Source: Urechidicola croceus (GTDB lineage Bacteria; Bacteroidota; Bacteroidia; Flavobacteriales; Flavobacteriaceae). Taken from it: 64,000 nucleotides of DNA. A program made the position numbers and the translations under genes. Each line of letters begins with the position of its first letter. Positions within the stretch are counted from its first letter, which is position 1. This document shows, in pieces, positions 1 through 64,000 of this stretch. Location of the stretch: positions 440,001 through 504,000 of the forward strand of contig NZ_CP017478.1 of assembly GCF_001761325.1 (NCBI RefSeq). Reading direction: 5' to 3'. The notes under the pieces were generated by a model that worked only from the letters and a program-made list of their open reading frames with translations, did no database searches and was not told the origin of the DNA.

Positions 1-142
1 AGCAATTAACGGAAAATTTTCTCCAGACATTGAAGATGTTCGTTCAGTTGCATATCCTATTTTAAGACATAGAATTGTTAAAAATTATAAGGCTGAAGCA
101 GAAGGTATTTCTGAAGAAAAGATAATTTCAAGTTTATTTTGA
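1..142 (+). CDS. MoxR-family AAA+ ATPase, C-terminal end (partial)
   Basis: Only the last 46 codons are present, open from base 2 to a TGA at 140-142. The tail contains DIEDVRSVAYPILRHRI, typical of the C-terminal lid of MoxR ATPases, which are chaperone-like AAA+ proteins often paired with von Willebrand-domain partners. The catalytic core lies outside the window. The gene converges on rsmD and the two coding ends overlap by 9 bases. The family call rests on a short peptide. Confidence 0.7.
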   Translation, partial: AINGKFSPDIEDVRSVAYPILRHRIVKNYKAEAEGISEEKIISSLF

Positions 143-682
143 TTCTGCTAATTCAAAGAAACTAAACATATTTCCCCCATATTTTTTAGAATAACTTAAA
201 TGTTTGTGTTGAGATAAATCAGTATGCTTTGAGTGTTCAACGATTAATACACCACCATCTTCTAAAAGATTATTTTTAAAAACCAAATCAACAATTTTTT
301 CAAACTTTTCTTTTTCAAAATCATAAGGAGGATCCGCAAAAATAACAGTGAATTTAATTGGAGTTTTATCTAAAAATTTAAAGACATCACTTTTAATAGT
401 ATCAATTGTGAATTCTAATTGATTTGAAGTTTGGTGAATAAATTTTACACAAGCAAAGTGAGCATCAACAGCGGTAATATTTTCTGTTCCTCTTGAAGCA
501 AATTCAAAACTAATATTCCCTGTTCCTGAAAATAAATCAAGTACCGATATTTCATCAAAATAGTAAAGATTATTTAAGATGTTGAATAAGGCTTCTTTTG
601 CCATATCTGTGGTTGGACGAACAGGTAAGTTTTTTGGTGCGATTAATTTTTTACCCTTATGCTTTCCAGAAATAATTCTCAT
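134..682 (-). CDS. rsmD: 16S rRNA (guanine(966)-N(2))-methyltransferase RsmD
   Basis: Methylates N2 of G966 in 16S rRNA during 30S assembly, using SAM. The 182 residues match the usual family length. The N-terminus MRIISGKHKGKKL and the PVRPTTD segment are characteristic. The SAM-binding loop LDLFSGTGN is at about 47-55, and the catalytic DPPY is at about 117-120. The start ATG (682-680) overlaps the stop of the DUF3822 gene by one base, so the two are probably translationally coupled. This pairing is common in flavobacteria. The 3' end overlaps the convergent MoxR gene. Confidence 0.94.
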   Translation of the reverse strand: MRIISGKHKGKKLIAPKNLPVRPTTDMAKEALFNILNNLYYFDEISVLDLFSGTGNISFEFASRGTENITAVDAHFACVKFIHQTSNQLEFTIDTIKSDVFKFLDKTPIKFTVIFADPPYDFEKEKFEKIVDLVFKNNLLEDGGVLIVEHSKHTDLSQHKHLSYSKKYGGNMFSFFELAESK

Positions 683-1347
683 TATTGTTGATTTAAAAGT
701 GTGAAATTAGAATGATTTGAAGTCTCAAATTCTGTTAGAAACGGATTTTTATATTCAATAAAATCAACACTTCTTACATATTGAAAAACAATAGAATACA
801 ACTCAGATTCTTTTTCTATTTCACCAATAAGAGTTAATTGAAATTCTTCAGGGTTTAAATTTAATTGTTCAGCAGTGAAAAGTATATAATAAATAAAATC
901 TTCTTTAGTTTTGAAATTAAAAGAATTATAAAATTCTAATTTTTTTCTTTTTAAAACAATAATTTGAAATTCATCATTTTCAACATTTACGAAAAAATGT
1001 GTTTTGTCAGAATTGGTGTATTTTTTTAATAAAGTTTCCACTAAAACTGATGAAGAATGCTTATACTCAAAACTACCAAATTTGTCAAACAAAAAATTGT
1101 TAATATGTACAAATGGCACATAAACATTTACAATTTCAGTATTTTCAATTGTATCATAAGCAATAAAATCATTGCTTAAAACCTTTATATTATACTTAAG
1201 ATAACTTGCTAAGTTCTCAACATTAAAGAATGGCTCAGGCACAAATGTAGATAAACTATTGCAATGTGTAACATTTACCGACTGAAACTTAGCGTTTCTT
1301 AATATTTTGTTTTTAATAAATTTATCTTCAATAAATTCTAATTGCAT
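682..1347 (-). CDS. DUF3822 family protein (N-terminus probably longer)
   Basis: From the first ATG this gives 221 residues, but the same frame stays open upstream to base 1494. That upstream part encodes plausible family N-terminal sequence (LSILLRSDGFSFCVLD), which would give about 270 residues, near the usual length of DUF3822. These proteins are uncharacterised in Bacteroidota and are thought to have an actin-like ATPase fold. No ATG, GTG or TTG occurs in the extension, so the true start is unresolved. The gene directly precedes rsmD with a one-base overlap. It follows the 1495-2235 gene, whose TAA is immediately upstream in the same frame. Confidence 0.75.
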   Translation of the reverse strand: MQLEFIEDKFIKNKILRNAKFQSVNVTHCNSLSTFVPEPFFNVENLASYLKYNIKVLSNDFIAYDTIENTEIVNVYVPFVHINNFLFDKFGSFEYKHSSSVLVETLLKKYTNSDKTHFFVNVENDEFQIIVLKRKKLEFYNSFNFKTKEDFIYYILFTAEQLNLNPEEFQLTLIGEIEKESELYSIVFQYVRSVDFIEYKNPFLTEFETSNHSNFTLLNQQ

Positions 1348-1494
1348 TTGTGGTGTGACAAACTTTTCATTAGAATATATATTATGGACATCACTATACT
1401 TTTCTGTAGTTTTATCTAAAACACAAAAAGAAAATCCATCTGACCGAAGTAAGATGGATAAATGTTTATTTTGAAAGTCTATATTTTCTATAAC
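1348..1494 (-). other. In-frame N-terminal coding extension of the DUF3822 gene without a standard start codon
   Basis: On the minus strand, 49 sense codons run without interruption from just after the TAA at 1497-1495 to the ATG at 1347. The translated segment looks like protein (hydrophobic strand LSILL, then DGFSFCVLD) and fits the expected DUF3822 N-terminus. Candidate initiators are only unusual ones, such as ATA at 1491-1489. A sequencing error near the upstream stop, or a non-AUG start, would explain it. Confidence 0.6.
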
Positions 1495-2235
1495 TTATTT
1501 ATTTTTTTCTTTATTTATATCAGCTTGATCATAAACAGTTGGCCAATTACCACTATCTGATACTTCATCTAGTGAACCTACAGAAAGAAATTTTCCTTTA
1601 ACTTGATCATCTGAAAAAGCCTCATTTTCTTGATTGATTAATCCTTTGTCTAAACCTGCTAATACCACATTTTTAGCGACTTTTACTTCAAAAACCGGTG
1701 CTTTATAACCATTAGTTTTAATCAATTCACCAAGTGTCATCGTAAAATTAGAATCAGTACCTGGCACTTTCATCATATTTTTATAATCTCTACCTACGAA
1801 AGATGCTCTCACATCTGTATATCCAGTTGTATCAATTACTCTAAATTCTTCTTCTACTGATATACCACCACCTTTATTAACTGTTCTAACCTCATTTCGA
1901 GCAACTGTTACAGCAAATTTAGCGGTGTCAATAAATTTCACTAAATCATTTCCATTTTTCGCATATTTACCTAAAACTGTTTTATGAGCATTTTGTGCAT
2001 CACGAATAACCTTTAAACTATTAATTACTTTGGTATAGCGTTTTGACTTTTCTTGATTGAATTTTATCGGCTTCATAATACCATCATATGATTTATAAGC
2101 TAATAAAGCAGCTAGACCTATTAGTGCAATAGAAATAAATGGGTGTGCTTTTTTAGGAATAAACTTTAAAATTGCTTTAGCAAGAAAGTAACAAAGCGCA
2201 ATTCCAACGAAAAAGAGTACTATAATTTTAAACAT
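1495..2235 (-). CDS. Conserved membrane-anchored hypothetical protein
   Basis: 246 residues from the ATG at 2235. A TTG start at 2268 is possible but would overlap the minus-7 promoter box at 2266-2273, so the ATG is preferred. Two N-terminal hydrophobic stretches (IIVLFFVGIALCYFLA and FISIALIGLAALLAY) form membrane anchors. The rest is soluble, contains VIRDAQNAHKTVLGKY and many charged residues, and probably faces the periplasm. The start of the soluble part resembles pilin-like or secretion-associated proteins, but no function is assigned. It probably leads an operon with the DUF3822 gene and rsmD. Confidence 0.75.
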   Translation of the reverse strand: MFKIIVLFFVGIALCYFLAKAILKFIPKKAHPFISIALIGLAALLAYKSYDGIMKPIKFNQEKSKRYTKVINSLKVIRDAQNAHKTVLGKYAKNGNDLVKFIDTAKFAVTVARNEVRTVNKGGGISVEEEFRVIDTTGYTDVRASFVGRDYKNMMKVPGTDSNFTMTLGELIKTNGYKAPVFEVKVAKNVVLAGLDKGLINQENEAFSDDQVKGKFLSVGSLDEVSDSGNWPTVYDQADINKEKNK

Positions 2236-2265
2236 TAGATGATTATTTTTTAGATTGATTGTACG

Positions 2266-2273
2266 CAAATCTA
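2266..2273 (-). promoter_or_regulatory. Bacteroidota minus-7 promoter box (TAGATTTG)
   Basis: The minus strand reads TAGATTTG, an exact match to TAnnTTTG, about 30 bases before the ATG at 2235. It sets the start of that gene and would drive the 1495-2235/DUF3822/rsmD unit. Confidence 0.6.
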
Positions 2274-2318
2274 CAAATTTTTTTTTATGCTAAAAACTTT
2301 TCTGCTAAAATCAATTTG

Positions 2319-2326
2319 TATCTTTG
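2319..2326 (+). promoter_or_regulatory. Bacteroidota minus-7 promoter box (TATCTTTG)
   Basis: Exact TAnnTTTG match 18 bases before the ATG at 2344. It lies inside the alternative longer reading frame that begins at 2287, which argues for the ATG at 2344. Confidence 0.6.
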
Positions 2327-2343
2327 AACTTTTAATAAAACTA

Positions 2344-3771
2344 ATGACAAAAACCGCGCCAGATTTTTATAAGCAACTTGTTGAATCTTTTCCATTTGAG
2401 CCTACAGATACTCAAAATGTGCTACTATTACAACTAGCAGAATTTATTTTTGATAAAAATGCTAAAAGTATATTTTTACTAAAAGGATATGCAGGTACAG
2501 GTAAAACAACAACTATAAGCACTGTTGTAAAAAATTTATGGAAAACTGGAAAGAAATCTGTTATGTTGGCTCCTACAGGTCGTGCTGCAAAGGTAATCTC
2601 AAATTATGCAGGTAGGCAAGCATTTACGATACATAAAAAAATTTACCATCCACGAAAAGCAAAAAATGGTGGTGTCAATTTTGTTATGCAGGTAAATAAA
2701 CATACAAATACTTATTTTATTGTCGATGAGGCTTCGATGATTCCTGATACAGCCGCAAATTCAAAATTATTTGAAAATGGGTCTTTGTTAGACGATTTAA
2801 TCTCATATGTTTACTCAGGTGCTGGATGCAAATTAATATTAATTGGAGATACTGCACAATTACCACCAGTTAAATTAGATGTTAGTCCAGCATTAGATGC
2901 TGATAAATTAGCACTCAATTACAATAAAGATGTTACAGAACTGGAATTGAATGAAGTAATGCGGCAACATTCAGACTCTGGAATATTAATCAACGCAACA
3001 GAATTAAGAATGATGTTGTCAGGAAATGGATTTTTTGATTTTCAGTTTAAATTAAGCTTTCCTGACGTTGTAAGACTAGTTGATGGTTATGATATACAAG
3101 ATGCTATTACTGTTGCTTACGATACAAATGGAGTGGAAGATACAGCCTTTATAGTTCGTTCAAATAAAAGAGCAAACCAATACAATCAACAAATTAGAGG
3201 TAAAATTAGAGGGCAAGAAAATGAAATTTCCTCAGGAGATTACATTATGGTAGTTAAAAACAACTATTTTTGGTTGAGCGACTCCTCTGAAGCTGGTTTT
3301 ATTGCTAATGGTGATATATGTGAAATTTTAGAAATACGTAGTGTTAAAGAACTTTACGGCTTTCGTTTTGCCGAAGTAAAAATTAGAATGGTCGATTATA
3401 AAAACCAGTCTCCATTTGATACAGTAATTCTTCTAGATACACTTACTTCAGAAACCCCTTCGTTAACATATGAAGATTCTAATAGGTTATATCAAGAAGT
3501 TGCAAAAGATTTTGAAGATGAAAAATCTAATTACAAGAAACTTCTATCAATTAAGAAAAATAAATATTTCAATGCTTTACAAGTCAAGTTTTCTTATGCC
3601 ATGACATGTCATAAATCACAGGGTGGACAGTGGAAAACAGTGTTTATTGAACAGCCTTATCTACCAGATGGCCCAAGTAAAGAATATTTACGTTGGCTTT
3701 ATACAGCTTTAACTAGAGCACAAGAGAAATTATATTTGATTGGTTTTAAAGATGATTTTTTTGAGAGCTAA
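2344..3771 (+). CDS. RecD-like ATP-dependent DNA helicase (superfamily 1B)
   Basis: 475 residues from the ATG at 2344; the upstream ATG at 2287 would place the promoter inside the gene. The Walker A motif GYAGTGKTTT is at about 48-57, APTGRAAK follows as motif Ia, FIVDEAS is Walker B, and GDTAQLPPV is motif III. The C-terminal UvrD_C_2-like region contains YAMTCHKSQGGQW and WLYTALTRAQEKL. This is the common flavobacterial stand-alone RecD/exonuclease V alpha relative, a 5'-3' helicase of uncertain role in repair. It lacks the long N-terminal domain of RecD2. No partner RecB or RecC is nearby. Confidence 0.88.
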   Translation: MTKTAPDFYKQLVESFPFEPTDTQNVLLLQLAEFIFDKNAKSIFLLKGYAGTGKTTTISTVVKNLWKTGKKSVMLAPTGRAAKVISNYAGRQAFTIHKKIYHPRKAKNGGVNFVMQVNKHTNTYFIVDEASMIPDTAANSKLFENGSLLDDLISYVYSGAGCKLILIGDTAQLPPVKLDVSPALDADKLALNYNKDVTELELNEVMRQHSDSGILINATELRMMLSGNGFFDFQFKLSFPDVVRLVDGYDIQDAITVAYDTNGVEDTAFIVRSNKRANQYNQQIRGKIRGQENEISSGDYIMVVKNNYFWLSDSSEAGFIANGDICEILEIRSVKELYGFRFAEVKIRMVDYKNQSPFDTVILLDTLTSETPSLTYEDSNRLYQEVAKDFEDEKSNYKKLLSIKKNKYFNALQVKFSYAMTCHKSQGGQWKTVFIEQPYLPDGPSKEYLRWLYTALTRAQEKLYLIGFKDDFFES

Positions 3772-3838
3772 ATAACTAAAAATTAGGCTGTTTAATTTTA
3801 GTTTGTAAAAAAAACTGTTATATTGCGGTCAAATTGCA

Positions 3839-4390
3839 ATGAAGCTTAAAAGAATTATAGGGTCCCTAATCTTGAAGATTTTTGGTTGGACGGATTATTT
3901 TCCTGAAGATTATAAAGTTCAAAAATGTGTGCTAATTACAGCACCGCATACTTCCTTTCTTGATTATATTTTTACGTTTGCATCATTTTGGAAAAGAAAA
4001 GTTAATGTGAAATTTGTTTATATACATGAAGAGACAAATTGGTTTGTTAGAACTTTTTATAAAAGTATAGGAGGTATAAATACAAGAGAAAGTGCATTGA
4101 TTATTAATTCAGCCAACCTTATTAATAATTCACAAAAAATAATTTTAATCGTCCCTTCAGAAAATACAGTTAAAAAAATTAATAAATGGAAAACTGGATT
4201 TTATGATGTTGCAACTTTGACTAAAGTTCCATTAGCTCTAAGTTATTTAGACTATTCTGATAAAATTGCAGGAGTAGGAGGCTTATTTAACGTTTCAGGA
4301 GATTATAAAAAAGACATTAAAAAAATTCAAAAATTCTACGATAGTTTTACACCAAAAAATCCTGATTATTATAATAAAAATATCTGTTAA
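3839..4390 (+). CDS. PlsC-like 1-acylglycerol-3-phosphate acyltransferase paralogue (degenerate second motif)
   Basis: 183 residues with the acyltransferase catalytic HX4D motif (HTSFLD, H37-D42) and a GG-containing block (GGINTRES). It is a tandem paralogue of the next gene, sharing WTDYxP, CxxITAPHTS, DKIAGxGxLF and FTPKNPxxYNK. Where the neighbour has EGSRKK, this copy reads SENTVKK, so the phosphate-binding EGxR block is lost. It may be catalytically altered, or use another acceptor. The family transfers acyl chains to lysophosphatidate or related acceptors at the inner membrane. It is probably cotranscribed with the next gene (19-base gap). Confidence 0.82.
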   Translation: MKLKRIIGSLILKIFGWTDYFPEDYKVQKCVLITAPHTSFLDYIFTFASFWKRKVNVKFVYIHEETNWFVRTFYKSIGGINTRESALIINSANLINNSQKIILIVPSENTVKKINKWKTGFYDVATLTKVPLALSYLDYSDKIAGVGGLFNVSGDYKKDIKKIQKFYDSFTPKNPDYYNKNIC

Positions 4391-4409
4391 TTAGTGTCCC
4401 AAAAAAATC

Positions 4410-4979
4410 ATGCATTTAAAGTTGAAAATAAAAAAAGTTTTAGGTAAATGTATTTTGAAAGTTGGAGGTTGGACCGATTATTATCCAAATGAATATGTAA
4501 CAGATAAATGTCTAATTATTACTGCACCTCACACTTCTGTTTGGGATTACTTGTTCACTTTTGCTGCATTTTGGAAAAGAGAAGTTAAAATTAAGTTTTT
4601 GTTGAGTGATTCAAAATCAAAAATACACATTAACAATATGTTAAAATTGTTTGGAGGTGTTAAAGTACAACGTAATAAAGGTAGTGCTGTTGATTGCTCC
4701 GTACATCTTATTAATAAATATGAAAAAATAGTATTGTTAGTATTGACAGAGGGTTCAAGAAAGAAGGTTGATAAATGGAAAACCGGATTTTACCATATTG
4801 CAAAAATAACTGACGTTCCAGTTGCATTAGGTTATCTAGATTATGAGGATAAAATAGCTGGTATTGGCGATTTATTTCATGTTTCTGGAAATATAAAAAC
4901 TGATTTAAAGAAAATTGAAAGGTTTTATAAAAACTTTACTCCTAAAAATCCAAAAAATTATAATAAGAAAATATTTTAG
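4410..4979 (+). CDS. PlsC-like 1-acyl-sn-glycerol-3-phosphate acyltransferase family protein
   Basis: 189 residues. The HX4D catalytic motif HTSVWD spans H41-D46, GGVKVQRNKG is motif II, and TEGSRKK is the intact EGxR-type motif III, followed by WKTGFYHIA. It is the second and better conserved member of a tandem pair. It is a short acyltransferase without membrane helices beyond a hydrophobic N-terminal stretch, as in many flavobacterial lysophospholipid acyltransferases. The exact acceptor cannot be told from sequence. Confidence 0.85.
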   Translation: MHLKLKIKKVLGKCILKVGGWTDYYPNEYVTDKCLIITAPHTSVWDYLFTFAAFWKREVKIKFLLSDSKSKIHINNMLKLFGGVKVQRNKGSAVDCSVHLINKYEKIVLLVLTEGSRKKVDKWKTGFYHIAKITDVPVALGYLDYEDKIAGIGDLFHVSGNIKTDLKKIERFYKNFTPKNPKNYNKKIF

Positions 4980-5027
4980 CACACTTATTGATATATTGTG
5001 TCTAAAGAATCTTTGTATTTTTACTTA

Positions 5028-6140
5028 ATGAAAAAAAAAATCACATTTTTATTTATTGTCTTTACCAATATTGTCTTTGCACAAAGTGGAGAAGTTGAAT
5101 TAAAATTCAATTTACCTGAATTATTGTCAGAAACTTCAGGATTAGAATTTTTTAATAATAAATTTATTTCGCATAACGATTCAGGAGGGCAACCAGTGTT
5201 ATATGAATTAGATTCAGTTTATGGTTCAATTGTTAGAACAGTTACTATTTTGAATGCTAAAAATACAGATTGGGAAGATATCGCCCAAGATGAAAAACAC
5301 ATTTTTGTTGCCGATATGGGTAACAATGCTGGTAAAAGAAGAGATTTAAAAATCTATAAAATTTCAAAGAATGATTATTTAAATAATTCTACTGTTATCG
5401 CTAAGACAATAAATTTTAAATATGGTGACCAAAAAGACTTCTCTTCTTCTTCAAAAAATAATTTTGACGCTGAAGCATTGACAAGTTTTAAGGATAGTTT
5501 GTTAATTTTTAGTAAGAATAGAGGTGATAGTAAAACTAAAATTTATACCTTATCTAAAGATGGTGATTCACAAATTGCAAAATATAAAACTACCCTTGAT
5601 GTAGATGGTTTAATAACTGGTGCAACTTATAATGCTTCTAATGATTCTGTTTTATTATGTGGTTATGTTGATACACTTAGTCCATTTTTGATTTATATTG
5701 AATCTTTTAGTACTTCAAAATCTTTTGTTCGTATTAATTTGTCACAAATTATAGGAGTTGGAAGTCAAGTTGAAGGAATTGCATTTGATGAAAATGGAAA
5801 CTATTATTTTTCAAGAGAAAAATTTAAAAAGAAAATCGCTGGATTTTCAATTTTAACGAAGCCTGCCATTTTCTCTTTTGAATTAGATAAGTTGATTGAA
5901 CCAAACTTAAATAACTTAATTTCTGATTATATAAATGGTATTTTAGAAAGCAATATTCCTATAGAAAATGTATTTCAATTTGAAAAAATAAAAATTTCAA
6001 ATGAGTTAGGAGAAACAATTCTAAAACGAAAAGACAGTTTTAATCAAGTATCTATGAAAAATTTTAAATCAGGAAAATATTATGCTAAAATTAAATTGAA
6101 TGATTTTACCACAATTACCAAAGAATTTATTAAAAATTAA
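5028..6140 (+). CDS. Secreted propeller-like protein with a type IX secretion C-terminal signal
   Basis: 370 residues from the ATG at 5028, which opens a clear signal peptide (MKKKITFLFIVFTNIVFAQ). An earlier GTG at 4998 would bury it. The middle has repeated hydrophobic strands and blocks such as LPELLSETSGLEF, NTDWEDIAQD and VEGIAFDENGNYYF, resembling SdiA-regulated or NHL-like beta-propellers. The last about 50 residues end with KSGKYYAKIKLND and EFIKN, the pattern of a type IX secretion system type A sorting domain, so export to the surface is likely. No enzyme motif is visible. Confidence 0.75.
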   Translation: MKKKITFLFIVFTNIVFAQSGEVELKFNLPELLSETSGLEFFNNKFISHNDSGGQPVLYELDSVYGSIVRTVTILNAKNTDWEDIAQDEKHIFVADMGNNAGKRRDLKIYKISKNDYLNNSTVIAKTINFKYGDQKDFSSSSKNNFDAEALTSFKDSLLIFSKNRGDSKTKIYTLSKDGDSQIAKYKTTLDVDGLITGATYNASNDSVLLCGYVDTLSPFLIYIESFSTSKSFVRINLSQIIGVGSQVEGIAFDENGNYYFSREKFKKKIAGFSILTKPAIFSFELDKLIEPNLNNLISDYINGILESNIPIENVFQFEKIKISNELGETILKRKDSFNQVSMKNFKSGKYYAKIKLNDFTTITKEFIKN

Positions 6141-6464
6141 TTATTTAAACATATCCATTCCAGGAATATTTGGTAAACCATCTTTTGCTGCAGCAGCTAG
6201 TTCTGCTTCATTAATAGCATTTGCTTTTTGAATAGCCTTATTTAAAGCAATTATTAAATAATCTTCTAATTCTTCTTTATCGACTAGAATAGCATCAGCA
6301 ATTGAAATTGATCTAATTTCTCTATTAGCAGTTACTGTAACTTTTACAACTCCATTTCCAGCATCGGCATCAATAAGTACAGTATCTAAACGCTTTTTAG
6401 TTTCTTCAACTTTTTGTTTAGCATTATTTAATTTGTCCATCATTCCAGATAAATCTCCAAACAT
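6141..6464 (-). CDS. YbaB/EbfC family nucleoid-associated protein
   Basis: 107 residues from the ATG at 6464 ([17 protein letters not shown]). A longer frame up to 6557 would run through the divergent promoters and is rejected. The coiled N-terminal helix ([17 protein letters not shown]), the strand [18 protein letters not shown] and the C-terminal helix are the YbaB/EbfC fold, a dimeric DNA-binding protein. In many bacteria ybaB sits beside recR or dnaX, but here it diverges from a peptidase gene. Confidence 0.9.
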
Positions 6465-6489
6465 CTTTTTAAATTTTAAATTGAGACTA

Positions 6490-6507
6490 CAAATATACTT
6501 ATTTTTG
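6490..6507. promoter_or_regulatory. Divergent promoter pair for ybaB and the prolyl oligopeptidase
   Basis: The minus strand has TATATTTG at 6497-6490 and the plus strand has TATTTTTG at 6500-6507, both exact TAnnTTTG boxes only two bases apart. Two polymerases could not occupy both at once, so the two genes may be reciprocally expressed. Confidence 0.6.
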
Positions 6508-6529
6508 CAATCTGAAATAAAATTTGATA

Positions 6530-8587
6530 ATGAATAAACAAGAAATAAAACCTCCAAAAGCAGTTAAAAAAGCAAAAGAATTAAATACACATGGAGATAG
6601 ACGAATAGACAATTACTACTGGTTAAATGATCCTGAAAATCCTGAGGTTATTGACTATTTAAATTCTGAGAATGAATATTTTGAAAAAATGACTGCTCAT
6701 ACAAGTAAGTTACAAAAAGATTTATTTTTGGAAATGAAAGGTAGAATTAAAGAAGATGACCAATCTGTACCTTATAAAAAAAATGGATACTTTTACATAT
6801 CTCGATATAATAAAGGTGAACAATATCCTATTCATACTCGTAAAAAGGAATCGTTGGAGGCTGAAGAGCAAATTTTATTCAATGTTAATGAAATGGCTAA
6901 GGGTTTTGATTATTTTAACTTAAAAGGATTGTCAATAAGCCCTAATAATAAATTGGCCGTTTTCGGAACAGACACCGTAAGTCGTCGTCAGTATACTTTA
7001 CAATTTAAAAATTTAGAAACAGATAAGATTTATTCAGATAAAATTGAAAATACAACAGGCTCTGCAATTTGGGCTAATGATAACCAGACAATATTTTATA
7101 CAAAGCAAGACGAAGAGACTCTTAGAAGCAACAAGATTTACAAACACGTTTTAGGTACCGATACAACTCAAGATGAACTAGTATATCATGAAGTAGATAG
7201 AACTTTTTCCACATTTGTATTTAAAACAAAATCTAAAAAATATATTATAATAGGTTCATATAGTACCTTATCTACAGAATATAGATATTTACCAGCAGAT
7301 AATACTGAAGGTGATTTTATTGTTTTTCAACCAAGAGAAAAAAAATTAGAGTACAATGTAGCACATTACGGAAATGAATTTTACATTCTAACTAATAAGG
7401 ATGGCGCTACCAATTTTAAATTGATGAAAACTTCAGATATGGCTACACTGAAAGAAAATTGGGTTGATGTCATTCCTCATAGAGAGAATGTCCTATTAGA
7501 AGATATTTCTATTTTTAAAAACCATTTAGTACTTGAAGAACGTTCAAATGGGTTGAATAATATTCGAATTATTCGTTGGGATAAAACAGAAGACTATTAT
7601 TTACCATTTGAAGAAGAACCTTACTCAGCAGGAGTATACTTTAACCCCGAATTTGATACAAATATAATCAGATATGGCTATAACTCTATGACCACACCAA
7701 GTTCTGTAATTGATTTTAATATGGATGATCGTACTAAAGAAATAAAGAAAGAACAAGAAGTATTAGGAGGTCAATTTGATAAAGAAAATTATATAAGCAA
7801 GCGTGAGTGGGCAAATGCTCGTGATGGGAAGAAGGTTGCAATTTCTATTGTGTATAGAAAGGATACTAAACTATCAGTAGATACACCATTATTATTATAT
7901 GCTTATGGTTCATATGGACATACTATTGACGCTAGTTTTAGTACAACAAGATTGAGTTTACTAGATAGAGGTTTTGTATTTGCAATAGCACATATTAGAG
8001 GAGGAGAATATTTAGGTAGAGAATGGTATGATGATGGAAAACTACTAAAGAAAATGAATACATTTAATGATTTTATTGATTGCGGAAAACATTTGATAAA
8101 AAATAATTTCACATCAGAAAAACATCTTTATGCAATGGGTGGATCTGCAGGTGGTTTACTTATGGGTACTATAATAAATATGAATCCTGAACTATTTAAT
8201 GGTGTAATAGCTTCAGTACCATTTGTTGATGTTGTAACTACTATGTTAGATGATTCAATTCCATTAACTACTGGAGAATATGATGAATGGGGAAATCCAA
8301 ATGATAAGAAATACTATGAATATATGAAGTCATACTCACCATATGATAATGTAGAAAATAAAAAATACCCAAATTTATTAGTTACAACTGGTCTTCATGA
8401 TTCCCAAGTTCAGTATTTTGAACCCGCAAAATGGGTTGCAAAACTTCGTGAACAAGATAAAAACACAAATTTATTATTAATGCACATAAATATGAATGTC
8501 GGTCATGGCGGGGCTTCTGGGCGTTTTGAAAGTCTAAAAGAGGTTGCTCGTGAGTATTCTTTTTTAATTGATTTGGAATCAATTTAG
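6530..8587 (+). CDS. S9A prolyl oligopeptidase / oligopeptidase B (PtrB type)
   Basis: 685 residues, the usual length for oligopeptidase B. The N-terminal beta-propeller starts with the family hallmark DNYYWLND. The C-terminal alpha/beta-hydrolase carries the nucleophile in [10 protein letters not shown] (GxSxGG), the acid in [11 protein letters not shown], and the histidine in [11 protein letters not shown]. It cleaves short peptides after basic residues or proline. No signal peptide is visible, so it is probably cytoplasmic. The ATG at 6530 was chosen over a TTG two codons earlier, and it lies downstream of a good minus-7 box. Confidence 0.92.
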
Positions 8588-8605
8588 TATTTTGAAAAAA
8601 AATTG

Positions 8606-8613
8606 TAGATTTG
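8606..8613 (+). promoter_or_regulatory. Bacteroidota minus-7 promoter box (TAGATTTG)
   Basis: Exact TAnnTTTG match 26 bases before the ATG at 8640. It makes the ATG, rather than the TTG at 8625, the likely start. Confidence 0.55.
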
Positions 8614-8639
8614 CGTGTTGTTAATTGATTAATTATTTC

Positions 8640-9677
8640 ATGAAACGAAATTCAAGTATTCATCAAAACATACTAGAACTTATTGGAGAAACCCCAATGA
8701 TTAAATTAAATAAAATCACCAAAGATTTAGACGGTGAGTTTCTAGTAAAATTTGAAGGTTATAACCCTGGACATTCTACAAAAGACAGAATAGCACTCTA
8801 TATTATTGAAAAGGCAGAGGAACAAGGTATCCTTAAACCAGGAAATACAATTATAGAAACTACATCAGGTAATACTGGGTTTAGTTTAGCTATGGTTAGT
8901 ATTTCTAAAGGCTACGAATGTATTTTAGCAGTAAGTTCTAAATCTAGTAAAGATAAGATCGATATGTTAAAAGCAATGGGAGCTAAAGTTTATGTATGCC
9001 CTGCTAATGTAAGCGCAGATGATCCAAGGTCTTATTATCAAGTTGCCAAAAGGCTTCATTCTGAAACTGCAAATTCTGTATATATAAATCAATATTTCAA
9101 TCAATTGAATATTGACGCACATTACGCAACTACAGGTCCAGAAATATGGGAGCAAACAGGTGGTAAAATTACACATTTAGTAGCCGCTAGTGGAACAGGA
9201 GGAACAATTTCTGGTACAGCAAGATATTTAAAGGAGCATAATCCTAATATTAAAATACTAGGTGTAGATGCCTTTGGTTCTATTTTGAAAAAATTTCATG
9301 AAACTGGAGAATTTGATAGTAAAGAAATTTATCCATATAGAATTGAAGGATTAGGAAAGAATTTAATACCTACTGCTACAAATTTTGAAATTATAGATAA
9401 GTTCGAGAAGGTAACTGATGAAGATAGTGCACATCGGGCAAGAGAAATAGCTTTGACAGAAGGTATTTTTGCAGGATATACAAGCGGAGCAGTAATGCAA
9501 GCCGTAATGCAGTATGCTGAAGCAGGAGAATTTACTAAAGACAGTCGAGTTGTAGTTATATTTCCTGATCATGGTTCAAGATATATGAGTAAAATATATA
9601 GTGATGATTGGATGAGAGAACAAGGATTCTTTGATAGTCAAAAACAAGAACAAGCAGCTATAGAATTTATTAAATAG
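8640..9677 (+). CDS. PLP-dependent cysteine synthase family protein, probable cysteate synthase (CapA-like)
   Basis: 345 residues, fold type II PLP enzyme. The Schiff-base lysine is K48 in HSTKDR, the substrate loop is TTSGNTG, and the phosphate-binding glycine loop is GTGGTISG. It lacks CBS domains. By homology it could be a cysteine or cystathionine synthase. However, the next gene encodes an alpha-oxoamine synthase, and this pairing matches the reported flavobacterial capnine pathway. In that pathway a cysteine-synthase homologue makes L-cysteate from O-phosphoserine and sulfite. Substrate assignment is therefore inference from context. It has its own terminator at 9701-9729. Confidence 0.72.
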
Positions 9678-9700
9678 CATATTGATATAAACTTATTATT

Positions 9701-9729
9701 AAAGGCGTCCTAATACGACGCCTTTTTTA
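9701..9729 (+). terminator. Intrinsic terminator after the cysteine-synthase-like gene
   Basis: Perfect 9-bp stem AAAGGCGTC / GACGCCTTT with a 7-base loop, followed by a T run, 23 bases after the stop codon. Confidence 0.85.
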
Positions 9730-9771
9730 TTTGAATATTAATAAAAAAGCAGTTATTTTGCAAAATGCAAA

Positions 9772-9790
9772 TTTAATGCGTAGCATTAAA
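9772..9790 (+). promoter_or_regulatory. Perfect inverted repeat before the alpha-oxoamine synthase gene
   Basis: TTTAATGC-GTA-GCATTAAA: 8-bp arms and a 3-base loop, ending 15 bases before the ATG at 9806. It could be an operator, or a hairpin in the mRNA leader that affects ribosome access. No T run follows, so it is not a terminator. Confidence 0.5.
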
Positions 9791-9805
9791 GCTTAAAAAA
9801 TAAGA

Positions 9806-11050
9806 ATGAAAGATTTATTTGATAGAATAATAAAGGATAAGGGTCCTTTAGGGAAATGGGCAGAACAAGCAGAAGGTTATTTTGTTTTCCCAAAATTAGA
9901 AGGAGAAATTTCTAATAGAATGATGTTTAATGGAAAGAAGGTTATAACTTGGAGTATTAATGATTACTTAGGTTTAGCCAATCATCCTGAAGTTAAAAAA
10001 GTAGATTCTGAAGCAGCAGCGCAATATGGAATGGCTTACCCAATGGGAGCTAGAATGATGTCAGGACATACAACATTTCATGAGCAATTAGAAAAAGAGT
10101 GTGCCGAATTTGTTGATAAAGAAGCAGCTTATTTAGTAAATTTTGGATATCAAGGAATGGTTTCTGCAATTGATGCATTAGTTTCCAAGAATGATGTGAT
10201 AGTTTATGATATGGATACTCATGCATGTATAATAGATGGAGTAAGATTACATGCAGGTAAGAGGTTTGTATATAAACACAATGATGTTGAGAGTTTAGAA
10301 AAAAACTTGCAAAGAGCAACAAAAATGGCTACTGAAAATGATGGGGGTATTTTAGTAATATCTGAAGGAGTTTTTGGTATGCGTGGCGAGCAAGGTAGAT
10401 TAAAAGAAATAGCAGCTCTTAAAGAAAAATATAATTTCAGACTATTAGTTGATGACGCTCATGGTTTTGGAACACTTGGAGAAGGTGGTAGAGGAACAGG
10501 TTTTGAGCAAGGAGTTCAAGATGAAATTGATGTGTATTTTGCAACTTTCGCTAAGTCAATGGCAGGAATAGGTGCTTTTTTTGCAGGAGATAAAGACATA
10601 ATTCAATATTTACAATACAATATGAGATCTCAAATGTTTGCAAAGTCTTTACCAATGCCAATGGTTAAAGGAGCTTTAAAACGTTTAGATATGTTACGTA
10701 CAATGCCAGAGTTAAAAGATAAACTTTGGAAAAATGTACATGCACTTCAAAATGGATTGAGAGATGCAGGATTTGATTTAGGGACAACACAAACATGTAT
10801 TACTCCAGTATTTTTAAAAGGAGAAATTCCAGAAGCGATGGCAATGGTACATGATTTACGTGAAAATTATGGAGTTTTCTGTTCGATTGTAGTATATCCA
10901 GTAATTCCAAAAGGTCTTATTATTTTAAGATTGATACCAACAGCTACGCATACATTAGATGATGTTAAAGAAACTATTGCAGCTTTTTCTGGTATTAGAG
11001 AAAAATTAGAAAAAGGAATATATAAAAGAATAGGAGCAACTATGGTATAG
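9806..11050 (+). CDS. Alpha-oxoamine synthase, probable cysteate-C-fatty acyltransferase (CapB-like)
   Basis: 414 residues, fold type I PLP enzyme of the serine palmitoyltransferase/KBL/BioF family. The PLP residues are D217 and H219 in VDDAHG and the lysine K250 in ATFAKSMAG; GARMMSGHTTFHEQLE is the usual N-terminal signature. These enzymes condense an amino acid with an acyl thioester and lose CO2. Flavobacteria use a close relative to join cysteate to a fatty acyl chain, forming capnine, a sulfonolipid linked to gliding. The preceding cysteate-synthase-like gene supports that reading. Serine palmitoyltransferase or glycine C-acetyltransferase activity remains possible. It has its own terminator at 11074-11101. 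Confidence 0.75.
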   Translation: MKDLFDRIIKDKGPLGKWAEQAEGYFVFPKLEGEISNRMMFNGKKVITWSINDYLGLANHPEVKKVDSEAAAQYGMAYPMGARMMSGHTTFHEQLEKECAEFVDKEAAYLVNFGYQGMVSAIDALVSKNDVIVYDMDTHACIIDGVRLHAGKRFVYKHNDVESLEKNLQRATKMATENDGGILVISEGVFGMRGEQGRLKEIAALKEKYNFRLLVDDAHGFGTLGEGGRGTGFEQGVQDEIDVYFATFAKSMAGIGAFFAGDKDIIQYLQYNMRSQMFAKSLPMPMVKGALKRLDMLRTMPELKDKLWKNVHALQNGLRDAGFDLGTTQTCITPVFLKGEIPEAMAMVHDLRENYGVFCSIVVYPVIPKGLIILRLIPTATHTLDDVKETIAAFSGIREKLEKGIYKRIGATMV

Positions 11051-11073
11051 TTTTTTATTCAATATTTAATATT

Positions 11074-11101
11074 AAAACCTCTGAAAATTCAGAGGTTTTT
11101 T
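11074..11101 (+). terminator. Intrinsic terminator after the alpha-oxoamine synthase gene
   Basis: Stem AAAACCTCTGAA / TTCAGAGGTTTT around a very short A-rich loop, followed by further T residues, 24 bases after the stop. Confidence 0.85.
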
Positions 11102-11150
11102 ATTTAGAAAAACCTATATTGCTATACCATAAAAAAAGAAATACAATTTA

Positions 11151-11158
11151 TATATTTG
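11151..11158 (+). promoter_or_regulatory. Minus-7 box TATATTTG immediately before the first PPK2 gene
   Basis: Exact TAnnTTTG match ending only 5 bases before the ATG at 11164. Transcription would start at or next to the start codon, implying a leaderless or nearly leaderless mRNA. Confidence 0.55.
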
Positions 11159-11163
11159 TAAAT

Positions 11164-12036
11164 ATGGCAGAAAATAGTACAAAGATTCAAAATAAACTTA
11201 CACTAGAGGATTTTCAAAGTGCAACAACAAATGAAGAATTACTAGCAATCATTAAAGATAAAAATATAAATATTGATAAGGTTGAAAGAACTTTAAAATA
11301 TAATGATGAATTGCGTAAACTTCAAGTAGAATTGGTAAAATTACAACAGTGGATTACTAATAATAAAAAACGTGTTATTGTAATTTTTGAAGGTAGAGAT
11401 GCTGCTGGTAAAGGAGGAAATATAAGGAGATTTACTGAGCATTTAAATCCTCGTTCAACCCATACTGTCGCACTTACTAAACCAAGTGAAATAGAACGTG
11501 GTCAATGGTATTTTATGCGATATATTAAAGAATTACCCAATCCAGGAGAAATAGTTTTTTTTGATCGTAGTTGGTACAACAGAGCAGTAGTTGAGCCAGT
11601 AATGGGTTTTTGCACCGAAAAACAATATAAAATGTTTATGGCACAAGTTCCTGAGTTTGAACATATGTTATATGAAGATGATATTACTATAATTAAATTT
11701 TGGTTTTCTATTTCTAAAGACGAACAATTAAAAAGATTCGAATCAAGAATCAAAAGTCCTTTGAAGCGATGGAAATTTAGTCCAGTGGATAGAAAAGGAC
11801 AAGAATTGTGGGATGTGTATACAACTTATAAAGAGAGAATGTTTAGCCGTACACACAATTCATATAGTCCATGGATAATAGTTAAAGCAAATGACAAAAA
11901 AAATGCTCGATTAGAAAGTATGAGATATGTATTATCACAATTCAATTATGAGGGAAGAGATGAAGCTTTGACAACACTACATCCAGATCCAAATGTAGTT
12001 ATGAGATATTATCGTTCAAATCAACAAATTGACTAA
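11164..12036 (+). CDS. Polyphosphate kinase 2 family protein (first of a tandem pair)
   Basis: 290 residues from the ATG at 11164; an earlier frame start at 11119 would contain the promoter. The Walker A motif EGRDAAGKGG is at about 76-85, the lid has LNPRSTHTVAL, and Walker B is FFDRSWYNRAVVEP. Single-domain PPK2 enzymes transfer phosphate between polyphosphate and nucleotides (ADP or GDP, or AMP in other classes). The stop TAA overlaps the next start by one base, so the two PPK2 genes are translationally coupled and may work as a pair. The exact nucleotide preference is not readable. Confidence 0.92.
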   Translation: MAENSTKIQNKLTLEDFQSATTNEELLAIIKDKNINIDKVERTLKYNDELRKLQVELVKLQQWITNNKKRVIVIFEGRDAAGKGGNIRRFTEHLNPRSTHTVALTKPSEIERGQWYFMRYIKELPNPGEIVFFDRSWYNRAVVEPVMGFCTEKQYKMFMAQVPEFEHMLYEDDITIIKFWFSISKDEQLKRFESRIKSPLKRWKFSPVDRKGQELWDVYTTYKERMFSRTHNSYSPWIIVKANDKKNARLESMRYVLSQFNYEGRDEALTTLHPDPNVVMRYYRSNQQID

Positions 12037-12827
12037 TGATGAGAGATTTAAAATTAACACCTTCTAATATAAAAAAACTTAATTCTAATAAAGGTCTAGT
12101 TTCTTTATTATCAAGAGAACCTCTTGATTATTCTAAAGTAATAAGATATATTAATTACGAAAAAAAATTAAAGAAACTTCAAGTCGAATTGGTAAAACTA
12201 CAAACTTGGGCAATTCAGAATAATGAACGAATAATTATTCTTTTTCAGGGTAGAGATGCTGCCGGAAAGGGAGGGGCAATAAGACGTGCTACCGAACGAA
12301 TAAACCCAAGACATTTTAGAATTATTGCATTACCAAAACCAACTCAAGAAGAACAAAGTCAATGGTATTTTCAACGATATGTAAATCAATTTCCTAAGGA
12401 AGGAGAAATAGTTTTTTTTGATAGAAGTTGGTATAATAGGGCAGTGGTAGAGCCAGTAAATGGGTTTTGTACAGAAAAAGAGCATGAAATTTTTATGAGT
12501 CAAGTAAATGATTTTGAACGTATGGTTACCGAGTCTGGAACTAGATTAGTGAAAATTTACATGTCAATTTCTAAGAAAGAACAAGCAAAACGCTTTGAAG
12601 ATATAAAATCTGATCCTTTAAAACAATGGAAAATGACACCTGTTGATGAAAAAGCACAGGAGTTGTGGAATAAATATACTTTTTATAAAAATAAAATGTT
12701 TGCCAAGACCAATGATGGTGGGATTCCATTTAAGATTATTAGGGCAAATAGGAAAACATCAGCAAGAATTGCTGTAATTGAACATATTTTAGAAAGTATA
12801 CCTTATGATAAAAATATAGAAATATAA
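12036..12827 (+). CDS. Polyphosphate kinase 2 family protein (second of a tandem pair)
   Basis: 263 residues, with Walker A QGRDAAGKGG, INPRHFRIIALPKPT as the lid region, and FFDRSWYNRAVVEPVNGFC as Walker B. It is a diverged paralogue of the preceding kinase, sharing its order of motifs but with a different N-terminus and a shorter C-terminus. The start overlaps the previous stop (TAATG), with a second ATG directly after it. A strong terminator follows at 12826-12860. The two copies may differ in nucleotide preference, or form a hetero-oligomer. Confidence 0.92.
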   Translation: MMRDLKLTPSNIKKLNSNKGLVSLLSREPLDYSKVIRYINYEKKLKKLQVELVKLQTWAIQNNERIIILFQGRDAAGKGGAIRRATERINPRHFRIIALPKPTQEEQSQWYFQRYVNQFPKEGEIVFFDRSWYNRAVVEPVNGFCTEKEHEIFMSQVNDFERMVTESGTRLVKIYMSISKKEQAKRFEDIKSDPLKQWKMTPVDEKAQELWNKYTFYKNKMFAKTNDGGIPFKIIRANRKTSARIAVIEHILESIPYDKNIEI

Positions 12828-12860
12828 AAAAAAGGCAACTGTAATTCAGTTGCCTTTTTT
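12826..12860. terminator. Bidirectional intrinsic terminator after the PPK2 pair
   Basis: Stem AAAAGGCAACTG / CAGTTGCCTTTT with the 5-base loop TAATT. T runs lie on both strands, and the PPK2 operon and the CCC-motif gene converge here. Confidence 0.88.
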
Positions 12861-12878
12861 ACTTAATGTATTTTGTAT

Positions 12879-13208
12879 TTATTGATTTTGCATTTGTTCA
12901 ATCATTTCTTGATATTGCTCCATCTGTTCTTGCCATTGACCAGAAGACACTAAATAAATTGTCCATAATAAGAAAATAACTCCTAATACAACTCCAATTA
13001 GTGAAGTTATCCTACCTGCTTCAATGTTTCCAATATTAGAATAAGCATCAGGGTTGGCATCTGCGGCTGCTTTGGCTTTTTTAGCACTGTTGAGCCCAAT
13101 AATTCCAAGAATTAGCCCTGGTAATCCGCTGCAACAACACGCAGTAATAATTGAAAATATACCCAATATCAACGCGGAATTGGCTCCTTGTAATTTTTGT
13201 TTTTCCAT
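12879..13208 (-). CDS. CCC-motif small membrane protein
   Basis: 109 residues. Two hydrophobic segments flank a basic alanine-rich stretch (NSAKKAKAAADANP); the first contains ITACCCSGLPGLILGIIG, the triple-cysteine signature of a small flavobacterial membrane protein family of unknown role. The C-terminus is glutamine/glutamate-rich (QEQMEQYQEMIEQMQNQ), probably helical and soluble. It lies 12 bases downstream of the DUF2752 gene on the same strand, and these two families are often neighbours. Confidence 0.85.
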   Translation of the reverse strand: MEKQKLQGANSALILGIFSIITACCCSGLPGLILGIIGLNSAKKAKAAADANPDAYSNIGNIEAGRITSLIGVVLGVIFLLWTIYLVSSGQWQEQMEQYQEMIEQMQNQ

Positions 13209-13220
13209 AATAAAGTAAGT

Positions 13221-13514
13221 TTAGTGATTTAATTTGATTAAAAAGTTGATTAAAATAATAATAGTATTTAAAATGAAGAGATATGTTAGGATTTTACCTC
13301 CATGTTTAAAATTAAATTTTAGATGAATACCTAAAAATAAAAACATTGAAATAAGAGTGTAGATTGCTGGATACAATAAAAATGCATCAATAAATTCACC
13401 TTTTAATAGGTGAATAATTGATCTTTGCATACCACATCCCATACAATCGACATCAAAATTTTTTTTGAACGTGCAGGAAAGCATATTTTCTTCAAGAAAA
13501 GAAATAAAACTCAT
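13221..13514 (-). CDS. DUF2752 family membrane protein
   Basis: 97 residues. The segment DVDCMGCGMQRSIIHLLKG is the DUF2752 hallmark (CxGCGxxR), followed by two hydrophobic segments (LYPAIYTLISMFLFLGIHL and YLFILNTIIILINFLI). The function is unknown. It is probably cotranscribed with the CCC-motif protein downstream, which suggests both belong to one small membrane module. Confidence 0.85.
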   Translation of the reverse strand: MSFISFLEENMLSCTFKKNFDVDCMGCGMQRSIIHLLKGEFIDAFLLYPAIYTLISMFLFLGIHLKFNFKHGGKILTYLFILNTIIILINFLIKLNH

Positions 13515-13546
13515 TTCAAATTTAGTTATTCACTAAAAATAAGAAA

Positions 13547-14179
13547 TTATATCAAATTAGAAACTTGTTTAAAAATATAATTCATTTCTGCAGCAACTTG
13601 TTTATTGGTTTCAAGGTACTTTTGCGAAGTATTTGGAGTATTGTCAGATGATTTTGGATCTTCATATGGTAAATGAAAACGTTTTAAAGCATCTGCGATA
13701 AAAGGACAATTCTCATTTGCAGATGAACATGTAGTTATTGCGATAAATGGTTTTTTATTTGATTCGTGATCAAAAATTTTTGAAAAACCGATAATTGGCT
13801 TCTTCATGTTTTTAAAAGAAATTTCATATACTGGATTTTTATGAGAAAACTCTTTTAAATTAAATTTAAAACCAACTTCTTGAAGTGTTTTAATTGTGTT
13901 TCTATGAAAAGCAGTTTCTTCAGTTCCACCAGAGAAACTTTTAGAGTTTTTTAATTGATAAAATAAAATAGCATAATGTGCCCAAACTTGTGCCAATTGA
14001 CTTCTTCTTGAGTTATGTGTGCAAATAAAATTTAAAAAAACTTTATGTTTGCTTTTTCTTTCATTGGCAATAAATTGTGCGATTCTATCTAATAATTCTT
14101 TTCTTTCTTCGGTTAAAACTAGGTTATTTAATGAGTCAGTAAAGAATTTTTTAGTATTAATTATTTTTGTGTCAATCAT
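13547..14179 (-). CDS. Low-molecular-weight phosphatase / arsenate reductase-like protein
   Basis: 210 residues from the ATG at 14179; a TTG six codons upstream is possible. The P-loop-like FICTHNSRRSQLAQVW is at about 55-70, where the catalytic cysteine and arginines of the arsenate-reductase/LMW-PTP fold sit. A second segment AITTCSSANENCPF carries the extra cysteines used by thioredoxin-type arsenate reductases. The protein is longer than typical ArsC (about 130 residues). Flavobacterial members are annotated as protein-tyrosine-phosphatases. No ars genes are nearby, so the arsenic role is unproven. Confidence 0.82.
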   Translation of the reverse strand: MIDTKIINTKKFFTDSLNNLVLTEERKELLDRIAQFIANERKSKHKVFLNFICTHNSRRSQLAQVWAHYAILFYQLKNSKSFSGGTEETAFHRNTIKTLQEVGFKFNLKEFSHKNPVYEISFKNMKKPIIGFSKIFDHESNKKPFIAITTCSSANENCPFIADALKRFHLPYEDPKSSDNTPNTSQKYLETNKQVAAEMNYIFKQVSNLI

Positions 14180-14255
14180 CGTGCTATTTTTGTACAAAAA
14201 AACGACTTAATTGTTATAAATAAGTTTCCGTAAAATTAAGAAATAGTTATTAAAT

Positions 14256-14801
14256 ATGAAATTTGATATTGGTGATCGTGTAGTGGTAATGGATGATGTT
14301 TTAGGGGGTAAAGTTATTAAGATTCTTGATGACGAAATTACAATTGAGACAGATGATGGTTTTGTAATGAATTTTTTAAAAAAGGAATTAGTAAAAATTG
14401 ATATTGATCAATCTGAGATTGCTAAAACTTCAAATTTAGATTATAACCTATCAGTAAAAGAGGACTATAAAAAGGGACGTAAATTAACGAGAGTTAAGAA
14501 TAAGAAAGATGGAGTTCCTCCAATGGAAGTAGATCTTCATATTAATAAATTAACCAAATCTACAAGAGGGATGGATAATTACGATATGTTAAATTTACAA
14601 CTAGAAACCGCTAAACATAAGTTAGAATTTGCGATTAGAAATAGAATTCCAAGAATTGTATTTATCCATGGAGTTGGAGAAGGTGTACTAAAACAAGAAT
14701 TAGGATATTTATTTAGAAACTACTCCGTAGATTATTATGAGGCATCATACCAAAAATATGGCATGGGAGCAACAGAAGTTTATATTCGCCAAAATAAATA
14801 A
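14256..14801 (+). CDS. Smr/MutS2-C-terminal domain protein
   Basis: 181 residues. The N-terminal about 50 residues (KFDIGDRVVVMDDVLGGKVI) form a small beta-barrel like the DUF2027 domain. The C-terminus is an Smr domain with the VDLHI motif near residue 90 and IHGVGEGVLK (HGxG) near 137. Smr domains bind or nick branched nucleic acids or mRNA in stalled translation. This stand-alone form, without the MutS ATPase, is common in Bacteroidota. It ends 8 bases before the convergent lipoprotein gene. Confidence 0.88.
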   Translation: MKFDIGDRVVVMDDVLGGKVIKILDDEITIETDDGFVMNFLKKELVKIDIDQSEIAKTSNLDYNLSVKEDYKKGRKLTRVKNKKDGVPPMEVDLHINKLTKSTRGMDNYDMLNLQLETAKHKLEFAIRNRIPRIVFIHGVGEGVLKQELGYLFRNYSVDYYEASYQKYGMGATEVYIRQNK

Positions 14802-14809
14802 TTGAAGTA

Positions 14810-15634
14810 TTAATTTAAGTCTATTGAATAACTATTAGTATAAGTACCATAGTTGTAGGTTTCAAAAATTAATGAATCAGAGTTTTCATTTTCTAAAATC
14901 AAGTTATTCAAAGTGAAATTCATTGAAAAAGTTGCTGTATAGCCATCTCTAATTGCAGTTCTAGGTGAATCTAGTGGTTCAGAAGTATTGTCATCTAAAT
15001 AATCTGGAATTGATAAGGGGTCATTATCAGAATCGGTAAGAGATTCGTTAATTGTTAATATTCCATCATTATCATCATCAGAATCTAAATGATTACTTAT
15101 ACCATCTGAGTCAGTATCAATTGGATCACCATTTTCATCCAATTCATTTTTTGTTAAAATTCCATCTCCATCATCATCATTGTCGAGGTAGTCTGGCACT
15201 TCATCAGAATCCGTATCTAATTCTAAATCTAATTCTTCAACTCCATCTAAATCATCATTAATTACCGTATTAGTTATAAATAACTCTGCACTACCTAACC
15301 ATTCTTTATTAATTGTAGGAGTTGCTGGCGGAATTGCTTGGCAAAAATAATCTGCACTAACATCTTCATTAAAAGTTCTATACGAAATTATGTTGTTTCC
15401 AGTTTGCGCTAATGAATAAGTATCGCCTTCAGTTTCTGTTAAGAAGAATTCTTGTGCGGAATCAGAGCTGCTTAGTTCAATCATTAGTGATTCATTTGAA
15501 TTGATTTTAAAAAATACAAATTCGCCACAATTTTGAATGTTCTGAGCTTCGAAATCTAAAACTGCACTATCAAAATTTCCGTCATCACATGACAGTAAAG
15601 AAATACAAGAAATTAATAGAAGAATTTTTTTCAT
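14810..15634 (-). CDS. Lipoprotein with thrombospondin type 3-like calcium-binding repeats
   Basis: 274 residues. The N-terminus MKKILLLISCISLLSC has a lipobox with C16. The middle (about 130-215) has aspartate-rich repeats such as DTDSDEVPDYLDNDDDGDGI and DTDSDGISNHLDSDDDNDGI, which bind calcium as in TSP3 domains. The remainder shows beta-strand patterns without a known catalytic motif. It is probably anchored in the outer membrane or exposed at the surface. The function is not known. Confidence 0.82.
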   Translation of the reverse strand: MKKILLLISCISLLSCDDGNFDSAVLDFEAQNIQNCGEFVFFKINSNESLMIELSSSDSAQEFFLTETEGDTYSLAQTGNNIISYRTFNEDVSADYFCQAIPPATPTINKEWLGSAELFITNTVINDDLDGVEELDLELDTDSDEVPDYLDNDDDGDGILTKNELDENGDPIDTDSDGISNHLDSDDDNDGILTINESLTDSDNDPLSIPDYLDDNTSEPLDSPRTAIRDGYTATFSMNFTLNNLILENENSDSLIFETYNYGTYTNSYSIDLN

Positions 15635-15719
15635 TTAACGGTTTTTTTATAAAAACAAAAGTAATGGTTTTAGTAGTATTAACGTAAAATGTTTGAATTA
15701 ATTTTAGTTACTTTGCTCT

Positions 15720-16859
15720 ATGAATAAAATTTATTTAGACAATGCCGCCACGACTGCAATAGCACCTGAAGTTATCGATGTTATAACAAATTCAATGGCT
15801 AGTATTTATGGTAATCCTTCTTCAACTCATCAATTTGGAAGAACTGCTAAATCTATTGTTGAAAATGCTCGTAAGAGTATTGCTAAAAGATTTAATGTTA
15901 CTGCAAGTGAAATAGTATTCACTTCTGGTGGTAGTGAGGCTGATAACCTTATTTTATGGAATGCTGTAACCAATCTTGGTGTTACTAGAATTATTTCATC
16001 TAGAATTGAACACCATGCTGTATTGCATACAATTGAAATGATAGAAAAAGATCTTAAAATATCTGTTGAATATGTAAATGTTAATGAAGAAGGTTGTATA
16101 GATTTAATTCATTTAGAGGAATTGTTGTCAGAGAACAATCAAAAGACTTTGGTTAGTTTGATGTATGTAAATAATGAAATTGGGACTATTTTGGATGTGA
16201 AAAAAGTTTGTGAATTGTGTAAAACAAACAATGCTCTTTTTCATTCAGATGCTGTTCAAGCAGTAGGGCATTATGCTTTAGATTTACAAGAAACACCAAT
16301 TGATTTTATTGTGGCAAGTGCTCATAAATTTCATGGGCCAAAAGGAGTAGGTTTTGCTTATTTTAAAAAAGGATTTGGAATAAAGCCAATTTTGACTGGT
16401 GGAGAACAAGAACGGGGTGCTCGTGCAGGAACGGAGAATGTTCATAGTATTTTAGGAATGGAAAAAGCCTTAGAATTGGTTTATCAAAATTTAGATGCCG
16501 ATATAGAATATATTAGTGGATTGAAGAATTATTTTATGGAGCAATTATCTATTAACATTCCTAAAGTAATTTTTAATGGAATACCGGCAAATTCTTTGGA
16601 GAGTAGTTATTCAATTTTAAATGTTCGTTTTCCTGTTGATAGCCCTATGTTGTTGTTTTCACTTGATTTAAAAGGAATTGCAGCATCGGGTGGAAGTGCG
16701 TGTCAAAGTGGAAGTAATACAGGTTCACATGTACTCAATGCAATTTTATCTGAAAAAGAAGCAATGAAAACATCTGTTCGTTTTTCTTTTAGTAAACACA
16801 ATACTACCGAAGAGATAGATTCTGTTTTAGGAGTACTTATTGATGTCTTGAAAAAATAG
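15720..16859 (+). CDS. Cysteine desulfurase (NifS/IscS family)
   Basis: 379 residues, fold type I PLP enzyme that takes sulfur from cysteine as persulfide for iron-sulfur or thio-cofactor synthesis. It begins with the classic IYLDNAATT. The PLP lysine lies in SAHKFHGPKG near residue 203, and the catalytic cysteine lies in GGSACQSGS near 325. No SUF or ISC scaffold genes are adjacent. A near-consensus minus-7 box (TTACTTTG at 15708-15715) ends four bases before the ATG, so the mRNA may be leaderless. Confidence 0.92.
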   Translation: MNKIYLDNAATTAIAPEVIDVITNSMASIYGNPSSTHQFGRTAKSIVENARKSIAKRFNVTASEIVFTSGGSEADNLILWNAVTNLGVTRIISSRIEHHAVLHTIEMIEKDLKISVEYVNVNEEGCIDLIHLEELLSENNQKTLVSLMYVNNEIGTILDVKKVCELCKTNNALFHSDAVQAVGHYALDLQETPIDFIVASAHKFHGPKGVGFAYFKKGFGIKPILTGGEQERGARAGTENVHSILGMEKALELVYQNLDADIEYISGLKNYFMEQLSINIPKVIFNGIPANSLESSYSILNVRFPVDSPMLLFSLDLKGIAASGGSACQSGSNTGSHVLNAILSEKEAMKTSVRFSFSKHNTTEEIDSVLGVLIDVLKK

Positions 16860-16926
16860 TTTTTCATTTGCACTTTATTTTTTCACTAAACTAGTTTCAA
16901 AAACTCAATTGAATTTTAGTTTTTTA

Positions 16927-16996
16927 ACGAATTCTAATTCATACACTACGAATTCTAATTAAGGCAAAATTTAGCCTTAAACCCTATATACATTTG
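16927..16996 (+). promoter_or_regulatory. Regulatory region: spaced direct repeat, hairpin and minus-7 box
   Basis: A 13-base direct repeat ACGAATTCTAATT occurs at 16927-16939 and 16948-16960, 21 bases apart (two helical turns). A 7-bp inverted repeat TTAAGGC / GCCTTAA follows at 16959-16980, then an exact minus-7 box TACATTTG at 16989-16996, with the ATG of the lipoprotein gene at 17027. The arrangement suggests an activator or repressor site upstream of the promoter. Confidence 0.5.
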
Positions 16997-17026
16997 TCTC
17001 ATAATTAATAACCTAAAATATACATT

Positions 17027-18100
17027 ATGAGAAATTCAATTAAAATTACAGCAATCGCATTCGCTTTAACAGTAATCGGATGTAACACAAAAACAGAAAC
17101 AATAACAGCAACTGATGTAGTTGAAACACCAGAAGTTGTAGAGTTAGCAGCAATTACAGCACCAAAGTCAATTGAACAAAAGAGATCAGTTGTTTTTATT
17201 GCAGGATATGATAAAGGTGGTAATACTTATTATAAAGATGCCAAGGCATATTTTGAATCTCAAAATAAAGAGGTTGTTGAAACTGCCTATTCATTACAAG
17301 AAATTATATTATGGTTGAATATTAATCATAATAACAACCCTTACTCAGAAATTCATATAGTAAATAAAAGTAAGTTGAATGAAATGTCAATTGAAACTAC
17401 AGTAAAAGGAGAAAAAGTAACCTCAGAAACTTTAAAAAATGTTCTAGCAGATGGTTCTTTACCTAAATTAAAAAATGTTTTAACTAAAGATGCAAAATTA
17501 ATATTCCACGCTTCTGGAATTGGAAATGACATTGATTTGATGGATACTTTTAAAGAGGCTTTTAAGACTGATATTGAACCATCTATAGTTTCAACATCAT
17601 TAGTAAGTGTTTTTGGAGGAAAATTCACTCCACATTATTTAGCAAAACCATATTACGGATACTATCCTACAGCAAATTCACCTGGAAGAATTGACTTGGC
17701 AAAAGAGTTTAGTAAAAAGTACGATGACTCTGATATAGATTGGTTCTCAGTTTTAGATAATGAAAGCGAAAAATATCAGGGTGATATATATACTTATAAA
17801 TTTAATGTGCCAGTAAAGTGGGAGTTTGATTATGAAAATGAAGAAGAAATACCAAGTTTTAGAACTCTTGAAGAAATGTATGATTGGATGAAAGAGAACC
17901 AAGAAATTGCTAAAGATTTAGAGCAAATGAATATTCCAATTCAAAAATTCAGATGGTTTGAAACTGTAAAAGGAAATAAATTAATAATTAAAGGCAAATC
18001 AACAGTTGTGGTAGTTTTGGAACCAGTTATGAGTCCTGCTTACCCTCAGGAATATATGACTCCAACAATTGACAATTTGAGACTGTTTGATACCTTATAA
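17027..18100 (+). CDS. Lipoprotein of unknown function
   Basis: 357 residues. The N-terminus MRNSIKITAIAFALTVIGC gives a lipobox with C19, followed by a threonine/valine-rich linker. The soluble part contains VVFIAGYDKGGNTYYKDA, a segment IHIVNKSKLNEMSI, and LIFHASGIGNDIDLMDTF, which hint at an alpha/beta fold like a CHAT or DUF4347-type domain, but no catalytic pair is certain. The gene stands alone between its own promoter and a terminator-like hairpin, and precedes a sensor kinase operon. Confidence 0.65.
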   Translation: MRNSIKITAIAFALTVIGCNTKTETITATDVVETPEVVELAAITAPKSIEQKRSVVFIAGYDKGGNTYYKDAKAYFESQNKEVVETAYSLQEIILWLNINHNNNPYSEIHIVNKSKLNEMSIETTVKGEKVTSETLKNVLADGSLPKLKNVLTKDAKLIFHASGIGNDIDLMDTFKEAFKTDIEPSIVSTSLVSVFGGKFTPHYLAKPYYGYYPTANSPGRIDLAKEFSKKYDDSDIDWFSVLDNESEKYQGDIYTYKFNVPVKWEFDYENEEEIPSFRTLEEMYDWMKENQEIAKDLEQMNIPIQKFRWFETVKGNKLIIKGKSTVVVVLEPVMSPAYPQEYMTPTIDNLRLFDTL

Positions 18101-18130
18101 GAGTATTTTTTAGTTGATTAGTTGGGTTTT

Positions 18131-18195
18131 TGACAGGAAAGAGCACGAAAGGTTTTGTTTGAAGTATAAAATCGTCACTCTTTTCTGTCATTTTT
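18131..18195 (+). terminator. Long-loop terminator-like inverted repeat
   Basis: TGACAGGAAAGAG at 18131-18143 pairs with CTCTTTTCTGTCA at 18178-18190 (12 of 13 Watson-Crick, one G-T), with a 34-base loop and then TTTTT. It probably ends the lipoprotein transcript. The long loop is unusual. Confidence 0.55.
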
Positions 18196-18220
18196 AAAAT
18201 AAATATCAAATCTTAAGAGT

Positions 18221-18228
18221 TATATTTG
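18221..18228 (+). promoter_or_regulatory. Bacteroidota minus-7 promoter box (TATATTTG)
   Basis: Exact TAnnTTTG match 19 bases before the ATG at 18248, driving the sensor kinase/response regulator pair. Confidence 0.6.
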
Positions 18229-18247
18229 TCTAATTGCCTACGATTAT

Positions 18248-20974
18248 ATGTGTACATTCATTAAAAAAATCACATTCTTTTCTATTATGTTTTCTGCAGT
18301 TGTTTTATACTCGCAGAATTATCATTTTGATATATATTCATTAAAAGAAGGGTTACCACAATCGCAAGTAAACGATGTTGTTCAAGATGAGATTGGTTAT
18401 TTGTGGGTTGCAACAAATGGTGGAGGAGTAGCACAATTTGATGGGAAGCAATTTTTTATTTGGAATAAAAAGAGTGGATTAATTTCTAATTATATAACTT
18501 CATTGTACACAGAGTATAACTCAATTTATATTGGAACTCGGGATGGGTTGTCGGTTAAACTTAAAAGTAAGGTAACAAACTATAAGAGCCCAAAAATCAA
18601 CAGTATACATAAAAATGAAAATGATATATACCTAGCAACAAATAAAGGTGTTAGGAGATATTTTGAAAATGTAGGGGTACAATTGGTTAGTCTTTCAAAA
18701 GAATTGGATAATGCAGTAATTCATACTATTTTTTTTGATGGAAATTTATTTTGGCTTGATTCAAATGTTGGAATTTTTAAATTATCTAGTTTAGAGAGTA
18801 ACACTGAAATTGAAAAAGTAAAGTCTTCTGAATACCCTAAGTTGAATAATGATGAGATGAGTATATCTTCCATTTTAGAAGAAAATAAACTTCGAAGTTC
18901 TGATGTAAATAAAATATATAAAGATAAGCAGTCTAATATATGGATAGGTAGTACCAAGGGGCTGTTTAAATTGTCTCAAAACAAATTTGAGCATAGTTTA
19001 CTTGGCAATAGGATTAAGTCTGTTTACAAGGCAGGTAATTCAATAATAGTTTCAAATTCTGAAAGAGGATTAGTGAAAATTGATTCATTGGGTGTTCATA
19101 AAATTAAAAGTGTAAATCTTAAAATAAACTCAATCTCAGGAAAAGACAGCATTATTTTTGCCGGAAGTGACAAATCAGTTTTTGTATTAAACTCATTGAA
19201 ATTAATAGATACGTTAAATTTTGAATTTAAAATTAAGAAATTACTTGTTCAAAATGATAAAATATGGGTTGCCACTCAAAATCATGGAGTTGTAAGTTTC
19301 AATTATGATTTAAAAACAGGGAGTGTTATAAATTATTATAATTACTCTAAAACGGATGGTGTATATGATTTAAAAATTAACGATATTCAACTAGATCGTT
19401 TAGAGAGACTTTGGTATGTTACTAAGGATGGATTTTTAGGTTATATCGATAAAAATATAGTAAAACACTTAGGAAAACCATTACCCACTAACTCTAATAT
19501 AGGGTCAATTGTATTTCATGGTACTAAATTGTTTTTGGGAACTCAAGGAAGTGGAGTTTGGTGGTCAGAAGTTGCTGAAGAATTGAATTTTGTAAGATTA
19601 ACAGGTCAAAAAAAGTTATTTTCTCAGAACATATATCAAATGATATTTGATCAATATCAAAATCTTTGGATAGGAACTCAGAGTGGAATAGATAAGATTG
19701 AGTTAGATAATTCTACTCAAATCAACAATATATTTCATTTTGGTAAAAGCGAAGGTTTTATAGGGGTTGAAGTAACAGAAAATACAATAGCATCAGGAGA
19801 TGATGGTAATATTTGGTTTGGAACGGTAAATGGTTTGACAAAATTACCATCAGAAAGTTCTGTTAAAAATGATGAAAAACCAGTCCTTTATTTTGAAGAT
19901 ATCGAAGTTGTTTACAATAGTATTGATACAATAAATTATAATGATTGGATTAATTCTTCTAAAAAACTCAACTTAAAACCAACAGACAATCATATAGCTT
20001 TTTCGTTAAAAACTGTTGATTTAAATCACCCAAAAGATGTCGAGTATAGATGGAGAATGAGCACTAAAGAATGGAGTGGTTGGTCTAAAGATACTAAGTA
20101 TAATTTTCCAAGTTTAGAGTCGGGTAATTATACTTTTGAAGCGCAGTCAAGAACGTTAAATTTTAATGAAAGCAACCCTATATTATTTAATTTTTCAATA
20201 GGTAAACCTTTAGTTCAAAAGTTATGGTTTAAATTAATGGTAATCAGTTTTTTAATTTTTATAGGGTTATACTTTATACTGAGTTATTTTAATAGGGTTA
20301 AGCAAAGAAATTTAGAAATCAAAGAACGTTTAGAACTAGAAAATAATTTATTGTCGTTAGAGCAAAAAGCATTGCGATTGCAAATGAATCCACACTTCAT
20401 TTTTAATGTTTTAAATGGTATAAAATCGATGGGTTCAAGTGATTCAAGTAAAATGAATTCAACAATAAATAAGTTTGCTTCTTTACTTAGGTTAACACTA
20501 AATAATTCTCGACAAGATACTATTTCACTTAGTGAAGAAATTACTACTTTAAAAAATTATATAGAAGTAGAGCAATTAATGACTGAAAAGAAATTTAATT
20601 ATTCAATTGATGTGAAATCTGATATCGATACAGAAGAAATTTTAATTCCACCTATGCTAATTCAACCATTTGTTGAAAATGCAATTCGACATGGAATTTT
20701 GCCAAATAATAAAATTGGGGAATTGGGCATTAATTTTGAAGTTAAAGAAGAGCAACTTCATTGCATTATAGAAGATAACGGTGTAGGTGTTTATCAGTCT
20801 CAAATGAATAAAAGTAAAACAGATCATCAATCTATGGCTTTACAAGTAACTAAAGAGCGAGTTGAATCAATTTCAGGTAAGGGTTCATTTAGAATTGAAG
20901 AAATAATAGATGAGGATAATTCTGTTAAGGGCACAAGAGTTCTATTTAAAATACCATTAGTAACAGATTTTTAA
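18248..20974 (+). CDS. Two-component-regulator-propeller sensor histidine kinase (LytS type)
   Basis: 908 residues. The signal peptide ends near VVLYSQ. The periplasmic part has propeller repeats typified by GLPQSQVNDVVQDEIGYLWV and NLWIGTQSGI, then a Y_Y_Y domain (VEYRWRMSTKEWSGW). One transmembrane helix is near 660-680. The cytoplasmic His_kinase domain carries the phosphoacceptor H716 in LQMNPHFIFNVLNGI, followed by a HATPase with PPMLIQPFVENAIRHG and IEDNGVGV. It probably senses an extracellular signal and passes phosphate to the LytTR regulator six bases downstream. Similar sensors in Bacteroidota often control glycan or cell-surface genes. Confidence 0.92.
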   Translation: MCTFIKKITFFSIMFSAVVLYSQNYHFDIYSLKEGLPQSQVNDVVQDEIGYLWVATNGGGVAQFDGKQFFIWNKKSGLISNYITSLYTEYNSIYIGTRDGLSVKLKSKVTNYKSPKINSIHKNENDIYLATNKGVRRYFENVGVQLVSLSKELDNAVIHTIFFDGNLFWLDSNVGIFKLSSLESNTEIEKVKSSEYPKLNNDEMSISSILEENKLRSSDVNKIYKDKQSNIWIGSTKGLFKLSQNKFEHSLLGNRIKSVYKAGNSIIVSNSERGLVKIDSLGVHKIKSVNLKINSISGKDSIIFAGSDKSVFVLNSLKLIDTLNFEFKIKKLLVQNDKIWVATQNHGVVSFNYDLKTGSVINYYNYSKTDGVYDLKINDIQLDRLERLWYVTKDGFLGYIDKNIVKHLGKPLPTNSNIGSIVFHGTKLFLGTQGSGVWWSEVAEELNFVRLTGQKKLFSQNIYQMIFDQYQNLWIGTQSGIDKIELDNSTQINNIFHFGKSEGFIGVEVTENTIASGDDGNIWFGTVNGLTKLPSESSVKNDEKPVLYFEDIEVVYNSIDTINYNDWINSSKKLNLKPTDNHIAFSLKTVDLNHPKDVEYRWRMSTKEWSGWSKDTKYNFPSLESGNYTFEAQSRTLNFNESNPILFNFSIGKPLVQKLWFKLMVISFLIFIGLYFILSYFNRVKQRNLEIKERLELENNLLSLEQKALRLQMNPHFIFNVLNGIKSMGSSDSSKMNSTINKFASLLRLTLNNSRQDTISLSEEITTLKNYIEVEQLMTEKKFNYSIDVKSDIDTEEILIPPMLIQPFVENAIRHGILPNNKIGELGINFEVKEEQLHCIIEDNGVGVYQSQMNKSKTDHQSMALQVTKERVESISGKGSFRIEEIIDEDNSVKGTRVLFKIPLVTDF

Positions 20975-20980
20975 ATAATT

Positions 20981-21733
20981 ATGATAACAACAGTTTTAAT
21001 TGATGATATGCCTACTGCGCTGCAGTTATTAAAATCAGATTTGGAGTCTAAACATTCTGAAATTAAAATAATTGGAACTGCAAAAAGTGTGGTAGAGGGT
21101 GCAAAACTATTAAGAACCGTTTCTCCTGATATTTTATTTTTAGATATTATGTTAGGTGATGGTACTGGTTTTGACTTGTTGGAAATTTTACCAGAGTTAA
21201 ATTCTAAAGTTATATTTGTTACTGCAAGCGATGAATATGCTATACGGGCATTTAAGTTTGCTGCAATAGATTATATACTCAAACCTTATTCTGATGAAGA
21301 ATTGGCTTCAGCAATTGAGAAGGCAAAAAAACAACTCATTCCAGATAGTGAGCAATTAGGGATACTTCGAGATACTTTAAGTGAGCCTAATAAAAAGCCT
21401 AAAAAGATTTCACTGCATACATTAGAAAAAATCAGTGTTGTTGATTTAGATGACATTATACGTTGTCAATCTGATAGTAATAATACAATCTTTTACTTAA
21501 AAGGTGGTCAAAAAATATTTGTAACGAAAACCTTGAAGTATTTTGCTGATATGCTTAAGAGCTATGAGTTTATTCGTGTACATCAAAGTCACTTAATAAA
21601 TTTACAGTACGTCAAAGAATTTATTAAAACAGACGGAGGATATCTCATATTAAAAAATAAAGATAATGTACCTGTTTCTGTTCGAAAAAGGGCAGAGGTA
21701 ATGGAAATTTTATCAGGTATTAATAAAAATTAA
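20981..21733 (+). CDS. LytTR-type response regulator
   Basis: 250 residues. The receiver domain has acidic residues in LIDDM, the phosphoacceptor D55 in DILFLDIML, and the conserved lysine in YILKPY. The C-terminal LytTR DNA-binding domain contains IRCQSDSNNTIFYL and FIRVHQSHLINLQYVKEF. It forms an operon with the LytS-type kinase (6-base gap). Its targets may include the glycoside hydrolases that follow on the other strand, but no LytTR direct-repeat site was identified. Confidence 0.92.
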   Translation: MITTVLIDDMPTALQLLKSDLESKHSEIKIIGTAKSVVEGAKLLRTVSPDILFLDIMLGDGTGFDLLEILPELNSKVIFVTASDEYAIRAFKFAAIDYILKPYSDEELASAIEKAKKQLIPDSEQLGILRDTLSEPNKKPKKISLHTLEKISVVDLDDIIRCQSDSNNTIFYLKGGQKIFVTKTLKYFADMLKSYEFIRVHQSHLINLQYVKEFIKTDGGYLILKNKDNVPVSVRKRAEVMEILSGINKN

Positions 21734-21739
21734 ACTGTT

Positions 21740-22901
21740 TTATTTTGTTGGAACGTCTAAAATTGCATTAAATGCTGGTTTTGGCTTTTTGTTTCTGTCA
21801 TAAAGTAATGTGTAGTTTGTTCTATCTGCTATAGGGTATCCATTTTTCCATGACATTCCATCATGAACTCCCCAAAAGGTAACGCGATCAATCTTATCTC
21901 GTTTTTCATAAAATATTTCAAATAACTCAGCATAACGGTCTGCAAGTTCTTGCTGAACATTTTTAGGTAATCCTTTTGTATAAGGATCTAAATATTCTTT
22001 AAATTCTTCTAGTTGATATTGGGGGGTGAAGCATACCAGTTCCAATAATTTGCCCTTCTTTAGTTAGTGGTAAGACATCAATATCCAATTCGGTAATCAT
22101 CACTTTTACTCCAAGAGAGGCAAATGAATCTATGGCTGCTTCTATATATTCATTTTTAGGATAATTTAATCCCCAGTGCCCTTGAATTCCAACTCCATCA
22201 ATACGAATACCTTCCTTTTGTAAAATTCGCACAAGTCTCATTATGCCATCTCTTTTTTCTGGTCGCCATGCGTTAAAGTCATTGTAGTATAATTCTGTAT
22301 TTGGAGCATATTTACTAGCGTATTTAAAAGAAAGTTTTATTAATTCATCTCCACTTCCAATACCATTTACCCAAGTAGTTGGCCTGTAAGATCCATCGTT
22401 GTCAATTACTTCATTTACAACATCCCAAGCATGAACTTTTCCAGCGTACCTACCTGCAATAGTTTCAATATGGCTTCTTAAACGTTCTTTTTGTGCTTCA
22501 TTTGTATTTGGATTTCCATTTTCATCTTGAAAAAACCACGAAGGAGTTTGATTGTGCCAAACCAAAGTGTGTCCTACGATAAACATATTATTTTCTTTTC
22601 CGAAATTCACAAAATCATCAGCAGGGTCAAAGTTATAAACTCCTGGTTTTGGATTGATTGGAGCAGCTTTCATAACATTTTCGGCTGTGATAGTGTTGAA
22701 TTGTTTTTTGATGATGTCTACTGAAGCCTTATCAGTTCCTGAAACTATAGATTCGTTAATAGCGCTACCTATTTTGAAGGCATTCAAATAAGTTTTACTA
22801 AGAGTATGTGTTGTATTTGTGTTTTTAATAGAGTTAATTTCGGTTTTTCTACAACTTAAGTAGAGTAGAGGGATACAAACAAAGAGAATATACTTTTTCA
22901 T
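21740..22901 (-). pseudogene. GH10 endo-1,4-beta-xylanase, frameshifted in a C homopolymer
   Basis: Two overlapping frames together encode a full GH10 enzyme. The first (from 22901) begins with a lipoprotein signal (LLYLSC, C17) and has WHNQTPSW, the acid/base E164 in WDVVNEV and the nucleophile E271 in MITELDID. It then leaves frame at a run of six C (plus-strand G at 22021-22026). The second frame supplies QYQLEEFKEYL, FWGVHDGMSWKNGYP and the C-terminal end. Five C instead of six would restore GMLHPQYQLEEF. The gene is either recently broken or carries a sequencing error. Both catalytic residues precede the shift, but the last barrel strands would be lost. Confidence 0.88.
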
Positions 22902-23055
22902 TTTAAGTTGGTTTAGTAATCAACTAAATTATGAATTAATTGGCTAATCTGTTTATAGAATTATTTTAAAGTTTGTTAAGTGCCTTTTATTAAAAAAAAA
23001 TGGCATCAACTATAAGTTTGATGCCATTTAAAAGTATTTGGGGAACTTTAATTTT

Positions 23056-24864
23056 TTAGTTACATGAGCCAATTAAAGCCCATACTTGCCATTGTCCTGA
23101 ATTTGATTCTGGATTTTGGTTACTTGTGTACCATTTATTTTCATAAATATTTCCGTTGTATGAAACTTGAGTTCCTTCAACTGAATAAACGGTAGAAGCA
23201 GACCATGTTTGAATACCTGAACAGTCACTTGAGCTTCCGCTTGTGTCACCACCAGTTGATCCTCCAGTATCACCACCAGTTGATCCTCCAGTATCACCAC
23301 CAGTTGATCCTCCTGAGTTTCCAGATGTGTTTACAACACAACTTTCTCCATTTTCCCATCCCCAGCCATCACCGTCAGGGTCAGATGAAGCATCGCAACA
23401 ATAAGAATAGCCATTATCCGCTGTTCCACAGCCATTTCCTGTTGTGTCTCCTCCAGTACTTCCTCCTGTGTCTCCTCCGGTATTTCCACCAGTACTTCCA
23501 TTTGAAAATTCTATATATCCACCACAATGTAGCCACTCACTGTAAGAGCCTCCGCAATCACCATCTTGCCAAACTCCTGTATTTGTTGCTTGATCTTCGG
23601 CTTGAAGTGTTGTACCGTCAATAATCACATAATCTACTTGTAAATCTCTATCACCTTGATCGTTTGTTAATGCAACTTGAACTGTGCCTGATCCACTTAC
23701 TGAATAGTTTTGGTAACTAGAAGATACTGTATGAGTTGCTACTACATTACCATTTACTCTTATTTCCATTTGCTCATCACCAACAACGCCTTTGGCTCTT
23801 ACGGTAATGTTTCCACTTCCGGTATCTCCTCCAGTGTTGCCACCAGTATTTCCACCAGTATTTCCTCCGGTATTTCCACCGCCAGTACCAGAAAGTTTAT
23901 TTATTATTGTACTCATGTAAGATCCAGCAGAAAAAGAAGTTGCTGATGGGTTGTCTACCCATCTAGGAGAAGCCATATTCATTTCTCCACCGTCTCCATT
24001 CCATGCCCATCCAAGAATTGACCATCCTTTAGATTTTGCATGATCAACTAAACCAGACCAGTCAGCATCACCTTCGTTTCCGCTACCAAATTCTCCGATA
24101 ATACATGGTACGCCAGAAGTTGCTAAATAATCTAAATCAGAATTGTTTAGCCAATGTCCAGCAGCAACATTATATGCGCTAGGGTAAATGTGAGCAGAAA
24201 ATGCAATATTACTATCATTAATACTGCTTACTGCGTCTGCTGCAGTGTGAGTTTCTTGTCCATATCCTGGAATATCTATAATAATGATTCCGTTGTAAAC
24301 TTGACGTACTTTAGAAATTGCACTATTGTAAGCAGAAGCAAATGCGCTTACGCTAAGGTCGTGACTTCCCCATTCATTCATTAAATTTACTGTTATTGGT
24401 CCACTAGCAGAAAGTGTTGAGTAGTTTTGTACCCACCAATTTGCAGCAGCATCTAAATAACTAGCATTATCTTCTCCTAATTGATCAGATTCATGGTATG
24501 TTGCTACTACTGAGTATCCGTTTTCATGTGCTTCGCTAATCCAACGTGCACCTTGAGAAACTCTATCTGGCTCAATTTCAATCCTTAATGTTTCTATGTC
24601 TGGGTATTGTTTCATTAGATTCCATCCAATGCTTACATCTCCACTATTGTAATAAGATGGTTGTAAATTTACTCCACTTCCAATTCCAGCACTTCTGGAG
24701 GTTAATAGGTTTGGAGTGACTGCTTTTTCGGCAGTTACTGAATTTTCGGTAAAACTCGTTTCGACTTCTTCTTTAGTACAGCTAGTTAGTAGCATTGATA
24801 CAGATATGGTCATTGCTAAACCGCATCTTAGAAGTCCCTTAAAATAATTTGTTTGGGTGTTCAT
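23056..24864 (-). CDS. Multi-modular GH5 glycanase lipoprotein with CBM60-, CBM10- and CBM5/12-like modules
   Basis: 602 residues. The lipobox is LLTSC (C29). The GH5 catalytic domain spans about 55-325, with acid/base E164 in VNLMNEWG and nucleophile E258 in CIIGEFGSG. A (GGNT)n linker precedes a CBM60-like module at about 353-457 (ITVRAKGVVGDEQMEIRVNG). A CBM10-like module with GWGWENGESC follows at about 478-512, then a CBM5/12 module at about 548-602 (WSASTVYSVEGTQVSYNGNI). GH5 specificity could be mannanase or cellulase. Together with the GH10 gene this suggests hemicellulose degradation. Linkers are encoded by DNA tandem repeats. Confidence 0.87.
   Translation of the reverse strand: MNTQTNYFKGLLRCGLAMTISVSMLLTSCTKEEVETSFTENSVTAEKAVTPNLLTSRSAGIGSGVNLQPSYYNSGDVSIGWNLMKQYPDIETLRIEIEPDRVSQGARWISEAHENGYSVVATYHESDQLGEDNASYLDAAANWWVQNYSTLSASGPITVNLMNEWGSHDLSVSAFASAYNSAISKVRQVYNGIIIIDIPGYGQETHTAADAVSSINDSNIAFSAHIYPSAYNVAAGHWLNNSDLDYLATSGVPCIIGEFGSGNEGDADWSGLVDHAKSKGWSILGWAWNGDGGEMNMASPRWVDNPSATSFSAGSYMSTIINKLSGTGGGNTGGNTGGNTGGNTGGDTGSGNITVRAKGVVGDEQMEIRVNGNVVATHTVSSSYQNYSVSGSGTVQVALTNDQGDRDLQVDYVIIDGTTLQAEDQATNTGVWQDGDCGGSYSEWLHCGGYIEFSNGSTGGNTGGDTGGSTGGDTTGNGCGTADNGYSYCCDASSDPDGDGWGWENGESCVVNTSGNSGGSTGGDTGGSTGGDTGGSTGGDTSGSSSDCSGIQTWSASTVYSVEGTQVSYNGNIYENKWYTSNQNPESNSGQWQVWALIGSCN
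23246..23313 (-). repeat. 24-bp tandem repeat encoding a GGSTGGDT linker
   Basis: About 2.8 copies of a 24-base unit (TCACCACCAGTTGATCCTCC plus AGTA) lie in frame in the GH5 gene and encode a Gly/Thr/Ser/Asp linker. Copy number could change by slippage without breaking the frame. Confidence 0.75.
23821..23883 (-). repeat. 12-bp tandem repeat encoding a GGNT linker
   Basis: About five imperfect copies of a 12-base unit related to TTTCCACCAGTA encode GGNTGGNT between the GH5 domain and the CBM60-like module. Confidence 0.7.
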
Positions 24865-24914
24865 AAAATAGTTATTTAGTTAATTGTTTGATTTAAATAG
24901 TTCTTGCAAACTAC

Positions 24915-24947
24915 CTAAAACGTTTTAGTTAATTGTTGACAAAAATA
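24915..24947 (-). promoter_or_regulatory. GH5 promoter with a perfect palindromic operator
   Basis: The minus strand has an exact minus-7 box TATTTTTG at 24947-24940. Just downstream, where transcription begins, is the perfect 14-bp palindrome CTAAAACGTTTTAG (24915-24928). Its CG centre is typical of LacI-type operators, though no LacI gene is in the window. The position fits repression of the GH5 gene. Confidence 0.55.
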
Positions 24948-24968
24948 AAGATAGACTTAACAATTTAG

Positions 24969-25168
24969 TGATATTATTTTATCATTTAGTTAAAATATTA
25001 TAACAAAGAGTTAAGATAGTACACAAATATTTAAACTTAAACTATACTTTATTATTTAATTTTAAATATTAACTAACTGTTTATCAGTTAATTAAAGCGA
25101 TTAAAATATGAATTATTCTATAGGTTGATAATAAATGTACTTTTATTGATATTATTTTATCAATAAAA
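24969..25168. promoter_or_regulatory. Two copies of TGATATTATTTTATCA in the GH5-GH32 divergent region
   Basis: The same 16-base sequence occurs at 24969-24984 and 25147-25162. The second copy lies within a larger palindrome with perfect 11-bp arms (TTTTATTGATA at 25141-25151, TATCAATAAAA at 25158-25168). The 418-base stretch between the divergent GH5 and GH32 genes holds no gene, so these are probably regulator sites shared by both. Confidence 0.5.
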
Positions 25169-25282
25169 TTTATTATTTTAAAATTCAAACATTAATATGA
25201 GGAAAATTTACACTAATAACTTGTTTTTAGCATATGACTTATAATAGTTAAATTTACTTTTTAACTTTTATGATATATTAAC

Positions 25283-26881
25283 ATGAAAAATTTATTTATT
25301 TATTTTCTATTCTTTCTATTTTTAATTTTTGGTGGTTGTAAGAAGTCAAAAAATATAAAAGAATTATCAATTAATGGTAAGTCTATATTGAATGAAGAAT
25401 CTTTATATCGACCAGATTTTCATTTCACTCCAAAGGCTAATTGGATGAATGATCCAAATGGGCTATTTTATTATAGAGGAATTTATCATATGTATTTTCA
25501 GTATTACCCTGAAGGAAATGTTTGGGGACCTATGCACTGGGGACATGCTATAAGTAAGGATTTAGTTAATTGGGAAGAAAAAGAAATTGCATTATATCCA
25601 GATTCTTTGGGTTATATTTTTTCAGGTAGTGCTGTAGTTGATATTCATAATACTTCTGGGTTTGGAACTTTAGAAAATCCGCCTATAGTTGCTATGTATA
25701 CATATCATGATATGCCTGCAGAAAAAGCAGGGAAGGTAGATTATCAAACGCAAGCAATTGCATATTCACTAGATGATGGTTATACGTGGACAAAATATGA
25801 AGGAAATCCAGTGATAAAAAATCCTGGAATTAATAATTTTAGAGATCCAAAAGTCTCATGGGATTCTATTAATAATAGTTGGTTAATGACTTTGGCAACA
25901 ACAGACGAAAACTTTATTTACCGTTCTGATGATTTGATTAACTGGACCTTATTACAAAAATTTGGAGAAGGATTAGGGGCTAAGGGAGTATGGGAATGCC
26001 CAGATTTTTTTCCAATGAAAGTTGAAGGAACTGATGAAACAAAATGGGTTTTGTTACAAAACTTAAATCCTGGAGGTTTAAATGGAGGTTCAGGTATTCA
26101 ATATTTTATTGGAGACTTTGACGGAACTACTTTTACATTAGATCCATCTTTTGAAAAGGATTTGGAATTGCAAAAGGCAATTTGGTTGGACTATGGACGT
26201 GATAATTATGCTGGAGTTACTTGGTCAAATATTCCTGATAGTGATGGTAGAAAATTATTTATTGGTTGGATGTCAAATTGGGATTATGCACAAGTTGTAC
26301 CTACCAAAAAATGGAGAAGTGCAATGACGCTAGCTCGAGAATTGAAATTAGTTAAAAATAATAATCAATATAGAGTATACTCTAACCCAGTAAAAGAATT
26401 AGATGACAATATTTCTAAAACAATAAATCAAAAACCAGTAAAAACTTCTGATGAAGTTTTGATTGGAGAAGGTCAAGATATTGATTTTAATCGTGTAAAA
26501 ATTGAATTTAGAATACCAAATATTAATCAAGCGAAATATGTATTTACATTGTTTAATTCTGTAAATGAAAAAGTGATTTTTGGTTATGATAATGTAAAAA
26601 AAGAGTTTTTCTCTGATCGATCTAAAGCGGGTGATTTATCATTTTCAGATAAGTTTGGAGCAACACAAACCATTGTTCCAATATATGATGATGTATATAA
26701 CGAACTTAAAGTAGAACTTGTTTTAGATAAAACATCATTTGAAGTATTTTACAATGATGGAAAATCTTCAATGACTGAGATTTTCTTCTTATCAGAACCG
26801 CTTACAGGTGTGTCAGTCCATGCAAACGGAAATGAATTTGAACTTAGTGATATAAAAATTAGTCAATTGAAGTTTGATTAA
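25283..26881 (+). CDS. GH32 fructan hydrolase (levanase/inulinase-like) lipoprotein
   Basis: 532 residues. The lipobox FGGC gives C19. The five-blade propeller begins with FHFTPKANWMNDPNGL, whose D57 is the nucleophile. NNFRDPKV holds the transition-state aspartate, and WECPDFF holds the acid/base glutamate. A C-terminal beta-sandwich follows (residues about 390-530). GH32 enzymes hydrolyse levan, inulin or sucrose. The lipoprotein form suggests outer-membrane display. No SusC/SusD or fructokinase gene is adjacent. The upstream region carries palindromic sites shared with the GH5 gene. Confidence 0.93.
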   Translation: MKNLFIYFLFFLFLIFGGCKKSKNIKELSINGKSILNEESLYRPDFHFTPKANWMNDPNGLFYYRGIYHMYFQYYPEGNVWGPMHWGHAISKDLVNWEEKEIALYPDSLGYIFSGSAVVDIHNTSGFGTLENPPIVAMYTYHDMPAEKAGKVDYQTQAIAYSLDDGYTWTKYEGNPVIKNPGINNFRDPKVSWDSINNSWLMTLATTDENFIYRSDDLINWTLLQKFGEGLGAKGVWECPDFFPMKVEGTDETKWVLLQNLNPGGLNGGSGIQYFIGDFDGTTFTLDPSFEKDLELQKAIWLDYGRDNYAGVTWSNIPDSDGRKLFIGWMSNWDYAQVVPTKKWRSAMTLARELKLVKNNNQYRVYSNPVKELDDNISKTINQKPVKTSDEVLIGEGQDIDFNRVKIEFRIPNINQAKYVFTLFNSVNEKVIFGYDNVKKEFFSDRSKAGDLSFSDKFGATQTIVPIYDDVYNELKVELVLDKTSFEVFYNDGKSSMTEIFFLSEPLTGVSVHANGNEFELSDIKISQLKFD

Positions 26882-26886
26882 TTATT

Positions 26887-27933
26887 TTAAAAAAATTGAG
26901 ACATTTCATTTCGTGAAGAAATAGATAACTTTGAATAAATGTTGTTTATATGAGTTTTTACTGTACTAACACTTATAAATAAGGAGTTGGCTATTTCTTT
27001 ATTTGCCATTTTTTGATGCATTAATTCAAATACTTTTTGTTCTTGAGGAGATAGAACTTCCTTGTAATTAATTCTTGAAGTTGATTTCTTATTTTTAAAT
27101 TTCAACAAGTAAATATTTAATGTTATAGAAGCAAGTAATAGGCCTAAAACTCCAATTAAAATTGTTGAATATTTTGATGAAGAAGGTTTGTAATTATCCC
27201 TTTTTAAATCAGCCTTAAATTGTAAAGTATAATTTGAATTTGGATATGTTTTTTCCATTTTTTTTAGTAAACTCTCATAATATTTTGATGTTTTTAAATC
27301 ATGTATATAAAGGTTTCTACTAAACGATTTTTCATCAGAATAAATGTTAAAACTATAGAGTTCGGCTAATGGTTCGTTAAATGATTGACTGTAATCTTTT
27401 ATTTTCTTAAAATAATTAGTATAGATAGCTTGCCTTTGAATATCGCTTTTCGAATCTTGTAAATTTAATAGCAAAGTTTCTTGTACAGAATCTATTTTAT
27501 GAATAGCAATATTTTGGGGTCTAGAATATTGTAAAGCGCAAAGCATTTGCTCAAAATTGTTGAGAGGAAAATGTATGTAATCAGTATTATTGGCAATAAA
27601 TAAGATTTCTTGACTATCCTCACAATGATCTAATAAATGATTTGAATCTGTTATATTATCATTACACTTATCAATATGGATTTTGTAAAATTTGTTTTCG
27701 TCAGATAAAAAATCACCTTTAAAGATAAAATTTCCTAAACTATCAATTTTGGCTTCTTGAATAATTTTTTCAGTTAAAAAAGAAAAACTTTTTTTATAAT
27801 CATCAACAATGGATAAATAGGCTGTTGAATTGTCAAATTCATTATTCACTTCAACCGAAAATTGAAATTGCCCATATTGTATAGAAGAGCAAAATAAGAG
27901 TAGTAGTAGACACAATTTTTGATTAAAATTCAT
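26887..27933 (-). CDS. Membrane-anchored LuxR-type transcriptional regulator
   Basis: 348 residues. The signal peptide is at 1-22 (LCLLLLLFCSSIQYG), followed by a periplasmic domain of about 225 residues containing two cysteines (DKCND and DHCED). One transmembrane helix (TILIGVLGLLLASITLNIYLL) is at about 250-272. The cytoplasmic LuxR/GerE HTH contains LSPQEQKVFELM, MANKEIANSLFISVSTVKTH and IYSKLSISSR. It probably senses a periplasmic signal and binds DNA while membrane-bound. It converges on GH32 (5-base gap) and is a candidate regulator of the adjacent glycoside hydrolases. Confidence 0.85.
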   Translation of the reverse strand: MNFNQKLCLLLLLFCSSIQYGQFQFSVEVNNEFDNSTAYLSIVDDYKKSFSFLTEKIIQEAKIDSLGNFIFKGDFLSDENKFYKIHIDKCNDNITDSNHLLDHCEDSQEILFIANNTDYIHFPLNNFEQMLCALQYSRPQNIAIHKIDSVQETLLLNLQDSKSDIQRQAIYTNYFKKIKDYSQSFNEPLAELYSFNIYSDEKSFSRNLYIHDLKTSKYYESLLKKMEKTYPNSNYTLQFKADLKRDNYKPSSSKYSTILIGVLGLLLASITLNIYLLKFKNKKSTSRINYKEVLSPQEQKVFELMHQKMANKEIANSLFISVSTVKTHINNIYSKLSISSRNEMSQFF

Positions 27934-27976
27934 TTATGGCAGGTCAATGATTATTAACAAAGATACTATTTAAAGT

Positions 27977-28010
27977 AAAAAAAAGAAACCCTCAAACTAG
28001 AGAGGGTTTT
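27977..28010 (-). terminator. Intrinsic terminator of the DUF1573 gene
   Basis: On the minus strand AAACCCTC / GAGGGTTT pairs with an 8-base loop, followed by a T-rich run, just after the DUF1573 stop codon. Confidence 0.8.
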
Positions 28011-28020
28011 ATAAAATTAA

Positions 28021-28431
28021 TTATTGAATTTTTGAAATACTTGCTTCAACTGACGATTTTAGAACATTTCCTTTAATTCTAAGTACTTTTTTTGGTTCGC
28101 TAGCATTAGATGTAATAGTAATTGTTTTAGAGAAACCACCTATTCGGTTTGTAGCATAATTAACTTCAATAGAAGAAGATTCACCAGGGAGAATAGGATT
28201 TTCAGGTTTAGTTGCTACAGTACATCCACAACTTCCTTTTACATTGGTTATAATGATTGGAGAATTACCAATATTTTTAAAAGTAAAAGTCCTTTTTCCA
28301 TCGGCATTTTTATTTATTGTCCCATAGTCAATAGTTTCTTCATTAAATTCAAATATTCCTGATGTGTCTTCAATTTGAGAATATGTTAAAGAACTAACTA
28401 ATAATGCGGTAATTAAAAATAATTTTTTCAT
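28021..28431 (-). CDS. DUF1573 domain secreted protein
   Basis: 136 residues. The signal peptide is MKKLFLITALLVSSLTYSQ. The rest is one DUF1573 Ig-like domain with IDYGTINKNADGKRTF, the characteristic VKGSCGCT and NPILPGES. The family is abundant in Bacteroidota, is exported, and has no known activity. It may be a small cell-surface or periplasmic adhesive module. It forms a single-gene unit with its own terminator. Confidence 0.9.
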   Translation of the reverse strand: MKKLFLITALLVSSLTYSQIEDTSGIFEFNEETIDYGTINKNADGKRTFTFKNIGNSPIIITNVKGSCGCTVATKPENPILPGESSSIEVNYATNRIGGFSKTITITSNASEPKKVLRIKGNVLKSSVEASISKIQ

Positions 28432-29123
28432 ATCTATATTGTTTTTGATTAATACAATACAAAAGTGTTTAAATTTTTAGGTTTCTGGTTAAAATAAAGG
28501 AATGATATAGGGACTAGTCCTAGTTTGATTTTTTAATTTTTGAAAAAGAGTAGTATCAAATTATGATTCTACTCTTTCAAGTTTGGAAAAATTGAGGTTT
28601 GAAAAAATCTTATATATGTTGAGGTATTTCAAATCAAAACCTAGAGACAATATTAAAGTTTCAATTTGAAATGAATCAAATGGGATTTATTGAATCTACA
28701 ATATTATCAATAGGTTTGGTTAATTGAATTAAAATAATTGTTATTTGACAACTAAAATTCCTCCTAATTATATAATTTAAAAAGAATACAATTATAAAAT
28801 TCAAAGTGTTGTTTCAAATAAAAAAAATTAGAAAAAAATGAAACAACGGTTTTTACGCATAAACTAATATTTAAACAATAATTAATATAATTAGGCTAAT
28901 TTACTTGTTAAGAGTTAAGTACCATTAAAAATAACCACAACAAAAAACATACAGTTTATTAATTCATCAATTTTGAAGATTAATTATTGGTAATTTCAAA
29001 TAAAAGGTATTAAATACTGTATAAAATACATTTATTATTAAGCAATCGGTAAGTATCAATAATACTTATTTAGTTTAAATGTAGTGGTAATGTTAAGGTG
29101 GTTGTAAGTTGTATTCGTTGTAG
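28432..29123. other. 692-base intergenic region with hairpins, no gene seen
   Basis: No convincing reading frame on either strand. It holds a long hairpin at 28545-28577 (AAAGAGTAG / CTACTCTTT enclosing ATCA / TGAT), which could terminate minus-strand transcripts. It also holds a 9-bp inverted repeat GTTGTTTCA / TGAAACAAC (28808-28816 and 28839-28847) and a 10-bp palindrome GGACTAGTCC near 28510-28519. It may contain a small RNA or the remains of a gene. Confidence 0.5.
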
Positions 29124-31931
29124 TTAAAGTTCTAATATATAATTGGTTAAACTTTTTTCATGAGGTAAATTAATTTTTTTTCTTAATCTATACCTTTTTA
29201 CTTCTACACTTTTAGTTGATATGTTTAGTAGAGGTGCTATTTCTTTAGAAGATAGGTTTAATCTTAAATAAGCACATAACCTTAGATCATTAGGAGTTAA
29301 ATTTGGATGTTTTGATTTTACTTTTTTCAGAAAATCTTTATCTGCATTATTAAATGCTTCTTCAAAAAATTTCCAATCGTCAGTATTATTTATGTTTTTG
29401 TCTATAACTTTTATAACAGATTGAATGTTGTTGGAGTTTTTACTTTTAGTCAATTCCTGTTTAATTTCATTTAAGAATTTATTCTTTTTTAGAATGCTCA
29501 TTGTTGAAATTGCAACTTCACGATTTTTATTTTTTATGTCTAATTTTAATTTTTCATTTTTAAAAATCATTTTTTGTTGCTCATTCTCAAGTTGTTTTAA
29601 TTTTAATTCTTTTTGGGTTTTATCCAATAATTTCATCTGTTTTTTAGAATAGTAGTTCTTATATGCATAATGGAGAAGTATAGTTATAAGCATCAAACTC
29701 AGAATATATATAGCGATCATTATGTTAGATGAATAAAATGGTCTTTTTACTCTAAACTTGTATGAAGTAATGTTTGTTTCACTACCTCCAACACGTGCTT
29801 TTACAAGAAATGTATAATTTCCAAAGTATAAATTTTCAAATGAAATATTTGATTTTGTTGACCATTCACTCCAAATATTACTACTTGAGTTTATTTTAAG
29901 TAAATATTGATATTCTGCTTCCATAAAAGCATCAAATTCAGGAACATTGTAATCAAATTCAATGTAGTTTCCATTATTTTCAATACTAATTTTATTTGAA
30001 ATACTTGTATTTTTTAATGGCTCATTTTTACTTCTAGATTTTATTGAATTTATATTGACTGTATAGTTTTTTTCTTCAATTTTATCGGTATTTATAATCG
30101 TAAAACCTTTTGAAGTACCTATTAAGTAGTTTTGATCACTTAAGTGTGTAATATTTTCAAAACCAGTCATTTCATTTCTGTAAGAACTTGGAATGTATAT
30201 TTTTTTAACTTTAGAATTGTTGTCAATTTTACTTGATTCAAGATAGGAGATGTTTTTTTTGTTAAAACTCCATAGTTTATCATTTTCTGGATCAATAATT
30301 AATTTTCCTGAGGTATAAGAATCTGGAGTAAACATTGAACTTAACAAACTATCATTGCTAAAAGTATCTAAATTTGAATCATACTTAAAAACTCCATATT
30401 TACATGTAAAAAATAGTTGATTTTGAAACTTAAGTATACTAGAATTTTTACTTTTAGGAAGAATATTATAATTTTTTACTTCGTTAAATTCACTTAAATC
30501 ATCGGATAGGGTTAATTTAAATGCACCACCAAAATCATTGCTAGTTAATAGTTCATTTTGATTGATAAATTCAAAATATTTACAAGAAAAATGAAAACCA
30601 TTAATATAGTTTTTTACCCTCCAATTATTATTTGAATACTCTAATAAGTAATACCCATTGTAGTTACTTGCTACTAGTTTATTTTGATTATTAGGTATTG
30701 ATTTTACATTCCAAACTCCGTAAATACCAGGAATTTTAGTTGCTCTATTTTTATTAATTTGAAATAGACCAGAATTATGAGCACAAAAAAGAGTGTTCTT
30801 AATTTTAACTAAATTCCATACTTGACCATTTGTTCCCTTAATCAATTTAAATTCTGAATCATTTAAATGTTTATAAAATAACCCTTGATTGGTACCTAGA
30901 TATAAGATGTTATTTTGAATAACAGAAGTGTAAACAGTTCCAAGTTTACCCATAAAATCATTATATAGATAAAAAGGTGATTTTATATTGATACAATTAA
31001 TACCATTATCTAAACCTAACCATATATTGTTATTATCATCTTCAAATAATGATAAAACCGTGTTATTATTAAGACCAGATTCTTGATTGATATGTAATAA
31101 GATTTCACCATTAATATCAACATGGTAAAAACCATTAGAAATTGTTCCAATAAGAAACGAAGAGTCCTTTAATTTTATACAACTAAATACGCTTTTATCT
31201 TTTAAAACATTATTTATTGTTGATTTCCATTGTTGAATTGTTTTAGTATTTAATAGATAGAAACCATTTTTATCTGTTAGAAGAAGTAAATTTTCTCCAT
31301 AAGAAAAAGTGTTTATAATTTGATTTTTTGAAACAATATCTTCATTTGAAATAAGTATTGAATTTCCGTTTTCAATTTTATATAAACCGTCATTTATACT
31401 TTGGTAATAAACAGTGTTATTAACTATATAAACTTTACCAATTGAATCAATTTCTTCAATGTTTTTAGTTGAATCATCTATGGTGTTATAGAAAATTATT
31501 CTATCAAAAGATTGAAAAATCATCCATTCATCAATGTTTTCAATTGTCCAAAATTGCTCGTCGTTAATACTTTTTATATCTAGTTTTTCAATTAATGAAG
31601 TGTAGTTTAATTTACCAAATTCATCTTGAATCCAATAACCAAAATCCATATAACTACCAGTATATACTTTATCGTTTAGCACTTTTACGGAGCGAATTAC
31701 ACTATTATTTGGTGAAGGATAAAGATTCCAATCAGAACCATTAAAAACTAAGAGCCCAGAACTATTTGCAACATAAATATTGTTATTTGAGCATTGAGCA
31801 ATATCCCAATTTTGATTTTCAGCCTTGTAAGTGGAGGGTGTATATGTTTGTATAGGTGGTAACTCCTGTGAAAAAATAGACGCACAAGAGAATATAAAAT
31901 AACATAGGAGAACGTATTTTAATTGTTTCAT
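29124..31931 (-). CDS. Propeller-sensor LuxR-type regulator (two-component-regulator-propeller, Y_Y_Y, HTH)
   Basis: About 935 residues from the ATG at 31931, which starts a signal peptide (LLCYFIFSCASIFSQ). A frame start at 31994 would add 21 poorly fitting residues. The periplasmic propeller repeats include NNNTVLSLFEDDNNNIWLGL. A Y_Y_Y-like domain follows (YQYLLKINSS, FENLYFGNYTFLVKARVG). One transmembrane helix is near IMIAIYILSLMLITILLH, then a lysine-rich coiled coil, and a LuxR HTH with LTPNDLRLCAYLRLNLSSKE and KSVEVKRYRLRKKI. It has no kinase or receiver, so sensing and DNA binding are in one polypeptide. It may regulate nearby glycan genes or an unlinked locus. Confidence 0.88.
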   Translation of the reverse strand: MKQLKYVLLCYFIFSCASIFSQELPPIQTYTPSTYKAENQNWDIAQCSNNNIYVANSSGLLVFNGSDWNLYPSPNNSVIRSVKVLNDKVYTGSYMDFGYWIQDEFGKLNYTSLIEKLDIKSINDEQFWTIENIDEWMIFQSFDRIIFYNTIDDSTKNIEEIDSIGKVYIVNNTVYYQSINDGLYKIENGNSILISNEDIVSKNQIINTFSYGENLLLLTDKNGFYLLNTKTIQQWKSTINNVLKDKSVFSCIKLKDSSFLIGTISNGFYHVDINGEILLHINQESGLNNNTVLSLFEDDNNNIWLGLDNGINCINIKSPFYLYNDFMGKLGTVYTSVIQNNILYLGTNQGLFYKHLNDSEFKLIKGTNGQVWNLVKIKNTLFCAHNSGLFQINKNRATKIPGIYGVWNVKSIPNNQNKLVASNYNGYYLLEYSNNNWRVKNYINGFHFSCKYFEFINQNELLTSNDFGGAFKLTLSDDLSEFNEVKNYNILPKSKNSSILKFQNQLFFTCKYGVFKYDSNLDTFSNDSLLSSMFTPDSYTSGKLIIDPENDKLWSFNKKNISYLESSKIDNNSKVKKIYIPSSYRNEMTGFENITHLSDQNYLIGTSKGFTIINTDKIEEKNYTVNINSIKSRSKNEPLKNTSISNKISIENNGNYIEFDYNVPEFDAFMEAEYQYLLKINSSSNIWSEWSTKSNISFENLYFGNYTFLVKARVGGSETNITSYKFRVKRPFYSSNIMIAIYILSLMLITILLHYAYKNYYSKKQMKLLDKTQKELKLKQLENEQQKMIFKNEKLKLDIKNKNREVAISTMSILKKNKFLNEIKQELTKSKNSNNIQSVIKVIDKNINNTDDWKFFEEAFNNADKDFLKKVKSKHPNLTPNDLRLCAYLRLNLSSKEIAPLLNISTKSVEVKRYRLRKKINLPHEKSLTNYILEL

Positions 31932-32154
31932 TTGGGAAAAACAAGATAAAAACCTGTACAAGTATACAAATAAATATGAGATAATCTTTAGCAAATAAGT
32001 ATTTATATGTTTGAATATCAGATAAAAAAATGGTGTTTTGTAGAGTTGTAAAGGTGATTTTGTAAAGAATTGTTTTTTGATAAAAAATCATTTTTAAATA
32101 TAAAAATCAATTAATTTTATAAAAATTAATTTTTAGACTTTATAAAACATAATA

Positions 32155-33639
32155 ATGCAAAATAAACCAAACAATATTACACTAGTTGGTGCAGGAATAA
32201 TGAGTGCTACATTAGGTGTTCTGCTTAAAAAATTGATGCCAAATTGTAAAATTGATATTTATGAACGACTTGATAAAGTAGGTGCCGAAAGTTCAGATGC
32301 CTGGAACAATGCAGGAACAGGTCATGCTGCATATTGTGAGTTGAATTATACTCCCGAACTTGAAGATGGAACAATAGATATATCAAAAGCCTTAAAAATT
32401 GGATCTTCTTTTGAAGTTTCTAAGCAGTTTTGGGCGTATTTAAAAGCAGAAAACCATTTACCACAATCAGAAGCCTTTATCAATGATATAGCACATATGA
32501 GTTTTGTGTGGGGAGAAGAAAATATTGAATTTTTAAAGAAACGTTTTGAAGCCTTGACCAATTGTGTGCTGTTTGAAGAAATGAAATATTCTGAGGATTT
32601 GGAAGAAATTGAAAAATGGATTCCGTTGATGATGCACAATCGTATTGATGATGAAAAAATTGCAGTAACACGTATGGAAATTGGTACCGATGTTAATTTT
32701 GGCGCAATAACACGCGGAATGATTAATTATTTACAATCGTGTGATGGGGTAGAAGTGCATTTAGGTTATAATATTGATGATCTTACCAAAAACAAAGATG
32801 GTACTTGGGAAATAGAAATGACCGATTTGGCAACCAATAAAGAGAAAGTAGTTATAAGTGATTTTGTTTTTATTGGTGCAGGTGGTGGAAGTATTCCTTT
32901 ATTAGAAAAAACAGATTTAGAACAGGGTAGAGGCTATGCAGGTTTTCCTGTGAGTGGTCAATGGTTAAAATGCACCAATCCTGAAGTAATCCAACAACAC
33001 GAAGCCAAAGTATATGGAAAAGCATCAACAGGTTCACCACCAATGTCGGTACCACATTTAGATACACGGATGATGAATGGTAAAAAAGCCTTGTTATTTG
33101 GTCCTTATGCTGGTTTTTCGACAAAGTTCCTAAAAAATGGTTCGTATTTTGACTTACCATTATCATTGGAAGTACATAATATTTGGCCTTTGCTTTCGGC
33201 TGGAATACATAATATAGATTTGACGAAGTATTTAATAAAACAAGTAGTGCAATCTGATGAGGAGCGTTTTGCTTTTTTACAAAAATACTTTCCAGATGCG
33301 AAAATGGAAGATTGGACATTGGAACACGCAGGACAACGTGTACAGATTATTAAAAAAGATGAAGATGAAGGAGGTGTTTTGAAGTTTGGTACCGAAATAG
33401 TTACAGATGATGATGGTTCGTTAGCAGCATTATTGGGTGCTTCTCCAGGTGCCTCAACCTCAGTTTCTATTATGTTGGACGTCTTAGATAAATGTTTTCC
33501 AGAGGCGATTGCTTCAAAGGAATGGCAAGAAACTTTAACAACAATGATTCCTTCTTATGGAAAATCATTAGTCGAACACCCTGAATTGTGTAGAACTATT
33601 CGTGAGCGGACTACAAGAGAATTGAAGTTGGATGATTAA
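32155..33639 (+). CDS. mqo: Malate:quinone oxidoreductase
   Basis: 494 residues. Membrane-associated FAD enzyme that oxidises malate to oxaloacetate and reduces quinone, bypassing NAD malate dehydrogenase. The N-terminal Rossmann motif is LVGAGIMSATLGVLL, followed by the family signature ERLDKVGAESSDAWNNAGTGH. Conserved blocks FVFIGAGGGSIPLL, LFGPYAGFSTKFLK and LLGASPGASTSV are all present. Length matches the family. It stands alone and converges on hsdR. Confidence 0.96.
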   Translation: MQNKPNNITLVGAGIMSATLGVLLKKLMPNCKIDIYERLDKVGAESSDAWNNAGTGHAAYCELNYTPELEDGTIDISKALKIGSSFEVSKQFWAYLKAENHLPQSEAFINDIAHMSFVWGEENIEFLKKRFEALTNCVLFEEMKYSEDLEEIEKWIPLMMHNRIDDEKIAVTRMEIGTDVNFGAITRGMINYLQSCDGVEVHLGYNIDDLTKNKDGTWEIEMTDLATNKEKVVISDFVFIGAGGGSIPLLEKTDLEQGRGYAGFPVSGQWLKCTNPEVIQQHEAKVYGKASTGSPPMSVPHLDTRMMNGKKALLFGPYAGFSTKFLKNGSYFDLPLSLEVHNIWPLLSAGIHNIDLTKYLIKQVVQSDEERFAFLQKYFPDAKMEDWTLEHAGQRVQIIKKDEDEGGVLKFGTEIVTDDDGSLAALLGASPGASTSVSIMLDVLDKCFPEAIASKEWQETLTTMIPSYGKSLVEHPELCRTIRERTTRELKLDD

Positions 33640-33647
33640 CAAGGGGA

Positions 33648-36521
33648 TTACCCAACCATTCCATTGACAAACACTTCTATATACTCCTTCATTTTATCAA
33701 TGATTCGTTCGCCTATTTCACGTGCTTTTAAAATGCTAGGTCTATTATCTAAACATTTGAATACTTCGTCCCTCAAAGGCTCTCGACCACTGTAGATATA
33801 ACTTTCAACTAATGAATTGAATTGATTTTTATCTAAATTTTCTTCTTCACATAGTTTTGCCAAGGCTAATATCTTTTGTTCATGCCAGAATTTCTCAAAT
33901 TCATCTTGAATCATTTCAATATCATCAATATGTGGTAGATTTTCTTCAATGAATTTTTCTATCAATTCTCGTTTACTACGAAGTTCTACTTCTCCAGCCA
34001 ATAAATCAATAATAGCCTTTTTCTGTGCTTGTGCTTCAGAAGTTTTTGCCTCTTTTAATTTAGCTAATAATTTTAAAATGTAAGCAACATTTATTTGGTC
34101 GCGATGAATTAATTCCAATTCAAAATCTATATCATCAAGAATTGAGGTTTTATGTTTTTGCCTATCATTTTTAACCTTTTCATAAAGGTCTAAATATTTA
34201 CTTTTATAATCTTCAAATGTTTGCTCATCAATTCCTAAATCTTCCCAATCGAAATCCGTGTAAGATTGTAATACATTCTTTGCGCGCATCAATTTTCTAA
34301 AGGCTTGGATAAATGCTAATTCATCTTCTTCACTAAGAAAATCATCCACACTTTTATGTGTTGGCGCAATTTCAAGCAAGTTCTTTAATGCTTCGTCAAA
34401 TTTTGCTGCAATGGCTTCGTATGGCGGTAATATAATGTCTTCAATAGCATCTTTATTAGAAAACAAGGTAATCGCATCATCTGTTGCGGCTTTTAGGTTT
34501 CTAAAACATAATATATTTCCTTGTGATTTCTTTTCAACTAAAATTCTATTCGTTCTTGAAAAAGCCTGAATCAATCCATGATATTTTAGATTTTTATCAA
34601 CATATAAAGTGTTGACTTTTTTTGCATCAAATCCTGTAAGCATCATATTCACAACCAATACAATGTCTAAACGATCCTTTTCATCGTTGAATGTTTTCTT
34701 TTCTCTTTCTTTTAAACGCTTACTGATGTCTTTAAAGTAATTTTCAAACTGTTGACTGTCTTTGGTAGAAAAACTTGTATTGAACATCTTGTTATAATCC
34801 GAAATATAAGTATCTAACTTATCTCGTGTATGACTTGATTTATAAATTGTTCTTGGCTCTGCTGCTTGTTGAAACTCATCGCCAGGTAAATAATCTTGAG
34901 CGTCCTCATCTTCTTCATTGGCTCCAAATGTAAAAATAGTTGCTATACGTAAATCATGTTCTCCTGCTTCTTTTTTACGTTGAAAAATATCGTAATACTT
35001 TATCAACGTATCAATATTATTCACTGCAAATAACGCTGAATAGTCTTTATTAAACGTTTTTTGACCATGATACGCAATGATATAATCAACGATTTTTTCT
35101 AATCTTCTTTCATCAGCAAAAACCTCTGCTTTATCAATATCTTCTACTTCAATATCAATAAACGTATTTCCTTTTTGCTTGTATTTTCCTACATACTCAA
35201 TACCAAATTTCAGGACATTTTGGTCTTTAATAGCATTGGTAATTACATATTTATGCAAGCATTCACCAAAAAGGTCTTTGGTTGTTCGCTTTCCTAAATC
35301 ATTTTTAGAAGCATTTTTTGCAAAAATGGGCGTTCCTGTAAAACCAAATAATTGACTGCCTTGAAAATATTCTGTTATTTTTTTATGTGTATCTCCAAAC
35401 TGTGAACGATGACATTCGTCAAAAATGAAAACTACTTTCTTATCTTGTAATTTTTGTAAACTACGTTCGTAATGCGCTTTTGAAATCGCGTTGTTTAATT
35501 TCTGAATGGTAGTTAAGACCAATTTCGTATCGTCCGCCAATTGCTTTACCAAAGAACTGGTATTGTCTGTAACATCAACACTATCTTTCTTGAAACTATT
35601 GAATTCATTCATCGTTTGATAATCCAAATCTTTTCTATCTACAACAAACACAACTTTGTGAACATTGGGCAAGTCCATAATGATTTGACTTGCTTTAAAT
35701 GATGTTAAGGTTTTACCAGAACCTGTAGTATGCCATATATACCCATTTTCATTGCTTGTAGATACTTGTTTTACCAAATTTTCTGTGGCAAAAAATTGAT
35801 AAGGTCGCAAGACCATCAATATTTTATGCGTTTCATTATGCACAATATATTGTGCAATCATTTTACCTAAATGATTTGGGTTTAAAAATGCGTTGGTAAA
35901 ATCAATTAAGTCAGTGACATTCTTGTTCTGCTCATTTGCCCAAAAAAACGTTTGTTTTACAGATTGTAGTTCATTATTGGCTAAATACTTCGTGTTAACA
36001 CCGTTGCTTATTACAAACAATTGCACATATTGAAACAAACCATCATTGCTCCAAAACGAATGTCGCTGGTAACGGTTTATTTGGTTAAAGGCTTCTTTAA
36101 TTTCCAGTCCACGACGTTTCAATTCTACTTGAACCAATGGTAAGCCATTGATTAACAACGTAACATCATAGCGGTTTTTATAAGTTCCTTCTTGTGTAAT
36201 TTGATTGGTCACTTGAAATAAATTCTGATTCCAATCTTCACTATTAAAAAAACGTACATAGAAAGAGTCTCCGTTATCTCGTGTTAATTGATAGCGTCCT
36301 CGTAAGGTCTTCGCTTTTTCAAATACATTTCCTTTGGCTAAATGATTGAGAATAGATTCAAACTCTTTACTTGAAAACGAAGTCTTGTTAAATTTCTCTA
36401 ACTGCGATTGAAGATTTACGAGCAAAGTTTCACCATCAGGAACTTTTACCAATTCATAATTCAATCCAACAAGTTGTTGAATGAATTTATGTTCTAATAT
36501 GGCTTCTGATTGATGACTCAT
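33648..36521 (-). CDS. hsdR: Type I restriction enzyme subunit R
   Basis: 957 residues. The N-terminal nuclease region has YKNRYDVTLLINGLPLVQVELKRRG cut by a 9-residue spacing pattern; the PD-(D/E)XK core is D-V-T then VELKRR. Helicase motifs follow: HTTGSGKT (Walker A), FIFDECHRSQ (DECH), LFGFTGTP (motif III) and QAFSRTNR (motif VI). The subunit translocates DNA and cuts it when HsdM-HsdS find an unmethylated site. It starts one base after the Fic stop, so fic and hsdR form one unit. Together with hsdM and hsdS it gives a complete type I set. Confidence 0.95.
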   Translation of the reverse strand: MSHQSEAILEHKFIQQLVGLNYELVKVPDGETLLVNLQSQLEKFNKTSFSSKEFESILNHLAKGNVFEKAKTLRGRYQLTRDNGDSFYVRFFNSEDWNQNLFQVTNQITQEGTYKNRYDVTLLINGLPLVQVELKRRGLEIKEAFNQINRYQRHSFWSNDGLFQYVQLFVISNGVNTKYLANNELQSVKQTFFWANEQNKNVTDLIDFTNAFLNPNHLGKMIAQYIVHNETHKILMVLRPYQFFATENLVKQVSTSNENGYIWHTTGSGKTLTSFKASQIIMDLPNVHKVVFVVDRKDLDYQTMNEFNSFKKDSVDVTDNTSSLVKQLADDTKLVLTTIQKLNNAISKAHYERSLQKLQDKKVVFIFDECHRSQFGDTHKKITEYFQGSQLFGFTGTPIFAKNASKNDLGKRTTKDLFGECLHKYVITNAIKDQNVLKFGIEYVGKYKQKGNTFIDIEVEDIDKAEVFADERRLEKIVDYIIAYHGQKTFNKDYSALFAVNNIDTLIKYYDIFQRKKEAGEHDLRIATIFTFGANEEDEDAQDYLPGDEFQQAAEPRTIYKSSHTRDKLDTYISDYNKMFNTSFSTKDSQQFENYFKDISKRLKEREKKTFNDEKDRLDIVLVVNMMLTGFDAKKVNTLYVDKNLKYHGLIQAFSRTNRILVEKKSQGNILCFRNLKAATDDAITLFSNKDAIEDIILPPYEAIAAKFDEALKNLLEIAPTHKSVDDFLSEEDELAFIQAFRKLMRAKNVLQSYTDFDWEDLGIDEQTFEDYKSKYLDLYEKVKNDRQKHKTSILDDIDFELELIHRDQINVAYILKLLAKLKEAKTSEAQAQKKAIIDLLAGEVELRSKRELIEKFIEENLPHIDDIEMIQDEFEKFWHEQKILALAKLCEEENLDKNQFNSLVESYIYSGREPLRDEVFKCLDNRPSILKAREIGERIIDKMKEYIEVFVNGMVG

Positions 36522-36522
36522 T

Positions 36523-38061
36523 TTATAGTTCTAAAAATATGGATTTAAAAGTATTCTGTATGTCTATTATTTCATTTTCTTCTAATTCAGAAAATTCTTT
36601 TTTTAATGCACGTTTAGATAACACTCCATTATTTTGCTCTAAAAACATTACAAGCATAGCCACTAATTTATCTGGCATTTCAAATTCATTATCTATAAAA
36701 CGTTTAAACTCGTCATATTTTAATAAATAATTGACTTCGCTTGGAATAACTCTTTCAAGTGTGTCGGCGACGCAATCATATAAAAATTCGGCTTGCTTAG
36801 TAGCATCAAAATAGCGGTACAAATCAATAGTATCATTAAGTACTTCAACGTTATGATCTTTGGTTTCTTTCCATTGAATGTGATCGAGTAAAGGATGTGA
36901 ATAGGATTCTAATACATTCTTATAATCATCCATATGATCCAGTATTGAAGCAGAAACGGGAAAGATAACACCTTGTTTACTAAACTGTTTTTTTGCCAAA
37001 ACATGATGTATAATATAACGGTGTAAACGACCATTACCATCTACGAATGGATGTATAAAAACAAAGCCAAATGCAATAGTGGCTGCGGCCAATACGGCAT
37101 CATATGTTGGGTCTTGTAATATATTATTGGTATCAAACAACCCTTCTAATAAATGTGAAACATCTTTTTCTTTGGCAGAAATGTGGTGCGGAATTGGTTC
37201 TAAAGTGGTCCTATCTCGATCACCTACAAAACCTCCTTCTGTACGTAAACCCATTTTTAAAAACCTGCTATTCTCTATAACGATTTGTTGTAAGCGAATT
37301 AGTTCCTCTGTACTTAATGTTTTTTGTCCTGCTTGTCCAATCGCTTTTCCCCAACGCATCGCTCTATTGTTTCCAGGATTTTCATTCTCTATGGTAAATG
37401 ATGCTTTTGAGTCTTTTAATAATAAAAAGGAAGATGCGCGTTGTAACACGTCATTATGAATACTATTTAAATAGGTATTTTTTTTATCTGACACATTCGC
37501 ATTAATCTTTGCTTCTAGTTTTTCCGTTTTAAAAATTAATGGGCAAAAATTTATAGTTCCAGGAAGATTGTTTACAATGCGATGTCTTGCTGAACGCTCA
37601 CCTTTTACTGTATATTGCAATTTATCATCTAGTAAAGGCACATAATTCTTAATAGTTAAATCTTTTATCTTGAGTTTTTTTTGTAAAAGCCACTCGTATA
37701 AAAACCAAATTTTACGGCTATATTGACCTGTAGGTTCTTGTTTTAAAATTAGCAAGACTTCTTTTTCTGAAAGTTTTTCAAATAATTTTTTATAAAATAG
37801 AAGATTTACACCTTCATATTTTAACGTAAAAACCAAATGCTTGTATAATGTATCTTCAAAAGTATTTCGAGATGAAAACACGTTCCAATTTTCATTCTTA
37901 TAGCTTCGTCTTTTTTCGCTTATAAGTGCCAATCGTTCTGGAAAAGGCATGTTTAACTTTAAATGCTCAATTATTGCTCCATAGCCTACCAATGTACCTT
38001 CTTCTGGTGTATGCTTACCGTGAAAAACGGTTATTTTACGTGAAAATGACTTTAGATTCAT
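36523..38061 (-). CDS. Fic family protein (class II, N-terminal inhibitory motif)
   Basis: 512 residues. The catalytic FIC motif HPFVDGNGRLHR is near 343-354. Upstream, SFTIEN near 222 fits the (S/T)xxxE(G/N) inhibitory helix, placing it in the self-inhibited class II type. FIC enzymes transfer AMP or similar groups to proteins. A C-terminal segment near 460-512 (LSKRALKKEFSELEENEI) looks like a winged helix, as in Fic proteins that bind DNA. It lies inside the type I RM operon between hsdR and hsdS, with its own promoter and an array of 15-bp repeats. It may control restriction or act as a toxin. Confidence 0.88.
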   Translation of the reverse strand: MNLKSFSRKITVFHGKHTPEEGTLVGYGAIIEHLKLNMPFPERLALISEKRRSYKNENWNVFSSRNTFEDTLYKHLVFTLKYEGVNLLFYKKLFEKLSEKEVLLILKQEPTGQYSRKIWFLYEWLLQKKLKIKDLTIKNYVPLLDDKLQYTVKGERSARHRIVNNLPGTINFCPLIFKTEKLEAKINANVSDKKNTYLNSIHNDVLQRASSFLLLKDSKASFTIENENPGNNRAMRWGKAIGQAGQKTLSTEELIRLQQIVIENSRFLKMGLRTEGGFVGDRDRTTLEPIPHHISAKEKDVSHLLEGLFDTNNILQDPTYDAVLAAATIAFGFVFIHPFVDGNGRLHRYIIHHVLAKKQFSKQGVIFPVSASILDHMDDYKNVLESYSHPLLDHIQWKETKDHNVEVLNDTIDLYRYFDATKQAEFLYDCVADTLERVIPSEVNYLLKYDEFKRFIDNEFEMPDKLVAMLVMFLEQNNGVLSKRALKKEFSELEENEIIDIQNTFKSIFLEL

Positions 38062-38086
38062 TGGTTTTGGTGAATAATAGTTATTT

Positions 38087-38094
38087 CAAATATA
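38087..38094 (-). promoter_or_regulatory. Minus-7 box of the fic-hsdR unit (TATATTTG)
   Basis: Exact TAnnTTTG on the minus strand, 25 bases before the fic ATG and two bases from the first 15-bp repeat. It gives fic-hsdR a promoter separate from hsdM-hsdS. Confidence 0.65.
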
Positions 38095-38096
38095 AT

Positions 38097-38233
38097 GGAA
38101 AAATAGGTTTTTAAGTGGAAAAATAGGTTTTATTTTAATTTTTTTTGGAAAAATAGGTTTTACAAATTGGAATAATAGGTTGAAAGTTGGTTTTTTAGGT
38201 ATATTAAATAATAAAAAAGGAAAAATAGGTTTT
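38097..38233 (-). repeat. Array of 15-bp direct repeats (GGAAAAATAGGTTTT) upstream of fic
   Basis: Four exact copies start at 38097, 38117, 38147 and 38219, and a degenerate copy starts at 38169. Start-to-start distances are 20, 30, 22 and 50 bases, near multiples of the helical turn, so bound proteins would face the same side of DNA. The array runs directly upstream of the fic promoter. It is best read as an operator array, perhaps for the Fic protein itself. Confidence 0.75.
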
Positions 38234-38239
38234 ATTATC

Positions 38240-38368
38240 GTCATTGCGAGGCTTTACTACCGTCATTGCGAACGTAGTGAAGCAATCTCTATATTACACG
38301 TTCTCACTCTTTCATGGGATTGCTTCGGTCTGGTTTGCTTCGTTCCTCGTAACAAGCCTCGCAATGAC
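38240..38368. repeat. Palindromic mobile repeat, copy A (129 bp)
   Basis: Bounded by perfect 15-bp terminal inverted repeats GTCATTGCGAGGCTT / AAGCCTCGCAATGAC. It contains an inner GTCATTGCGAACGTAGTGAA copy. The 68 bases at 38256-38323 are identical to 38677-38744 in copy B. It ends one base before the GIY-YIG stop codon. Confidence 0.85.
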
Positions 38369-38369
38369 G

Positions 38370-38648
38370 TTAACTCAAATCATCCCAATTAGGGTTTAAA
38401 CCTTCTATCAATGCTATTTTCTTTGCTCTACTGCCTGCTTTTAACTGTTTTTCTCTTGCGATAGCATCTCCAATCATTTGAAAGGATTCGAAATACACCA
38501 ACTTATCTAAATTGTATCGAGCAGTAAACGATTTTCTATTCATTTTCGATTTATGCTGTTTTACACGTTGTTCTAAATTAGCAGTAACACCCACATACAA
38601 TGTTGTGTTGTTTTTATTAGTTAGTATGTATATAAAACCTGGTTTCAT
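38370..38648 (-). CDS. GIY-YIG family endonuclease (UPF0213 type)
   Basis: 92 residues. It begins MKPGFIYILTNKNNTTLYVG, so the GIY-YIG strands read FIYIL and LYVGVT. It is followed by the conserved arginine in NLEQRVKQHK, the YN and LVYFE segment, and the catalytic glutamate in AIAREKQLKAGSRAKK. Short single-domain members are frequent in Bacteroidota and are nucleases of unknown target. Here the gene is flanked by palindromic repeat copies A and B, within 1 and 11 bases of its ends. It interrupts the spacing between hsdS and fic and may act on the repeats. Confidence 0.9.
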   Translation of the reverse strand: MKPGFIYILTNKNNTTLYVGVTANLEQRVKQHKSKMNRKSFTARYNLDKLVYFESFQMIGDAIAREKQLKAGSRAKKIALIEGLNPNWDDLS

Positions 38649-38659
38649 CGTTTTTATCT

Positions 38660-38799
38660 GTCATTGCGAACGCTATACTACCGTCATTGCGAACGTAGTG
38701 AAGCAATCTCTATATTACACGTTCTCACTCTTTCATGGGATTGCCGCGCTTCACTGCGTTACACTCGCAATGACAGGAACGTTCCTCACTCGCAATGAC
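38660..38799. repeat. Palindromic mobile repeat, copy B (140 bp)
   Basis: Begins GTCATTGCGAACG and ends CTCGCAATGAC. It shares an identical 68-base core with copy A. It starts 11 bases upstream of the GIY-YIG ATG and ends two bases before the hsdS stop codon. Its right end contains two CTCGCAATGAC motifs, suggesting nested insertion. Confidence 0.85.
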
Positions 38800-38801
38800 G
38801 G

Positions 38802-40157
38802 TTACACAAACAATTGCTGCAACAAGCCTTTTTTAAAGGTTTGTGTATGGCTTATTTGATTATTGACTGTTTCTATTTTACGATCAATAGCACTTAAATA
38901 AGTGGCTATTTTTTGTTGTTCTTTTAGGGATGGAACTTTTATTTTTAATTTAGATAAATCTTTTGAATTTATCGCAGGATAACTTGTTCCTGTACATCTT
39001 TCTAATACATTATTTACAAACTCATTAGTATGCAATAATTGATATAAAAACATAGCGCTTTCTTTTACTCTTAATTGTGCATAACCAGTAGATGCAACAT
39101 AATCACCTTCTTTATTGAAGAATAAATTATTCATTTGATAAGGTCTTACCGTTTGAAATAAAAGATCATTAACTTTTAGTAACCTCTGTGCTCTACTTGG
39201 CGCTTCAGATAAATCAATTCTATTCTGAAAAACTAATCTTCCACTTTCAACACTTTCTAAATCTATATAAACGAAAGAATTAGGCAATTCATGATTTTTC
39301 GGATTTACATCACAAACATCACCCAACTTCTTCTCTTCCCAATCAGGAAAATCGGTTTCATTTTGAACAGATTGCGTCGAGTTTGCTTCGTTCCTCGCAA
39401 CTGGCTCTCGCAATGACGTTTCATTGGCGTTGTCAGGCTTAAACCGTAGTTCTTGATTAAAGATTTTTTGCATCACACCTTTTTTATACTGCTCCAATAA
39501 CTCTTTTTTACGTGTGAGTTGCTGTATTTTGGTATCTACAGCAGTTAAAAATGAGGCTATTTTTTGTTGTTCTGGGAGGGATGGAGTTGAAAATTTTATT
39601 TTTTCAATTGTACTTTTTGACAAACTAGGAACACCAGATGCTTCGTTGTATAATTTCCAATTAATTCTTTCAAATAACCTAAAAATGAATTTTGGTATGG
39701 AATTTTTGAAAGAATGAGTATAAAACAATGTATCAACTGTCCAGAATTTTTCATTTAAATAAACTGGTTTATCAATAGTTCCTTTTCTTCCTATACATAC
39801 ACTTTCTCCTTCATATAAATATTCATCAACATAAGTCATTAATCCTCCTGTACCATAAACAGGAATTTGACCTTTATTTAAATGTTTATAATCTCTTCCA
39901 CTTCCTATTTTTAAAACTTCTCCAATTTTCTTCTTTTCCCAATCCCCTTCAAACTCTTTAAAGCGTAGTTTGGGTGTGAGAGATACGTCATTGCAAGGCA
40001 CGACGCAATCTGTTTCTGTTTTGCGCTTTGGTTCATGAGATTGCTTCGTCGAGTTTGCATGATGCGTTTTATTTGAACAGATTGCTTCGGTCTGGTTTGC
40101 TTCGTTCCTCGCAACAAGCCTCGCAATGACAGTTTTATTTTTGTTTTGTGCTGTCAT
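38802..40157 (-). CDS. hsdS: Type I restriction-modification specificity subunit S, invaded by palindromic repeats
   Basis: 451 residues. Two target-recognition halves are visible: LRFKEFEGDWEKKKIGEVL... with LPEQQKIASFLTAVDTKIQQL, and DFPDWEEKKLGDVCDVNPKN... with LKEQQKIATYLSAIDRKIETV. Each half ends in the conserved coiled-coil repeat. HsdS chooses the DNA site for HsdM and HsdR. The start ATG overlaps the hsdM stop (TAATG). Residues about 10-57 (VIARLVARNEANQ... to CNDV) and about 254-270 are encoded by palindromic repeats D and C. These are unlike normal HsdS sequence and look like in-frame insertions. Confidence 0.92.
   Translation of the reverse strand: MTAQNKNKTVIARLVARNEANQTEAICSNKTHHANSTKQSHEPKRKTETDCVVPCNDVSLTPKLRFKEFEGDWEKKKIGEVLKIGSGRDYKHLNKGQIPVYGTGGLMTYVDEYLYEGESVCIGRKGTIDKPVYLNEKFWTVDTLFYTHSFKNSIPKFIFRLFERINWKLYNEASGVPSLSKSTIEKIKFSTPSLPEQQKIASFLTAVDTKIQQLTRKKELLEQYKKGVMQKIFNQELRFKPDNANETSLREPVARNEANSTQSVQNETDFPDWEEKKLGDVCDVNPKNHELPNSFVYIDLESVESGRLVFQNRIDLSEAPSRAQRLLKVNDLLFQTVRPYQMNNLFFNKEGDYVASTGYAQLRVKESAMFLYQLLHTNEFVNNVLERCTGTSYPAINSKDLSKLKIKVPSLKEQQKIATYLSAIDRKIETVNNQISHTQTFKKGLLQQLFV
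39370..39417. repeat. Partial palindromic repeat, copy C, inside hsdS
   Basis: 48 bases matching the right half of copies A and D (GTTTGCTTCGTTCCTCGCAA then CTCGCAATGACG). It lies in frame between the two recognition halves of hsdS and encodes SLREPVARNEANSTQS. Confidence 0.8.
39987..40130. repeat. Palindromic repeat, copy D, inside the 5' end of hsdS
   Basis: 144 bases, from GTCATTGCAAGGC to AAGCCTCGCAATGAC, the same termini as copy A. The length is exactly 48 codons, so the hsdS frame is kept. It adds a basic/polar stretch after codon 9 and before LTPKLRFKEF, where flavobacterial HsdS proteins normally begin. Confidence 0.85.
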
Positions 40158-41740
40158 TAAAAAGGAGTTTCAATGTTTAATTGCTTACAAAAGTCGGCAA
40201 TGGTTGCGTCTGTTTCTTGTATGCTATTTTCTAAGTTTTTTAATTCTTGTGAAACAGCGGTTAAGTCAACAGGTTCTTCTTCTTCAAACGTATCTACATA
40301 ACGAGGAATGTTTAAGTTGTAGTCGTTTTCTTTTATTTCGTCCAAACTCGCTACATAAGAATACTTATCAATTGTTTCACGGTTTTTATAAGTATTAACG
40401 ATACGTTCTATATCTTCTTCACGTAATACATTTTGGGTTTTTACTTTTTCAAAATGTTGGCTTCCGTCAATAAATAAGATGCTTCGACTACGCTCAGCAT
40501 GACTTTTTCTTTCTTTTTTTAATACTAGAATACAAGTAGGAATACTTGTACCGTAAAAGATATTGGCTGGTAAGCCTATCACAGCATCGAGATAGTTTTT
40601 ATCTTCTATTAAAAACTTACGTATGTGTCCTTCGGCAGCACCACGAAATAAAACTCCGTGTGGTAATACACACGCCATTGTACCATTCTCATCCAATTGA
40701 TGCACCATGTGTTGTACAAAGGCAAAATCGGCTTTCGATTTTGGTGCTAGTTTCCCGTACGATGAAAAACGGTCATCACTCATAAATAATGGGCTCGCGC
40801 TCCATTTAGCCGAGAAAGGAGGATTGGCAACGATGGCTTCAAAACGCTTGTCAATATGGTTTGGACTTGGACTTTCAAGAGTGTCTTCGTTATAAATATC
40901 AAAACGCTTGTAATGCACATCGTGCATAATCATATTCATACGACATAAGTTATAGGTCGTTGGGTTGCTTTCTTGTCCGTAAAATTCTCCTACTTCATTT
41001 ACTTCCTTCGCCACACGCAACAATAACGAACCCGAACCACATGTAGGGTCGTACACACTTTTAAGTTTGTCTTTTCCTACGGTAACTATTTTGGCTAATA
41101 TTTTACTTACTTGTTGTGGTGTATAAAATTCTCCTGCTTTTTTACCTGCTCCAGAGGCAAATTGCCCTATCAAATATTCATACGCATCACCCAACACATC
41201 ACTATCGGAGTTTTCAAGGTCAAAATCGATGCCTTCTAAATGTGTCAATACTTTGATAATGAGTTCGTTCTTGGCTTCTTCGTTTTTTCCTAATTTACTA
41301 CTTGTTAAATCAAGGTCTTCAAATAGGTTACCAAAATCTTCTTCGCTTTCGCTTCCCATCGTACTTTGCTCTATATTGGTAAGTACTTTGGCTAAATCAC
41401 CTAAAATGAATTGATTTTTTCCGCCTGCATTTCCTCTACGCGCCAGTTCACTAAAGAGTTCGCTTGGTTTTAAGAAATAACCTAGTTTATCTAAGGCTTC
41501 ATCTTTAATGGCTTGCATCAATAAATCCTCATCTTTATGACCTTCTATTTGTTGATAAGACAGTTTATCGCCTTCTAAAATTTCATTGGCATATAAATTC
41601 ATTTTTCTACTTAGATATTTGTAAAAAATGAATCCTAATATATAATCTCTAAAATCATCTGCATCCATATTCCCACGAAGGTCGTTAGCGATATTCCAGA
41701 GTGTTTGCTTTAATATTTGTTGTTTTTGGTCTTCAGACAT
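40157..41740 (-). CDS. hsdM: Type I restriction-modification methyltransferase subunit M
   Basis: 527 residues. N6-adenine methyltransferase: SAM motif DPTCGSGSLLL and catalytic NPPF in VANPPFSAKW, with the N-terminal HsdM helical domain (QTLWNIANDLRG). It modifies the site selected by HsdS. It leads the hsdM-hsdS part of the operon and overlaps hsdS by one base. Near residue 418 it carries SHAERSRSI, encoded by an inserted 26-bp repeat at 40478-40503, where other HsdM proteins read directly into the ILFID strand. Confidence 0.95.
   Translation of the reverse strand: MSEDQKQQILKQTLWNIANDLRGNMDADDFRDYILGFIFYKYLSRKMNLYANEILEGDKLSYQQIEGHKDEDLLMQAIKDEALDKLGYFLKPSELFSELARRGNAGGKNQFILGDLAKVLTNIEQSTMGSESEEDFGNLFEDLDLTSSKLGKNEEAKNELIIKVLTHLEGIDFDLENSDSDVLGDAYEYLIGQFASGAGKKAGEFYTPQQVSKILAKIVTVGKDKLKSVYDPTCGSGSLLLRVAKEVNEVGEFYGQESNPTTYNLCRMNMIMHDVHYKRFDIYNEDTLESPSPNHIDKRFEAIVANPPFSAKWSASPLFMSDDRFSSYGKLAPKSKADFAFVQHMVHQLDENGTMACVLPHGVLFRGAAEGHIRKFLIEDKNYLDAVIGLPANIFYGTSIPTCILVLKKERKSHAERSRSILFIDGSQHFEKVKTQNVLREEDIERIVNTYKNRETIDKYSYVASLDEIKENDYNLNIPRYVDTFEEEEPVDLTAVSQELKNLENSIQETDATIADFCKQLNIETPF
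40478..40503. repeat. 26-bp repeat of a second family inside hsdM
   Basis: The minus strand reads GTCATGCTGAGCGTAGTCGA then AGCATC, a short dispersed sequence familiar from many Bacteroidota genomes. It is unlike the GTCATTGCGAGG family. It adds about nine residues (SHAERSRSI) in frame to HsdM. Confidence 0.7.
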
Positions 41741-41905
41741 GTATTGGTTAATTGTTTTATTTCAACCACTTATAGAAAAGTAGCTTATAGCAAATTTTAA
41801 GTTTTAAATGTAAGAAACTTTACTGAAAAGAGGGCAGAAGTAATTGGAAAATCACAAAGACTTTTTATAAATAGTATAAAGATGTTTATTTAGAAAAAAT
41901 TACAC

Positions 41906-43060
41906 TTAACCTTTTTCTACTTTCTTCAGCATCTTAAAAAACAACTGTGAAATAGGTATAAACATCAATCCACCAATAATAAAGGTAATAAATGCGTTTT
42001 TCAATCCAAAAGCGTGAGCCAAATACCCAATTAATGGTGGTCCAATAAACATTCCTGCAATGGCGTAGGTGCCCACAATAGAAATAGCTATTCCAGGAGA
42101 ATATTTAGTTGACTTTCCTGCAAGTATATAGGTAATTGGGAAAATAGGAGAGGTGCCAATACCAACTAAACAAAATCCTAATAATGCCGTCCAAAAATGT
42201 GGGAAAATAATCGCAATTAGAATTCCTGTAGCAATGAAAAGTGCACTAATAATATACATTTTTTGCATGCCTATAGCATCTATTAAATAATCAATAGAAA
42301 ATCGAGCAATGGTCATACACACCATAAAAATCAAATAACCGTAGGTAAATATTTCTACATTCACCACTTCATTAAAATAAACACCACTCCAATCATACAT
42401 TCCACCTTCGCAAATAGCGGCGAAAAACACGAGTAATCCTAAATAAAGTATAAATGGGTCGGGTTTTCCGAGTATTAATTTGTTTCCTGTAGGTGCTTTG
42501 TCATTTTGTAGGCTGTATCTATAGGCTATAAAAATTGTAATCAAAGTGATAGTTGCAATGATGAGTAAATGATACTGCATAGTTACATTGAGTCGTACCA
42601 TAAGCGTTGAAAATAACACACCAATAACACCGCCCAAACTCCAAATACCATGAAAACTTCCTACTATTTTTTGTTTAAATTTTTGTTGTAATACAATTGA
42701 TTGTGCATTCATTGCTATATTTAAAATCCGCAAGCAAAACGCAAAAACACTAATTCCAATGACCAGTGAAAAAGTGGTTTTTACAAATCCTATGTAGATT
42801 AATGAGAAGGCAAAAAGTACAAATGATGCTAATAGTGGTTTTCTACTTTCAAATTTTGACACCAACCAACCAGATACCGGCAAACCAATTAATGAACAAA
42901 CAGGCATAGCCAATAATATAGTACCCAATTGCGCTTCATTTAAATTGAATAACTCTTTGATTGTTGGTATTCTTGATGCCCAAGTAGAAAAACAGATTCC
43001 AGATAAGAAAAAAAAAGCGCTTAGCGCAATGCGCTCTTGATTTTTGGTAATTCTACTCAT
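41906..43060 (-). CDS. MFS transporter (MosC-like), second of a tandem pair
   Basis: 384 residues with about 12 hydrophobic helices. Family blocks are FFLSGICFSTWASRIPTIK at the N-terminus, the MFS motif-A-like GWLVSKFESRKP after helix 2, and KYSPGIAISIVGTYA. It is a close paralogue of the preceding transporter, which overlaps it by 8 bases, so both are cotranslated. Members of this group resemble MosC/YbjJ. The substrate is unknown. The C-terminus ends LFFKMLKKVEKG. Confidence 0.88.
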   Translation of the reverse strand: MSRITKNQERIALSAFFFLSGICFSTWASRIPTIKELFNLNEAQLGTILLAMPVCSLIGLPVSGWLVSKFESRKPLLASFVLFAFSLIYIGFVKTTFSLVIGISVFAFCLRILNIAMNAQSIVLQQKFKQKIVGSFHGIWSLGGVIGVLFSTLMVRLNVTMQYHLLIIATITLITIFIAYRYSLQNDKAPTGNKLILGKPDPFILYLGLLVFFAAICEGGMYDWSGVYFNEVVNVEIFTYGYLIFMVCMTIARFSIDYLIDAIGMQKMYIISALFIATGILIAIIFPHFWTALLGFCLVGIGTSPIFPITYILAGKSTKYSPGIAISIVGTYAIAGMFIGPPLIGYLAHAFGLKNAFITFIIGGLMFIPISQLFFKMLKKVEKG

Positions 43061-44207
43061 TTTTTTGTTTCTGTTGATTTTTAAAAAACAACTGTGATAT
43101 TGGAATGAGCATCAATCCTGCAATCAAAAAGGTGTAAAACGCATTTTGCAATCCAATAGCATGTGCAAGATAACCAATAAATGGTGGACCTAACAAAAAG
43201 CCTAATGTTCCGTAGGTTGTAATAATAGAAACTGCTATTCCTGGCGAATATTTCTTGGACGTTCCTGCAAGTGCAAATGTCATTGGAAAAACTGCTGCAG
43301 TTCCAATACCAATCAAGCAAAAACCTAATAGTGCAGGCCAAAAAGTAGGGAATTGGATGGCTGTAAAAATACCAAGTGCCACTAATAGAGCACTGTAGAT
43401 ATACATTCTTGGCATTCCGATACTATCAATAATTTTATCAGAAAAAAAGCGAGATAATGCCATGAACCCCATAAAAGTAAAATATCCGTAGGTAAATACT
43501 TTTTCACCAACAACTTCTTTAAAATAAACACCGCTCCAATCAAACATTCCACCTTCGCAAATGGCAGCAAAAAACACTAAAAGTCCGAGCAATACAATGA
43601 ATGGATCTGGTTTTCCTAAGATGATTTTATTTCCAGTCGTAGATTTATCTTTTTTTAGTGTATAACGATATGCAATAATAGCAGTGATTAATGTAAATGC
43701 AGCAACAATCATTAAGTGAATTTTCATTGATACATTCATGTATACCATCAATGTTGAAAATCCAACTCCTGTAACTCCACCAATACTCCATAGACCGTGT
43801 AAAGAGCCTATAATTCGTTTTTCAAAACGTTGTTGGAGTGTAATGGATTGTGTATTTCCTGATACATTTAAGATACGCATAAAAAATGCAAACAGTGAAA
43901 GGGCTATGACGAGTTGTGTTGTGTTAGACACAAATCCTATAAAGAAAAGAATAATTGCAAATGCTATAAAACCAACGATTAAGGGTTGCCGACTATCATA
44001 TTTTGCCACCAACCATCCCGAAATAGGGATTCCGATTAATGAACATATGGGCATTGTTAGTAGAATTGTACCGAGTTGTGCTTCATTTAAATTGAACATA
44101 TCCTTAATTGTTGGGATACGTGACGCCCAAGAAGCAAATGCGAGTCCAGAAAGAAAAAAATACGCACTAAGCGCAATACGTTGTTGGTTGTTGGTAATAT
44201 TACTCAT
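43053..44207 (-). CDS. MFS transporter (MosC-like), first of a tandem pair
   Basis: 384 residues, about 12 transmembrane helices. It starts with FFLSGLAFASWASRIPTIK and has GWLVAKYDSRQP after helix 2. It is very similar in length and order to the downstream paralogue, indicating a tandem duplication kept in an overlapping arrangement. The start overlaps the stop of a small basic ORF by 8 bases (ATGAGTAA). Substrate unknown. An operator-like palindrome lies upstream at 44419-44433. Confidence 0.88.
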   Translation of the reverse strand: MSNITNNQQRIALSAYFFLSGLAFASWASRIPTIKDMFNLNEAQLGTILLTMPICSLIGIPISGWLVAKYDSRQPLIVGFIAFAIILFFIGFVSNTTQLVIALSLFAFFMRILNVSGNTQSITLQQRFEKRIIGSLHGLWSIGGVTGVGFSTLMVYMNVSMKIHLMIVAAFTLITAIIAYRYTLKKDKSTTGNKIILGKPDPFIVLLGLLVFFAAICEGGMFDWSGVYFKEVVGEKVFTYGYFTFMGFMALSRFFSDKIIDSIGMPRMYIYSALLVALGIFTAIQFPTFWPALLGFCLIGIGTAAVFPMTFALAGTSKKYSPGIAVSIITTYGTLGFLLGPPFIGYLAHAIGLQNAFYTFLIAGLMLIPISQLFFKNQQKQKNE

Positions 44208-44361
44208 TTTTAGATTGCTCTTCTTGCGATTTTTTTACAATGGCTTTCAATCGTTCTTTTCGAAGTATTTTTTCGGCTTTTAGTTTATTTTTCTTCTGTT
44301 GCATTAATTTTGAATGCTTTGCCTTGTTCTTCGTGTTTTTTGGTTGTCCTTTTTTAGCCAT
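44200..44361 (-). CDS. Small lysine-rich protein upstream of the MFS pair
   Basis: 53 residues, starting MAKKGQPKNTKNKAKHSKLM and ending KKSQEEQSKNE. It is strongly basic, with about one third lysine, and predicted mostly helical. Its stop overlaps the MFS start by 8 bases, a translational coupling that argues it is a real gene despite its size. It could bind nucleic acid or act as a leader peptide. No family was recognised. Confidence 0.6.
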   Translation of the reverse strand: MAKKGQPKNTKNKAKHSKLMQQKKNKLKAEKILRKERLKAIVKKSQEEQSKNE

Positions 44362-44418
44362 ATTTCTTATGTTTTTTCAATAAAAAAATAAAACTTTATG
44401 CGAAATAAAACAATATTC

Positions 44419-44433
44419 TAGTAGTAACTACTA
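44419..44433. promoter_or_regulatory. 15-bp palindrome upstream of the MFS operon
   Basis: TAGTAGTAACTACTA: perfect 7-bp arms around one central base, about 58 bases before the small gene's ATG. It is a possible operator for the transporter operon. No minus-7 box of good quality was found beside it. Confidence 0.4.
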
Positions 44434-44483
44434 TTTATTGTGTCTTTTTTCGAATTAATTTTTAGAGATAATATAGTTGTAAT

Positions 44484-44873
44484 TTAGTTTGAAGCATCTA
44501 GATACACCCAATGATTATTTTCTTTAGAAAAATTAGAATTTTCGTGTATCACATTGACGGCTCCATTTTCCATAAAAAATGCCTTAAATTCAACCGTACC
44601 GTTCATATCGTTTTGAGTTCCATGTGTTGTATTTAAAACTTCTAATTTTATCCATTCCACAGATTTCGCCCATTTTTCAATGTCTTTTTTTTCTCGTTTT
44701 GAAGGTTTGGTAGTAGTATGATGACTTTGTTGTAAATAATCAATATTTGCCATTACAAATGCACTGTATCTTGAGCGCATTAATGCTTCGGCTGTTTTTA
44801 CAGTATGGATATTGCGATGTGCTTTCTCGCAACAGTCACTATATTTTATTGATGGATTACAAGGGCAATTCAT
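44484..44873 (-). CDS. YchJ family protein with SEC-C-like zinc motif
   Basis: 129 residues. The N-terminal CPCNPSIKYSDCCEKAH is the CxC...CC zinc-binding SEC-C motif. TAEALMRSRYSAFVMANIDYLQQSHH is the YchJ core, and EFKAFF is the family strand. YchJ proteins have an NTF2-like fold and no established role. It lies 7 bases downstream of the next gene on the same strand. Confidence 0.88.
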   Translation of the reverse strand: MNCPCNPSIKYSDCCEKAHRNIHTVKTAEALMRSRYSAFVMANIDYLQQSHHTTTKPSKREKKDIEKWAKSVEWIKLEVLNTTHGTQNDMNGTVEFKAFFMENGAVNVIHENSNFSKENNHWVYLDASN

Positions 44874-44880
44874 AGTGTGG

Positions 44881-45276
<396 letters not shown>

Positions 45277-45295
45277 TCAGATAGTTGTGTAGATA

Positions 45296-45315
45296 GGGCA
45301 ACATATAGGCAACAA
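45296..45315 (+). other. Integrase arm-type site candidates, left end
   Basis: GGGCAACA at 45296-45303 and GGCAACAA at 45308-45315, in the same orientation as a cluster at the right end. Spaced short repeats next to att are typical of arm sites bound by tyrosine integrases. Confidence 0.5.
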
Positions 45316-45361
45316 ACTATTGATAATAAAGGAAATAGCACGATAAATAAAAGTGTGATTT

Positions 45362-45853
45362 CTAAAAAATATCTGTTGTCAAATATAAACCTTTTTTCTT
45401 TCTCTTAGCCTTTAGATTTAATTTTTGATACAATGATAGTTCATCACAATAAACCTTGTTGTATGGCTTTGCATAGCCTTTTTGGATTAGTATTTTGTTA
45501 AGTGTTTTACCGTTAGGTAAAATAATATATGCTAATGTCCTACCAAATCTGTCTTGTTGGTTTTTGACTTCTTGAATTATTGTAATATTCGTTTTTGGTT
45601 TTGCTTTCTTTTTTAAAAAATTAAATGATCTATATCCTAATTCAATTAAAAATTCACTTGGTAGATGTAATTCTCTTTCATCATTTTTGAGTTTTTTACA
45701 AATCTTTAGTTCTGGAGCATCAATTCCTAAAAGCCTTATTTCTTCCTCTTTATTTGTGAAAATATTTTTTACAATTAAGCCGTCTCCATCTACAACTTTT
45801 ACTATTTCGTAATGTGGTCTAACTAAGATTTGTTTATTAGCCTTTGTTTGCAT
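45362..45853 (-). CDS. Thermonuclease family protein (SNase-like)
   Basis: 163 residues, one staphylococcal-nuclease domain. Signature VVDGDGLIV and IRLLGIDAPELK carry the calcium ligand and first catalytic arginine, and DRFGRTLAYI the second arginine, followed by LIQKGYAKPY. There is no signal peptide, so it probably acts in the cytoplasm or is released otherwise. It sits at the left end of the island, next to the att site. It may be defence cargo or serve element biology. Confidence 0.9.
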   Translation of the reverse strand: MQTKANKQILVRPHYEIVKVVDGDGLIVKNIFTNKEEEIRLLGIDAPELKICKKLKNDERELHLPSEFLIELGYRSFNFLKKKAKPKTNITIIQEVKNQQDRFGRTLAYIILPNGKTLNKILIQKGYAKPYNKVYCDELSLYQKLNLKAKRKKKGLYLTTDIF

Positions 45854-45896
45854 TTGTTTACACTTGTTTAAGTATTGATAATCAGATACTTGTATT

Positions 45897-45904
45897 TACA
45901 TTTG
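45897..45904 (+). promoter_or_regulatory. Minus-7 box (TACATTTG) of the 267-residue gene
   Basis: Exact TAnnTTTG match 41 bases before the ATG at 45946. Confidence 0.5.
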
Positions 45905-45945
45905 TAATAGTAATAAATTATTGTTTAACAAAAAAATAAATTAAA

Positions 45946-46749
45946 ATGGCAAGACAGAAAGGACCCCTAAAATATGTAGGTACACTTGGTGATATTAGAC
46001 ACTTCAAGATAAAAGGAAATGATGGATATTTTGCAGGATTAGTTGGTGGACCAACTGGCGACCAAGTAAAGAATGACCCTGCGTTCCAAAGAACACGAGA
46101 AAATATGAATGAATTTGGTGGCTGTGCAATGGTTGGTAAATCTATTCGTGTAGGTGTATCAAGTTTGATGAAATCTATGGCAGATAGTCAAGTAACAGGA
46201 CGATTAACTGCTGTAATGAAAAAAATCAATTTAGAAGATGGTTCAGAAGCAAGAGGTAAAAGAGCCGTACTTATTTCGCAAGTGCCTCAATATTTAAAAG
46301 GATTTGAATTTAATAGATTTACTTCTTTTAGTGGTGCGTTAAATGCTCCATTCACTTTAACACCTTCCGCTGGTAGAGATAGTTCAACTTTAGATGTTCC
46401 TGCATTTAATCCTTTGAATTATTTAAACATTCCTGCAGGTGCAAGTCATTTCAGAATTATTAACTCAATTTCAGTAATATCTGATTTTGAATTTAATACT
46501 GTAACAGGTGTTTATGAACCAAAAGAACAAGCATTAAATGAATTAGTAAATGTTGAGTATTCTGCATATTTACCTGTAGATACTGTTACTCCTTTACAAT
46601 CATTAATCGCAACATTGCCTGGTTCTCCAACAATGACACCAGATGTTAATTTGATTAATGTTGTTGGTATTGAGTTTTATCAAGAAGTAAATTCAAACTA
46701 TTACATTTTCAATCAAGGAAATGCAATGAAGATTGTTGATATTTTCTAA
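45946..46749 (+). CDS. Conserved Bacteroidota hypothetical protein (MARQKG family)
   Basis: 267 residues. The start MARQKGPLKYVGTLGDIRHF and the segments GYFAGLVGGPT and FQRTRENMNEFGGCAMVGK resemble a recurrent Bacteroidota family beginning MAR.KG..., whose members are found singly in many genomes and on elements. The first 110 residues are basic and helical (GKSIRVGVSSLMKSM, SEARGKRAV). The rest has beta-rich domains with aromatic strands. No signal peptide or enzyme motif is seen. It is the only island gene on the plus strand, with its own promoter and terminator. Confidence 0.7.
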   Translation: MARQKGPLKYVGTLGDIRHFKIKGNDGYFAGLVGGPTGDQVKNDPAFQRTRENMNEFGGCAMVGKSIRVGVSSLMKSMADSQVTGRLTAVMKKINLEDGSEARGKRAVLISQVPQYLKGFEFNRFTSFSGALNAPFTLTPSAGRDSSTLDVPAFNPLNYLNIPAGASHFRIINSISVISDFEFNTVTGVYEPKEQALNELVNVEYSAYLPVDTVTPLQSLIATLPGSPTMTPDVNLINVVGIEFYQEVNSNYYIFNQGNAMKIVDIF

Positions 46750-46781
46750 GATGCCGTAATTTAGAAAATAGTTGATTAAAG

Positions 46782-46809
46782 AAGCCTGCTCATTGAGTAG
46801 GCTTTTTTT
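46782..46809 (+). terminator. Intrinsic terminator after the 267-residue gene
   Basis: Stem AAGCCTGCTC / GAGTAGGCTT with loop ATT (one mismatch or wobble), then a run of seven T. Confidence 0.85.
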
Positions 46810-46898
46810 GTGCTGTATTCTATTTCATTGTTTTATTAAGGTGGTGCAATCATAGATACTATATACTTTGCTTTTAGTGGACTTAATTACGAAATACA

Positions 46899-47330
46899 TT
46901 ACTTTCTTCTTCTCGAAATATATCGGTAAAAAATAGCCCTTTTTGCATCTTGTATTAATTGGATATTTTGATGATACTGTTTTTCTTTATCTTCTAAAAG
47001 TTGAAGCACTTTTACTGATTTTTGAAAAACAGGCTTGTTTTCTTCTGCTATTTCATAACCGCCTGCAATTGCTTTTCGCATATCGTTTATTGTGATAAAT
47101 GGAATTACTGAACCTTTGAGGTAATAATGAAAAGATTTTGCCTTCCATAATCCAAAACATAACCAATATAAACTCTGTAATTCTTCTTCTGTATTTGCTG
47201 TAAGTACAAAGCAATTCGGACAAGGCTCTTTTAATGGCTTTCCGCTATTCATCCCTTTATTTAGAATGTAGAAGTGTGGTTTTTTTGTTTCGGCTGTTTT
47301 GCTGTTTGTTTTCAGATAGAATTTTGTCAT
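46899..47330 (-). CDS. DUF6943-like protein of Bacteroidota integrative elements
   Basis: 143 residues. The central block HFYILNKGMNSGKPLKEPCP then NCFVLTAN, LYWLCFGLW and GSVIPFITINDM is a pattern recalled from small proteins encoded on Bacteroidota conjugative and mobilisable elements (probably DUF6943). The C-terminus is a basic helix ending RYISRRRK. The function is unknown. It lies downstream of a structured non-coding element on the same strand. Confidence 0.55.
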   Translation of the reverse strand: MTKFYLKTNSKTAETKKPHFYILNKGMNSGKPLKEPCPNCFVLTANTEEELQSLYWLCFGLWKAKSFHYYLKGSVIPFITINDMRKAIAGGYEIAEENKPVFQKSVKVLQLLEDKEKQYHQNIQLIQDAKRAIFYRYISRRRK

Positions 47331-48415
47331 TTTAAACGGATTTTAGTTGTATTCCGAAATCCCCTTCACAAAATTTTTTGACAAAGAAAAAAACGAAAAA
47401 AAAAGAAAGCCGTTTAACAAGTGGTAAGGGTTGGACTGACAAGGTTTTTGAGGAAAATACTACCCTTTCGGGTGGAGATTTTTTTCAAAACCCGTAGGGC
47501 TTGACCTTTTCAGACCAAACCGTCCGCTTACTCTTGCATTCTTTTTTATTCTTTTGTTATAATATTATCTCCCTCTATGTTTCTTGATAACTACTTAATG
47601 TTCTTCAATTCCTTTGGGGAAATATGACCAGAAAAAAAATAAACTATACCTATTCTAAAAGCGTGGGCTGATGGTGGCAAGTGTGACGATTGAACGAAAT
47701 GGAACTATTGGGTGGGATGGAATGAAGTAAACTGAATATTTTGCAGGGTTGCAGAGTTTGCAAACTTTACAATTTACTGTAAACTCTTTTTGGGTGGATA
47801 AAATATTCGGTTTGCGTAATGGAATTGTGCGTTGGCATAGTGTAATGTAGAGAATGAGTTACTCTTGCGTGGCTGTTGTAGGCGTTAGTGGTTGATTGTA
47901 ATGAGTGAATGTAGGCACGAAATGAACGAGTGTAATGAAACCTCTAAAAGCCGTAATTATGAATAGTTTATTTTTTTTCTGACCGCTGAAAAGGGTGGTG
48001 GGGAATTGTGGTCTTTCGGTTGGTGAAGTAGGTTTTATGCGTTGGATTTTGCGGTTATTTAACATAATGTTATTATAGGACATAGGCGAAGCCCGAAATG
48101 CAATGTAGCCCTTTTGGGTATGTACTATAATGCCACATTATGTTACTTAACTTTGGGTTGTTTTTTTTGGCACAAGTTTGTTCATTGCGGGCATTGGCGA
48201 ACAATACGTCTTGTTGCTTTTTCTGCAAGAAGTGTGACAAAAAAAACAACTATGCGGTGGGAAAGCGGAAGGGTATAAAAAGACAGAAAAGTTATGAGGC
48301 ACGAATAACGTTGGATTTTTATAGCCTGTGGGAAAACCTACGGAACCAACCGTTATTAAAGTCGTGCGTAGCACACCTATTAAATACTATGTTTGTTGTT
48401 TAGATAAATGCTTGT
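47331..48415. other. 1.1-kb non-coding region of the island
   Basis: No convincing gene on either strand, and base composition is more G+C-rich than the flanks. It contains the three-way-junction structure at 47429-47521, a perfect palindrome AGTTTGCAAACT at 47755-47766, and small hairpins such as CCCTTTTGGG near 48109-48118. It may hold a transfer origin, replication origin or non-coding RNA. Confidence 0.6.
47429..47521 (-). ncRNA. Candidate structured RNA (three-way junction with a GAAA-capped hairpin)
   Basis: The closing stem pairs GGTTGGACTGACAAGG (47429-47444) with CCTTTTCAGACCAAACC (47505-47521), nearly complete. Inside are one arm with TTTTGA / TCAAAA and AAAAT / ATTTT, capped by ACCC-TTTC-GGGT (47462-47473), and a small hairpin CCC-GTA-GGG (47491-47499). 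On the minus strand the cap reads CCCGAAAGGG, a GNRA tetraloop, so the minus strand is the likely RNA. It ends about 100 bases before the DUF6943-like start. It could be a leader, a small RNA, or a DNA structure such as oriT. Confidence 0.55.
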
Positions 48416-50479
48416 TTATAAAAACCATAGGTTCTTTTGACCGAAAGGTGGCAAACTATCATTTTTAAAGAAAGGATAAATTTCTGCAACCATTTCTGGG
48501 TATTTGATTGTAACAGGTAAATTTTGTTGCCTTACCGATTTCCAATACATTCTACTAAATTGATACACCTGATCTATTAAATCCTTTATCATTAATTTAT
48601 CGCCTAATAATGCTTCCTCTGATGATGAAAATGTAAGTTTAATTGGAAAAGGATTGTCTGTTACTGTTTCTCTTGTATTGTACCGTGTATTATTAAACAA
48701 TAGATATTGTTCTTTACCAATTGGAACAATAGAACCACTTAAAGGCATTAGGTTTGGACTATCTAAATCAAACGCTACATAGTCATTAGAAAGTGTTTTG
48801 TTGATTGTAATAATGATTACAGGTATATTCCAATTAAACTTATGTAAGATGTCGTAAATAGGCTCTAAATCCTTTTTACTAATCTTTTTGTAGAAATGTA
48901 TTACTAATCTTTTGGCTTGTTTATGATTATCTACTACATATTTCATTATTGCTTTGCTTATTTCTCCACCTAACTTTTCGGTTTCATTAGAATTAAAGCA
49001 ATTAAAATCTTGAAATGTACCATCATTATTAAAACAAAATGTACTACCAATGTATTTGGTTTTTTGAGTTACCGAATAAAAAGCACCTACACCTACAACT
49101 AAATCATCTTTTGTATCTGTATCTAATCGCCAAGGAATACCATTTATTTTTGCCAATAAAGCGACAGCAATATTGGGTAAATACCATTTAAAATTAGCAT
49201 TGAATAAACTCTCTTTATAAATTACTTGTGATGTTATACCTTGATTTAGAAATAACTCTTTCATTTTGTAATACAACATTAATCTTTGATTGTCTTTTTC
49301 ATCCTTACTAACAGGACTAATATAAAAAGCAACATATAATGTATTATCTACTTTTTCAAAAGTAGATAGTTGTTGTGTTATTTCTTGTAAGGCAGTATCG
49401 ACACTTGTAAATTCAAAACCTTTACTTTCTACCATATAAAAGTTCTGTGCAATTGCTTCTTGCATTGGTGGAAAATTTACATACTCTCCATTCTTTAAAC
49501 CATCACGAAGTATTGAGAATAATTTTGTAACATATTTTTTTCTATCGTCTTTATGATAAATAAAAACAAAACGAACATTTGATTCATCAGAAGGCTTGTA
49601 AGGCTTTAGCCTTAAAAAGTCTTTTTTTGGCTCTTTTCCTTTACCTTTTCCAAAAGACAGTTCACTTGAACTGTTTTTAGTTTTTAAAATTTGTAAATTA
49701 TTTGGGTCGTCATTATTAATAGAAATATAACCAGCACCAACTAATGGGATTATACTTTTAAATACTTCAGTATTTAAATAAGTATCGTAAAAGAAATTTA
49801 TTTCTTTGAGATATGGTTTGTATTTATTTGGCTCACGCTTAAAAGGTCTATCAATAGTTAGTTCATCTAATAAGGTTTTACTAAGAATTGGATATACTTT
49901 ATCGAGATTAAGTTTTAATTCTTGACTTTGCCATTGATAACTATATATTTCATTTTTAAATAGAACTTTATTTATTAACTCTGGACGTAAATTATCGAAC
50001 TCTGCAATGCTTTTTTTATGTACTAAAGAAGCACCATCAAAAGTAATAACTAACTCCATACCCTTTGAAACATTAGCATATTGAACCCTTAATGAATATT
50101 TTTTATAGGTTGTATAATTATTGTTTTTTACTGTACTATCTTTTAACCATACTTCTACGTCATTTACAAAACCAAAATTTACTGCATCAGCATTTCGAAG
50201 AAAAAAATCATAAATTGATTTGGTGTAATAATGATTAGCAAAAGCCCAACTTGTATTAAAATCTACTTCTGCAATAAAATCACAATCTGCTGTATCTTTA
50301 AAATTAGAATATAATCTTTTGCAATCCTGTAACTCTTCTTCATATTTAGCCCATAAAGATTTAGGATATTCAAACTTTTTTAAAGGATAATAGCCGTCTT
50401 TTTTCTCTTTATAAAAACCAAACTCTACTTTAGTAGAGGGATGGTTGAATGGGATGATATTTAGTGTGAGTTTTTGCAA
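48416..50479 (-). CDS. MID-PIWI Argonaute-like protein, predicted catalytically inactive
   Basis: 687 residues. MID region about 300-450: Y404-K405 in LYYKMKELF, Q418 in ITSQVIY and K444 in LLAKINGIPW match the YK...Q...K pocket for a guide 5' phosphate. PIWI region about 450-687, ending QQNLPVTIKYPEMVAEIYPF. Catalytic DEDX positions appear changed: VVGVGAF has G465 where the first D is expected, and VIHFYKK has Y530 where VIHRDG is usual. So it probably binds guide and target but does not cut. It is the last gene of an XRE-Mod-nuclease-Res operon, 3 bases after Res, which suggests it guides or modulates the type III system. Confidence 0.82.
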   Translation of the reverse strand: MQKLTLNIIPFNHPSTKVEFGFYKEKKDGYYPLKKFEYPKSLWAKYEEELQDCKRLYSNFKDTADCDFIAEVDFNTSWAFANHYYTKSIYDFFLRNADAVNFGFVNDVEVWLKDSTVKNNNYTTYKKYSLRVQYANVSKGMELVITFDGASLVHKKSIAEFDNLRPELINKVLFKNEIYSYQWQSQELKLNLDKVYPILSKTLLDELTIDRPFKREPNKYKPYLKEINFFYDTYLNTEVFKSIIPLVGAGYISINNDDPNNLQILKTKNSSSELSFGKGKGKEPKKDFLRLKPYKPSDESNVRFVFIYHKDDRKKYVTKLFSILRDGLKNGEYVNFPPMQEAIAQNFYMVESKGFEFTSVDTALQEITQQLSTFEKVDNTLYVAFYISPVSKDEKDNQRLMLYYKMKELFLNQGITSQVIYKESLFNANFKWYLPNIAVALLAKINGIPWRLDTDTKDDLVVGVGAFYSVTQKTKYIGSTFCFNNDGTFQDFNCFNSNETEKLGGEISKAIMKYVVDNHKQAKRLVIHFYKKISKKDLEPIYDILHKFNWNIPVIIITINKTLSNDYVAFDLDSPNLMPLSGSIVPIGKEQYLLFNNTRYNTRETVTDNPFPIKLTFSSSEEALLGDKLMIKDLIDQVYQFSRMYWKSVRQQNLPVTIKYPEMVAEIYPFFKNDSLPPFGQKNLWFL

Positions 50480-50482
50480 ATT

Positions 50483-53098
50483 TTAAATATTTAGAGTTGC
50501 TTTAAATTTATTATCAAATTCTGTTTTCTTTTGTGCTTCATTGTATAAAGGCATACCAACTAACTTATAATCTCTATTTTCATAAACTACTTGTAGTTTA
50601 TAGTCTTTTTCTAATTGCAATAAAAATCTTTCTTTGATTTGACTATCTTCATTTGTAAGTCTATCTCCACCTTTTGGCTCTATAAACATTTGATGAATAA
50701 TAGATTTTGAATTGTCTTTTTTCTTTAGAATTAATACAAAGTCTGGCTCTAATGCTTGACCTTCATCAAAGGTGTATAACTTAAAGTGTTTTTCATTTCT
50801 GATTAAGTATATTTCATCATACTTTTTAGATAGAGAAATATATGCTTGTTTGATATATTTAACTAAATACTTTTCTTCTGATGTACCATAATTATCATTA
50901 AAAACATACCAATCTTCTGTTGATAAATCAATAAACAAATCTTGATTTGTGGTTTCTGTTTGACCTAATCCATATTCTTGGTCTCCATCTTCATTTACAG
51001 ATATGTTTAATACTTTTTCTTTTTCAAATGTATATTTTATACCCTGTGGTTCAAACTCTTTTGTACCTTTAAAAGAAACAGAACCTTGTGGAATTGCTTT
51101 AGCAATTTCATCAAAGACTTTTACTAAAGTCTCTAATATCATTTCATTTGAAGGGTTTTGAACTTGTTCAATAGTTCCTTCTAATTCAACCTTAATATTC
51201 AAAGCATATTTATCTGAAGTTAGAAACTCTGATACAGATTTTAAATGTGGGAAATACTTTTGAAGATTGTTAAATCTGTAAAAAGGTAATTTATTTAATG
51301 CTTTTCTTTTTATGTGAATAGGAAATGAAGCAATTGGATGGATTTTAGTTTCTTTAGAAATATTCACTTGTACAGTTTGAGAAGATGCTAAACTAACATT
51401 TGAGATACCAGTAAGAAACTTTTTCTTATAAGGATATTCTATTATTTTTTTATCTAATTCGAGAATATCTAAGCGGTCATAAACTGTTCTTTTATTTAAG
51501 TATAAAACACCACTTTTAAACATATCGGTATCTTTAAAACTATCCTTTACATACAGTCTTTTTTGAACTGTTTTGATAGATTTCATACCTATTTGCTCTA
51601 ATGCCTTATTAAGTTCTGATATGTACTTTGGATTGTGTGCTGAATGATAATATAGTTCTTCACAAATACGCAATTCATTTTCTATATCATCATCATATTT
51701 TCTTTGAAATAGCGACTGAGTATCATTTAATTTAAAAGGACAATATCTTGCACCTCTACCAATTAATTGTGCTTCTGACATAGTTGTTTTACCAACCTTA
51801 CCACTTTTATGGTCTGCATCTCTTGTATTGTATAATCTAACTATATCGAATAGATTTAAAACGTCCCAACCTTCATTTAATTTATCTACTGCAAATATTG
51901 CTCGATATTCATTATCTATATCTTCTAAACTATTGACAATTAGTTGTTTTTCTACACTATCATCTTTACTGTTTACTGATATACATTTATCTTCTGAAAA
52001 ATCTCCTTTTAACTCTAAAATTAAATTTGAAATAGTAATATTTTGAGCATCAAAATAATTAAATATTCTTTCTATTATTGGGTTTGTAGAATTGTTTCTT
52101 ATTTTGTTAAGTGTTGCAGGTGTTAAGTTATTTATGCCATCAATAAACTCTGTAAAGAATGATTTACTTTCTCCAATAGTTTTAGATTTTAACAACATTA
52201 CCGGCTTAATATTTATTTTGTTTTTCTCGAATACTTTTCTACGATATTGATTTAAAATAACTGCTTGTAATGCTCTTTCAAATTGATTTAATTCTGCTTG
52301 AAGTACTTGTACTTCTTTAGAATATTTATCTTTTCGAAATTGCTTTAGTGGATAATCAAATAACAGTTTATCGTTGTACTTTTTTTCAACTTCTGGATGC
52401 TGTAAATCTGCTGTTGCCGTAAACTCTAATAAAAGATTATCAGGATTAGAATTGAATATTTTATTGACAGTACCTTCCCAACTTAAAATACTTTCTACTT
52501 CATCTTTTGTTTTTTTACCTTTCTTAGTTTCTGCATTAATATGGTGTGCTTCATCAGATAATAATACTATCTTTTTATCTTCAAAATCTTCATAAGTTAA
52601 TGCGTTTTCTTTAGGTGTATTTAAGCGAGAGTGTAAACCTTGAATAGTTGTAAAAACTATATTAATATCTTCTTGGTTTGCTGTTTCAAAATTATCTACT
52701 TCTTTAATTGTTATTTGCTTATCTGCAATGGATAAGGTTTCATTAAAAAGGTATTTAGAAGAAAGTGAGTTTAAGAAATTGTCTTTTGTTTTCTCAATAA
52801 TATTAGAACTATTAACAAAGAATATAAAATTGCGATACCCTTGTTCATACAAATCTAAAATAACACCTGCCATTACTAAAGTTTTACCACTACCTGTTGC
52901 CATATGAAATAACAACTGTGTTGGTTTTTTTCTTTGGTTATCTTGATTTAATGCAAAATTGAACCTTGAAAAGGCTTCATTTTGATATGGCCTTAAAGCA
53001 AATTTAGGATTTAGGTTATTAATAATATGCGGTTTTACCTCAATAGGAATAAAGCCCATTGAAATACCTGCTGATATTTTTTGTTCTAATGTTTGCAT
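50483..53098 (-). CDS. Type III restriction endonuclease subunit Res (helicase-nuclease)
   Basis: 871 residues from the ATG at 53098, one base after the preceding stop; a start at 53131 would overlap that gene. Superfamily 2 motifs: LRPYQNEAF (Q motif), MATGSGKT (Walker A), LLSDEAHH (DEAH), LLEFTATA (motif III), DKLNEGWDV and QLIGRGARY (motifs V-VI). The C-terminal nuclease shows EPDFVLIL and FIEPKGGD, the D...ExK of a PD-(D/E)XK fold. With Mod it should cleave DNA with unmodified sites after translocation. The usual partner gene order mod-res is kept, with a small nuclease gene between. Confidence 0.93.
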   Translation of the reverse strand: MQTLEQKISAGISMGFIPIEVKPHIINNLNPKFALRPYQNEAFSRFNFALNQDNQRKKPTQLLFHMATGSGKTLVMAGVILDLYEQGYRNFIFFVNSSNIIEKTKDNFLNSLSSKYLFNETLSIADKQITIKEVDNFETANQEDINIVFTTIQGLHSRLNTPKENALTYEDFEDKKIVLLSDEAHHINAETKKGKKTKDEVESILSWEGTVNKIFNSNPDNLLLEFTATADLQHPEVEKKYNDKLLFDYPLKQFRKDKYSKEVQVLQAELNQFERALQAVILNQYRRKVFEKNKINIKPVMLLKSKTIGESKSFFTEFIDGINNLTPATLNKIRNNSTNPIIERIFNYFDAQNITISNLILELKGDFSEDKCISVNSKDDSVEKQLIVNSLEDIDNEYRAIFAVDKLNEGWDVLNLFDIVRLYNTRDADHKSGKVGKTTMSEAQLIGRGARYCPFKLNDTQSLFQRKYDDDIENELRICEELYYHSAHNPKYISELNKALEQIGMKSIKTVQKRLYVKDSFKDTDMFKSGVLYLNKRTVYDRLDILELDKKIIEYPYKKKFLTGISNVSLASSQTVQVNISKETKIHPIASFPIHIKRKALNKLPFYRFNNLQKYFPHLKSVSEFLTSDKYALNIKVELEGTIEQVQNPSNEMILETLVKVFDEIAKAIPQGSVSFKGTKEFEPQGIKYTFEKEKVLNISVNEDGDQEYGLGQTETTNQDLFIDLSTEDWYVFNDNYGTSEEKYLVKYIKQAYISLSKKYDEIYLIRNEKHFKLYTFDEGQALEPDFVLILKKKDNSKSIIHQMFIEPKGGDRLTNEDSQIKERFLLQLEKDYKLQVVYENRDYKLVGMPLYNEAQKKTEFDNKFKATLNI

Positions 53099-53099
53099 A

Positions 53100-53654
53100 T
53101 TATCCCTTAATAAGTGTAAATAGGTTTTCAAAATCTTTATTCATAGCACCCCATCTAAATTCGTGATTTGGTGTTAGATATTTGTACCCTGCAAATGTGT
53201 TATGTGTAACAACAGCATATTTACTAACCTCTACACCTTTTATCCAACCATAAAAACCGATTTCTTTTCTATTGAAATCTATCCAGCCAACTATCACAAA
53301 GTCTTTTGTAGATGGGTTTTGTTCTTGAGGATAACCATAAGTCCAACCATCAGTAGGAGGTCTTGATGTTGATTTTTTAGCAACCTTTATGTCTATTTTT
53401 TTATTATTAATCAAGAAGTCATATTGATCTGAATTAACAATAGTAAAATCTGTTTCATCTAATTTGTAATCAATATTTTTGGATTTTAAATAATGTTCAA
53501 ATGCTATTTCTCCTAAACAACCAAGTAATGCCTTGTCTATTCTTTGAGCATTACTAAGATGAAACCGAGAATATAAACCATTTTCAATCATAGTTGTAGC
53601 ACGTTTTCTTGCTTCATTTAATGCTATGTCAAAATCTATATCTATTATTATCAT
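53100..53654 (-). CDS. Predicted PD-(D/E)XK nuclease-like protein between mod and res
   Basis: 184 residues. GCLGEIAFEHYLKSKNID gives the helix glutamate, and DQYDFLINNKKIDIKVAKK has the core pattern D...D-I-K of the PD-(D/E)XK superfamily, where the ExK position is DIK. The second half has WTYGYPQEQNPSTKDFVIVG and is beta-rich. There is no signal peptide. It is embedded in the operon, with 7 bases to Mod and 1 base to Res, so it probably works with the complex, as an extra nuclease or guide-processing enzyme. A degenerate non-catalytic version is also possible. Confidence 0.7.
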   Translation of the reverse strand: MIIIDIDFDIALNEARKRATTMIENGLYSRFHLSNAQRIDKALLGCLGEIAFEHYLKSKNIDYKLDETDFTIVNSDQYDFLINNKKIDIKVAKKSTSRPPTDGWTYGYPQEQNPSTKDFVIVGWIDFNRKEIGFYGWIKGVEVSKYAVVTHNTFAGYKYLTPNHEFRWGAMNKDFENLFTLIKG

Positions 53655-53661
53655 ATTATGC

Positions 53662-55578
53662 TTATTTTAAATTGTAAAAAAGATTAGTAATATTTTTATC
53701 ATTATCAGATACCATAGTTGAAAAAGATTTATCATTGACGTCACAAGCGTTAATGTAAAGTTCGTTTTTGTCTAATAGTGATATTAAAAATTGTTTTTGA
53801 TTTTCAATACTTAAATCATTAAATTCATTTTGAGAATTATCAATGGATGATGGAGTTATTTTAAATAAAATAAAACTTTCCTCTTTTAATTTATCCCAAA
53901 TTTTTACTAAGGCTTCACTTGTAGAAGCACTTTCTATTTTTTCTACATATGATGCGTTGTTTTGTGCCAATTCAAAATAAACAAAACTACCACCACCTTT
54001 CCATTTTACTGTGTTTGAAATGCCTGTATTCTCTCCAGAGATTACTTTGTTTAATCTTTCTACAGTCACATCTTCTATATAATCCATTTGCTCAATACCA
54101 ATATATTTATATCCGAGTTTATGGGCAACAGCACAAGTAGTACCACTACCTAAATGAAAATCTAAAATTATATCATTCTTTGAAAGTTTATTACTTACCA
54201 TATTAATTAAATACATAATTAAACTCTCTGATTTAGGATAAGAAAAAACTTCTTTACCAAACAATTTAGTTAAATCTTTCCCTGCATTTTCTGTAGTTTG
54301 AACACCCATAGAACTATCAATATAATTTATTGGTGATTCTATATCATATTCTAATTTTTCATAGGCTGGAGAAAAAGAAGATGTGCGTATTGAAATAATA
54401 GTTCCTCTTTCTATTTCGTTCGTCAATTTATTTTGACCCCATTTAAATTTCCCTTGTAGTTTTACTTCTTCAGTAAACAGACCATTTTTAACAGTTGTGT
54501 CATCTAATAATTCAATAACATATTTATCTGTTCCATATTTCCCCTTTTTATAAGAACCATCTTTTAAACCTGTTTCGACAATGTTTTTTGGAAATGTTAA
54601 AACTCCTGTTGAATTGGTCTTATTCATTAAACCATTACTACTTGACGATTGTTTTTCTACACCTTTATATTTTACACTGTCTTTGTTTTTTTCGTAGCAT
54701 AGTATATATTCTAAAACCTTTTTGCTCTTTTTCGGTAAATTTGAAGGAGTATCAGTTTTTTTCCAAGAAAATATATCTATAAAATTATCAGTTTTAAATA
54801 TCTCATCCATTAATATTTTTAGATAAGCAACTTCATTATCATCACAACTAACAAATATTACACCATCACTTGTGAGCAAATCTCTTGCTACTTCTAAACG
54901 GTTTTTCATAAATGTCAACCAAGATGAATGATTAAAACTATCATTATAATTAAAACTATCATTACCTGTGTTGTAAGGTGGGTCAATGTATATAAACTTA
55001 ATTTTACCTTTATAAACCTTTTTTAAAGAATGTAATGCTAAAAGATTATTCCCTTTTATTATTAGATTATCATCTAAAGAAATATTCTTAACGGGATTTT
55101 CTCCTTTTTCATTATATCGTTTAATATTTGTCAATGCTTTAGGCTCAAAGAGTCTGTCTATTTCATCAGGAGCAAGTGTTTCATTCCAAAATATTTCTTT
55201 ACGTTTCTGCTCATCTCTTGTTTGACCACCCTCTAAAACGCAATCTTTATAAGCCCAAGATAAAACTACCTCTTTTGCTTCTGTTAAATACTCTCCATTT
55301 GCCGTTAAGCCTATCTTGTTTTTATAGGCTGTATAACTATCTGGAAGAAACTGTTTGTTAGAAACAAATTTTTGAAACTTCACTTTATCAAAGACTAATA
55401 CTTTACCTACTTCTGTAAAAAAATGGTGTATTGCTTTTTCATCAGTTAATAATAATGAAAGTAAATCTGGCTCAACTTTTAAAGCATCTTCAACAATTAC
55501 GTTTTTAAATAACTTACCATCTTTACAATACTTTTCGTTTTGTGCAAGTACTGATTTTATATGTTCAAATAGATTCAT
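53662..55578 (-). CDS. Type III DNA methyltransferase subunit Mod
   Basis: 638 residues. The beta-class order is seen: catalytic DPPYNTG in FIYIDPPYNTGNDSFNY near 200, then the SAM-binding DFHLGSGTTCAVAHKLGY near 475 with IGIEQ. The long middle part is the target recognition domain. Mod methylates one strand of the site and supplies specificity to Res. N6-adenine is the usual target for this DPPY type. It follows the XRE regulator by 2 bases. Length is typical for type III Mod. Confidence 0.93.
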   Translation of the reverse strand: MNLFEHIKSVLAQNEKYCKDGKLFKNVIVEDALKVEPDLLSLLLTDEKAIHHFFTEVGKVLVFDKVKFQKFVSNKQFLPDSYTAYKNKIGLTANGEYLTEAKEVVLSWAYKDCVLEGGQTRDEQKRKEIFWNETLAPDEIDRLFEPKALTNIKRYNEKGENPVKNISLDDNLIIKGNNLLALHSLKKVYKGKIKFIYIDPPYNTGNDSFNYNDSFNHSSWLTFMKNRLEVARDLLTSDGVIFVSCDDNEVAYLKILMDEIFKTDNFIDIFSWKKTDTPSNLPKKSKKVLEYILCYEKNKDSVKYKGVEKQSSSSNGLMNKTNSTGVLTFPKNIVETGLKDGSYKKGKYGTDKYVIELLDDTTVKNGLFTEEVKLQGKFKWGQNKLTNEIERGTIISIRTSSFSPAYEKLEYDIESPINYIDSSMGVQTTENAGKDLTKLFGKEVFSYPKSESLIMYLINMVSNKLSKNDIILDFHLGSGTTCAVAHKLGYKYIGIEQMDYIEDVTVERLNKVISGENTGISNTVKWKGGGSFVYFELAQNNASYVEKIESASTSEALVKIWDKLKEESFILFKITPSSIDNSQNEFNDLSIENQKQFLISLLDKNELYINACDVNDKSFSTMVSDNDKNITNLFYNLK

Positions 55579-55580
55579 AC

Positions 55581-55877
55581 TTATTTTTTGGATATGTTTT
55601 TATATTCTTTTTCTACAATTTCTAATGCTTGTAACCCATTCTTTTCATCTTTAATAATTAGATGTATTTTATCTGCTAACCATAAAGAAATAAGTTCGTT
55701 GTAATCTAAATTGAATATTTTAGAAAGTTGCTTGATGTGTTCTTTTCGTGCTGTTTTTTCTCCTCTTTCAATCTTACTTAACATTGCTGTGTCCATATCT
55801 AATTGGGCAGATAAATGCCTGAGCAACATTTCTTGTTCTTCTCTTTTTGTACGAATTAAGTCTCCGAATTTATTCAT
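55581..55877 (-). CDS. XRE-type HTH regulator (C-protein-like) leading the type III RM operon
   Basis: 98 residues from the second ATG (55877); the ATG one codon upstream is also possible. The HTH_3 domain shows FGDLIRTKREEQEMLLRHLS, MDTAMLSKIERGEKTA and KQLSKIFNLDYNEL. The C-terminus is a helical extension ending EKEYKNISKK. As first gene of the operon it probably controls its own promoter through the inverted repeat at 55887-55922, as C proteins do in other RM systems, to delay restriction after entry into a new host. Confidence 0.88.
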   Translation of the reverse strand: MNKFGDLIRTKREEQEMLLRHLSAQLDMDTAMLSKIERGEKTARKEHIKQLSKIFNLDYNELISLWLADKIHLIIKDEKNGLQALEIVEKEYKNISKK

Positions 55878-55886
55878 CACTTATTT

Positions 55887-55925
55887 ATTTGTTCTATTAT
55901 GAGTTGTCAATAAAGAACAAATGTA
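55887..55925 (-). promoter_or_regulatory. Promoter and operator of the type III RM operon
   Basis: Inverted repeat ATTTGTTCT (55887-55895) / AGAACAAAT (55914-55922), perfect 9-bp arms 18 bases apart. The right arm overlaps the minus-7 box TACATTTG (minus strand, 55925-55918). Binding of the XRE protein there would block the promoter. Confidence 0.6.
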
Positions 55926-55985
55926 ATGAAAACAAAAGAAAAATAAACAAGTTTAAATGTGAAAGGTGCAAAGTTTGCAAAAACT

Positions 55986-58280
55986 TTAAACACTTACTTT
56001 TTGGTAATGCCCAAAACTTGGTTGTGTAAGTAGTGTATTCAGTAGGCTTTTAAGTAATTCATCTACAGAACGAGATTTTAATTTGTATTGTATGCCTAAT
56101 TTTATGGCTTCTTCTCGTTTGAAATTTTTAGGCAAAGCCTCAAAAAACTTTTTCTTATTACTTTTCCCTTTAAAAACACCTGTTTCTTCTTTCTTAGGTA
56201 AGTTATGGTACATTAGCAAACTGTGTTGTAGATATACGCTTGCAATATGTAAAGCCATTTCAAAATCTTCATCAGTACAAAATACTTCTTCTGACATATC
56301 TCCGTTTTCAAACTTACGAAGTGCTGTAAAAATCATAGTAAAACGATATAATATTAAACCTAATCTTTTAACTACACTACTTGCTTCTTCACTTGTGAAG
56401 ATGGTTACTTCTCTTAACCATTGGTCGCCTGTTATGTTGACTGTTTCCCATTGCTCTTGGCTCAGATTAATAACTGTTTTTTGAGATTGTAGAAAATCTA
56501 TTAATTGTAATACAATATTAGACAATGCCTTGAAATGGTCGTTTAAATTGATAGTATTGCCGTAAGGCGATACGTCTCTCCATTTTTGCTCTACCTTAAA
56601 AGTATAGAATAAAAACCTACTAAATAAACCATCTTCTGCTGATGAAATAATATTGGCAACTTGTCCTGGTGTTCCTGAAAGTGCTACTGATAATTTTGGG
56701 TCTTTGATTATTATATATTCGTTATCGGTTTTTCTTGAAACAGATATTGTTTCTCCGTGAAATGATTTGCGAAGCATATCAGAATAACCACCCCAATCTT
56801 GTTTAAATACTGCACCCATACTGTCCGCTTCTGTTTCGCAAATAATCCCTTTAGCATCATTTTGTTGAATGTGTTTTAAGATTGCTGCATACGAAGTATT
56901 TGCAGGAATAAAAACAACTTTAAAAGGTGGTTTTATTGGTTCTTCTGCAACTGTTTCATCATTCTTTTTTCTGTTTCTTTGTGCTGTTTTGTATTCGGCT
57001 AATTCTGCATCATAGATTTGTTTTTCCTTATTGCTTTCTTCTAAAACTCTTTCTTGATAAGGGTCTGCCAATACTTTAGCAAATTTTAAAGCACCTTTAC
57101 CACTTGCTGCAGGTGCTATGATAAATGAAAATAAATTAGGGTAAACAGTTTCTTGTGCATAAACACCTTCTACATTAGGTAAACAACCACTTAAAATAGT
57201 TAATGCACCTGTGAAAAAAACGTCTCTTTCTCTTACGTCTGAAAATGCTCTTGTACCTTCTTTTAAAATATCTGGTAGATTTTCAAATATATCTTTATCA
57301 AAGGTTGGTGTGTTTTTTAGATAATCTTCTGTTGGTTCTTGTGCTGGTTGCTGTTGCAAAACATTGCTACTTGTTGCAATGGTATTGCTTTGATTGTAAT
57401 TTTGATACTCTGCAAATTGATTACTATTATTGGTATAGGCACTTTTTACAGATGCTTTTAACTCACTATTTTTTAGGTCGTATGTATTTGATATGAGATG
57501 CAAAGCATCATCAAATACAATACCTCTCCTGTTGCAGTTACAAGCCAATTGATAAATATAATTGTTTCGGTTGCCCTCAATATAAGTTGCTTTATTTTCG
57601 GTGAATTGGATACATTGTTGAAATATATCTGAAGTTGTAGAAGTATCATTTTGAATTGATTTAGTTGGTGTTGATTTTGGTTTGATTTCTTGTTGTTCTA
57701 TTTGTTCAATATCTACTATGAATTTTTGATTGTTGATGTTTCTGTATCCGTTAGGATCATTAGAAACAAAACACAAACGAGTAATGTCTTTACATTTTGG
57801 GTCTGCTTCAATACCTATTGCTTTTTCATAGTAATCTTGAACTTGTTGGTATGCCGTTTTGTGGTGTTCTATGCCTGTATTTATTTCAATAAATACTTTT
57901 AGGCCATTACCACTTGGGCTTGTGAAACAAGCAAAAGTGAAAGGAATATTATTTATAATTTCCGTTGCTTTTTCTAATTCGTCTGGATAGAGTTTATCAA
58001 AGTCAAGATGTACAAAACCGCTGTACATTTTTAAGTATTCCATTTTTCTACCACCTTCAAAAATGCCTGATGGTGTAAATGCAGGAAGTGACTTTTTTAA
58101 ATTATCTACTCTGCCGTCTTTTCCCATACCTATTGCCATACGAATAGGAGAGATTAAGTCTTTATATTTTCCCTCTACTATATCTTTTGTTATGAGTAAC
58201 AAAGATTTAGTTTCAATGGGTTGGTTAAAGTTTTTGAATATTGTTGATGATGCCATAATTTCTGTTGATTTATTTCCCAT
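55986..58280 (-). CDS. VirE-N / DUF3987 domain primase-helicase-like protein
   Basis: 764 residues. The N-terminal BT4734-like VirE-N domain has SGFVHLDFDKL and FTSPSGNGLKVFIEI, the acidic and glycine motifs of an archaeo-eukaryotic primase-like fold. A PriCT-like linker follows (NRNNYIYQLACNCNRRGI). The C-terminal DUF3987 domain has the P-loop FIIAPAASGKGALKFAKVL and LSGTPGQV. Such proteins are hallmarks of Bacteroidota integrative elements and probably prime or unwind element DNA. The start at 58280 overlaps the upstream HTH gene by 11 bases; MASSTIF at 58256 is the alternative. Confidence 0.85.
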   Translation of the reverse strand: MGNKSTEIMASSTIFKNFNQPIETKSLLLITKDIVEGKYKDLISPIRMAIGMGKDGRVDNLKKSLPAFTPSGIFEGGRKMEYLKMYSGFVHLDFDKLYPDELEKATEIINNIPFTFACFTSPSGNGLKVFIEINTGIEHHKTAYQQVQDYYEKAIGIEADPKCKDITRLCFVSNDPNGYRNINNQKFIVDIEQIEQQEIKPKSTPTKSIQNDTSTTSDIFQQCIQFTENKATYIEGNRNNYIYQLACNCNRRGIVFDDALHLISNTYDLKNSELKASVKSAYTNNSNQFAEYQNYNQSNTIATSSNVLQQQPAQEPTEDYLKNTPTFDKDIFENLPDILKEGTRAFSDVRERDVFFTGALTILSGCLPNVEGVYAQETVYPNLFSFIIAPAASGKGALKFAKVLADPYQERVLEESNKEKQIYDAELAEYKTAQRNRKKNDETVAEEPIKPPFKVVFIPANTSYAAILKHIQQNDAKGIICETEADSMGAVFKQDWGGYSDMLRKSFHGETISVSRKTDNEYIIIKDPKLSVALSGTPGQVANIISSAEDGLFSRFLFYTFKVEQKWRDVSPYGNTINLNDHFKALSNIVLQLIDFLQSQKTVINLSQEQWETVNITGDQWLREVTIFTSEEASSVVKRLGLILYRFTMIFTALRKFENGDMSEEVFCTDEDFEMALHIASVYLQHSLLMYHNLPKKEETGVFKGKSNKKKFFEALPKNFKREEAIKLGIQYKLKSRSVDELLKSLLNTLLTQPSFGHYQKVSV

Positions 58281-58554
58281 TGATAGGAGATTTAAAATTC
58301 TTGTTCAATAGTTCGAGAATATCTGAAAGACGATAGTAAATTTTATAGCCTATCTGACAATAGCCAATTAATCCGCTATCTCGCCAATGTTGGGCGGTAC
58401 GTTTACTGATATTCATAATTTGTAGGAACTCCTGTGTATCGAAAAATACTTGGTCAGGATTTGTTCTTTGCTTGTCTTTGAGCATTAGAAGTAAATCGTC
58501 TAAACGTTCTTCTATTTGCTCTAACTTTTCGTGTGAAGGATGATAGTAGCCCAT
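58270..58554 (-). CDS. Excisionase-type helix-turn-helix protein
   Basis: 94 residues. An N-terminal coiled helix (KLEQIEERLDDLLLMLKDK) precedes a MerR-like HTH_17 domain with FLQIMNISKRTAQHWRDSGL and YKIYYRLSDILELL. Such pairs of small HTH proteins precede the VirE-N/DUF3987 gene in many Bacteroidota elements, acting in excision or transcription control. It is 2 bases downstream of the second HTH gene. Confidence 0.85.
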   Translation of the reverse strand: MGYYHPSHEKLEQIEERLDDLLLMLKDKQRTNPDQVFFDTQEFLQIMNISKRTAQHWRDSGLIGYCQIGYKIYYRLSDILELLNKNFKSPINGK

Positions 58555-58556
58555 AG

Positions 58557-58859
58557 TTATCTTCTTTTATTTTGGATAACATAATTGGCTGCTGCCATTT
58601 CGATTTCAGCATCAGTAGATTGTCGGTTACGTTGTAACCAAATATCTAATTCCTGTCTATTGAAGTAGAGTTTTTTGCCCTGTGGGCAGAAATGTGGGAT
58701 TTTCTTCTGACTTGTTAGTTTATATAGGTGCGAAGCACTTATATCTAAATAACTACAAGCATCATTGAAGTTAAGGACTTCTTTTTTTAAGAGGTTTTGT
58801 TCCTCTAACTTTCTATCTAATTGAGAAAGTTTTTCTAAGATTAAATTTTCATTGTTCAT
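58557..58859 (-). CDS. Excisionase-type helix-turn-helix protein
   Basis: 100 residues. The N-terminal helix (LILEKLSQLDRKLEEQNLLK) is followed by HTH_17 with FNDACSYLDISASHLYKLTS and KKLYFNRQELDIWLQRNR. It leads the HTH-HTH-primase unit. Upstream lies a minus-7 box at 58898-58905 and a cluster of CATTGAGAT repeats that may be its binding site. Confidence 0.87.
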   Translation of the reverse strand: MNNENLILEKLSQLDRKLEEQNLLKKEVLNFNDACSYLDISASHLYKLTSQKKIPHFCPQGKKLYFNRQELDIWLQRNRQSTDAEIEMAAANYVIQNKRR

Positions 58860-58897
58860 CTGTTACGATTTAATAAGTTATACAATAATTTCTGTTG

Positions 58898-58971
58898 CAA
58901 ACTTATTTCGTAACGTGCTGATAATCATTGAGATATTAATATCTCAATGAGTAATCTCAATCATCTCAATG
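58898..58971 (-). promoter_or_regulatory. Promoter and CATTGAGAT repeat cluster of the HTH/primase unit
   Basis: Minus-7 box TAAGTTTG (minus strand, 58905-58898). Upstream is a perfect 24-bp palindrome at 58926-58949 built from CATTGAGAT / ATCTCAATG around TTAATA-like sequence. Two more ATCTCAAT copies follow at 58954-58961 and 58963-58971. The cluster could be a regulator operator, an excisionase site, or iterons of an element origin. Confidence 0.6.
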
Positions 58972-58975
58972 TTCT

Positions 58976-60073
58976 TTATTTCAGATGATTAATGTAATTG
59001 CTTATTTCTTCTTTTTTTTCATCATAATCATTAGAAACACTTGAATAAATCGTTTGTGCTTTTAGTGGTTTTTCGGGATTATCCTTACTGTAAAACAATT
59101 TACTTTTTTCCATTTGTGTAGGATTGAAATTATTAAAATATACTTTAATAGATTCTATAAAATATTTGAAAACTACTGTCTGACAATTAAGGTAAATATT
59201 AGGGCTGTTTTCTGTTAGATTTTTAGATGTAAATACTTCAAGTAAATGTTTTTCTGTTGTTGGTGCTTTTATGAAATCACACTTTATGACTAATTGACTT
59301 ATAACAGTTTTAAGTTTTTCTGTATCTCCTTTAAATTTGAATGAAAAAGCATCTGGAATATCTAAATTCTGTGTGATGATTTTTTTTGATACTTGTGTAG
59401 ATAGATTACTAATTTCTTTTAGTAATGGTTTTTCTATGTAATATTCTTCTTCTGTAGGTACTTCTGTTTTAAGAAATTCGCTAAATATTTGATATTTATC
59501 AGATTGTATACTACTTAAATAATGCGGATATAGTAATTCTATTTCGAGCAATAAACGGACTGTATTGCTTTGCAATACGTCCATAATATTCTGTGAAGAT
59601 TGGTCTTGTGTTTTGATAACGCTTTGGTTATCTCCAATGATTGACAAAAAAGAAACTATGTTTGATTTTATAGAGTTGACTATATATTTTCTGTCTATAT
59701 CTTTAATATCTCTAATTATTGCCTGTAAGATATTGTTTGATACACGAGTTACTTCATTAATTATTAAAGCATAGTAAAAACGTTCTATTGGATTGGTTGC
59801 AGTAGGTTGTTTCAATACAATTAATGGCTCACTAATTTGCTGTTTTATTTTTAGTGTTGGTTGCTTTAAATAGATCGTTAAACTATCATCTTGAAATAAT
59901 TCTTTATTACTTTTATAAATACCTTTGAGCAAATTGTAATATTCATCAATCCCATTTATGGGATTAAGAAATTGAGGTGTTAAGTTGGTTGAAAAGAATT
60001 TATTATTTTGATTACGAGATAGCCAAGGTCTTAATTGACCTAATAGTATGCTTCTTAATATTGTTAGTTCCAT
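58976..60073 (-). CDS. Conserved protein of Bacteroidota integrative elements (possibly DUF6617)
   Basis: 365 residues without a recognised catalytic motif. The sequence is helical and rich in isoleucine, asparagine and lysine. The C-terminal part (SFKFKGDTEKLKTVISQLVI, FIKAPTTEKHLLEVFTSKNL, IYLNCQTVVFKYFIESIKVY) resembles a domain seen beside integrases in Bacteroidota mobile elements, with some likeness to RteC-type proteins. It starts 2 bases after the integrase stop, so it is probably cotranscribed with it. Confidence 0.6.
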   Translation of the reverse strand: MELTILRSILLGQLRPWLSRNQNNKFFSTNLTPQFLNPINGIDEYYNLLKGIYKSNKELFQDDSLTIYLKQPTLKIKQQISEPLIVLKQPTATNPIERFYYALIINEVTRVSNNILQAIIRDIKDIDRKYIVNSIKSNIVSFLSIIGDNQSVIKTQDQSSQNIMDVLQSNTVRLLLEIELLYPHYLSSIQSDKYQIFSEFLKTEVPTEEEYYIEKPLLKEISNLSTQVSKKIITQNLDIPDAFSFKFKGDTEKLKTVISQLVIKCDFIKAPTTEKHLLEVFTSKNLTENSPNIYLNCQTVVFKYFIESIKVYFNNFNPTQMEKSKLFYSKDNPEKPLKAQTIYSSVSNDYDEKKEEISNYINHLK

Positions 60074-60075
60074 AA

Positions 60076-61182
60076 TTAAAAGTCTAATTTTATTTTATCT
60101 GCTGCTTCAATCTTTTTATCATCTATTACTTTGGCATAAATTTGAGTTGTTTTTAATTCTCTATGACCTAATAATTTTGATACTGTATAAATGTCTGTAC
60201 CTAAAGACAACTGAAGCGTAGCGTAAGTATGTCTTGCACAATGGAACGTTATGTTTTTTGTTATACCTGCTCTCATCATCCATTGCAACAATTTTACATT
60301 ATACCAGGCACTATATCTTAAACCAACAAAAACCCTTTCATCTGATGCTTTTTCTTCTCCAAGCATATCTCTTGCTTGTTGAGAAATAGGCAAGGTTTCT
60401 GCTCCTTTGGTTTTCTTTTGTCTAAAACGAATATGGTTTCCCATATGTTCTGAATGCTGAACCTCTGACCAAACTAATTTATTTATATCTGACCACCTTA
60501 AACCTGTAAGGCAAGAAAATAAAAACGCAGTTTTTAGTGGCTTGATTTCACATTCTGTTTTGGTTATTGCTTGTAATTCTTCTAATGTTAGGTATTCTCG
60601 TTGTACTTCTCCTTGTTTAAATGCTTTTACTTGTTCTGATGGGTTGTATTTCATTATACCATCTCTAACTGCTTGTTTTAATGCTGCTCTTAATTTATTG
60701 AAATAAGAATATTTTGAATTTTGAGAAAGTGGCTTGCCACCTTTTGAGGTTGCTTCTTCATCAAGATAATCTCTAAAACCTTGAACCCATTCTCTATTAA
60801 CTCTGCTGAAAGTAATATCATTAGGACAATATTTTTTAAGGTGTTTTCCAACACTATCCCAATTTCCATAATTGCCGGTACTTTCTTTTCTCTTTTCTGT
60901 GAGTGTATCAAAGTACATTAAAAAATTACCTTTTAGTTTTTCGCTATCTTGAAAATCATAAATACTATTGTGAATTTCTAAATGTCTTTTTGCTTTTATG
61001 CTTTCGGCTAATTGAAGTATCTTTTTATTTTCATCTTTTTGCTGTTTTGTAAGACTTCCATTCTCTGGTTCAGGCATTAGATAAAGTTGCAAATATTCGT
61101 ATTGCCTTTTTCCTTTACTATAATAGTCGAGGTATAAACTTATCTTATTTCCCTTTTTTCTTTTTCTTAATGTAACTTTCAT
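60076..61182 (-). CDS. Tyrosine-type site-specific integrase
   Basis: 368 residues. It has an N-terminal arm-binding domain (VTLRKRKKGNKISLYLDYYS) and a SAM-like core-binding domain. The catalytic domain has arginine in SCLTGLRWSDI, HCARHTYATLQLSLGTDI with the H-x-x-R box, LLGHRELKTTQIY with the second histidine, and the tyrosine nucleophile. It integrates and, with the excisionase-like proteins, excises the island at the mnmE end. It lies about 600 bases from the right att site, as usual for such islands. Confidence 0.95.
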   Translation of the reverse strand: MKVTLRKRKKGNKISLYLDYYSKGKRQYEYLQLYLMPEPENGSLTKQQKDENKKILQLAESIKAKRHLEIHNSIYDFQDSEKLKGNFLMYFDTLTEKRKESTGNYGNWDSVGKHLKKYCPNDITFSRVNREWVQGFRDYLDEEATSKGGKPLSQNSKYSYFNKLRAALKQAVRDGIMKYNPSEQVKAFKQGEVQREYLTLEELQAITKTECEIKPLKTAFLFSCLTGLRWSDINKLVWSEVQHSEHMGNHIRFRQKKTKGAETLPISQQARDMLGEEKASDERVFVGLRYSAWYNVKLLQWMMRAGITKNITFHCARHTYATLQLSLGTDIYTVSKLLGHRELKTTQIYAKVIDDKKIEAADKIKLDF

Positions 61183-61195
61183 AATTTGCCGTTTT

Positions 61196-61567
61196 TTAGA
61201 TGAATAGATTGTCGATTTGATTTCTTGCCATTATTTTCTTCCTGCCAATTTGCTTGACTGTTAATTGACCTCTTTTAACCATTCTTTGAATAGTCCATCT
61301 ACTAACACCTAAAAGTTCTGATACTTCTGTGATACTTAAAAACTCTTTTTGAGAAAGGTTTTGAGGTGTGATGATATTGATAGTTTGCAAACTTTGCAGG
61401 TTTTCCTTTGTATCATCAATTGCAGATTGAATTTTTTCATCACGTTTACGCTTCTTGTATGCTTTTTTAGCACAAGAATTTCCGCAGTATTTAGTTACTG
61501 TGGTTCTTGCTATAAATGCTTTACCGCAAAATTGGCAAGTTTTAGGTATGTGAATGTTACTACTCAT
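61196..61567 (-). CDS. Zinc-ribbon plus helix-turn-helix protein (excisionase-like)
   Basis: 123 residues from the ATG at 61567; another ATG three codons upstream is possible. The N-terminal zinc ribbon CQFCGKAF...KYCGNSCAKKAY precedes a basic helix. The C-terminal HTH_17 shows LSITEVSELLGVSRWTIQRM and KRGQLTVKQIGRKKI. It sits between the integrase and the att site, a usual place for a recombination directionality factor or integrase regulator. Confidence 0.82.
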   Translation of the reverse strand: MSSNIHIPKTCQFCGKAFIARTTVTKYCGNSCAKKAYKKRKRDEKIQSAIDDTKENLQSLQTINIITPQNLSQKEFLSITEVSELLGVSRWTIQRMVKRGQLTVKQIGRKKIMARNQIDNLFI

Positions 61568-61630
61568 TTGTTGCATTGTGTAGCCTTATGGGTCAATATG
61601 TAGCGATATGGTGCATCATTTCGCTATGAC

Positions 61631-61718
61631 TTGTTGCCATCAAGATTGGGCAACAAAACAGTAGTTAAGGCAACAACTGTGCAACAAATATAAGAAATAA
61701 AGAGATAACGGGCAACAA
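61631..61718 (+). other. Integrase arm-type site candidates, right end
   Basis: GGCAACAA occurs at 61649-61656, 61669-61676 and 61711-61718, with GCAACAA at 61681-61687 and an inverted TTGTTGCC at 61631-61638. The same motif is near the left att site. Together they look like arm sites for the island's tyrosine integrase. Confidence 0.55.
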
Positions 61719-61783
61719 ATAAGAGCAAGTAATTACTAACAAAGTCAACAATAACAGGTAGTTAGCAAATAAGAGAAAGATAA

Positions 61784-61801
61784 TTACTTTCCGATACAGA
61801 A
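61784..61801. other. Right attachment site in the mnmE 3' end (18 bp)
   Basis: TTACTTTCCGATACAGAA encodes the C-terminal FCIGK and stop of mnmE on the minus strand. It is the right-hand partner of the repeat at 45240-45257. Confidence 0.7.
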
Positions 61802-63196
61802 GTTCGCAAAGATATTACCTAATAAATCATCAGTTGTTACAGCACCAGTAATTTCTCCTAAATGAAATAATGCTTGACGAATGTCAATGGCTATTAAATC
61901 GGAACTGATATTTAATTCCATGCCTTTTTCTACTTCTTTAATAGATTTTAGAGCATTGGTCAAGGCTTCAAAATGTCGACTATTACTTACAATTGTTTGA
62001 TTGTTACTAAGTGCTCCAATATTTACCAAATCAGTTAATTGTGTAGTAAGTTCAGTAATACCAACATTGTTTTTTGCTGAAAGTGCAATGCAATTTTCAA
62101 ATTGATCTATTAGTTTTTCTAATTTTTCTGAATCTAATAAATCAATTTTATTAAGTACAACTAACAATTTTTTAGTTGGATAATTTTCTTTTAAACTTTT
62201 AACGTCATTCTGAACTTGTTTCAGAATCTCATCATTAAAAGCAATATTTTCGGCACTTACAATTTGAATGACCAATTGTGCTTGATCTATTTTTTCATAT
62301 GTTTTTTTGATTCCAATACTTTCTACTACATCTTCAGTTTCACGTATTCCAGCAGTATCAATGAAACGAAAGGTAACACCATCAATTGCTATTTCATCTT
62401 CAATAGCATCACGAGTTGTACCAGCAATATCAGAAACAATGGCTCTTTCTTCGTTTAGTAGTGCATTTAGTAGTGTTGACTTTCCGACATTTGGTTCACC
62501 AACAATAGCTACAGGAATTCCGTTTTTAAATACATTTCCAATAGCAAATGAATCTATCAATCGTTTTAAAACATGTGATATTTTGTCAACTAATCGTTTA
62601 AACTCTGTTCTGTCTGCAAATTCTACGTCTTCTTCAGAAAAATCTAGTTCTAGTTCAATCAAACTGGCAAAGTTTACGAGTTGTTCTCTTAAATTTTCAA
62701 TTTCTGATGAAAATCCACCACGCATTTGTTGTAATGCAATTTGATGTGATGCTTTTGAATCGGATGCTACAAGATCGGCAACTGCTTCTGCTTGTAATAA
62801 ATCTAATTTTCCATTGGTAAAAGCACGTAAAGTATATTCACCATTGGTTGCCATTCGACAACCATTTTCTAAAAACAATTGTAGTATTTCTTGCTGAATA
62901 TAAATAGAACCATGGCAATTGATTTCAACAACATTTTCTCCAGTATATGAGTTTGGGTTTTTAAAAACAGAAACTAATACTTCGTCAATAATTCTATTTC
63001 CATCTAGTATATGGCCCAAATGAATAGTATGTGATTTTACTTTTGTTAAATCTTTTGATGCAAATTTTGATTTGAAATGTGCATTTACAATTTCAATAGC
63101 ATTTTCTCCAGAAAGTCGGAGCACAGCAATTGATCCCATACCTGATGGAGTGGCCAATGCAATGATTGTTTCGTTGAATGTAGTTTGGTGTGTCAT
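61784..63196 (-). CDS. mnmE: tRNA uridine-5-carboxymethylaminomethyl modification GTPase MnmE
   Basis: 470 residues, full length. The N-terminal folate-binding domain begins with TIIALATPSGMGSIAVLRLSG. The G domain has GEPNVGKST (G1), DTAGIRETED (G3) and NKIDL (G4). The C-terminus ends in NFCIGK, with the conserved cysteine. With MnmG it modifies wobble uridine 34 of tRNAs. The island is inserted right at its stop codon and leaves the protein intact. A minus-7 box lies 10 bases before the ATG. Confidence 0.97.
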   Translation of the reverse strand: MTHQTTFNETIIALATPSGMGSIAVLRLSGENAIEIVNAHFKSKFASKDLTKVKSHTIHLGHILDGNRIIDEVLVSVFKNPNSYTGENVVEINCHGSIYIQQEILQLFLENGCRMATNGEYTLRAFTNGKLDLLQAEAVADLVASDSKASHQIALQQMRGGFSSEIENLREQLVNFASLIELELDFSEEDVEFADRTEFKRLVDKISHVLKRLIDSFAIGNVFKNGIPVAIVGEPNVGKSTLLNALLNEERAIVSDIAGTTRDAIEDEIAIDGVTFRFIDTAGIRETEDVVESIGIKKTYEKIDQAQLVIQIVSAENIAFNDEILKQVQNDVKSLKENYPTKKLLVVLNKIDLLDSEKLEKLIDQFENCIALSAKNNVGITELTTQLTDLVNIGALSNNQTIVSNSRHFEALTNALKSIKEVEKGMELNISSDLIAIDIRQALFHLGEITGAVTTDDLLGNIFANFCIGK

Positions 63197-63206
63197 ATAT
63201 CTTATG

Positions 63207-63214
63207 CAAATATA
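63207..63214 (-). promoter_or_regulatory. mnmE minus-7 box (TATATTTG)
   Basis: Exact TAnnTTTG on the minus strand, ending 10 bases before the mnmE ATG at 63196, which implies a leader of only a few bases. Confidence 0.6.
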
Positions 63215-63378
63215 CGGAGCATAAATTTAGTGTGAAATAAGAAAATAATTCTAATTTTTACAGTTTTATTAATTATGTAAAAATGTAATAATTAACTAAT
63301 ATTCAGTATTTTATAAATTTAATGTAACAAAAATATAACTTCGTCGTCTTACTTATATAACCAACTAAATTAAACGCC

Positions 63379-63717
63379 ATGAGAAAAAATAATCAATTGT
63401 TAGTCATTACACATTTAAGTCAATTACTTGATTTTGTAACAGGAATAGGAGGGATTATTGTTCCATTAATTTTATGGGTTACCAACAAAGATCAAGTTCA
63501 AGATATGGATGAACATGGAAAGTCAATTTTAAATTTCCGACTTACAATGTTGTTGTATCTATTAATCTGTGTTCCGTTAGTTCTATTTTTTGGATTAGGA
63601 TTGTTAGGTTTTATTGTAATCGGAATATTTTACTTTATATTTCCTATTATAAATGCTATAAAAGCGAGTAATGGTGAGCATCCAAGTTATCCGTTTAGTA
63701 TTTCGTTTATTAAGTAA
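63379..63717 (+). CDS. DUF4870 family membrane protein
   Basis: 112 residues, with three hydrophobic segments (LLDFVTGIGGIIVPLILWV, LTMLLYLLICVPLVLFFGLG and GFIVIGIFYFIFPIINAIKA). The DUF4870 pattern MDEHGKSILNFRLT lies between the first two. The family (Tic20-like small membrane proteins) has no known role in Bacteroidota. It has its own transcription unit, with a TAACTTCG box (one mismatch) about 37 bases before the start and a terminator after it. Confidence 0.88.
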   Translation: MRKNNQLLVITHLSQLLDFVTGIGGIIVPLILWVTNKDQVQDMDEHGKSILNFRLTMLLYLLICVPLVLFFGLGLLGFIVIGIFYFIFPIINAIKASNGEHPSYPFSISFIK

Positions 63718-63743
63718 AAAAATATAAATTATTTGAATTTAAG

Positions 63744-63780
63744 AAGGTTATCCGTGCTTTGTGTGGGTGGCCTTTTTTTA
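63744..63780 (+). terminator. Intrinsic terminator after the DUF4870 gene
   Basis: AAGGTTATCC pairs with GGGTGGCCTT (six Watson-Crick pairs plus wobbles at the ends of the helix) around an 11-base loop, followed by a T run. Confidence 0.65.
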
Positions 63781-63829
63781 TGATTTAATTTTGATGTGTT
63801 TATTAAATATAACTCAGAATTATATTTTT

Positions 63830-64000
63830 TTAAATTGCCTGATTTATAATGTCTTCATACTCATAGAAGAATAGTTCTAGTTTAGACATATTTTCAACAA
63901 AAAACTCATAACAATCTCTCCAAGTATTTTTATTATGAATACTGAATTTTTTTTCATGTTTCACATATATTCTATGAATCACTTTACCAGAATCTAATAC
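63830..64000 (-). CDS. Unknown protein, C-terminal part (partial)
   Basis: The last 56 codons of a gene entering from the right edge, ending with TAA at 63832-63830. The peptide includes KVIHRIYVKHEKKF, KNTWRDCYEFFVENMSKL and FFYEYEDIINQAI, and is rich in aromatic residues. No family was recognised. Confidence 0.6.
   Translation of the reverse strand, partial: VLDSGKVIHRIYVKHEKKFSIHNKNTWRDCYEFFVENMSKLELFFYEYEDIINQAI

Follow-up and report, generated by a model that had tools for sequence, protein, structure and literature searches.

A long-B type Argonaute behind an exchangeable restriction-modification cassette in an integrative element of Urechidicola croceus

Introduction

In Urechidicola croceus, the gene of a prokaryotic Argonaute (pAgo) closes an operon that also encodes a type III restriction-modification (RM) system. 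This raises the question of whether the two form one machine or are neighbors of another kind. A statistical link of pAgos to defence genes including RM has been described (Makarova 2009; PMC2743648). Methyltransferases (og_13) and type III restriction proteins (og_21, og_34) are among the pAgo neighbors listed by Ryazansky et al. (2018; PMC6299218), who, in the available text, found no definable operon composition for specific pAgo groups, the CRISPR-linked one excepted. In published long-B systems the effector genes follow pAgo and are typical of entire subclades (PMC10620215); the AfAgo paper likewise describes effectors encoded downstream of long-B pAgos (PMC10954474). The function of one long-B subclade, with og_54 (VirE-N) encoded 2–8 genes upstream, was left to future studies (Song et al., 2023; PMC10620215). 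Among the matches listed in a search of titles and abstract beginnings in the open-licence literature, none describes an exchangeable RM cassette combined with a pAgo, and the available main text of a preprint on DISARM/Druantia-related helicases makes no mention of Argonaute (PMC12458937). Here we analyse a stretch of 64,000 nucleotides of U. croceus DNA (the window) together with related loci, designated by L numbers.

Results

The operon and its restriction genes

Five open, adjacent frames on the minus strand make up the operon, with intergenic gaps, from XRE to pAgo, of 2, 7, 1 and 3 nt. In 5' to 3' order these are:

55581–55877, minus strand: XRE-family regulator of 98 aa, heading the operon (HTH_3, 3e-07)
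53662–55578, minus strand: Mod, type III adenine methyltransferase, 638 aa, DPPY (PF01555, 3.4e-43; PF12564, 2.4e-22)
53100–53654, minus strand: 184-aa orphan, possible PD-(D/E)XK nuclease (motif read by eye only)
50483–53098, minus strand: Res, type III restriction subunit, 871 aa (PF04851, 1.4e-32; PADLOC REase_III, 9.6e-127)
48416–50479, minus strand: long-B type pAgo, 687 aa, TTG start (Pfam Piwi PF02171, 1.3e-11; PADLOC pAgo PDLC02385, 1e-264)

A previous inspection of the letters alone (the sequence-only reading) had described a tight five-gene minus-strand operon with gaps of 1–8 nt, in which a complete type III system accompanies a PIWI gene, and both statements are borne out by the frames, gaps and domains. 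Mod combines an N6/N4 methylase domain and its DPPY motif with the type III Mod domain PF12564. It matches PADLOC MTase_III (4.9e-179) and, in the PDB, Mod 6k0w (2.8e-39) and EcoP15I Mod (6.5e-29), and its IDPPYNTGND aligns with 6k0w. Res starts with ATG, an alternative TTG at 53131 running into the 184-aa gene, and PF04851 and REase_III identify it across residues 23–874. The motifs GSGKT, DEAH and C-terminal PD...EPK were read by eye, as was the C-terminal nuclease part, for whose motif a PDB sequence search at E 0.001 returned no match. The system resembles type III RM of the EcoP15I kind, both Mod and Res carrying the domains that define it, but it differs in the orphan gene between mod and res, the XRE gene ahead and the pAgo gene behind.

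The 184-aa protein showed no match in Pfam, PADLOC or NCBIfam, and relatives were absent from plasmid, phage and viral-contig collections and from the 394 other sampled genomes of the phylum. Its structure model is of low confidence (pLDDT 47). The 'small PD-(D/E)XK-like protein' of the sequence-only reading therefore stands as a gene, its class being an assignment from a motif read by eye, and the protein is not a conserved component.

The locus is the slot of an integrative element

The sequence-only reading had not noticed that a single mobile element carries both the RM and the pAgo genes. This integrative element, 16.5 kb long, is inserted at the 3' end of mnmE, and the locus is its defence slot. 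Features outside the operon are as follows:

61784–63196: mnmE (named by eye)
61788–61798, minus strand: left attachment copy, 11-nt repeat in the mnmE 3' end
60076–61182, minus strand: tyrosine recombinase, probable integrase of the element (by eye from sequence)
58976–60073, minus strand: element gene DUF6617
58270–58859, minus strand: two small HTH_17 element genes
55986–58280, minus strand: element gene BT4734-like_N/DUF3987 (PF08800, 5.5e-33; PF13148, 2.9e-66)
46899–47330, minus strand: DUF6943 gene, bordering the slot on its other side (PF22105, 2.5e-53)
45362–45853, minus strand: SNase-like gene near the right element end (PF00565, 8e-16)
45244–45254, minus strand: right attachment copy, 11-nt repeat

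The slot is flanked by the DUF6943 gene and the BT4734-like_N/DUF3987 gene. The latter is probably the 'VirE-N' gene of earlier papers, PF08800 being what we take to be the former VirE_N. Identity with the element of Tenacibaculum haliotis (L053) ends at 45241, three bases from the right repeat, and the L053 stretch continues beyond. An 11-nt repeat is weak evidence alone, but because it coincides with the end of identity the evidence for the element boundary is strong. The mnmE 3' end also lies upstream in five other loci examined (L061, L086, L114, L130, L132), and no second repeat copy of at least 10 nt was found in the stretches examined there.

The Argonaute protein

The structure of pAgo was predicted with AlphaFold2 from 64 sequences (pLDDT 87.9, pTM 0.86), and the model is a full-length Argonaute. 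Foldseek returned eukaryotic PIWI proteins and Rhodobacter sphaeroides Ago (RsAgo) as top matches, with a query-normalised TM-score to RsAgo of ≈ 0.7 (0.67–0.71 in the first eight rows). The nearest PDB sequences are AfAgo, EcAgo and RsAgo. The MID-PIWI part expected by the sequence-only reading in the 687-residue protein is present; its description as MID-PIWI only did not hold. Long-B pAgos are marked by an N-L1-L2 lobe in which PAZ is reduced or missing; here the fold is full-length and, in the alignment, the MID region starts about 60 residues earlier than in RsAgo. An N-terminal lobe precedes MID in the 687 aa, which sets the protein apart from short pAgos of the SPARTA-like kind, consisting of MID-PIWI only with an APAZ partner.

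The residues forming the 5'-phosphate guide pocket, Y403, K407, Q418 and K444, align with those of RsAgo and are invariant in 64 of 64 sequences. They constitute the YK..Q..K motif, the MID motif for the 5'-phosphate in long-B pAgos (PMC6299218). Of the catalytic aspartates, the first is replaced by Gly (G465) and the second by Lys (K531), both invariant in 64/64 sequences and placed by eye with the help of the DEDX motif of the catalytic tetrad. A PIWI domain lacking the DEDX tetrad and a MID domain with YK..Q..K are both features of long-B pAgos. The protein should accordingly bind guides and not cut, a prediction made from the intact pocket and the absent catalytic aspartates.

Downstream of pAgo no nuclease, Sir2 or TM effector was recognised, the next listed gene, 1085 nt away, being that of DUF6943. 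In L053 two short open frames (75 and 74 aa) start 41 nt past pAgo, and matching frames are present on the same strand of the window; if they are genes, these would be possible partners of pAgo. A downstream gene of 133–138 aa was considered as effector since it overlaps the pAgo stop in loci lacking RM; it was dropped because its sequence reads, by eye, as a Fur-type regulator of the adjoining RND metal pump. Such pumps (named by eye) exemplify the unrelated cargo also found on the far side of pAgo.

The systems preceding pAgo

The PADLOC pAgo family was matched in 34 of 395 sampled genomes of the phylum (Bacteroidota), nine of them, that of the window included, at E <1e-190. The phage collection gave no match, and the plasmid collection gave six distant ones, none spanning 80% of the query. 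We assembled 86 pAgo loci, namely the window, the best 80 of 363 relatives (L053–L132), one viral contig and L034, L036, L038 and L039. The 80 genome loci are thus the best-scoring ones and not a random sample, the loci are not phylogenetically independent, and near-copies were retained (L086/L114 and L094/L095, with identical pAgo). RM labels were given by score cut-offs, with hand labels for six loci. Two of the 86 were left out of the labels for short pAgo frames (L093, L118), and 12 of the remaining 84 had too little context, which leaves 72 evaluable loci; some short pAgo frames and large gaps are alternative starts or broken genes.

Preceding pAgo in these 72 loci are 28 type I, 21 type III (16 and 5 partial) and 6 other RM systems, 12 other or unknown ones and, in 5 cases, nothing. 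Hence, RM genes are kept in 55/72. The six other RM systems comprise IIG (2), AAA_5 (McrB-like by eye) with methyltransferase (2), type ISP (1) and a methylase only (1). The 12 others comprise Druantia-like helicases (2), Gabija (1) and nine further cases; these include L073, which has Eco57I-type methylases, and L086/L114, where AbiF was named by eye. XRE immediately precedes pAgo in four of the five loci with nothing; L110 has neither. The XRE family is present in 26 and missing in 17 of the 43 pAgo loci with a DUF3987 gene in view.

Within 8 kb of pAgo in the 86 loci, 100 RM core genes are located upstream on the same strand, none upstream on the opposite strand and 5 downstream, counts made with HMMs that were built from same-strand neighbors and may slightly favor that strand. 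The gap between pAgo and its upstream gene has a median of 18 nt (82 loci). One or two places before pAgo, clusters that might be effectors were found in these 86 loci, namely YhcG (3), RhuM (7), DUF4062 (11) and OLD (5), named from Pfam except for RhuM, which was named by eye. The search for PIWI genes beside Mod/Res, suggested in the sequence-only reading, showed pAgo behind RM to be recurrent and fixed in orientation; the pairing with type III is not what is conserved.

The restriction genes are exchanged at the pAgo start

The closest relative, among the best 80 of 363, is T. haliotis (L053) with a pAgo 96% identical. Its Mod is at 61% distance, its Res shows 34% identity and the 184-aa gene is absent. 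With dN 0.021 and dS 0.350 between the two, pAgo is under purifying selection across this RM swap. More generally, pAgos that are 96–99% identical in protein stand behind unrelated RM genes, and close pAgos behind type I, type III, type IIG and other systems. Ten pairs of close pAgos with different RM show ≈ 80–97% identity in pAgo DNA.

Mapped onto the pAgo tree, the RM label required 35 changes, as compared with a mean of 35.9 after shuffling (80 of 200 shuffles as low). Looser labels gave 33 changes versus 35.2 (35/200 as low), and the type III label, under these looser labels, gave 19 versus a shuffled mean of 21.0 (96/500 as low), so that its clustering is not significant. Genes of the element follow pAgo in their distances, with Mantel r of 0.84 for DUF6617 (n=20) and 0.59 for DUF3987; XRE gave 0.47. 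RM genes gave low values, 0.28 (HsdR), 0.16 (HsdM), 0.13 (HsdS) and 0.31 (Mod), correlations that are weak and still at p 0.001–0.021.

The border was located by comparing six swapped pairs, the window/L053, L101/L102, L130/L132, L078/L083, L085/L117 and L057/L056. Ungapped identity is 20–55% in the 60 nt before the pAgo start and 75–100% in the first 50 nt after it, with 70% in the last 10 nt before the start in L057/L056. With gaps allowed, the six gave 38–63% in the 120 nt before and 88–96% in the 120 nt after. Two further pairs compared in register behaved likewise (L078/L074, 52/93%; L070/L072, 28/87%), so that all eight span 28–63% before versus 87–96% after, the background for random pairs of upstream stretches being 47% (sd 13; 120 nt, gapped). 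Control pairs with a common last gene before pAgo (L080/L083, L078/L079, L124/L126) are 94–98% alike upstream. In L122/L123 and L086/L087 identity rises about 30 nt before the pAgo start. L060/L062 was rejected as a swapped pair, their upstream hsdM genes being related and the difference consisting of the spacing to pAgo alone.

L101 and L102 represent an empty and a filled state, with XRE separated from pAgo by 1 nt in the former and by ≈ 7.2 kb of type I genes in the latter. In both XRE pairs read, this one and the window/L053, the left border falls within the final XRE codons. The right border of the window/L053 pair is less clean than others because the last 400 nt of res keep some likeness. 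Here blastn joins the last 437 nt; the last 300 nt are 27–51% identical ungapped, and gapped identity is 63% over 120 nt and 70% over 400 nt (random pairs for the latter, 50, sd 11). On this comparison the two res tails are related but lie outside the 93% identical block.

Nothing points to a border set by a specific site or by repeats. Direct repeats between XRE end and pAgo start had a longest word of 6.4 nt versus 6.2 after shuffling (77/500 as high; n=25). By eye, no common operator palindrome was seen upstream of XRE among the palindromes listed for 13 of 23 loci, the exceptions being the near-copies window/L053 and L086/L114 and look-alike arms of the ATTTGAC type in L072 and L124. Taken together, the best reading is that pAgo, often with XRE, forms a fixed frame and RM an exchangeable cassette.

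Restriction genes in element relatives with and without pAgo

An element-anchored search with the DUF3987 protein matched 64/395 phylum genomes (E 0.001) and 33/395 class genomes (E 1e-50). From the stronger matches 34 stretches were chosen, leaving out the weaker ones and one stronger one (G371), and the counts use the 26 of these that extend at least 10 kb past DUF3987. Same-strand RM core genes occur in 6/6 loci with pAgo versus 6/20 without (Fisher p 0.004), or 9/20 if three motif-only candidate loci are added (p 0.024). Opposite-strand RM is found in 5 of the 20 loci without pAgo. Inclusion of six loci fetched earlier, also matched by the element search, gave 12/12 versus 6 (9)/20 with p 0.0001 (0.0016), the RM call having been made by hand in L034 and L036, two of the six. 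XRE is present in 5/6 element loci with pAgo versus 1/20 without (p 0.0005), this sole locus, L153, ending 11.5 kb on. Since the loci are related, all these p-values are indicative. Because this element family often carries RM when pAgo is absent, part of the association between pAgo and RM is shared cargo.

Discussion

The gene context, with the PF08800 gene as the fifth upstream of pAgo, makes it probable that this pAgo subclade is the unexplained og_54/VirE-N group of long-B pAgos. Locus and group share the long-B pAgo and the upstream VirE-N domain gene; however, og_54 is treated as an associated protein in the published account, whereas here it is a gene of the mobile element, with an exchangeable, mostly RM cassette between it and pAgo (PMC10620215). 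The BPAN, BPAS and BPAM systems likewise have a catalytically inactive long pAgo but one co-evolving effector gene (nuclease, Sir2 or TM) directly downstream, in contrast to the swapped RM upstream and the lack of a recognised constant effector seen here (PMC10620215). AfAgo and the split or PAZ-less long-B pAgos are alike in the inactive PIWI and the N-lobe shorter than in RsAgo, AfAgo being the best PDB match to the PIWI part; here, however, pAgo is a single chain in an RM operon with no downstream effector gene recognised (PMC10954474). In pPIWI-RE, PIWI, DinG helicase and REase genes also share an operon, but the PIWI family is another one, the operon has three genes and, according to the available text, methyltransferase is absent (PMC3702460).

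Several explanations can be considered for the adjacency of RM and pAgo. The sequence-only reading proposed a composite system, a specific type III-Argonaute machine: once loaded with a guide, pAgo would recruit or license Res, or it would detect DNA that had evaded Mod. The tight operon with both parts complete speaks for it, and with no dedicated effector gene recognised beside pAgo the Res nuclease could serve as effector. Yet almost identical pAgos stand behind unrelated RM genes, T. haliotis combines nearly the same pAgo with another Mod/Res, XRE-pAgo loci without RM exist and the tree shows no significant clustering of the type III label. We reject such a machine as the main reading, considering it highly improbable, because RM types are scattered at random over the tree and one cassette replaces another at the pAgo start. 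That pAgo docks specifically onto Res is disfavored since pAgo stays nearly constant while its partner varies, and specific recruitment of this Res is unlikely. The opposite view, that pAgo and RM are independent systems in one cargo slot and their adjacency is functionally meaningless, can draw on the same randomness, on the RM carried in this slot by element relatives without pAgo, on the four XRE-pAgo loci without RM and L110 with neither, and on the metal pumps on the other side of pAgo. It has to contend with an order and orientation that are fixed with pAgo (100:0 upstream) but mixed without it, with a pAgo almost flush with the cassette and with the retention of RM in 55/72 loci despite 35 label changes. 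We regard pure hitch-hiking as a rather doubtful, although sizeable, possibility.

Abortive infection through a toxic cassette gene, comparable to BPAN, BPAS and BPAM, would assign the effector role to the 184-aa protein here and to YhcG, RhuM, DUF4062-HATPase or OLD elsewhere. Extra nuclease, ATPase or similar genes are indeed often found one or two places before pAgo. Published long-B effectors, however, are downstream and subclade-wide, at least as far as described in PMC10620215, and no neighbor is constant here; the collections searched hold no relative of the 184-aa gene, and a gene of this sort is missing upstream in the four XRE-pAgo loci. This makes the explanation quite improbable. 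The reading we prefer, to which we give about an even chance, is that of a frame-and-cassette slot with pAgo as a guide-dependent second layer beside whichever RM is present.

In the anatomy of the slot, an RM cassette, here type III Mod-Res with the orphan gene, precedes the pAgo start codon and shares the orientation of pAgo. In the mechanism that we infer from this anatomy, the XRE promoter would drive cassette and pAgo together. The restriction system present would supply the first cut. Presumably, pAgo binds 5'-phosphorylated guides; it may block or mark the invading DNA but would leave it uncut, and would need no dedicated effector gene. Cooperation would then be generic, through shared expression and perhaps use of DNA fragments from any RM, with no docking on one Res. 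An extension of this, in which fragments from any RM cassette load pAgo as guides so that methylated escaper copies of the invader are still recognised, appears unlikely on present evidence. If true, it would amount to a short-lived sequence memory layered on restriction, in a mobile element whose first-stage enzyme is replaced at a fixed junction, the start codon of pAgo.

Characterised long-B pAgo systems act, or are proposed to act, via a dedicated toxic partner. Here no constant partner was found in the subclade, and whole restriction systems are exchanged instead, which provides a concrete proposal for the nature of the unexplained og_54 group. The matched loci, with the same pAgo and different or no RM, are a natural set for asking whether Argonautes use restriction products; a positive answer would mean that one mobile module unites innate (RM) with guide-based immunity.

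Cassette borders and other genes of the window

The following features of the window are discussed here, the genes of the first two being named by eye.

33648-41740, minus strand: type I restriction-modification (RM) operon with HsdM, HsdS, Fic-like protein and HsdR (N6_Mtase family match)
41906-44207, minus strand: two MFS-type transporter genes in tandem
47859-48374, minus strand: two short frames of 75 and 74 aa, the first starting 41 nt after pAgo

In six pairs of loci with close pAgos, the start codon of pAgo marks a steep increase in identity at the cassette border: the window and L053 (Tenacibaculum haliotis), L101/L102, L130/L132, L078/L083, L085/L117 and L057/L056. Border repeats were looked for at these cassette borders and none were found. 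The type I operon lies outside the integrative element and is without pAgo; its hsdS contains an imperfect repeat of 78 nt. The two transporter genes are 72% alike over a stretch of 266 nt and, judged by their sequence, look like paralogues.

Genes downstream of pAgo

The 75- and 74-aa frames also occur in the matching stretch of L053, again from 41 nt after pAgo; nothing seen so far marks them as genes, though they may be such. In seven loci (L054, L057, L091, L122, L123, L124 and L126; Pfam on L054) a GmrSD-type gene is found 7–25 nt 3′ of pAgo, making type IV restriction a second recurrent pAgo neighbour.

In L036, pAgo is flanked by an AAA_5/methyltransferase operon on one side and by DISARM drmA/drmB on the other. 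L129, a relative from a metagenome assembly labelled Planctomycetota, has a 398-aa gene 3′ of pAgo and overlapping it by 4 nt; a different partner, or misbinning, is possible.

Heavy-metal RND efflux genes, recognised by eye and often accompanied by a Fur-like regulator, lie 3′ of pAgo within the same element in L061, L082, L085, L109, L119, L130, L132 and others. An RND association of long-B pAgos is described in PMC6299218, and RND cargo carried behind pAgo in the element may be the explanation of the association as reported there.
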